From the IMG/VR virus record IMGVR_UViG_3300025395_000040, positions 1 to 23,377 of that record: a stretch of 23,377 nucleotides of DNA; one strand, given 5' to 3'. This document shows, piece after piece, positions 1 to 23,377 of this stretch (the stretch's first letter is position 1; each line of letters begins with the position of its first letter). The position numbers and the translations under genes were made by a program. This DNA comes from a virus. Below the pieces are notes generated by a model, which saw only the letters and a list, made by a program, of their open reading frames with translations, was not told where the DNA came from and searched no databases.

Positions 1-182
1 TGGAAATTCTGAAGACCGTCGTTCAGTGTAATAATCTTTACATATGTCTCTGCGAAATAGATAGGATCCATCTGACATTTCAGATATTCCTCTACACGCT
101 CCTGAGAGAACTCGATATTTTGGTTTGTTTTCTTTAGAAGGACATTTCCTTTATAGCCCTTCACATTATCAGGGTTATCCAT
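1..182 (-). CDS. gp17: Terminase large subunit, N-terminal 60 residues (cut by window edge)
   Basis: This is the start of the DNA-packaging ATPase/nuclease that threads DNA into the prohead. The ATG at 182-180 overlaps the end of gp16 by 8 bases, which is typical of T4-like 16/17 pairs. The readable protein begins MDNPDNVKGYKGN and contains EYLKCQMDPIYFAETYVKI, which resembles the N-terminal segment of T4-like gp17 proteins, ahead of the Walker A region. The Walker and nuclease motifs lie outside the window, so the call rests on this short segment plus the position directly downstream of gp16. Confidence 0.85.
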   Translation of the reverse strand, partial: MDNPDNVKGYKGNVLLKKTNQNIEFSQERVEEYLKCQMDPIYFAETYVKIITLNDGLQNF

Positions 183-603
183 TATCTTTCTTCATATCTT
201 GTAGAAGCTTCTGGAGCTCCGCAGTTGAACCTACAAATAGATTATTGTTATGAACATGCTGAGCTCTTTCATTAATAGGAGAATCAGCAGCGTCTAACTC
301 TCTAATCTTTGACTGAAGATCGAGCAGAGCTTTATTAGCGTTCACAGTTGTATCTACAAGTTTAGCAAGAACCTCAAATGCTCTCGGATGCTGACTCGAG
401 TCTGCTATCTGAGCAAGTGTCTGAATAGCGTCTCTTGAGTCCTTAATGACCTGCATAAGATTACCACGAGCATATTCAAAGTCCTTCTTAGCTGAATCAT
501 TATGACCTTCTGCGATCATAGACTCAACTGCAGTAGAAGTAACTTTCTCCAAAGGAGGAATACCTAATGCTTTACCAATTGGATCGTTTTGTTTATCTGT
601 CAT
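175..603 (-). CDS. gp16: Terminase small subunit, gp16-like
   Basis: Predicted small terminase subunit, 142 residues, close to the size of T4-like gp16. It recognises DNA and regulates the gp17 motor during packaging. The protein is mostly helical and charged, and a central stretch (about residues 55-105) looks able to form the coiled-coil oligomerisation core of the family. The ATG at 603 overlaps the gp15 stop at 600 (ATGA), and its own end overlaps the gp17 start. The call comes mainly from gene order 13-14-15-16-17, since no diagnostic catalytic motif exists for this family. Confidence 0.82.
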   Translation of the reverse strand: MTDKQNDPIGKALGIPPLEKVTSTAVESMIAEGHNDSAKKDFEYARGNLMQVIKDSRDAIQTLAQIADSSQHPRAFEVLAKLVDTTVNANKALLDLQSKIRELDAADSPINERAQHVHNNNLFVGSTAELQKLLQDMKKDNG

Positions 604-1466
604 TTACTTTCATCTTCTTCGCCATATATCATTGTAATAAATCCATAATCATCATCAATCTCGACTTGATTATATGGTATGGTGCCAGTGTTGGCGTTTG
701 GTTGGCCATAATAATTTATTGGGTGGCCGTTGGCATCCAAACCAGGTTGAATAGTTATTTTTTCAGCAACAGGTGTTTTACCAACTGCATCTGAAATTTT
801 ACCATCTGCTACATCAGGTATATAGAAGTTTGTAGTAATGAACTTAATAATACCACCAGTTTTAACAGGTCCGTAGAAATAACCTTTTAATGTAAAATTA
901 AGTTCCCACACAATCATACGGCGATCTTTATATTCTCCAGCATAATTATCTGTGTAGTTAATAGAATTAAGAATAATAGGAATATCCATATTCACTTCAA
1001 CTTCTGGAATCAGATTAACCGTAGTAGTCCAGTCAGGAGTGAAAAACGGAAGTATCTGCTCCATAATCTTAGTGCCATCTTCAACATTCTTAGCATATAC
1101 ATATGCTTTGAAATCTAAATTATATGGGACTGGATTATACTGATAACGGAATTTGTTCTTATCTGTATTATCCCTAACTGATGTTTTACCAATAGTATTT
1201 AATTTACGATCGCCGTCATATGCAATTTGCCCCATTTCAAACGATAACATAGGAAGTGTGGTAGTCGCCTCGTCGCGATCCAGTTTAGGATCCTGCATAA
1301 TACGAGCAAGCATCTTATCCTTTGGTCCATATGTGATAGGAACCTTCAAAAGAGCAACAATATTACCTTCTTTATCTGTTCTTGTGATACGGATATTATT
1401 CAGCAACGAACCCATAAGGATAACGTATTTACGAATCAACCCGAAATAAAATGGACCACCGAAAAT
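600..1466 (-). CDS. gp15: Tail sheath terminator / tail completion protein, gp15-like, probable ATT start
   Basis: T4 gp15 caps the tail tube and sheath and joins the tail to the neck. The start chosen is ATT at 1466-1464, giving 288 residues (T4 gp15 is about 272). From there the protein reads MFGGPFYFGLIRKYVILMGS, which lines up with the T4 gp15 N terminus (MFGYFYN...RRYATLMGDL). A Shine-Dalgarno AGGAG at 1479-1475 is 8 bases upstream. There is no ATG or GTG in frame before a stop at 1497-1499. The next usable start, TTG at 1439, would remove the conserved YF-G segment and has a poor ribosome site. A late promoter for the gene lies at 1554-1561, inside the neighbouring homing endonuclease gene. 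The 3' end overlaps gp16 by 4 bases. Confidence 0.87.
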   Translation of the reverse strand: MFGGPFYFGLIRKYVILMGSLLNNIRITRTDKEGNIVALLKVPITYGPKDKMLARIMQDPKLDRDEATTTLPMLSFEMGQIAYDGDRKLNTIGKTSVRDNTDKNKFRYQYNPVPYNLDFKAYVYAKNVEDGTKIMEQILPFFTPDWTTTVNLIPEVEVNMDIPIILNSINYTDNYAGEYKDRRMIVWELNFTLKGYFYGPVKTGGIIKFITTNFYIPDVADGKISDAVGKTPVAEKITIQPGLDANGHPINYYGQPNANTGTIPYNQVEIDDDYGFITMIYGEEDESK

Positions 1467-1483
1467 GGTAAATACTCCTATAT

Positions 1484-1491
1484 TATAAATA
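1484..1491 (+). promoter_or_regulatory. T4-type late promoter for the plus-strand homing endonuclease
   Basis: Exact TATAAATA octamer on the plus strand, 58 bases upstream of the ATG at 1550. By the T4 rule (octamer at -13 to -6) transcription would start near 1497, exactly at the 5' edge of a hairpin. It is one of only two exact plus-strand copies I found in the window, and both precede plus-strand genes. Confidence 0.75.
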
Positions 1492-1495
1492 CATT

Positions 1496-1523
1496 GTCAG
1501 TCACGGATGGCACTCCCACTGAC
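1496..1523. other. Hairpin in the overlapping leaders of gp15 and the homing endonuclease
   Basis: GTCAGT at 1496-1501 pairs with ACTGAC at 1518-1523. An inner GGA (1505-1507) can pair with TCC (1514-1516) around a TGGCAC loop. The element lies downstream of both facing late promoters, so it would form near the very 5' end of the plus transcript and in the middle of the gp15 leader on the minus strand. Confidence 0.5.
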
Positions 1524-1549
1524 TCTAACGCTATTAAGGAGCATCAGCA

Positions 1550-2146
1550 ATGTTATTTATAAATCTTCCATACACGTATCTAATAGGATGGCCTGAATAT
1601 AATATTTGGTACTATGGGCTTAGATACGCCAAAAAATGTCACCCCTCAGATTTATGGACTACTTACTTCACATCGTCGAAGTATGTAAAACAGGCACGTC
1701 AAAAATACGGCGAGCCATCGGTTATTGAAATAAGAAAAACATTCGAATCAGTAGAACAAGCTCAAAAATGGGAGCACAAGGTTCTTCGTAGAATGAATGT
1801 CGTAAACGAAGAAAAATGGCTGAATAAAACCGATAATAAATGCATCGACTATAACGGTATGAAGCGTAATACTATACCTGGATCATTGGCATCAGCTGAA
1901 GCCCGTAGAGGCAAAACATACGAAGAATACTTCGGCGAAGAAGAAGCTATTCGTATAAAAGAACTATGCAGACAAAACGGCAAAGAAGTTTGGCAAAATC
2001 CAGAGCTTGTCGAGCGTATGAAAAAGAGACCTGCAGACCGTTCAAAATATAGAGCCGCTGCCCTAAAAAGATGGGGCGATCCAGAGGACAGAGCAAAAAG
2101 ATGCGCTGCTATGAAAGGTGTCAAGAAAAATAAATCTATATCCTAA
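1550..2146 (+). CDS. Free-standing homing endonuclease, GIY-YIG-like, opposite strand
   Basis: A 198-residue protein resembling the putative homing endonucleases scattered through T4-like phage genomes. Near the N terminus YTYLIG and, after a short spacer, WYYGLRYA fit the GIY and YIG strands with the following Arg. WEHKVLRRM (about residues 73-81) supplies a likely catalytic Glu. The C-terminal third is basic and helical with KELCRQNGKEVW- and RAAALKRWGDP-like elements suited to DNA contact. The ATG is preceded by AAGGAG with an 8-base spacer and by an exact late promoter at 1484-1491. It sits between genes 14 and 15, and its stop codon overlaps the gp14 stop on the other strand by 2 bases. 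Enzyme activity and target site are inferred only. Confidence 0.8.
   Translation: MLFINLPYTYLIGWPEYNIWYYGLRYAKKCHPSDLWTTYFTSSKYVKQARQKYGEPSVIEIRKTFESVEQAQKWEHKVLRRMNVVNEEKWLNKTDNKCIDYNGMKRNTIPGSLASAEARRGKTYEEYFGEEEAIRIKELCRQNGKEVWQNPELVERMKKRPADRSKYRAAALKRWGDPEDRAKRCAAMKGVKKNKSIS
1554..1561 (-). promoter_or_regulatory. T4-type late promoter for gp15 embedded in the endonuclease coding sequence
   Basis: Minus-strand TATAAATA formed by codons 2-5 of the plus-strand endonuclease. Predicted transcription start is near 1548, giving a leader of about 82 bases before the ATT start of gp15. It faces the plus-strand late promoter at 1484-1491, so the two transcripts overlap in antisense over about 50 bases. 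Confidence 0.7.
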
Positions 2147-2856
2147 CTTTTGAACGGATCTTTAGAATCAAAATCGACGAATTCTTCGGCTTCTTTTTCA
2201 ATGTCATCGTTATCTGCATTATCTATAAGATCTTCCATACTAGCTTCTTCAAGAATAAGGTAATCTCCATCTTCTGTAATCAACATATCACTATCTTCAG
2301 TCATAACAGACCAATTGAATATATCCAGATCATAATGTTTCTGAATAGCATCGATCTCAGGAATGCCAGTGTTGAACTTCTCGTTCGAATATTCAAACAC
2401 TTCGCATGTCATTTCCCATGTCTGAAGAGCACCCAACTGATAGAACATCTCATACTTATTGACATAACGAATAATAAAATGGCGTCTGTTCAGTGGGAAA
2501 TAAATGACATCGCCTTCGTTTGGTCTGAACTGATTAGTTGCCATCTGAACTTCATCGTTGAATACACGACGAGCAACCGAGAACACAACCTGATTACGAA
2601 TCTCAACACCAAACTTAGATAGAAACTCTCCATCTCCAGAGAATCCATCAATAGATTTAATATACATTTCAATAGGAATAGCGAGTTCATATGATGACTG
2701 ATCATCGGCGCCATAAACTGGATCATATTTGTTCAGCTTACGAGGAACATAATAAAGATCATGACCGTAAAAACGAATAGATTCTATTACTAAATTTTCA
2801 AGTAGTAATTGCTCCTGAGACGCTTTGAAATTGTTTACGAAAAAGTTAGTGGCCAT
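2143..2856 (-). CDS. gp14: Neck protein, gp14-like
   Basis: T4 gp14 works with gp13 to close the filled head and form the neck to which the tail binds. The 237-residue length is near that of T4-like gp14. The N-terminal half is typical (ATNFFVNNFKASQEQLLLEN, then RFYGHDLYYVPR and a conserved NEGDVIYFPLNRRHFIIRYV block around residues 113-132). The C-terminal 50 residues are highly acidic. The ATG at 2856 lies inside the last codons of the co-directional GIY-YIG gene (11-base overlap), so its ribosome site is now within that gene. Its stop overlaps the stop of the plus-strand endonuclease. Confidence 0.92.
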   Translation of the reverse strand: MATNFFVNNFKASQEQLLLENLVIESIRFYGHDLYYVPRKLNKYDPVYGADDQSSYELAIPIEMYIKSIDGFSGDGEFLSKFGVEIRNQVVFSVARRVFNDEVQMATNQFRPNEGDVIYFPLNRRHFIIRYVNKYEMFYQLGALQTWEMTCEVFEYSNEKFNTGIPEIDAIQKHYDLDIFNWSVMTEDSDMLITEDGDYLILEEASMEDLIDNADNDDIEKEAEEFVDFDSKDPFKS

Positions 2857-3430
2857 GTTTTAGATCCCAGTATCTTTTTCTGGCTGCAGCCATTTTTCTT
2901 TTTGTCTCTTCTGATTTGGGCGATTTTCCTTTTCCTGATCTATTTAGAGAAATTTTTCTTTTTGTCTCTTCCGAATGCGTATTACCAAACATAGGATTAG
3001 ATTCTCTATCATATGATCCAGAAGATCTTCTAGTATTTACCATTTTATTGATACTTTCTTCCGACAAACCTTTTTTATTTCTTTCTGCCAGATCTGGTCT
3101 TTTTTTACCTGAAATGCTAGCGCCAATTTTTCTTTTAGATTCTTCTGTGTGTTCTTTCAGATAAAACTTATCGTCGCAATTATGTCTATTATAATATTCT
3201 TCATTTGTAGCAGCATTCACAGCCTGTAGAATCTTAGCTTCTAGTTTTCTTATTTCCGATAGATTACCTTCTGCAATAATATGTCTGCTAAAATCCTCTG
3301 GTCTTTCATTATATTCTTCGAGCATATATTTACTAGAACACACATAACCATCATCTACTGAACCTTTATGGGATCCAACATACAACATATTAGTTTTTTT
3401 GTCTGACCAACAATAAACGAACGCTTCCAT
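2846..3430 (-). CDS. GIY-YIG homing endonuclease with NUMOD3 repeats
   Basis: A Seg-like free-standing homing endonuclease of 194 residues that would nick or cut gene-13/14 region DNA of endonuclease-free relatives and spread by repair. The N-terminal domain shows FVYCW as the GIY strand and LYVGSHKG as the YIG strand. KLEAKILQ (about residues 62-69) carries the likely catalytic Glu. The C-terminal half has NUMOD3-type DNA-binding repeats: TEESKRKIGASISGKK, SEESINKM, SEETKRKISLNRSGK and SEETKRKMAAARKR. It is inserted between genes 13 and 14 in the same direction, starting 2 bases after the gp13 stop and ending inside the gp14 start. An AGG lies 6-7 bases before the ATG. Confidence 0.9.
   Translation of the reverse strand: MEAFVYCWSDKKTNMLYVGSHKGSVDDGYVCSSKYMLEEYNERPEDFSRHIIAEGNLSEIRKLEAKILQAVNAATNEEYYNRHNCDDKFYLKEHTEESKRKIGASISGKKRPDLAERNKKGLSEESINKMVNTRRSSGSYDRESNPMFGNTHSEETKRKISLNRSGKGKSPKSEETKRKMAAARKRYWDLKHGH
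2892..2971 (-). repeat. 20-base direct repeat inside the GIY-YIG gene (tandem NUMOD3 motifs)
   Basis: An identical 20-base string occurs at 2892-2911 and 2952-2971, exactly 60 bases (20 codons) apart. It encodes the EETKRK core of two consecutive NUMOD3 repeats. A diverged third copy lies near 3127-3145. The near-identity at the DNA level suggests recent tandem duplication of a DNA-binding unit. Confidence 0.8.
2941..2948 (-). promoter_or_regulatory. Possible non-canonical late promoter for gp14 (TCTAAATA)
   Basis: Minus-strand TCTAAATA, a near match to TATAAATA, lies 85 bases upstream of the gp14 start, inside the 3' end of the homing endonuclease gene. Similar CTAAATA strings precede gp13 and the gene at 6831. 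No direct evidence of use. Confidence 0.3.
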
Positions 3431-3432
3431 AA

Positions 3433-4416
3433 TCAGCCTATCATGTCGGTCGCTGGAAGTGAATATGTATAGATCATTTCCTGCTCAAGTTTTTCTCTTT
3501 CGTCAGTAGCTTCATCATAGATCTTTTGACCATTAAATGACAAACCACCAGGAAGTTTCATTCCTTCGAACTTCTTTAGATTCTGACCCCATTGTTGTTT
3601 AATAAGAGACTCAGTATAACGAGCAAGCCAACGATCACCCCATGCTTTTGTATAAACATTTGGATCTACAATCTGATAAGCCTCAACAATAATAAAATTA
3701 CCAGGACCAATACGATTCCAGTCCATATCAATATAGAGTTTATTGTTATGTCTATTATACCTTAAAGGTTGTTTACCGACAAGCATTTGTTCAAGAAACT
3801 GAATATGACTCAATGCCATGTAATACGGAATCATTGAAACTGAAGTCAGCGTATAAAGATCGTTCAATGCGATCTGATAACGAATATTGAATAGGTTGTT
3901 TGTTCCGATAGCAGCGCCAGCGTCAAAGATATTAACAGCACCAATAATGTTATCCGGAAGAGGAATGTATCCACCTCTGCCAACTGTAAGAATAGCTCCT
4001 GATCCTGTATTTGAAGAAACTTCTGCTACTGGATCAAAATTATAGGCATAACCACCATTCAATACATCAACTGTAAGAACACCACCATTATCATCAACAG
4101 AAGAAACAACAGCAACTGCACCGTTACCAACGTCTCCTTTTGCGGTGGTGAATACAATGGCATCATTTGTCTGATAACCTGTACCACCAGCATTAACAGA
4201 TATCTGTTTTACAGTGGTAGGAAAATCGTTTTTCTGAACCAGATACTTATAAAATACCTTTTCCGAGCCATCAAAATGATAATCCCAGAAATATCTCAGA
4301 GCTTCATCGATACGATCATCCACCTGATCATCATCTACGTTAATCTCGATTACAGGCTTACCCAGCTTACGTAGGCAATATTCTGCGAATTCTTGTCTTG
4401 TTGTTGGAACAGCCAT
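3433..4416 (-). CDS. gp13: Neck protein, gp13-like, with an inserted glycine-repeat domain
   Basis: T4 gp13 joins the portal vertex and, with gp14, closes the packaged head. The N terminus (RQEFAEYCLRKLGKPVIEIN, then DDRIDEALRYFWDYHFDG) and the C-terminal part (YIPLPDNIIGAVNIFD, WGDRWLARYTESLIKQQWGQ) match T4-like gp13 as I know it. About residues 69-147 look inserted. They hold two copies of a unit of the type G-G-x-(G/A)-Y followed by (D/N)-G-A-x-x-x-V (GGTGYQTNDAIVFT... and GGYAYNFDPVAEVSS...), a repeat seen in other phage structural proteins. The start ATG has GAGGG 7 bases upstream. Confidence 0.92.
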   Translation of the reverse strand: MAVPTTRQEFAEYCLRKLGKPVIEINVDDDQVDDRIDEALRYFWDYHFDGSEKVFYKYLVQKNDFPTTVKQISVNAGGTGYQTNDAIVFTTAKGDVGNGAVAVVSSVDDNGGVLTVDVLNGGYAYNFDPVAEVSSNTGSGAILTVGRGGYIPLPDNIIGAVNIFDAGAAIGTNNLFNIRYQIALNDLYTLTSVSMIPYYMALSHIQFLEQMLVGKQPLRYNRHNNKLYIDMDWNRIGPGNFIIVEAYQIVDPNVYTKAWGDRWLARYTESLIKQQWGQNLKKFEGMKLPGGLSFNGQKIYDEATDEREKLEQEMIYTYSLPATDMIG

Positions 4417-4441
4417 TTTATACCCTCATGAGTCTTTTTAT

Positions 4442-4449
4442 TATTTAGT
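4442..4449 (-). promoter_or_regulatory. Possible non-canonical late promoter for gp13 (ACTAAATA)
   Basis: Minus-strand ACTAAATA lies 26 bases upstream of the gp13 start, overlapping the stop codon of the AMP-forming enzyme. It fits late-promoter spacing but differs from TATAAATA at two positions. Confidence 0.35.
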
Positions 4450-5174
4450 TATCCTTTGGAGGGGTTATTAAAATCTACCTCTTTATTGGTTCTACCTGCA
4501 TAGAATAGAATATCATCCACTACAACAGCTTTATCCTTGGTCCTATACCAGTCATTATAAATGCAAATATCACCTTTCACAACCAATTCGCCTTTTTCTA
4601 ATAACCAATCACAATATTTATCTGAACCCATAATAGTCATTCTATTTGGGCATAGAGCTTTTACTCTATTAACTTCTTCCATATTTTCAAAAGTATGATT
4701 GATAGCTATAGGGCCAATTTCACTCATACCCCAATTAGTTATCAGTTTGCATCCTCTAATAACGAATGCCTCTATAATATCCCAGGTTACAGGCTCGGCA
4801 CCACAAGTAATAGTTACTCCTGTCAGATCTAAATCCTGAAATCCTTTAGTTCTCATAATCGCTTTCGCATGCATGGGCGTGAGATGAGAATGAGTAAAAT
4901 TCTTTATTTTCTTTATCCATTTATATGGACTGAATACATCACATGTGACATGTCCACCTATCTCCAAAGCTGGCATAGTCTGACCAAGCAACCCACCTGC
5001 ATGTGTGAGTTTCATTACCGTATAAACTCTACTGTCTGCGGTAATTCCTTGAGCTTTACGAGCAACCTTATTAGCAGCAATTATCTTAGACAAAGGCTGA
5101 ACGTAATCTTTAGGAGGACCGGATGTTCCAGAACTACTTATTATGATTGTGGATAAAATATTGCTCTGTTCCAT
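4449..5174 (-). CDS. Minimal AMP-forming (ANL superfamily) adenylation enzyme
   Basis: A 241-residue adenylate-forming enzyme core. Full-length acyl-CoA synthetases are usually above 500 residues. The ATP-binding P-loop is at residues 13-22 (SSSGTSGPPK). A THAGGLL element follows at 57-63, then GAEPVTWD at 125-132, the A5-type NWGMSE at 147-152 (Glu152 would contact Mg-ATP), the A7-type YRTKD at 210-214 and GRTNKEVDF at 227-235. The region normally before the P-loop and the mobile C-terminal domain that supplies the catalytic Lys and thioesterification are both absent. It may therefore only adenylate a carboxylate, or need a partner. The ATG lies 41 bases inside the upstream DUF6356-like gene. 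No in-frame stop breaks it, so it looks intact rather than decayed. The substrate cannot be read from sequence. Confidence 0.8.
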   Translation of the reverse strand: MEQSNILSTIIISSSGTSGPPKDYVQPLSKIIAANKVARKAQGITADSRVYTVMKLTHAGGLLGQTMPALEIGGHVTCDVFSPYKWIKKIKNFTHSHLTPMHAKAIMRTKGFQDLDLTGVTITCGAEPVTWDIIEAFVIRGCKLITNWGMSEIGPIAINHTFENMEEVNRVKALCPNRMTIMGSDKYCDWLLEKGELVVKGDICIYNDWYRTKDKAVVVDDILFYAGRTNKEVDFNNPSKG

Positions 5175-5370
5175 CGGTCACTTTCTTAGCAAGTTTATAA
5201 GGGGTAAACGGAAAAAGAAAAGGAAAAAAAGCGTGTATTGTCCCTGTAATAACAGCTACAAATAACAAGAAGTTAAAATACATTGCCATATAACAATGTC
5301 TGAAATAACCACATTTAATAGTTTGTAGATGGTTAACATCAACTTCCGTAAAGTGAAACGTATCCTTCAT
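5134..5370 (-). CDS. Small DUF6356-like membrane protein
   Basis: A 78-residue protein. Residues about 29-55 are strongly hydrophobic (FNFLLFVAVITGTIHAFFPF) and likely form one membrane helix, followed by LFPFTPYKLAKKV. The HAFFPFLF...T pattern with a basic tail is what I remember of the DUF6356 family of alphaproteobacterial and phage proteins of unknown function. It overlaps the SGNH gene by 32 bases at its start (with GGAAG about 7 bases before the ATG) and the ANL gene by 41 bases at its end. This tight packing, plus a coherent hydrophobic segment, argues that it is a real gene rather than a shadow. Function unknown; membrane anchoring of a neighbour is possible. Confidence 0.7.
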   Translation of the reverse strand: MKDTFHFTEVDVNHLQTIKCGYFRHCYMAMYFNFLLFVAVITGTIHAFFPFLFPFTPYKLAKKVTDGTEQYFIHNHNK

Positions 5371-6049
5371 ATATTACTTCCGCAGCTCTTTGTTGTTCGC
5401 CTAATGTTAAGTAGTTTAAACTCTCCTGCGATACACCAGGAATACCTTTCACTATATTATTTAATGTAGTTCCTCTTAATATATATTGAGGTATATAAGA
5501 GAACTCTTCATTCTTACAGTGGTCAATCCAGCCATCAAATATAATAAACTTACATCCAGATTTCTGTAAATTATAAAGTATACTGGATATCATAATCTTT
5601 GACATTTCTAAATGCCATGCTTTATTCCAGAATGTATTGTAGACATGATATGTGAATTTCTTCATAGACTTATCTGTTGTGTGAGGAATTAAAGTCCTAC
5701 ACATTGGTTTTACTAATACACCGTTCTCGTTAATAGGTTTATCTAACAGACTAAATTTATTTTCTGTTAGCAAAGTAGACTGATAATCATAGTTTTCATT
5801 TACACCAATCTCTGTTCTATCAAACCCAGTAAGCTGAACAACGACCAGATCTTCAGGTTTCAAATCTATATTTTGTAGTATTCTGGCAATACGCCAGTTA
5901 CTTGTTCCTGGAAAAGAATGATCTATTAACTCCATATCGAGTTTATGAGAAAGCATAGTTGGCCATGCCATCTCTTTACGAGTATCCTCTGGTACTTGTT
6001 TATAGAAATTCCAACCAAAAGAAAGGCTATCTCCGAATGTATATAACAT
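5339..6049 (-). CDS. SGNH/GDSL hydrolase-like protein
   Basis: A 236-residue protein with the SGNH-family start: block I is FGDSLSFGWNF at residues 5-15 with the nucleophile candidate Ser8. Block II-like PGTSNWRIAR is at 47-56 and VVVQLTGFDRTEIG at 69-82 occupies the block III position, where GxND is usual. FIIFDGW at 168-174 is a core strand. The C-terminal block V, normally DxxH, reads YLTLGEQQRAAEV (213-225): the family-like helix is present but no His is in the expected place. It may be catalytically altered or use another residue. The start overlaps the stop of the upstream gene (TAATG). Esterase or acyltransferase action on a lipid or glycan would be typical of the family, but is not shown here. 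Confidence 0.7.
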   Translation of the reverse strand: MLYTFGDSLSFGWNFYKQVPEDTRKEMAWPTMLSHKLDMELIDHSFPGTSNWRIARILQNIDLKPEDLVVVQLTGFDRTEIGVNENYDYQSTLLTENKFSLLDKPINENGVLVKPMCRTLIPHTTDKSMKKFTYHVYNTFWNKAWHLEMSKIMISSILYNLQKSGCKFIIFDGWIDHCKNEEFSYIPQYILRGTTLNNIVKGIPGVSQESLNYLTLGEQQRAAEVIYEGYVSLYGS

Positions 6050-6831
6050 TATTCACCAAACCCAAATGGACATTTTGATTTTCTTTCTTCATTCCTCTTA
6101 ACCAAAGAAACAGTTCTCCTCCAACCTATAGATGTTCCTCTCTCATCATACATCTTAGTTTTCAATTCATCATCAGTAACCATATGATTCTTTAATATCA
6201 TTTTCTTATCAACCAGAGGAATAAAATGAACAACTGGTTGACCGACAGGAATATATATCTGTTGTTTAATATTCTTATTAATAGTCATGAATAAATTTGA
6301 AGAGCTCTGGGTATAGAAATTTACTACTCCAGGTAATACTTTAAAATTATAGTCCTCTAATGACCATTCTGGACCAATAGCGATAAAAGGAGCATTCTCT
6401 TTTACGTTTATATACCATGGGCTACGTAATTTTACGATATGATAATCTTTAAAACCAGGATCTACCTGATTAGATTTGTGCATAACAGGAGCTTCACCGT
6501 TTGAATAATGAAAAGAAAATACGTCTTTATCAACATTAAAAGCCAGATCACACCAGCTTTCTAACATAAATCCTCTTTTATATAACTCCAATAAACCATA
6601 ACAAGACCTGACTGTCCTAAGAGAATAATCTCTATTAAACCCAATAAGCCCATTCTCATTTATAGAATAGAAAGTACTATCTGCATTACTTTTCTTTGGG
6701 GGAGTTACTTTATCAAACCATTTAGGTTTTGATTTTCCGGCATATACCAGAGGAGCATACTTATATGCCGTTGTGTTTGATGTAAAACAATCTAAATATA
6801 TTTTAGGTGTTCTATGAAAAAAAGAAAACAT
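6049..6831 (-). CDS. Phage protein of unknown function (DUF6065-like?)
   Basis: A 260-residue intact protein with a good ribosome site (GGAG, 8-base spacer). I recall similar proteins of this length in T4-like cyanophages, with a Tyr/Trp-rich N-terminal half (YKYAPLVYAGKSKPKWFDK), a central PWYINVKENAPFIAIGPEWS block and a VGQPVVHFIPL segment near residue 200. The alternating strands ending in G-x-P-x-x-H-F-I-P-L suggest a beta-rich, possibly cupin-like fold, but no metal-binding set is clear. The family name DUF6065 is from memory and uncertain. It is the first gene of a minus-strand block running through SGNH, DUF6356-like and ANL genes with overlapping ends, so a joint role is plausible. 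Confidence 0.6.
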   Translation of the reverse strand: MFSFFHRTPKIYLDCFTSNTTAYKYAPLVYAGKSKPKWFDKVTPPKKSNADSTFYSINENGLIGFNRDYSLRTVRSCYGLLELYKRGFMLESWCDLAFNVDKDVFSFHYSNGEAPVMHKSNQVDPGFKDYHIVKLRSPWYINVKENAPFIAIGPEWSLEDYNFKVLPGVVNFYTQSSSNLFMTINKNIKQQIYIPVGQPVVHFIPLVDKKMILKNHMVTDDELKTKMYDERGTSIGWRRTVSLVKRNEERKSKCPFGFGE

Positions 6832-6847
6832 ATCAAAAGCTCCATGC

Positions 6848-6855
6848 TATAAATA
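6848..6855 (+). promoter_or_regulatory. T4-type late promoter for the plus-strand 66-residue gene
   Basis: Exact plus-strand TATAAATA, 23 bases upstream of the ATG at 6878. It is followed by a strong AGGAGAG ribosome site at 6867-6873. Spacing matches T4 late promoters. Confidence 0.8.
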
Positions 6856-6861
6856 TATCTA

Positions 6862-6869
6862 TATTTAGG
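6862..6869 (-). promoter_or_regulatory. Possible non-canonical late promoter for the gene at 6049-6831 (CCTAAATA)
   Basis: Minus-strand CCTAAATA lies 31 bases upstream of the ATG at 6831, back to back with the exact plus-strand promoter. Together they form a near-symmetric AT block (6848-6867). Confidence 0.35.
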
Positions 6870-6877
6870 AGAGTCAA

Positions 6878-7078
6878 ATGCAACAAATTAATATATCACA
6901 CCCAAAATCAGATAAAGTAACCATTAGTCAGAAAAAGATTTCTAACACTGAGAATATATTCTCACAAGAATATTCTCTTCTTGGTAGACCTACATTTACT
7001 ATCAAAACTTGGACAATTAGAACTGACTGGGGTCAAGATATTCCTACAAAGACAGAATATACTGATTTTACAAAATAA
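6878..7078 (+). CDS. Small plus-strand late protein of unknown function
   Basis: A 66-residue polar protein starting MQQINISHPKSDKVTISQKK and ending in a Thr/Trp-rich stretch (TFTIKTWTIRTDWGQDIPTK). It has no recognisable domain, signal peptide or membrane segment. Its reality rests on an exact late promoter and AGGAGAG ribosome site just upstream. It also fills an otherwise empty 247-base gap and ends exactly at the stop of the convergent Gly-rich gene. The strand is opposite to all neighbours, as is the homing endonuclease at 1550; this protein has no endonuclease motif. Confidence 0.7.
   Translation: MQQINISHPKSDKVTISQKKISNTENIFSQEYSLLGRPTFTIKTWTIRTDWGQDIPTKTEYTDFTK
6950..6977 (+). repeat. 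Double palindrome in the small plus-strand gene
   Basis: A perfect 14-base palindrome (GAGAATATATTCTC, 6950-6963) is followed after ACAA by GAATATTCTC (6968-6977), a partial second copy. The arms can pair locally or with each other. It could be a protein-binding site or an mRNA hairpin; it may also be chance in AT-rich coding sequence. Confidence 0.5.
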
Positions 7079-7082
7079 TCAG
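7062..7082. terminator. Weak dyad at the convergent gene ends, possible terminator
   Basis: CTGATT (7062-7067) and AATCAG (7077-7082) form an inverted repeat that spans both facing stop codons. There is no U-run on either strand, so intrinsic termination is doubtful. Confidence 0.2.
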
Positions 7083-7747
7083 TATCCCCAAGAAATAACC
7101 ACATAGCCATCCCCTCCTCGGTCTCCATCTCCACCAAAAGCACCTACGTCTCTTCCTCCAGGGCCTCCAGCACCACCACCACCAACATAAACAGTGATAA
7201 CTGCGCCCCAAGCAGGAGCGCCAGGATCTGTACGGTTCCATCTTCTTACACAATAACCACCAGCACCACCGCCGCCAGAGCCATTTCTACCAGCACCACC
7301 TCCTGCTCCTCCACCTACAGTTACATCTCCTCCATAACCACCACCAGGTCCGCCACCATAACCAGGGCCTCCAGCACCACCACCACCTGCTCCTGAACCT
7401 AAAGAAGCAGAATCTCCACCAGCGCCTCCGGCACCACCAGCGTAACCATACGCAAAACCATCAGAAGCGTAGCCACCACCGCCACCTCCCCCGCCAGCCC
7501 ACATTTGAACCGTCATGTTTATGTAATTCTGAACTGTCCAATTTTGAGTAGAATAAAACGCTTGAGATCCAGGATCAATACCTTTACGGCAGTAGGCGTC
7601 AGAAATTTTAACTTGAGATCTTTTTACAGTATTCTTAATGAGAATACGAAACAGATCATCATCAAAATCAAGCTGTGTGTTTTTTGGGCGATCGAGCTCG
7701 ATATTTATATCACTAAAACTTATCTGACCACTACAAGGCGTTGTCAT
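7079..7747 (-). CDS. Gly/Tyr-rich tail-type protein (polyglycine fold)
   Basis: A 222-residue protein. Residues 1-55 (SGQISFSDINIEL ... KISDAY) resemble the short N-terminal module of many phage tail proteins that begins 'SGxISxxDIxxE' and ends in 'ISDxY'. From about residue 80 it becomes a polyglycine domain with regular Gly-Gly-X runs and many Tyr residues, closing with VYVGGGGAGG and GYVVISWGY, as in phage glycine-rich adhesin-like domains. It is probably a virion surface component. The ATG has AGAGGA 6 bases upstream and overlaps the end of the halogenase gene by 17 bases, so translation may be coupled. An exact TATAAATA lies inside its 5' coding part. Confidence 0.75.
   Translation of the reverse strand: MTTPCSGQISFSDINIELDRPKNTQLDFDDDLFRILIKNTVKRSQVKISDAYCRKGIDPGSQAFYSTQNWTVQNYINMTVQMWAGGGGGGGGYASDGFAYGYAGGAGGAGGDSASLGSGAGGGGAGGPGYGGGPGGGYGGDVTVGGGAGGGAGRNGSGGGGAGGYCVRRWNRTDPGAPAWGAVITVYVGGGGAGGPGGRDVGAFGGDGDRGGDGYVVISWGY
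7702..7709 (-). promoter_or_regulatory. Late promoter-like octamer inside the Gly/Tyr-rich gene
   Basis: Exact minus-strand TATAAATA within codons for DINI near the start of the Gly-rich gene. No gene starts shortly downstream on this strand, so it may be chance or may boost the genes from 6831 onward. Confidence 0.25.
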
Positions 7748-9350
7748 TATAGTCCTCTTGTTTGTAAATCGTTTCTTTCAGAAACTGATAGCTACTTAGC
7801 AGAGTAATAACATATTCCTCTACCTCTGTTTTGTATTTATTATATGTTCTTTTGGTATATGTAATCTCTTCTATTTTAGCCATAGGATCTCTCGAGTTAT
7901 TAAAATCATTATATAACATAAGTTCTGGAGTTGAAATAGATTTAACTCCCATGCCTGCAGCTACAAATAGATTATTCTGAAATGCATATGCATATTTTCT
8001 GGCCGTTACAATCATATCCATAACTCCTGGATATTGATTTTGTATAGTATAATAATTACTAAAAGACTCCTTAAAATAATCTATTTCTTGAGTGCACCAA
8101 TGCCAAAATGGAGTATCTGTTCTATCAGAAAGAGCATAAAACATTGAAGAAAATTCTTTATTCTTTAATAAGGCGTTAACACAAGAAAAGTTATAAGCAT
8201 CTACTTCAGTTCTTGTTAAATAACCATTTCTTCTATTTAAAGTATCAACCAGTTTAATAAGAGTATCATAGGTGGTTATTAGACCAGATAATTCCATAGG
8301 TTCAACAAAACCAAAACTTAAACCAATTGCTACTACATTCCTTATCCATGGCTTTTTGTGATAGCCATTTCTTATTCTGAAATGTTTAAATTCAGCCTTA
8401 TCTGCTCTATCTTTATTTGTTTTAGATAAATGCTCTCTAAACTCGGTTTCTGCTTCTTCTTGTGTGCAAAATTTCGATGAAAAATTATAACCAACTGAAA
8501 GATTATCCCACAAAGGAATAACCCAAGAAGCACCATTTTTCATACCAGTATATTCGGTATAATTCTTAAGCTCTGTTTCTCTATCAATATATGGAATATC
8601 TGCTACTATTGCAGAATCTATAGCGAGGCAATCATGAAAATCTTCATAGATCCCTCCCATCCATTTCTCTAATAGAATAGCATTATAACCTGTGCAATCT
8701 ACGAATAGATCTGCAGAAACTGTTTCTCCATCATATAATACTATCTCTTTAAGCTCTCCGTTGTCTTTAAACACAGGAGATTTAACATTACAATTTATAA
8801 CTTCTACGCCATTAGGAATAGCAACATTATGTTTCATCCATTCACCAAGAGCATTAAGATCAAAATGAAAGGCAGTATCATATTTAAAATTAAAGATTTT
8901 TAATTTATTATCGTGATTATATGTCTGTTTATTATGCTTGGTCATCAGACTATTAGATGTAGCATAAAATTCAGCAAATGATTCAGAACCAAACTCTTTA
9001 GGAAAAAACATAGCAAGTTCTGACAATGCATTAATACCCGAAGGCTTATCGCTATAATCTAAATCATAGATGAACGGTATCTGAAAAGATTCGTTTGCTT
9101 TATAATTTGTAAACTTATCAGCATTCTTGTAGGTAGCGTTACAGAACGGCATCCATTCTTTATCTTCTATACCAAGCATATAGAATAATCTTCTGAAATA
9201 CGGAATGCTGCTCTCGGCAGAACCGACAACAGTTTTTATATCAGTTTCAATAACTGTAATTTTTATATGCTTGCAGAGTTTAGCAATAGTAGCGGCTACT
9301 ATCCAACCAGAGCATTCACCACCAACCACAACAACATTATCTACTTTCAT
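7731..9350 (-). CDS. Flavin-dependent (tryptophan-type) halogenase, VirX1-like
   Basis: FADH2-dependent halogenase of 539 residues, similar in length to PrnA/RebH. The FAD motif is VGGECSGW at residues 9-16. The GxGExxxP-like segment is VVGSAESSIP at 41-50. The catalytic Lys, which carries the hypohalous acid in PrnA/RebH (Lys79), is Lys75 in CNATYK. The WxWxIP signature is altered to ASWVIP (274-279). FVEPMELSG (348-356) keeps the catalytic Glu (Glu353) but has Leu-Ser where Ser-Thr is usual near the halide site. LFVDCTGYNA (215-224) is also family-typical. Viral members exist in cyanophages; VirX1 of Syn10 is reported to prefer iodide. A flavin reductase is not in this window. The gene follows a fibre gene and overlaps the Gly/Tyr-rich gene by 17 bases. 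The substrate is unknown. Confidence 0.88.
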   Translation of the reverse strand: MKVDNVVVVGGECSGWIVAATIAKLCKHIKITVIETDIKTVVGSAESSIPYFRRLFYMLGIEDKEWMPFCNATYKNADKFTNYKANESFQIPFIYDLDYSDKPSGINALSELAMFFPKEFGSESFAEFYATSNSLMTKHNKQTYNHDNKLKIFNFKYDTAFHFDLNALGEWMKHNVAIPNGVEVINCNVKSPVFKDNGELKEIVLYDGETVSADLFVDCTGYNAILLEKWMGGIYEDFHDCLAIDSAIVADIPYIDRETELKNYTEYTGMKNGASWVIPLWDNLSVGYNFSSKFCTQEEAETEFREHLSKTNKDRADKAEFKHFRIRNGYHKKPWIRNVVAIGLSFGFVEPMELSGLITTYDTLIKLVDTLNRRNGYLTRTEVDAYNFSCVNALLKNKEFSSMFYALSDRTDTPFWHWCTQEIDYFKESFSNYYTIQNQYPGVMDMIVTARKYAYAFQNNLFVAAGMGVKSISTPELMLYNDFNNSRDPMAKIEEITYTKRTYNKYKTEVEEYVITLLSSYQFLKETIYKQEDYNDNAL

Positions 9351-9362
9351 TTTAACTCCAGT

Positions 9363-10403
9363 TTATTTTAAGCGAGCCTTTAATTCATTAATTTCTTTCT
9401 GTTGTTCTTTATAACCCTCGATCATAAGAGCAACAAGCTGGGCATATTTAACTGCTTTAGTTCCATTTGGTCTCGTGCGCACGAGCTCGGGCACGACCTT
9501 TTCAAGTTCCTGAGCAGAAACACCAACATCATGTTTATATACGAAATAACCGTCTTCACCACCACGTGATTCAATGTGATCATCTTTCCAATCAAACTCA
9601 TAACCTGTAAGAGAAAGTATCTTATCTCTGGCATTCTTAATTGGTGTCATATTTTCTTTTAGATTTGCATCAGAAGCAAAGAATCCAGTAATATCGTTAG
9701 TAGCACGGATTTCACCAGCACCACCATAAGACTGAGTACCAACTCCTAACGTATAACAATAGAATGTAGTTCCAACTGTAGCACTGCCACCAATAGCACA
9801 ACTACCTTGAATAGTAGCTCCTTGCCTAATAATTGTAGCGCCTGCAACATCAAGACCACCTCCAGTTACAGTAAGAGCTCCACCAATAGAAGTACTTTTT
9901 TGAATAGTTGCAGTTCCTGTTACAAGTAAATCGTCATCGATAGTAGTATATCCAGAGACAGTAAGAGTACCACCAACAGTTGCATTTCCAGCAACATTAA
10001 GATTGTTATTAAATATAACAGGACCGTTAAGAGTTAATTTTCCTCCTACAGAAAGATCAAGAGAAACAGCTAAACTTTCTTGAGCATTAATATTACCAGC
10101 AACAGTAAGAATACCACTTACATTTTCATTACCTTTAACGTCTAACTGACCTCCGATAATAGCATAACTTGTAGTAGTAAGAGGTGCCTGAATAGTTGTA
10201 GCGGCTTTTACATTAAGCGTACCACCAATATCAACATTCTGCCCAATAGTTGTATTACCGAATGCACGAAATGTTCCGTTAACATCCAAATTAGCTTGTG
10301 GAGCATTAGTACAGATACCGACTCTGCCCGAATTGCCCATGGCAAAGATAAGATTATTATTTACTACTAAGCCATTTTCTGAGCGAAAGTCAAGATCAGC
10401 CAT
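9363..10403 (-). CDS. Tail fibre with C-terminal S74 intramolecular chaperone
   Basis: A 346-residue trimeric-fibre protein. After a short N-terminal part (VGICTNAPQANLDVNG, common in fibres) it has about ten repeats of the form G-x-L-x-V-x-G-x-x-x-(I/V), consistent with a beta-helical shaft from residues 40 to 230. The C terminus is a peptidase S74 domain: SDANLKEN at 244-251, the YEFDWK strand at 268-273, VGVSAQELEKVVPELV at 293-308 and KYAQLVALMIEGYKEQQKEI as the final coiled helix. By analogy with endosialidase chaperones, self-cleavage is expected between Ser244 and Asp245, releasing about 102 residues after trimer folding. AAGGA lies before the ATG, and an exact late promoter is at 10434-10441. 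Confidence 0.9.
   Translation of the reverse strand: MADLDFRSENGLVVNNNLIFAMGNSGRVGICTNAPQANLDVNGTFRAFGNTTIGQNVDIGGTLNVKAATTIQAPLTTTSYAIIGGQLDVKGNENVSGILTVAGNINAQESLAVSLDLSVGGKLTLNGPVIFNNNLNVAGNATVGGTLTVSGYTTIDDDLLVTGTATIQKSTSIGGALTVTGGGLDVAGATIIRQGATIQGSCAIGGSATVGTTFYCYTLGVGTQSYGGAGEIRATNDITGFFASDANLKENMTPIKNARDKILSLTGYEFDWKDDHIESRGGEDGYFVYKHDVGVSAQELEKVVPELVRTRPNGTKAVKYAQLVALMIEGYKEQQKEINELKARLK
9472..9485. repeat. 14-base GC-rich palindrome in the S74 domain coding region
   Basis: CTCGTGCGCACGAG is a perfect palindrome in an otherwise AT-rich gene, encoding LVRTR. It could fold as a 5-bp stem with a GCGC loop. Its role, if any, is unknown. Confidence 0.45.
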
Positions 10404-11028
10404 TTTTATTTTCCTTTTTAGTTGTCTTTGGCTTATTTATAGTTTTTGTCTTAGTTGGTGGCTTTTTAGCTGTTGCTCGAGGAGCTCTTGGCTTCTTTAT
10501 TGTAACAACAGGATCTGGTTGGGTCAAGATCTGAATACCGATCTTCATACCACACCACTCAATCTCCACACCAGCTTTTGGGGTGTTTTTGAAAGTAATA
10601 GTCGATCCATCAGAATCATCTAACTCGTCGATAGAAACCTTAATACCGTCTTCATATACGTTCATTGATCCTGGAGTGTATCCACCAGGAATAGTGTATG
10701 TAGACGTCTTACCATCTGCAATGAATACTGTGTTAATAAATCTAAACTGTGGAGTAATGTCGCCCCAATAAATCGAATCACCGTCGGTCACTAATACCTG
10801 GCCAGGCACGCCTAATGAACCATTAGCAGATATTGCCTTAATGGTTGCTGTATTAGATACATCGATGTCTGTGTTATGGGAGCCTATTTCGAATATCTTA
10901 CTACCGTCGGAGGAATACATTACCTCATCGGCCATATTCAGGGCAAGTTCACCCGTCTTTAGATTAGCAGTTGTTGGCGCACGACCCGATACGGATGTAC
11001 GCTTGATTTGAAATAAATTGTTTGCCAT
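10396..11028 (-). CDS. Fibre-like protein with Mtd_N-type start and lysine-rich tail
   Basis: A 210-residue protein. Residues 1-50 (ANNLFQIKRTSVSGRAPTT, then LKTGELALNMADE and YSSDGSKIFEIGS) match the N-terminal module shared by many phage tail fibres and the major tropism determinant. GVPGQVLVTDGDSIYW at 73-88 is a common fibre linker. Residues 97-165 form a small beta domain (YTIPGGYTPGSMNVYEDGIK). The last 34 residues (177-210) are strikingly basic: 13 Lys/Arg, 5 Pro and a single acidic residue, like a histone-H1-type tail. The gene end overlaps the start of the next fibre by 8 bases and contains its late promoter. AAGGTG precedes the ATG. A role in tail or fibre assembly is likely; what the basic tail does is unknown. 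Confidence 0.75.
   Translation of the reverse strand: MANNLFQIKRTSVSGRAPTTANLKTGELALNMADEVMYSSDGSKIFEIGSHNTDIDVSNTATIKAISANGSLGVPGQVLVTDGDSIYWGDITPQFRFINTVFIADGKTSTYTIPGGYTPGSMNVYEDGIKVSIDELDDSDGSTITFKNTPKAGVEIEWCGMKIGIQILTQPDPVVTIKKPRAPRATAKKPPTKTKTINKPKTTKKENKNG
10434..10441 (-). promoter_or_regulatory. T4-type late promoter for the S74 fibre gene
   Basis: Exact minus-strand TATAAATA, 31 bases upstream of the ATG at 10403, within the lysine-rich tail codons of the preceding gene. Confidence 0.75.
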
Positions 11029-11044
11029 CTGGCACCTTTGTCAA

Positions 11045-11058
11045 TCGGTATATACCGA
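11045..11058. repeat. 14-base palindrome upstream of the gene at 10396-11028
   Basis: TCGGTATATACCGA is perfectly palindromic and ends 17 bases before the ATG at 11028, just upstream of the AAGGTG ribosome site. It could be a protein-binding site or a 5-bp leader hairpin with an ATAT loop. No late promoter octamer is present in this gap. Confidence 0.4.
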
Positions 11059-11070
11059 GGATTAATATTA

Positions 11071-11280
11071 TCAAAAAGTCTCAGAAGTATCTACTTCTTT
11101 TTTAGCAGCTTTTCTGGCATTTGCCCTTTCAGCTTTTTCTAATTTTTCCGTAAGCCCAAGAATAATCTTTTCAGAATATTGTATCTGGGCAGAATGTAGA
11201 AGTCTGGCTTTCGTCAGACTCTCTATTTCTTTTAATAAAGTTTCAATATAGAAACCAGCGAAATCAGGATGCATCTCCAT
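11071..11280 (-). CDS. Small coiled-coil protein
   Basis: A 69-residue helical, charged protein (LLKEIESLTKARLLHSAQIQ, then a Glu/Lys/Ala-rich segment). It lies alone in a gap between two fibre genes. The GTGAGG ribosome site is about 9 bases before the ATG. A regular spacing of Leu/Ile suggests a coiled coil, such as a fibre chaperone or oligomerisation factor, but no family is recognised. Start and strand agree with the neighbours. Confidence 0.6.
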   Translation of the reverse strand: MEMHPDFAGFYIETLLKEIESLTKARLLHSAQIQYSEKIILGLTEKLEKAERANARKAAKKEVDTSETF

Positions 11281-11355
11281 CTTATATACCTCACTTTTTT
11301 GCTTTACATATGTTTCATATTACAGTATAATCATAAATGTCCTGATGTAGATATA

Positions 11356-12666
11356 TTAGAACAATCCACCATCTAGAGTAGAATATACTAATGACGTTCC
11401 GTTAGACTGAAGAATCGTTCCATCAGCACCAATCAGTAACTCATCGAATCCAGCAGTAGTATTACCAACAAACAAACCACCATGAGAGACAGTATTTCTA
11501 CCAGTACCACCTGAGACAACAGGAAGAGGAGCAGTAAGAATCAGCTGACCAACAGAGATAGTATTAGCAGTAATATTAACAGAAACACTACTATTAGCAT
11601 TGATGTCGATAGAGTTATTATCTACGTTAAACGCACCACCAACACCATATGGAGCAAGATACGCTTGCAGAGTACCAATAGAGGCACCAGGATCAACTGT
11701 AGGATTAGTATTAGGATTAGTAGCTGTACCATACAGTTTAAAGAATGGATTAGTAGGAGTAGATCTACCAGCGATACGAGCAATACCAGAGTACCACTTA
11801 TTACCGCCACCGCCAGCAGGAGAGAACCAACCAGAGTCGACAACGTCAGTAGTTTCGTTACCAGAAGCAAACTCAACTAAGTTATCACGGATAGTAATAG
11901 AAATAGTATTAATTGTAGTAACTGAACCGGAAACAACCAGATTACCAGCAATCTCGGCATTATTAACACGGAGGCTTGAACCGATAGCGTTAATTGCAAG
12001 GCCAGTAACATTAACATTCGAAGAAATATCAAATGAACCAGTAGCAACTGCTAATTCTTTACCAGTGAACTGGACGTTACCGGTAAATACTACGTCATCT
12101 TGAGCTTTTATGTAGTTGTTTGCAGGGAATCCACCAAGATGTAACGCATCATTAGCGATACCAGAGAATGAAGTAGAGTTGATATAAGCAACAGTACCTG
12201 TGCCGATAGTAAGAGTATTACCAACGAAAAGAGTATTAGAATCAGAGTTAAACGTGAAGCCAATCGAAGCAGATAAGACGTTAGAACCGTTAAACTGAAC
12301 CCATGTATTCTGACCAGCTGGACGAGCTTCAAGAGTACCTGGATCAACCCAATAAAGATCTCCGATAGCGTCGGCGGCAAGAACTTCGCCAGCAACACCG
12401 AAACGACCATTCGCGAACAGCTTGGTCGGAACAAGATTAGCAGTAATAACTTTGTCTATAGCACCGATAGAGTTGGCTACGAGAGCTTGGTTGTTGGTAA
12501 GAGTACCAGGAACCATTCTACCGCCAACACGGATCGTAGCAGAACCGTCTGGAAGACCAATATGGAGAGTATTACCCGACTGTGTAAACGCCAACTCACC
12601 TGGTAACAAACCAGTTACTGTGGCGTTAGACGTAGATCTTTTGATCTGAATTCTGTTATTGGCCAT
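11356..12666 (-). CDS. Tail fibre protein with Mtd_N-type start
   Basis: A 436-residue fibre. It begins ANNRIQIKRSTSNATVTGLL followed by PGELAFTQSGNTLHIG, the N-terminal module shared with the 210-residue protein at 10396-11028. Linker-type segments follow (FGVAGEVLAADAIGDLYWVD), then GLY-, ASN- and VAL-rich shaft repeats (NVNVTGLAINAIGSSLRVNN). A VVSGGTGRNTVSHGGLFVGN motif and a final GTILQSNGTSLVYSTLDGGLF-type end (last residues LDGGLF) complete it; both are common in fibres of marine T4-like phages. It is probably a homotrimeric, baseplate-attached fibre or side spike. An exact late promoter lies 39-46 bases upstream. Confidence 0.85.
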   Translation of the reverse strand: MANNRIQIKRSTSNATVTGLLPGELAFTQSGNTLHIGLPDGSATIRVGGRMVPGTLTNNQALVANSIGAIDKVITANLVPTKLFANGRFGVAGEVLAADAIGDLYWVDPGTLEARPAGQNTWVQFNGSNVLSASIGFTFNSDSNTLFVGNTLTIGTGTVAYINSTSFSGIANDALHLGGFPANNYIKAQDDVVFTGNVQFTGKELAVATGSFDISSNVNVTGLAINAIGSSLRVNNAEIAGNLVVSGSVTTINTISITIRDNLVEFASGNETTDVVDSGWFSPAGGGGNKWYSGIARIAGRSTPTNPFFKLYGTATNPNTNPTVDPGASIGTLQAYLAPYGVGGAFNVDNNSIDINANSSVSVNITANTISVGQLILTAPLPVVSGGTGRNTVSHGGLFVGNTTAGFDELLIGADGTILQSNGTSLVYSTLDGGLF

Positions 12667-12704
12667 TGTCGGTCCTTTTTCTTGTTCGAATAACTATTTC
12701 AGTC

Positions 12705-12712
12705 TATTTATA
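12705..12712 (-). promoter_or_regulatory. T4-type late promoter for the 436-residue fibre
   Basis: Exact minus-strand TATAAATA in the short gap between the genes at 12715-13062 and 11356-12666, 39 bases upstream of the fibre ATG. Confidence 0.75.
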
Positions 12713-12714
12713 TT

Positions 12715-13062
12715 TTAGAATTCCCCACCATCAAGAACACCTGCGACATAAGCAAGATCCAGTGGTTTGACGATATAATCGTTTGATTTTGTATCATAAC
12801 AAAGTGTAGCTCCTTGAACCTGAGACTCGATAACAACGTCTGCGAGCGTATCGATAGAGCCTCCACCGCCTCCACCCTGAGGAACGAATGGTAGATTCTT
12901 AATAGTAATCGTATTGTCAGTAGTAATTACTGAATTTTTACGATGAGAACCAACATCGTATACTGTTCTATTATAAACTTTTTTGGCTGGATCTATGCCT
13001 ACGTTGATCTTCTGAGACTTCGGTTCTACAATCTTGCTGAGAACTTCTTTCTTGAACATCAT
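12715..13062 (-). CDS. Short fibre-associated virion protein ending in LDGGEF
   Basis: A 115-residue protein. Residues 1-60 are polar and basic, followed by a Gly linker (PQGGGGGGS) at about 61-69. The C-terminal part (IDTLADVVIESQVQGATLCY, then YIVKPLDLAYVAGVLDGGEF) ends like the 436-residue fibre next to it (LDGGLF). The NTLxDV..(S)..Q...L.Y pattern is a frequent phage-fibre linker. The start ATG overlaps the upstream stop (ATGA), so translation is probably coupled. It is likely a small baseplate or fibre-connector protein; the family is not named. Confidence 0.7.
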   Translation of the reverse strand: MMFKKEVLSKIVEPKSQKINVGIDPAKKVYNRTVYDVGSHRKNSVITTDNTITIKNLPFVPQGGGGGGSIDTLADVVIESQVQGATLCYDTKSNDYIVKPLDLAYVAGVLDGGEF

Positions 13063-13400
13063 AGAACCTGCTTAGTTGACTGCGGAGTTACCGTAGCGAT
13101 CCCCTCGAGCACTCTCGAGATTGTATTGGCTGCTGGGTCATAAAGCTGGACATCATAGACGTATCTCTGAGGAGTAAGAATACTAGTTTGATTAGCATCC
13201 AATGCCAGCGTTACAGATCCATCGGCTGTATTTATAGAACAATCAAAGTTAACAGCGTTTGTTGAAGTATACCATTTACGTAATTGAGAACTTGCTCTAA
13301 ACCCTTCCAGACGCAATGGATCTCCATTCTCATCGGACAAATTGATAGTTACCGAATAAGTGGTTCCTTGGTCTATAACAAGGTTGGCTTTTGTTGCCAT
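13059..13400 (-). CDS. Small Ig-like beta-sandwich virion protein
   Basis: A 113-residue protein with alternating strands: ANLVIDQGTTYSVTINLSDE at the start, LEGFRASSQLRKWYTS in the middle and YVYDVQLYDP followed by RVLEGIATVTPQSTK at the end. I recall this pattern as a recurring short protein in T4-like cyanophage tail modules, and it resembles BppU or long-tail-fibre-connector type Ig-like domains. It begins in a TAATG overlap with the upstream gene and ends in ATGA with the downstream one. It is therefore one unit of a tightly packed tail-accessory operon. Role inferred as baseplate/fibre connector. Confidence 0.72.
   Translation of the reverse strand: MATKANLVIDQGTTYSVTINLSDENGDPLRLEGFRASSQLRKWYTSTNAVNFDCSINTADGSVTLALDANQTSILTPQRYVYDVQLYDPAANTISRVLEGIATVTPQSTKQVL
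13229..13236 (-). promoter_or_regulatory. Late promoter-like octamer upstream of the gene at 12715-13062
   Basis: Exact minus-strand TATAAATA within the Ig-like gene, 167 bases upstream of the next ATG at 13062. It could boost the short LDGGEF protein and the fibre behind it, or be chance. Confidence 0.35.
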
Positions 13401-13978
13401 TACAGAGCATTCCTCGATAATTTAAATATAAACGAGGCAGCTGTTGTAGCTGCAAGTAATTGAACTTTTGTCCCATTTTTTATAGCGTTAAATGTAGCAA
13501 ATTGTGTCTTATTCCAAAGAGTAGCATATTCTGTCATATAAACTTGAATATCGTCATGAATAAGAACTATTTTAGTAGAAATATAACTAGTTGTCGCAGG
13601 ATCTTTCAATACAACAAAATATTCAACTCCAGCAAAAGAATCCATTGGCCATTCGTCAATAACAGCATTAGCACCACCAATAATAGTGCCATTAGAAGTA
13701 GTTGTTGGCGAAAGAACCCAAGATCCATCTGCAGTTAAGAAATAATCTCCCGAGGCTTTTTGTGCATTTGTCGGAGCATATATTGTCGTGTTTACTGAAT
13801 TATTACCGATACATACAGCATTAGACCACATAGTTCCAGTAATCTGAGCATTACCTGGAGTTGTATTAGAGTCGCATGTGACTACAATAGAAGAAAGAAC
13901 GTCAGCGCATTCGTTCGTTCTATTTCTCCAATAATCAAATGTATTGGTTAGATTAGTATTAGCAATATTGGCTACCAT
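13400..13978 (-). CDS. Short tail fibre/baseplate protein
   Basis: A 192-residue protein. The N terminus (NLTNTFDYWRNRTNECADVL) carries the TFDxWRxRTNE motif seen at the start of several baseplate-linked proteins in T4-like cyanophages. The C-terminal 100 residues (VEYFVVLKDPATTSYISTKI, VLIHDDIQVYMTEYATLWNK) match a common fibre-tip domain whose hallmark is an IHDG...EY...F.TF...NG..V.L pattern. The middle SGDYFLTADGSWVLSP is a linker. Start and stop both overlap neighbours as TAATG. It is likely a short fibre attached to the baseplate. Confidence 0.75.
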   Translation of the reverse strand: MVANIANTNLTNTFDYWRNRTNECADVLSSIVVTCDSNTTPGNAQITGTMWSNAVCIGNNSVNTTIYAPTNAQKASGDYFLTADGSWVLSPTTTSNGTIIGGANAVIDEWPMDSFAGVEYFVVLKDPATTSYISTKIVLIHDDIQVYMTEYATLWNKTQFATFNAIKNGTKVQLLAATTAASFIFKLSRNAL

Positions 13979-14184
13979 TACTTTTCCGCTTTCTCTAATA
14001 GCTTCTCAAGAAGCATTTTCACATCTTTCATTGTTTCTTCAACTTTAACTAACCTATCTTCATGGGTAGTTAAATTTTTCATAAGTTTTTTCTGTCTTTT
14101 ATAAGCATCCAGGGCTGTATTATCTACGTTTAATATAGCTCCTGGATTCGATTCTGATCTAACAAAACCATCATTATTAATCAT
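13978..14184 (-). CDS. Small coiled-coil virion-associated protein
   Basis: A 68-residue protein: an N-terminal segment (GFVRSESNPGAILNVDNTAL) with a recognisable S-x-x-N-P-G-A-x-L-N-x-D-N motif seen in small proteins of T4-like phages, then AYKRQKK and a leucine-rich coiled coil (VKVEETMKDVKMLLEKLLEK). It lies directly after the giant DUF4815 gene. Unusually, its ATG shares its A with the last base of an exact late promoter (14184-14191). Only transcripts from further upstream could therefore carry the full reading frame and its AGG ribosome site. Confidence 0.72.
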   Translation of the reverse strand: MINNDGFVRSESNPGAILNVDNTALDAYKRQKKLMKNLTTHEDRLVKVEETMKDVKMLLEKLLEKAEK

Positions 14185-14191
14185 ATTTATA
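14184..14191 (-). promoter_or_regulatory. T4-type late promoter overlapping a start codon
   Basis: Exact minus-strand TATAAATA whose last base is the A of the ATG at 14184. Expected transcription start is near 14178, inside codon 3 of the 68-residue gene. It more likely serves the four genes from 13978 down. Confidence 0.6.
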
Positions 14192-17100
14192 CCTGTAAAG
14201 CTATAGCTCTAAGATCGTCAATTTTAGGAACATAAATTCTACTTTGACTCAATAGAACTATTTTGATTGCAAAAGTCTTGAATGTAGCATATACTGCTCC
14301 AGAAGCATCAAGATATTGAATAACTCCAGTATCTTGATTAATATATGCCGCCTGTGATACAGGAGGAGTTTTTGGAACACTATATGTAAATTCTTTGAAG
14401 TCTGTTGTATTTAGAGGATTACAATATAACTGAATGTCATCATTATCCAATTTTGTCCAAACTTTATTCTGGAATAAATCGCTATCTTCATTAGCAAGGA
14501 ACTTGACGTATATCTCAATATCAGTATTATAAGGTCTATATCCTGTAATATAAACTTTTAGATCTTCAGCATCTTGACCGTCTGCTAATACAACAGATTG
14601 ACTTACATACTTAGCTATAGCAGAACCATATCTAGTATATTCATTTGTATTATCATTATTAATTTTGTTTTCGATAACAAGAGCATGTTTCTTAGTCAAA
14701 TCAATAACAGGAGAGAGATACTTGTTAGTATTCTGGAATACTGCATTAACAGTTAGAGATTTAGTACGAACAAGAGTCATTTCAAGAGATTTAGAGAATA
14801 CTGCTCTTTCATAATCAATCATTTCTTTCTCAATATCAAAATCAAGATCAATATAAGACTGATCTTTAGCTCCAGATTGAGCTGCAGTACCAGCGTATGA
14901 TAGATTGATAGAAGCACCAACAGGAAGCATTGTAGCAAATGAAGGCACAATAGCATCAAGAACTGGATTTACAAACGAATCAAGAGTAAATGTAGAAATC
15001 AGAGTCGATGCATTTGCTGCCGATGAATTACTATTCTGTGGTAATCTAAAGACACCAAGAGTAGTATTAGGTAAGAATCCACCGATAGAAGAATCCAATT
15101 TATAAGTGGTATTATCTTCATCAATTGACTGAATAATACCAGTAATAGAAGTATTTGGAATAGTTATATCAGTTGGTGAATTCAATACAAATATTTCATC
15201 CCCAACCTGTGGAACTTTATCACTAGCAAAAGGCACAACTTGAGCGTATTTGATCCACTCATCGTTTTCGTTTTCGAACACAGCAGTACCAGAACCAACA
15301 ACGAAGTTAGCACAATAGATACTAAATTTAATATCTTCTCTTGTTAGAACTGTCCAACTCTTGGCGTTAGAAGAACGGAAAGCATCGCCAGCGTATGGGT
15401 TAGTATAAACCTGAGCGCCAGTTGTAACATCAGTACCACCAATTTCAGACATCCACATTGAATATTCTGGAGAGTTAGCCTCTGGTTCGATATAAAACGC
15501 ATACTGATCTCCAGCATTCACAAATATAGGTTGATCAAACACAAAAGTAGTAGCTGCAGTAGCATCATCGCTCAAATTAATATTTGATGGAGCAACATAA
15601 GAAGTACCATAAACTTTATTAGAGTCTGGGAATCCGTTAGTCATACCAGAAAGAACAACAGTTACACCATAATTATTATCTTTAGTCTTAAAGAAAAGAT
15701 CAATCTTAGTAACGAACACACCTGATTGTTCTTGTGGAGCATCAAGATTGAACGACTGAGCAAGAGGATCGATATATGAATAGCTCGAAGCAGTTACTAA
15801 AGTTCTGTCCTGAACAGATTGAATACTACGAACTGAAGGAGTTACAGTAGTAATAGTCGAATCTCTTTTAGTAACAGAAATATTAGAAGCCGTGAATACT
15901 GCAGTAGCTGATGTAATAGCAGCATTAGCACCAGTAACATAATCGTTCTGATCCATAAGGAGCAAAGTTCTATCGCCAGTTCTAAACTGTCCATCAGGAA
16001 CCAAGAATACACCATAAAGAGTACCAGTACTATCGGTAATAAGAGGATCGCCAAAATTACCAGTACGATTACAAACTGCATCTGGTTTACCAGTAGTTGA
16101 AGCAGTTGCAACAATTTGCTGTATAGTATTACCAAGAGCAGTATTCAGAGCACCTGGAGCAGTATAATTCGCAACAGCAACTGTGTCAAAGAATGGATAA
16201 ACACGTGTATTTGGTTTTAGATTACCAGCAACGAAAGCAATTGTTCTTGACTTCATATATGGCTGAATAGAAACGTCAGTTACGTAAGTACCAATATCAA
16301 ATGTTTGAGTAATAGGAACAGTAAATGTATTGGTTACAGTTCTATCCTGTTGACTTGTAGTAGTATCAGTAACCGTAACAATAGGATAGTTTCTGACACG
16401 AGTTTCTACAGTCGATGAAGACAGAGTTCTCCAGTCGCCGTAACGAGTACCGAACACAGTAGCACCAGTTGCCTGAGCAACAGCATTAGCAAACTCGGCA
16501 AATGGCTGAGTAAGATCGATACGAGCATCCTGAGCAGGAAGCATAGTTTCGTCTCTGTTCATATCATAAGATGGGAACAGGTTCATAACACCAGTCCATG
16601 CCCATGCATCCTGAGCGTTATTTCTTACCTTAGTAGCAAATGGCTGATTAATAATCAACTCATGAGTGTAAGGAAGAGTAATATATCTACCAGTCTGAAC
16701 AACACCAGCTGATAGATTACCATTAAATACAAGATTTATATTCTCAGAAGAATACATTGGACGACCATAACCGAACATTGAGTCGATAGACCAACGATAT
16801 TCGATATTAGAAACGTCTCCAAAAGCATGCGAGTTCATAGGATCGGCAAAGAAGCCATTCTTAAATCTATTCAACCCATTAGAATCAGGAACCTGCAAAG
16901 TCTTAGCTTGCTGTTCAAGAAGATTAAGAGTATTATAGTATTCAAGACGCTGAATACGCTGATCAAGAACACCAATATCTCTCATCGTATAAACACGATT
17001 ATAAGATATCTTAGTCTTTACTGCATAATCTGGTCTTCCATACAGATTTCCTTCAGCAGCACTTAGTGTTGGGAATGGTGCAACATAAGCAGTGCAAATA

Positions 17101-19952
17101 GACATAGCGTCGACGTCAACAGTAGGAACTGTTGGTCTTTCGGAAGGAACGCCTTGTGCTACGGACAAAGACCCAGAAGCACCAATAGTAATAAGATCAA
17201 TACGACCTAAGAAATATTCAACACTTGATGTAATATTAGTATCTGGTTCTGTTAGATAAGAAGTAGAGTCACTAACAAATGCAGACGAATCTGGAGGATT
17301 GATAGTAGCAGCTGCTAAATCTGTAGCATAATTAGCTGTGTTGGATTTAACAGCACGAATATCAATACAATCTCTTAGGTCATAGTTTACAGCGCCAGAG
17401 TTATAGATTGGAATTTCGGCCCAAGAAATATATGAATTAGGAGTTGGAGAAACATTGCTAGTTGGATAAGAATCTACGGAGAAGAACCCAATACCAGTAG
17501 AACTATTAATTTTGAATACGTCAACAGAAACAACAATATAAGGAGTTCCTGTAAGAGCATTAGCAAACTGTGGTTTAATTACGAGTTGTGAATAATCATA
17601 AAACTCGTCTTTTTGGCCAGTATCCAGTTCAAAATAATTTGTTACATCGCTGGCTATTGCTGTAGAATAATCGTTAGCATCCGCCCAAACATTATTAATA
17701 CCAAATACGTCAGGAATACCAAGTTTCCAAGGTCCATTAATACCACCTGGATTAGTTCCAGTGTTAATTTTAATATATACATTTCTTATAACATCTTTCT
17801 TTGCTGCCTGTGCAGAATAACGCTCCATTCTGAACTGAACGATAGCATTAGCAGAAGATGTAAGAGGTGCAGAAGTATTACCAACACCAGAAATAACAGA
17901 AAGGGTTGTTGGGCTGGTTACGTTTACGTATCTATCACCACCAGAGATATTATTCTCAAGAGGAACAGAATAACCAGCTGGCCAATATTTACCAAAGGCA
18001 GTTGATGCTGTTACTGTAGGAGATCCAGCAAGTTGGACTGTTGAATTATTTACAATGTTTTCAACACGATATCCAACACCACCAATATACATGAATTCAC
18101 CTGGATAAAAATAACTAGCAATCTGTCCAGAAGAAATATTAGCGTAATAGTTGCTATTGTTGACAAAGACGTTTGCTGTTACGCCAGGGAAATTGTCAGT
18201 AGCTACATTATTTTCAAGAGTAATAATGAACTGATTCTCTAAAGTATCTCCAAGAACACCAGGGCTGTAACCGATAACATCGTAACCACCTGGATGTGAA
18301 CTACTTGTCGTTATGGAAATAAATCCATTAGATAATAGCTGACCTTTTACTGAGTTTCTGAAATAGAAACTAGTATCATAATCCCCATTAACAAATAGAG
18401 TTTTAAGAGCTTTCTTACCATATGGCAATACAAGAGAAAGTTTTCCAGTTTGATCAAGAATGGTTTTGTTGTTAACAACAACAGCATCTGCCCAGAAATC
18501 TCCATATGGTCCATTGTCAAGACCAAAACCTCTTGCATTACCAGCAAAACTATATCCTGATAACATCTCAATATCAGTCAAATATAATTTATACGTGCAA
18601 GTTGGTGTGCCTGGAACGCCAGAATCATATACAATAGATTTAACTTTAGCTGTACCAACAACTGGATTAGATGCTGGAGAAACTGAACCAGGATAATTAT
18701 TAGTAATAGCCTGAATAGGATTACGATAGATATTAATTGTTGGTAAAGATACTAATGGGACAATTCCTGCAAACTCTTGAACTCTTACGAAATTACCATA
18801 ATTAGCAGTAATGATCTGATTTATAGCATAATTTGTAGTTGTAGCTTTAGGAGCATCAACGGCACGTGAAGAAGTATATTCTACTTGATATCCGTGAACA
18901 TAACCTTTACCAGAAGAGACCTGATAAGTTATAAGAGTAGGATCGTCGTTCTGAACAGCTTCTACAAGGAATGGCTTTGAAACGAAATCGCCAGCTTCGT
19001 CGTATGTTCTTTTAGCTACGAAATCGCCAATAGCAGAATAAGGATCAGTGCTTTTATCAATAATAAGTTCGCCAGTAATATTAGAGAACTGAAAAATAGC
19101 AAAGAATGCGTCGTTATTAGCAATATCTTGTTTTTCGCGAGCAATAATAACAGGATTTAATTTAAGACGGTAAGCTCCTGGAGCGTTTTCGTTAGGATAA
19201 CCAAGAGCGTTATCATTTAAAGAAGGATCTTGATTTTCAGTTACGATTTGTTCTATTGTCTCGAAACCTACTAACGTATTCGAAACATTTTGATCGTAAT
19301 CTCTGATTACTATTTTTTGCTCATCAATATTCTGAAAATAACCTTTTTGGTAAATAATACCGTTTTCGATTTTGAATCCGTAACCTTTACCTACAGCCTG
19401 AATTGAACTGTTAGTTGTAATAACACGAGTTTTAAATTCAATATTAGTTGGATCGAGATCAGAAAATTTATCCTGAAAATCATTATATATGTTAATATAC
19501 TCACCATTAGCAAAAGTGGTATAATTTACATTTCCAACCTGATTACCAGTTGAAATATATTTTATATAGAAACGATTGGTATTTGGGTAATTTACAAATA
19601 AACCTTCTTTAGCCACCTCAATGGTAGCACGAACACCAGAAGTATTACCAACCAGAAGATATGAAGTAGGAATATCGTTGATAAAAATATCGTTATTACC
19701 AATAAATTTATCTTGAATACGGACAAATTGAAGATTTGGGATGATAGTTGGGCTACATCCATCAATACGTGAACCGTCTGTATAAACGCCTCCAGCAAAA
19801 CGCTCGATCTGATTTTGGATGATCGTCTGAGTCTGTGTTAGCTCACGAGCCTGAACAGCAACCGATGGTCTATATAGGATTCGGTAATACTTTTTCTGGG
19901 GATCGTAATCATCAAAAAACGGAGAAACGTCAAAATTTGTATCTAAAGGCAT
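14187..19952 (-). CDS. Giant DUF4815-type virion structural protein
   Basis: A 1921-residue protein. The N terminus (PLDTNFDVSPFFDDYDPQKK, then YYRILYRPSVAVQARELTQT and QTIIQNQIERFAGG) is the DUF4815 signature found in large structural proteins of T4-like cyanophages and relatives. A helical stretch (RIQRLEYYNTLNLLEQQAK, about residues 985-1005) is the likely trimeric coil. A beta-sandwich block near residues 1400-1490 (VFVTKIDLFFKTKDNNYGV ... FYIEPEANSPEYSMWMSE) is typical of carbohydrate-type domains in these proteins. The gene follows gp8, where T4 has genes 9 to 12, so it probably builds a baseplate periphery or fibre. AAGGA precedes the ATG, and an exact late promoter is 71-78 bases upstream. 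No internal frameshift seen. Confidence 0.87.
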   Translation of the reverse strand: MPLDTNFDVSPFFDDYDPQKKYYRILYRPSVAVQARELTQTQTIIQNQIERFAGGVYTDGSRIDGCSPTIIPNLQFVRIQDKFIGNNDIFINDIPTSYLLVGNTSGVRATIEVAKEGLFVNYPNTNRFYIKYISTGNQVGNVNYTTFANGEYINIYNDFQDKFSDLDPTNIEFKTRVITTNSSIQAVGKGYGFKIENGIIYQKGYFQNIDEQKIVIRDYDQNVSNTLVGFETIEQIVTENQDPSLNDNALGYPNENAPGAYRLKLNPVIIAREKQDIANNDAFFAIFQFSNITGELIIDKSTDPYSAIGDFVAKRTYDEAGDFVSKPFLVEAVQNDDPTLITYQVSSGKGYVHGYQVEYTSSRAVDAPKATTTNYAINQIITANYGNFVRVQEFAGIVPLVSLPTINIYRNPIQAITNNYPGSVSPASNPVVGTAKVKSIVYDSGVPGTPTCTYKLYLTDIEMLSGYSFAGNARGFGLDNGPYGDFWADAVVVNNKTILDQTGKLSLVLPYGKKALKTLFVNGDYDTSFYFRNSVKGQLLSNGFISITTSSSHPGGYDVIGYSPGVLGDTLENQFIITLENNVATDNFPGVTANVFVNNSNYYANISSGQIASYFYPGEFMYIGGVGYRVENIVNNSTVQLAGSPTVTASTAFGKYWPAGYSVPLENNISGGDRYVNVTSPTTLSVISGVGNTSAPLTSSANAIVQFRMERYSAQAAKKDVIRNVYIKINTGTNPGGINGPWKLGIPDVFGINNVWADANDYSTAIASDVTNYFELDTGQKDEFYDYSQLVIKPQFANALTGTPYIVVSVDVFKINSSTGIGFFSVDSYPTSNVSPTPNSYISWAEIPIYNSGAVNYDLRDCIDIRAVKSNTANYATDLAAATINPPDSSAFVSDSTSYLTEPDTNITSSVEYFLGRIDLITIGASGSLSVAQGVPSERPTVPTVDVDAMSICTAYVAPFPTLSAAEGNLYGRPDYAVKTKISYNRVYTMRDIGVLDQRIQRLEYYNTLNLLEQQAKTLQVPDSNGLNRFKNGFFADPMNSHAFGDVSNIEYRWSIDSMFGYGRPMYSSENINLVFNGNLSAGVVQTGRYITLPYTHELIINQPFATKVRNNAQDAWAWTGVMNLFPSYDMNRDETMLPAQDARIDLTQPFAEFANAVAQATGATVFGTRYGDWRTLSSSTVETRVRNYPIVTVTDTTTSQQDRTVTNTFTVPITQTFDIGTYVTDVSIQPYMKSRTIAFVAGNLKPNTRVYPFFDTVAVANYTAPGALNTALGNTIQQIVATASTTGKPDAVCNRTGNFGDPLITDSTGTLYGVFLVPDGQFRTGDRTLLLMDQNDYVTGANAAITSATAVFTASNISVTKRDSTITTVTPSVRSIQSVQDRTLVTASSYSYIDPLAQSFNLDAPQEQSGVFVTKIDLFFKTKDNNYGVTVVLSGMTNGFPDSNKVYGTSYVAPSNINLSDDATAATTFVFDQPIFVNAGDQYAFYIEPEANSPEYSMWMSEIGGTDVTTGAQVYTNPYAGDAFRSSNAKSWTVLTREDIKFSIYCANFVVGSGTAVFENENDEWIKYAQVVPFASDKVPQVGDEIFVLNSPTDITIPNTSITGIIQSIDEDNTTYKLDSSIGGFLPNTTLGVFRLPQNSNSSAANASTLISTFTLDSFVNPVLDAIVPSFATMLPVGASINLSYAGTAAQSGAKDQSYIDLDFDIEKEMIDYERAVFSKSLEMTLVRTKSLTVNAVFQNTNKYLSPVIDLTKKHALVIENKINNDNTNEYTRYGSAIAKYVSQSVVLADGQDAEDLKVYITGYRPYNTDIEIYVKFLANEDSDLFQNKVWTKLDNDDIQLYCNPLNTTDFKEFTYSVPKTPPVSQAAYINQDTGVIQYLDASGAVYATFKTFAIKIVLLSQSRIYVPKIDDLRAIALQV

Positions 19953-19966
19953 TTCGATTCCTTATA

Positions 19967-21526
19967 TTATATTTGCAGAATCAGCTTATAGCTTTCTGTC
20001 TGAGTATTACTTCTTGCAATGTTATTTATATTCTGTGCATAGATAGGTGTAATATCTTGAGTGTAAATATCACCCTTTGTTACAATGTTGATTTTACCAA
20101 GAAGAGTACCATTAGCGTTTCTTAAGGTTTCTCCTGTTATAAATGTTTTATCACCGACTACCCAAATCTGAGTAGTATTAGCATATAGAATATATCCTCT
20201 AGAATTACTATTAGCTCCATATACAGATTGTCCTGATGCATATGATGTATATTGAACATTAGCTACCATAATATTATTATATGTTGGATTAAAATACTGA
20301 ATACCCTTAGAACCATCATCTTGTAAAACACAAGGATTTTTCAGAATACCTATTTTATTATATAGTAGATTGTCTGTAGGTATAGTATTACCTTCGGAGT
20401 TAACAAAAGATATATTAATTCCATATCCAACCATATCTAATTCTACAGCTGGGTTAGCTCCATGACCACCAGGAGGAGGAACGACAGCATAGATATTAGC
20501 TCCATACCCATAATCCGGATTTGTTCTAATAGAAACATTACACCAACTAATATAAGATCCTGTATCTAACATTTGAATACGATCGATAGAATTGGCATTA
20601 TTTACTTGTGATATAATAATTCTACCAACTGGAGAAAACCCATCAGATTCAAAAATAACAGCAGGAGCAATATCATATTGAGTGGTTCCGGGGGAGATAT
20701 TATCAGTGTTAGCTTCTCCATCAAGAACAACAAATTTATTATTATTCTTAATGTAAAAATCAACAATACCAAAAATTTGACCAGAAGTAGAAGTAGAATT
20801 ATAAATGTAAATAGCATTATTGTTATAATATTGATTAATAGCTTTACAATTATCGTCTAATTGAAGAACTGTAGTATTTGAAATCGAGGCAATCACACCA
20901 TTAGCCCATGTTTCATAACCAATACCAGCATTAGCTACAACAACTTTATCCACAGAACAATATGAAAAAGCATCAGCTTCCACAGAAGGATCAGTGTAAA
21001 TAGGAGAGAAATCAGTCGTAGAAAATCTGCCAAATGTGTCTGCTGATATTCTGGCTAGATATCTCCATTCATAATCATCGCTTGTTTTAAAAGTAGTTCT
21101 TTGCATGGGTGTTCCATGCGTGGATGGGTTTGTATTAGAAATACCAAAATTATTGTTGTCAATACATTTATAGAAATAATAATCACCATCCGGATCCGTA
21201 GGAGGAGCCAGACAATAAAATCTATTGTTAGCAAAAACAGTATTAGAACGGTTATCATAACGATCCCAAACCTGTCCAGGAGTCCAAAGATTCTTAAATA
21301 CTAGAGGAGCAAAATCTTTGGCCTGAAGTTTCTTTCCAAATAACATATACCAGTTGTTCAAAAAATCAACCGAATAATCATCAGCTGATACAGGATCTGG
21401 CGCTGTGTTTGGAGGAAGAGGAATAGGATGAGAAGCAAATGCATAATACTGTGAAGTGTTAGCAGTAATATTATCCACTAACTCGTCATATATTGCTTTC
21501 TTATATGTTGGCGTAAGTCTTCCCAT
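19967..21526 (-). CDS. gp8: Baseplate wedge subunit, gp8-like
   Basis: T4 gp8 is a dimeric wedge protein of the baseplate. This 519-residue homologue shows the family's N-terminal layout: AIYDELVDNITANTSQYYAF, then an FGKKL and a 'DMxPR.xW..G...D.YDxR' type block (FKNLWTPGQVWDRYDNRSN), YKCIDNNNFGISNTNPSTHG and the diagnostic DDYEWRYLARIS strand. It is larger than T4 gp8 (about 334 residues); the C-terminal half adds beta-rich sequence including an AGIGYETWANGV Gly-repeat unit. I chose the ATG at 21526 (AGGA 7 bases upstream) over a GTG at 21550, which would lie inside the upstream gene and has no ribosome site. Confidence 0.82.
   Translation of the reverse strand: MGRLTPTYKKAIYDELVDNITANTSQYYAFASHPIPLPPNTAPDPVSADDYSVDFLNNWYMLFGKKLQAKDFAPLVFKNLWTPGQVWDRYDNRSNTVFANNRFYCLAPPTDPDGDYYFYKCIDNNNFGISNTNPSTHGTPMQRTTFKTSDDYEWRYLARISADTFGRFSTTDFSPIYTDPSVEADAFSYCSVDKVVVANAGIGYETWANGVIASISNTTVLQLDDNCKAINQYYNNNAIYIYNSTSTSGQIFGIVDFYIKNNNKFVVLDGEANTDNISPGTTQYDIAPAVIFESDGFSPVGRIIISQVNNANSIDRIQMLDTGSYISWCNVSIRTNPDYGYGANIYAVVPPPGGHGANPAVELDMVGYGINISFVNSEGNTIPTDNLLYNKIGILKNPCVLQDDGSKGIQYFNPTYNNIMVANVQYTSYASGQSVYGANSNSRGYILYANTTQIWVVGDKTFITGETLRNANGTLLGKINIVTKGDIYTQDITPIYAQNINNIARSNTQTESYKLILQI
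20023..20030 (-). promoter_or_regulatory. T4-type late promoter for the giant DUF4815 gene
   Basis: Exact minus-strand TATAAATA in the last 30 codons of gp8, 71 bases upstream of the ATG at 19952. Confidence 0.6.
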
Positions 21527-21534
21527 TTTAATTC

Positions 21535-22338
21535 CTACTGTTTGATCCACTGACCATTATTTTTTACATACATTGCTAATACTTGAGTCCATTGACCGTT
21601 ATTTCTTACGAAAATATTGGATGGTTTTACCCACTGACCATTGTATTTAATAGACATATTTTGTGTTGGCGAAGTCGGACCAGGGGTGTATTCAATGACG
21701 ATGAGACCTTGAGTTCCAGTTCCTGGAGAAGCTAAATTAGAAGTACCACCGCCACCAGCACCAAAACTGCCACCAGAGCCACCATTACCTCCAAATCCTC
21801 CACCAGATCCTCCACCACCACAACCATACCCATTACCGAATTCGTTGCCTGGAGATCCTGACTGACCACTCGTACTACCAGGAGTTGGCGCACCAGCACC
21901 ACCTGCCCCAGCATCACCATTGCCGCCAGATCCACCATAATTGCTACCTGCAGCCCCACTACCACCATTTCCATTTGGACCAGCAGCACCACCTCCACCA
22001 CCTCCAGTAGTACCAGATCCACCACCAGTACCACCAGTGTATAAAACATCACCAGCAGTGCCAGATCCAGGAGATTGCCCAGAACCACCAGTGGCACAAA
22101 TAGTTGACGTATCAATAAACCAGCTTGTTCCAGAAATACCACCAACAGAATAATTAATTACATTACGTTTTGTTAAAGATATATTTGATTTTCTTGCATA
22201 ACCGCCACCACCGCCACCATTTTGATTACCACCAGTAGCTCCACCACCTATACAATGAATAATATTGTCTGCACTATTCCAATCATCTGGAACAGTCCAC
22301 TGACTACCACTGGTTAGATATATGAATTGACGAGCCAT
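21535..22338 (-). CDS. Glycine-rich tail protein with three NGQW repeats
   Basis: A 267-residue protein. An N-terminal beta segment (FIYLTSGSQWTVPDDWNSAD) leads into a Gly-rich domain of about residues 32-215, closed by QGLIVIEYTP, the usual boundary of phage glycine-rich domains. The C terminus holds three NGQW motifs spaced exactly 14 residues apart (233-236, 247-250, 261-264), each preceded by a short (V/I)-(K/R)-x-N strand. Proteins of this kind are tail or fibre-tip adhesins in other phages. AAGG lies about 9 bases before the ATG, and the gene starts 3 bases after the upstream stop. Confidence 0.8.
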   Translation of the reverse strand: MARQFIYLTSGSQWTVPDDWNSADNIIHCIGGGATGGNQNGGGGGGYARKSNISLTKRNVINYSVGGISGTSWFIDTSTICATGGSGQSPGSGTAGDVLYTGGTGGGSGTTGGGGGGAAGPNGNGGSGAAGSNYGGSGGNGDAGAGGAGAPTPGSTSGQSGSPGNEFGNGYGCGGGGSGGGFGGNGGSGGSFGAGGGGTSNLASPGTGTQGLIVIEYTPGPTSPTQNMSIKYNGQWVKPSNIFVRNNGQWTQVLAMYVKNNGQWIKQ

Positions 22339-22341
22339 AAA

Positions 22342-23377
22342 TTAAACCTTAAACCAAATCCAGTTTTGCCCACCCTGAGCAGGATCAGGTTCTGTAGAAG
22401 AAATAATAATTTTATCAGAACTTGTAGGAAGATCTCCAACAATAGCAGAACCATTAATGTTAGTAAGTTGCGAGCCATCAACAGCAGGAAGTCTACCAAG
22501 ATTATCAAGAGCTATAATCTGATTAGGACTAGCGCCAACAACTTGACCTTGTAATTGATTAGAATTACCAGCAGTGTTAGCAAATGTTGATGTATCAGCA
22601 AGTCCAGCAGTATTAGCTTTACCGTTAATATTAATATTCCAAGTTCCGGACGCTCCAGTACCAATAAGATCAGGAACGCTGAGATTAGTTCTTGCTGTTG
22701 CTTTATTAGCAACGTCGTTTAAGTTCTGAGCTTTCTGCATAGCGCCTGGATCAACAGGAGCAGCTGCCCAATAAACACCATTGCCATTTGAAGTAAGAAC
22801 TTGATTAAGATTACCTTTAGAATTATTAGCTATAAGAGCTCCGTTAACACCAAGTGTTCCTGTTACATAAACACCAGAAGCATTAGTTACGTTTACGCCA
22901 ACACTAATACTATCTAAAGCGATATTTGAAATACCATACATGATATTGGTATTTGTTAGAGTTGGGTCTGTATCGTTCAAACCAAGTCTAATAAACGAAT
23001 TAGAATAAACATTACCTGTAACAAGAGTTGGAGCAACTACAGAAGTAGCATTTACTTTAGAACCACCAACTCTAACCGACAAACTAGCAAGAGTAACGCC
23101 ACCAGCTTCAACAGTAGAATTATTCACATACAAAGTACCACTTGGGCCAAAGAAAGTACCACCGTCTTTGTCAGATATCTGGAATTGGTTAAATGTGAAT
23201 AATGTAGTATTTGCTAACAATCTACCGCCAAGATAGATATTTGTATTAGCACCAATATCAGCAGCTGTAAATGTCTTAGTAATTGTCATGTCTCCAGTAG
23301 TTACTGAAGAACCGCTTATAATAGTTTTATTATTATTAATATCAGTTACAATGATCTGTGAATTAGAATATATATCT
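22342..23377 (-). CDS. Tail fibre protein, 3' part (5' end beyond the window)
   Basis: At least 344 residues of a fibre open to the right edge. The frame runs without stop from the window edge through SSVTTGDMTITKTFTA, so the Met at 23289, which lacks a properly spaced ribosome site, is probably internal. The body has fibre-shaft repeats (TLGVNGALIANNSKGN), the linker NLNQVLTSNGNGVYWA, and the widespread fibre segment AQNLNDVANKATARTNLSV. The end is IISSTEPDPAQGGQNWIWFKV (last residues WIWFKV). Likely a long or side tail fibre subunit; the receptor-binding part cannot be placed. Confidence 0.82.
   Translation of the reverse strand, partial: DIYSNSQIIVTDINNNKTIISGSSVTTGDMTITKTFTAADIGANTNIYLGGRLLANTTLFTFNQFQISDKDGGTFFGPSGTLYVNNSTVEAGGVTLASLSVRVGGSKVNATSVVAPTLVTGNVYSNSFIRLGLNDTDPTLTNTNIMYGISNIALDSISVGVNVTNASGVYVTGTLGVNGALIANNSKGNLNQVLTSNGNGVYWAAAPVDPGAMQKAQNLNDVANKATARTNLSVPDLIGTGASGTWNININGKANTAGLADTSTFANTAGNSNQLQGQVVGASPNQIIALDNLGRLPAVDGSQLTNINGSAIVGDLPTSSDKIIISSTEPDPAQGGQNWIWFKV

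Follow-up and report, generated by a model that had tools for sequence, protein, structure and literature searches.

The window (the whole 23,377-nt stretch of viral DNA analysed) covers the minus-strand late region of a T4-like phage, with gp13, gp14, gp15, gp16 and the start of gp17, the last being assigned by gene order. Between gp14 and gp15 lies an ORF for a putative free-standing homing endonuclease (Table 1). We assign this homing endonuclease gene (HEG) from its motifs and a weak profile match, and cleavage and homing by its product are likewise putative. The GIY-YIG motif and the region of the catalytic Arg, Glu and Asn are represented: the columns YLIG..WYYG, R, WE and LN are invariant or conserved in an alignment with four divergent relatives, and the SegE_GIY-YIG profile matches with E 7.6e-4 and 20.1 bits, under the curated cut-off of 25 bits. 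No ATG is found at the conserved N-terminus of gp15 (IFGGPFYFG), which likely starts at an ATT behind AGGAG. The same ATT start is seen in the HEG-free loci L024 and L040 and in the HEG-bearing L094, and L146 has ATC; a rare start codon may therefore be recurring in gp15. A second homing endonuclease (NUMOD3; PHROG homing endonuclease) is encoded in the sense orientation between gp13 and gp14 (2846-3430, minus strand), and relatives of it occur near gp14 in several related contigs. A fragment of an AMP-binding (adenylating) enzyme and a tryptophan halogenase are also found among the late structural genes (4449-5174 and 7731-9350, minus strand). A megablast search of the window junction against cultured phages gave no match.

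Two copies of the octamer TATAAATA face each other 70 bp apart across the junction, at 1484-1491 on the plus strand and 1554-1561 on the minus strand, just where the preliminary description had placed them. The hairpin it had drawn at 1496-1523 is present and begins at the plus start, and the minus octamer does overlap HEG codons 2-5. Both ends fit a late promoter of the T4 type, with a TATAAATA-like core and the predicted start 6 nt further on, and TAAATA stands at -33 to -46 of several late genes in the window. The DNA supports the proposal of two convergent late promoters whose predicted 5′ leaders are complementary over about 50 bases and include a leader hairpin. The same description had held that HEG-free relatives keeping both promoters would speak against its idea. 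In about 38 related HEG-free loci gp14 and gp15 abut or overlap, with the end of gp14 at or near the start of gp15, and neither the TATAAATA promoters nor the hairpin are present, so that the idea survives this comparison; the insertion therefore brought both predicted promoters and the leader. The window contains nine TATAAATA octamers against 4.4 expected, and nine or more were seen in 5 of 100 shuffles. With so mild an enrichment the window alone proves little, and a functionless chance pair of AT-rich octamers might be suspected from these counts; it is the comparison with related modules that refutes such a pairing, the probability of which we consider negligible.

Table 1. Features at the gp14/gp15 junction of the window
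Feature	Position	Strand	Details
gp15, tail sheath stabiliser	600..1466	-	probable ATT start at 1466-1464
gp15 Shine-Dalgarno AGGAG	1475..1479	-	from sequence
Late promoter octamer TATAAATA for HEG	1484..1491	+	predicted start ~1496-1497
Two-hairpin antisense RNA (predicted)	1496..1548	-	covariance model R1 match 1496-1559, 66.8 bits, E 1.4e-22
Hairpin II	1496..1523	-	P1 1496-1501 with 1518-1523; internal loop 1502-1504/1517; P2 in 1505-1516
Hairpin I, 8 bp	1525..1547	-	1547-1540 with 1532-1525; loop 1539-1533
HEG Shine-Dalgarno AAGGAG	1536..1541	+	from sequence; position conserved in modules
HEG, putative free-standing GIY-YIG (SegE-like) homing endonuclease ORF	1550..2146	+	198 aa; antisense to late operon
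Opposite late promoter octamer TATAAATA	1554..1561	-	inside HEG codons 2-5; predicted start 1548 (G)
gp14, neck protein	2143..2856	-	stop codon overlaps HEG stop

Sequence comparison shows that this arrangement is no one-off: it is a copy of a conserved module of about 75 bp carried by free-standing HEGs, in which two late-promoter cores (TAAATA) face each other about 70 bp apart with a structured block between them. Two divergent relatives of the window HEG (L052 and L074), 40% identical overall and 55-59% in their best segment, occupy this junction too. They run antisense as the window HEG does and have the same leader, but the letters of their stems differ. A third relative (L066) lies in the sense orientation after gp16, and the same module is present. 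The stem pattern matches 46 viral contigs, and broader patterns combined with a structural filter, which removed chance raw matches, gave at least 218 distinct modules with an ORF start. The constancy of CTA, of the CNC-G core and in part of CAGC is no evidence, because these served as search filters; the covarying positions were left free. The copies first found through the endonuclease protein, independently of the pattern, have the same core. Most of the ORFs that follow the modules sampled encode endonucleases, which belong to several families (GIY-YIG with NUMOD3, HNH and others). Module copies are dispersed, with up to 16 in a single contig, and two cultured phages carry them, Rhizobium phage RHph_I1_18 (MN988519, at 80302-80370) and Variovorax phage V45v66 (PV558790, at 86005-86069). 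Two modules (L173:4719 and L211:5671) have no endonuclease start after them and are possible relics, that of L211 with a complete structure. Other endonuclease ORFs lie antisense at gp14/gp15 in L094 (2400-2560), L095 and L146 without the two-hairpin module, and those of L094 and L146 retain the TATTTATA motif after the start. Searches for the module elsewhere were negative: blastn with module sequences returned chance matches only, a strict 38-nt module pattern was absent from bacterial genomes, and the Rfam 15 covariance models gave no match at E<=5 to the window stretch and, across ten loci, only tRNA-like and other matches, all in one locus and none over the module.

The larger and better-supported fold of the block is, on sequence grounds, that of the minus strand, antisense to the HEG. 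In the window the minus strand from 1496 to 1548 folds with -17.7 kcal/mol (z -2.3), as against -11.3 (z -0.7) for the plus strand, and the antisense minimum free energy is lower than that of the sense strand in 183 of 199 copies. Hairpin II can also fold on the plus strand, where it stands at the 5′ end of the HEG leader. The consensus of the antisense RNA reads TAAATA-N5-G, an 8-bp hairpin whose loop of about 7 opens with CCU, an A, and then 6 bp, a G/GYG internal loop and 4 bp. The window copy was left out of covariance model R1 when it was scored. Over 41 ungapped copies 97.3% of pairs are standard, 13 of the 18 pairs have changes on both sides (131 cells vs 31 shuffled), and the covariation score is 0.544 compared with 0.164 +/- 0.013 after shuffling and at most 0.104 for slid structures. 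The contigs are metagenomic. Copies are in part related to one another, so shuffle counts are no probabilities. Read as plus strand, hairpin I is paired in only 76% of cells. Among 171 unique hairpins, scored on the plus strand, P1 departs from standard pairing 20 times as A.C and never as G.T, and these exceptions correspond to G-U on the antisense strand; the three positions free of search patterns give 11 A.C vs 0 G.T. Position 5 of hairpin I runs through the antisense-strand series U-G, U-A and C-G, and the excess of hairpin I over permutation doubles only if antisense wobbles are allowed. Among the copies from G004 and G012 (L465-L481), P1 is nearly uniform (GTAGTT) over 13 copies of one contig and differs in every sampled copy of the other; gene conversion or action in trans could account for the uniform set.

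One-strand G.T tolerance would also fit single-stranded DNA, and the block might be a DNA-level element, either as hairpins in single-stranded DNA or as an inverted repeat serving as operator or recombination end in the movement of the HEG cassette. The same module before unrelated ORFs is what a shared end would give, and at the late promoter of I-TevI an operator is bound by the endonuclease itself (PMC2988022). However, the endonuclease families differ, so that a common operator is unlikely, and the 5-nt spacing from TAAATA to the RNA start is a prediction of late promoters. We therefore rate a DNA-level element as improbable.

Both promoter cores recur across the copies. Of the 218 modules among the matches listed, 205 have TAAATA 3-5 nt upstream of P1, and in 202 (93%) the HEG start is followed by TAYTTA (TAARTA on the minus strand), compared with 69 of 1389 background starts (5%). 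This opposite hexamer occurs in all three reading frames, and its Ile codon is ATT in 117 of 127 cases vs 42% ORF-wide; frame variation and synonymous bias together rule out a protein-level cause for the motif after the ATG. The hexamer stands 5 nt from CAGC in 138 of the 202 modules listed (variance of this distance 0.34 vs 0.95 permuted; 0/2000). When the start codon is shifted by 1-2 bases the coding frame changes and this distance stays, and it is still 5 in seven modules whose start codon lies upstream of CAGC. At late-promoter-like sites elsewhere in the module loci a purine stands 6 nt after TAAATA in 74%. With the conserved spacing and this purine, each end of the block resembles a late start site.

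The facing hexamers could instead act in one RNA. In control of the I-TevI type, read-through RNA would pair the upstream UAAAUA with the coding UAUUUA and hide the ribosome site, whereas late transcripts would lack the 5′ arm. A late promoter directly upstream and a complementary downstream arm are indeed what T4 genes so controlled possess (PMC2988022). However, the flanks of the hexamers pair no better than permutation to any useful degree, and a stem of six A-U pairs around a 60-nt loop would probably be weak. A read-through stem between the two octamers was rejected, its arms lacking covariation beyond the hexamer, which favours two promoters read by protein over an RNA stem between them. 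Control of the I-TevI type thus seems very improbable here.

The HEG is antisense to its upstream neighbour in 125 of 174 called cases, the calls being mechanical (a simple ORF rule). The main rival to the explanation favoured below is that the opposite promoter and hairpin leader compensate for the insertion, serving mainly to re-express and stabilise the mRNA of the displaced gene (here gp15-gp16-gp17), with antisense effects on the HEG as a by-product. The prevalence of antisense HEGs, unlike T4 where segD stands alone (PMC2988022), is in its favour, as are the promoterless abutting of gp14 and gp15 in HEG-free relatives, a neighbour start with a ribosome site at most 200 nt from the RNA end in 82 of 125 cases, the module retained in L211 although the HEG start is absent, and the slightly greater frequency of TATTTA in antisense contexts (104/125 vs 35/49, p 0.09). 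However, promoter and structure are equally kept in sense contexts, where there is no such gene to serve (46 of 49 sense and 118 of 125 antisense insertions), which argues that the function belongs to the HEG first. Moreover, the HEGs at gp14/gp15 in L094 and L146 carry the minus hexamer without the hairpins, so that expression of gp15 would be independent of the structure. We consider compensation as the main role to be less likely. The preliminary description had seen in the arrangement a compact switch that arose through the insertion and adjusts gp15 relative to the endonuclease. Its antisense control persists as the leading idea; such a gp15 switch is not supported, since the module travels with HEGs and is kept just as well in sense insertions.

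The explanation that we favour, with confidence that is evenly balanced, is a brake on the HEG by antisense RNA and convergent promoters. RNA initiated at 1548, 2 nt upstream of the HEG start codon (its A at 1550), would be complementary to the whole leader, and the loop of hairpin I is complementary to the HEG Shine-Dalgarno core; it is for these reasons that the brake is preferred. An opposite promoter within the 5′ end of the target and a structured RNA over the ribosome site, both recognised here at the sequence level, are the marks of a cis-antisense RNA, and the module at the HEG start probably yields a folded antisense RNA of this kind. Late in infection both facing promoters would fire, and the antisense RNA would pair with the HEG leader, loops first, hiding the ribosome site. 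Convergent transcription would dampen the HEG additionally, so that the endonuclease would be made late and in small amount. Being self-contained, the module could be brought by unrelated HEG families to many sites and orientations. Where a HEG runs against the operon, the opposite promoter would restart the displaced downstream gene, here gp15 with gp16 and gp17, and in antisense insertions the module would thereby also supply a late promoter to that gene.

Several observations count against the antisense brake. A short antisense RNA would lack an obvious terminator. Hairpin II was considered as a strong terminator, its flank being A-rich on the plus strand (U-rich in the antisense RNA), yet this was not adopted because essential late genes would be cut off in antisense insertions. 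Simple antisense pairing does not account for the strong conservation of the structure and its internal loop. The opposite hexamer is variable (TACTTA in 30 of the 202 modules listed), so the promoter may differ in strength between copies. That sense insertions keep the module equally well could come in part from its recent moves.

Parts of this arrangement have precedents. T4 I-TevI and segB and Aeh1 mobE have a late promoter and a hairpin at the ribosome binding site (PMC2988022). The module resembles them in giving the HEG its own late promoter and a leader RNA structure, with expression that would be limited to late infection; their structure is formed in the sense RNA and spans the promoter, whereas that of the module lies on the antisense strand behind an opposite promoter of its own and accompanies many unrelated HEGs. 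T4 segD, a GIY-YIG HEG antisense to genes 23 and 24, is the only antisense case in T4 (PMC2988022). Like the window HEG it is free-standing and antisense in a late operon, and no promoter is known for it. The best match of model R1 in the T4 record (E 0.013) was taken as chance. In cyanophage S-PM2 the antisense RNA CfrI was observed experimentally (Millard 2010, as cited in PMC2984593). As far as that citing account describes it, CfrI too runs antisense to the gene of a free-standing homing endonuclease in a T4-like phage, as the predicted RNA of the module would; CfrI differs in being about 225 nt long, in linking psbA and F-CphI and in being one case. Model R1 gave a single chance-level match in S-PM2 (E 0.006, inside a virion gene), and the module does not belong to a CfrI family. 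In the SymE/SymR pair, the antisense RNA has its promoter within the 5′ coding region and extends over the ribosome site for a potentially harmful protein. The module would share this layout, but it has phage late promoters, serves nucleases of several families, is multi-copy and is mobile.

We found no published description of the module in the openly accessible literature, subscription papers being outside this scope. A more far-reaching proposal, which we put forward tentatively, is that the module is a mobile gene for an antisense RNA of a kind not described before. A single RNA family would act as a portable brake for unrelated HEG families, in up to 16 copies per phage, and near-identical copies may also affect one another in trans. 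The resulting RNA network would keep down the load of selfish genes in a phage. The antisense HEG orientation, rare in T4, appears common in the phages studied here. With a covariance model, hundreds of copies and two cultured phages, the module is a concrete and testable RNA family. If true, the antisense brake would settle a question of long standing about phage homing endonucleases, namely how one phage genome can hold many nucleases from different families, often set against essential late genes, unharmed. The module may be a portable brake on selfish genes, and would be a case of a regulatory RNA, rather than a protein, as the conserved part of a selfish gene.

Follow-up and report, generated by a model that had tools for sequence, protein, structure and literature searches.

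An eroded halogenase homologue and a minimal AMP-binding protein in a two-unit gene block between the tail-fibre and neck genes of a viral DNA record

The closest known relatives of the halogenase homologue described here are VirX1, a flavin-dependent halogenase of cyanophage Syn10, and the cyanophage genes annotated as prnA or "tryptophan halogenase". The substrates reported for VirX1 are aromatic, heterocyclic, and phenolic (PMC8407142), while reviews treat the role of phage halogenases as speculation only, naming host metabolites or antibiotic protection (PMC10452541, PMC2984593). T4-like cyanophages are known to have hyperplastic regions (PMC2984593). The closest described locus is the stretch between the tail-fibre genes and gp13 in Kyanoviridae: in cyanophage S-RIM44, it holds two halogenase genes, a phrog_7084 gene, and 2OG-Fe(II) oxygenase genes, followed by gp13 to gp16. 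Similarly, Syn9, S-CREM1, P-TIM40, and S-WAM1 carry halogenase and 2OG-Fe(II) oxygenase genes directly after their fibre genes.

The window, that is, the whole stretch of DNA analysed here (23,377 nucleotides; positions 1 to 23,377 of IMG/VR record IMGVR_UViG_3300025395_000040), carries six genes on the minus strand (4449-9350) between an S74 fibre gene and gp13, in the order given in a preliminary description made from the sequence alone (Table 1). Pfam assigns families to the halogenase HAL (PF04820, Trp_halogenase, 4.6e-77), the ANL protein (AMP-binding, 3.3e-16), and the small membrane-type protein (DUF6356, 5e-9). Its "Gly/Tyr-rich protein" can be described more sharply as a Gly-rich protein resembling a fibre tip (GLY), and its "unknown protein" as a dUTPase-fold, phrog_7084-type partner of VirX1-type halogenases (UNK260). 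The window resembles S-RIM44 in genome position, in the combination of a halogenase with a phrog_7084 protein, and in the downstream genes gp13, gp14, gp15, and gp16. This agrees with the earlier view of a modification-type locus between fibre and neck, since cyanophages with VirX1-like halogenases and 2OG-Fe(II) oxygenases have theirs at the same position. In contrast to S-RIM44, the window has the acyl-type genes SGNH, DUF6356, and ANL instead of oxygenases, as well as two GIY-YIG-like genes within its neck genes; family searches gave no match to an oxygenase family among the six block genes. Unlike in VirX1-type loci, the Gly-rich gene separates HAL from UNK260, and no 2OG-Fe(II) oxygenase genes follow. 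The locus type is thus present in cyanophage genomes, while the gene combination of the window is new.

Table 1. Features of the fibre-to-neck block and its boundaries in the window.
Feature	Position	Strand	Description
Tail-fibre protein, C-terminal S74 chaperone	9363..10403	minus	5' boundary of block
Halogenase HAL	7731..9350	minus	VirX1-like flavin-dependent halogenase homologue, 539 aa, FAD and WxWxIP motifs eroded
GLY	7079..7747	minus	Gly-rich fibre-tip-like protein, 68/222 residues Gly
Opposite-strand small ORF, 66 aa	6878..7078	plus	Between GLY and UNK260
CTAAATA late-promoter-like motif	6862..6868	minus	Upstream of UNK260
UNK260	6049..6831	minus	phrog_7084 family, dUTPase-like beta-clip fold
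SGNH-fold protein	5339..6049	minus	GDS serine kept, C-terminal catalytic His absent
DUF6356 small membrane-type protein	5134..5370	minus	41-nt overlap with ANL
ANL, minimal AMP-binding protein, 241 aa	4449..5174	minus	P-loop to A8, without C-terminal domain
Second CTAAATA motif	4442-4448		Upstream of gp13
gp13 neck protein (head-tail adaptor Ad2)	3433..4416	minus	3' boundary; profile match 2e-40

The block consists of two units rather than one, HAL with GLY and UNK260-SGNH-DUF6356-ANL, because GLY and UNK260 lie 247 nt apart with a small opposite-strand reading frame in the gap, while the ends overlap elsewhere (HAL/GLY by 17 nt, UNK260/SGNH by 1 nt, SGNH/DUF6356 by 32 nt, and DUF6356/ANL by 41 nt). 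The overlapping ends earlier ascribed to the whole block are thus found within each unit and not between them. An opposite-strand reading frame of 76-88 aa also lies between GLY and UNK260 in three related lineages, with a different sequence. CTAAATA occurs five times in the window against 8.1 expected, a total no higher than chance, and the late-promoter motif TATAAATA occurs nine times against 4.4 expected; given these counts, late-promoter motifs are not used here as evidence beyond their position. Scans for tRNA genes and Rfam families found none.

Comparison across phage lineages reveals which parts of the block travel together. Lineage A (L008-L012) carries GLY-UNK260-SGNH-DUF6356-ANL-gp13 in this order but no halogenase, with 53-71% identity to the window for UNK260, SGNH, DUF6356, and ANL and 43% for GLY. 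Lineage B (L031-L034, L039) has GLY-UNK260-SGNH-gp13 and lineage C (L159) GLY-UNK260-SGNH, with no ANL seen in either. The recurrence of five genes in order in a second lineage indicates that the grouping is beyond chance, and we regard the gene set, on this comparative evidence, as real but mosaic and not as one fixed system. A single conserved unit of all six genes is not supported: related lineages can do without HAL or without ANL, and T4-like genomes also carry ANL alone at other places. GLY homologues lie directly after the S74 fibre gene in three lineages, and the GLY N-terminus weakly resembles a protein encoded directly after a tail fibre gene of Serratia phage BF (E ~0.01). Opposite-strand "GP15" matches in some halogenase-recruited loci look like spurious cross-hits and were set aside.

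We tentatively favor, as a possibility short of an even chance, a reading in which the block is a late accessory module at the variable site between the fibre and neck genes in a T4-like phage, and its two units would decorate the receptor-binding tip or the host surface. HAL and GLY would be coupled to the fibre genes, and UNK260, SGNH, DUF6356, and ANL to one another via their overlapping reading frames. ANL would activate a small carboxylic acid with ATP, the DUF6356 protein would keep the activated acid at the membrane, and the SGNH-fold protein would bind or pass on the acyl group. The most likely target would be the Gly-rich receptor-binding tip, the other candidate being a glycan or lipid of the host surface, and decoration late in infection would alter adsorption. 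A more specific version, which we consider distinctly unlikely as a whole, is that an undescribed two-component acyl-activation unit, made of an ANL core cut down to its ATP-binding half and a small DUF6356 membrane protein, charges a carboxylate at the membrane in phages and some SAR11 and here acts via an SGNH-fold carrier or transferase on the Gly-rich fibre tip. If true, the unit would provide a virus-encoded post-translational decoration of a receptor-binding protein.

The window ANL, with homologues on 23 viral contigs, shares with the ANL superfamily (acyl-CoA synthetases, MenE, feruloyl-CoA synthetase) the A3 P-loop, A5, A7, and the start of A8; its invariant columns are S15, G16, G19, W148, G149, M150, E152, T212, D214, G227, and R228. 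It differs from the superfamily in its length of only 241 aa, with no region N-terminal of the P-loop and no C-terminal domain, the part bearing the A10 lysine. It ends 13 residues past the "GR" of A8; the four SAR11 homologues and several of those from phages end right at this GR. Homologues of similar extent from phages and SAR11 retain SSGTSG-PK, WGM.E, T.D, and GR. The short form is conserved, and truncation by assembly or frameshift was rejected because ANL has this extent both in phages and in an operon of SAR11. A tblastn search of 50,697 isolated phage records gave no match to ANL or to the SGNH protein.

The DUF6356-ANL pair recurs in phages and in Pelagibacterales, where it is full-length in 4 of 197 genomes of the order. 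On SAR11 contigs carrying argG and folD, the two genes overlap within an operon SDR-DUF6356-ANL, with a sugar-dehydrogenase-like gene, and the pair also neighbors photolyase-like genes. This company of SDR and photolyase-like genes suggests metabolism rather than virion decoration for the SAR11 pair. Together with the several genome positions of ANL in phages, the overlapping pair and its SDR and sugar-dehydrogenase-like neighbors point to a reading that we find doubtful for the window, in which a DUF6356-ANL pair acquired from a Pelagibacterales-type operon activates, during infection, a metabolite of the host or a lipid precursor and the place beside the fibre genes reflects only an insertion hot-spot. 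However, the set in the window and in lineage A is tied, together with UNK260 and SGNH, to the fibre/gp13 site, while UNK260-SGNH is retained in lineages B and C with no ANL seen. In some T4-like contigs, ANL without other cassette genes adjoins UvsY/UvsW, which indicates that ANL can act alone. In other phages, its neighbors are halogenase, P450, and radical SAM genes or, judged by eye, GNAT-like or sulfotransferase-like reading frames (clusters c7, c15, and c17; no Pfam match backed these labels for those tested), which reads as modification-type company. A conserved half-size ANL with DUF6356, common to phages and SAR11, raises the question of whether an ANL enzyme reduced to its ATP-binding half can function with the C-terminal domain gone.

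HAL is homologous to VirX1 (PDB: 6QGM) over its full length (E 9e-121; ~38% identity) and matches phrog_2928 (2e-107). It falls in a clade of UNK-linked phage halogenases (support 0.998), on a long branch, and departs from the consensus at 17 of 69 conserved columns, the median for the other halogenases being 1. The GxGxxG FAD loop reads GGECSG, with Glu for the third Gly (Gly in 113 of 115 others at the G12 column), and WxWxIP reads AxWxIP, although the first Trp is kept in all 115 others. Further departures from VirX1 are AES for GES and ELSG for ESTG. Like VirX1, HAL retains the catalytic Lys (K75, equivalent to K79 of VirX1) and the Glu region (E350/E353), both invariant in the alignment, and has an UNK-family partner in its locus. 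Judging from these changes, HAL probably no longer performs standard FADH2-dependent halogenation and is probably being lost or re-purposed.

The SGNH-like label given earlier is backed at the level of the fold: Foldseek matches TesA and GDSL proteins with probability 1.00 from a model with a pLDDT of only 65.7, while Pfam Lipase_GDSL_2 reaches only 7e-4, under the Pfam cutoff. The protein shares with TesA-like SGNH hydrolases this fold and the GDS motif, whose G6, D7, and S8 are invariant, keeping the nucleophile block. However, no His is present in residues 178-236, and an invariant Tyr213 stands in the region where DxxH is expected, a position inferred from sequence.

Three of the four enzyme-like proteins are thus without standard catalytic parts. 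The simple enzymology expected from the families is contradicted in part, by the loss of FAD-loop and Trp-gate residues from HAL and by the absence of the catalytic His from SGNH and of the C-terminal domain from ANL. SGNH or HAL may be non-enzymatic, because the one is without the His region and the other without motif residues. Extended to HAL, SGNH, and ANL together, this becomes an unlikely reading, that of non-catalytic proteins serving in binding or assembly, either at the fibre tip or around baseplate and neck. It would account for the HAL changes (G12, G45, W274, G285, L352, and H404) and for the parts missing from SGNH and ANL, but the ATP-site motifs of ANL are conserved in phages and hosts alike, HAL retains K75 and E350/E353, and the short ANL is also encoded in bacterial chromosomes, far from any fibre gene.

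UNK260 belongs to the phrog_7084 family (9e-19); searches gave no match in Pfam or NCBIfam and a weak one against PDB sequences. Its structure model (pLDDT 84.9) matches dUTPases best in Foldseek (3.5e-4, probability 1.00, TM (target) 0.61), and UNK260 shares the beta-clip fold of trimeric dUTPases and dCTP deaminases. The catalytic Asp of GxxDxxY is missing, the window reading LPGVVNFYTQ against GILDPxY in most cyanophage-type relatives, and this motif-3 Asp is lost in the UNK260 lineages of the window; the conserved or invariant residues C77, G87, D95, and H118 are not recognised as a dUTPase motif set. Single-sequence scans of IMG/VR with UNK260 or HAL found no relatives, and alignment-based scans were needed.

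UNK homologues adjoin the halogenase in cyanophages and in IMG/VR: of 49 halogenase-UNK pairs that lie directly side by side, 47 have overlapping reading frames, and among the 40 other members of the HAL clade, 35 are followed immediately by UNK. This recurring pair and the DUF6356-ANL pair, with the overlapping frames of UNK260-SGNH-DUF6356-ANL and their order kept at 53-71% identity, make it improbable that unrelated genes have merely gathered in a hyperplastic region, as the independent gain and loss of ANL and HAL and the known regions of T4-like cyanophages (PMC2984593) might suggest. Production of a halogenated or otherwise modified base by the halogenase and its partner is very improbable: the predicted dUTPase-like fold, the GILDPxY-type motif of cyanophage UNK proteins, and the UNK relatives adjoining ribonucleotide reductase genes outside halogenase loci (HSTV-4, S-RIM4) would fit it, but structural genes surround the locus, the motif Asp and a recognisable dUTPase motif set are missing from UNK260, and the substrates reported for VirX1 are those named above (PMC8407142). 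The placement of halogenase and dUTPase-fold partner amid fibre and neck genes points to virion or surface chemistry, and the presence of one such partner beside most VirX1-type halogenases among these genes defines a concrete, testable two-gene unit.

The window, a complete 23,377-base IMG/VR virus record, comes from a T4-like phage. Most of its genes lie on the minus strand, and they run from baseplate and fibre genes through the block under study to gp13, gp14, gp15, gp16 and the beginning of gp17. Its gp14 is similar to those of Stenotrophomonas, Sinorhizobium, Caulobacter and cyanobacterial T4-like phages. All six genes that the preliminary description had joined in one modification cassette are present in place. 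However, they probably constitute two transcription or translation units rather than one block, since the wide gap between the Gly-rich protein gene and UNK260 holds an opposite-strand ORF of 66 aa, as does the matching gap in three relatives (76-88 aa, of different sequence).

Features of the block and its surroundings, in the order of minus-strand transcription
Feature	Coordinates	Strand	Spacing to next feature	Remark
Second Gly-rich protein	21535-22338	-		267 aa; C-terminal NGQW-type repeats; among fibre genes
S74 fibre gene	9363-10403		12 nt gap
VirX1-like halogenase	7731-9350	-	17 nt overlap
Gly-rich protein	7079-7747	-	247 nt gap
UNK260	6049-6831	-	1 nt overlap
SGNH-like protein	5339-6049	-	32 nt overlap
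DUF6356, small membrane-type protein	5134-5370	-	41 nt overlap
Minimal ANL (AMP-binding) protein	4449-5174	-	32 nt gap
gp13	3433-4416
GIY-YIG-like (SegE-type) gene, gp13/gp14	2846-3430	-		label read by eye
GIY-YIG-like (SegE-type) gene, gp14/gp15	1550-2146	+		strand opposite to neck genes

Comparison of related phages, with their genes called as mechanical ORFs, reveals a linked core. Lineage A (L008-L012, five near-identical contigs, of which L012 begins at UNK260) carries the Gly-rich protein, UNK260, SGNH, DUF6356, ANL and gp13 in the window's order; lineage B (L031-L034, L039) has the Gly-rich protein, UNK260, SGNH and gp13; and lineage C (L159) has the first three, with no more family matches downstream of SGNH within the stretch examined. 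The halogenase gene is wholly absent at the fibre-to-neck site in these lineages. Within lineage A, and likewise within B, the contigs are near copies, so independent support amounts to three lineages plus the window. ANL has further settings too: in another T4-like group it neighbours UvsY/UvsW, elsewhere it adjoins other modification-type reading frames, and in L028 it comes immediately behind a halogenase-like gene amid P450, radical SAM, methyltransferase, two DUF6356 and ketosynthase genes. Scattered, unlinked occurrence, which would speak against a cassette, is therefore seen only for ANL and the halogenase singly, while the UNK260-SGNH(-DUF6356-ANL) core is linked.

UNK260 is a member of phrog_7084, and its homologues adjoin a halogenase in Syn9/Syn10 (gp43), S-CREM1 (there annotated "triphosphate nucleotidohydrolase"), S-RIM44 and P-TIM40. 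Among 79 IMG/VR loci recruited by halogenase alone, UNK lies at most 1 kb downstream in 45 and immediately upstream in 2; conversely, UNK alone recruited 39 loci, of which 24 show a halogenase no more than 4 kb upstream and nine come from the Gly-rich lineages, which lack one. Where the two genes are directly adjacent, their frames overlap in 47 of 49 pairs. S-RIM44 carries two halogenases, phrog_7084 and several 2OG-Fe(II) oxygenases at the fibre-to-gp13 position, followed by gp13-gp16, so both this position and the pair are already known in kind from deposited genomes; we found no paper naming the pairing. The AlphaFold2 model of UNK260 (52 sequences, pLDDT 84.9) best matches dUTPases in the PDB (3.5e-4, probability 1.00), and C77, G87, D95 and H118 are invariant across the family. 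The dUTPase-type Asp motif GILDPxY is found in most halogenase-linked members and is absent from the window and sister lineages; nucleotide catalysis is a putative activity at most. We note that distant relatives without a nearby halogenase, including those of haloarchaeal tailed viruses, adjoin ribonucleotide reductase genes (HSTV-4, 5902-6783; S-RIM4, 4944-5738).

The halogenase is a homologue of cyanophage Syn10 VirX1 (PDB 6QGM, 9e-121), a characterised enzyme preferring iodide (PMC8407142), and further homologues are the prnA/tryptophan halogenase genes of 65 phage records. In a tree of 116 distinct phage homologues it groups inside the VirX1-type clade with support 0.998, and its terminal branch measures 1.19, where the median is 0.17. 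It deviates at 17 of the 69 columns with at least 90% conservation among the other phage homologues; for the median sequence the number is one. The FAD loop GGGxxG reads GGECSG, GES reads AES, EPLESTG reads EPMELSG, the first Trp of WxWxIP (Trp in 115/115 others) is Ala, and the H404 column, His in all others, is Phe; the catalytic Lys and Glu are retained. Consequently, canonical flavin-dependent halogenation by this copy appears doubtful from its motifs. These changes, like the window's halogenase itself, are known from a single contig, the near-identical L013 spanning only part of ANL through gp15. Elsewhere, a single phage locus (L139/L140, 6548-11070) holds a tandem array of three to four halogenase paralogues, and two of these diverge strongly at conserved columns.

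The SGNH-like protein scores under the Pfam cutoff, and a model of it, with a moderate pLDDT of 65.7, matches TesA-type folds. The GDS serine is present; the last 59 residues, where SGNH hydrolases have their DxxH block, contain no His and instead an invariant Tyr. Judged on their residues, this protein and the halogenase are candidate enzymes only. The ANL protein starts at the P-loop and stops after A8, with motifs A3, A5, A7 and the start of A8 and without a C-terminal domain. It has the same extent in 23 viral contigs (48-71% identity, bar one near copy of the window) and in chromosomes of Pelagibacterales. There its gene again overlaps that of DUF6356, and the two share an operon with an SDR; this minimal form is present in full length in 4/197 genomes of that order. 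Neither ANL nor SGNH gave a tblastn match among 50,697 isolated-phage records. SAR11 contigs L148-L150, L162 and L164 carry the operon SDR, DUF6356, minimal ANL and sugar-dehydrogenase-like protein among housekeeping genes, with photolyase/cryptochrome-like genes beside it. A biosynthetic-looking cluster on a contig classed as phage (L028, IMGVR_UViG_3300040751_004487, 2542-16470; also L030) comprises, besides the genes listed above for L028, a radical SAM-SPASM protein, a glycosyltransferase, a second radical SAM protein and an Asp/Asn hydroxylase-like protein, followed by thymidylate synthase and peroxiredoxin.

Reading on from what is directly observed, namely genes, order, pairings and residue losses, we favour a decoration of acylation type, added at a late stage to the fibre tip or host surface, in which ANL would be the activating enzyme and DUF6356 may serve as membrane anchor. 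The Gly-rich protein gene directly follows those of the S74 fibre protein and halogenase. Gly-rich receptor-binding tips are known in T-even-like phages, one being the polyglycine-rich adhesin of phage S16 (cited in PMC6957217); the window protein is a putative member of that class. In S-CREM1 (11628-17118) and Syn9 (11576-17667), long runs of consecutive 2OG-Fe(II)/JmjC-type oxygenase genes, in S-CREM1 together with a "collagen-like" gene, directly follow the fibre/halogenase genes and resemble a set for hydroxylating fibre proteins.
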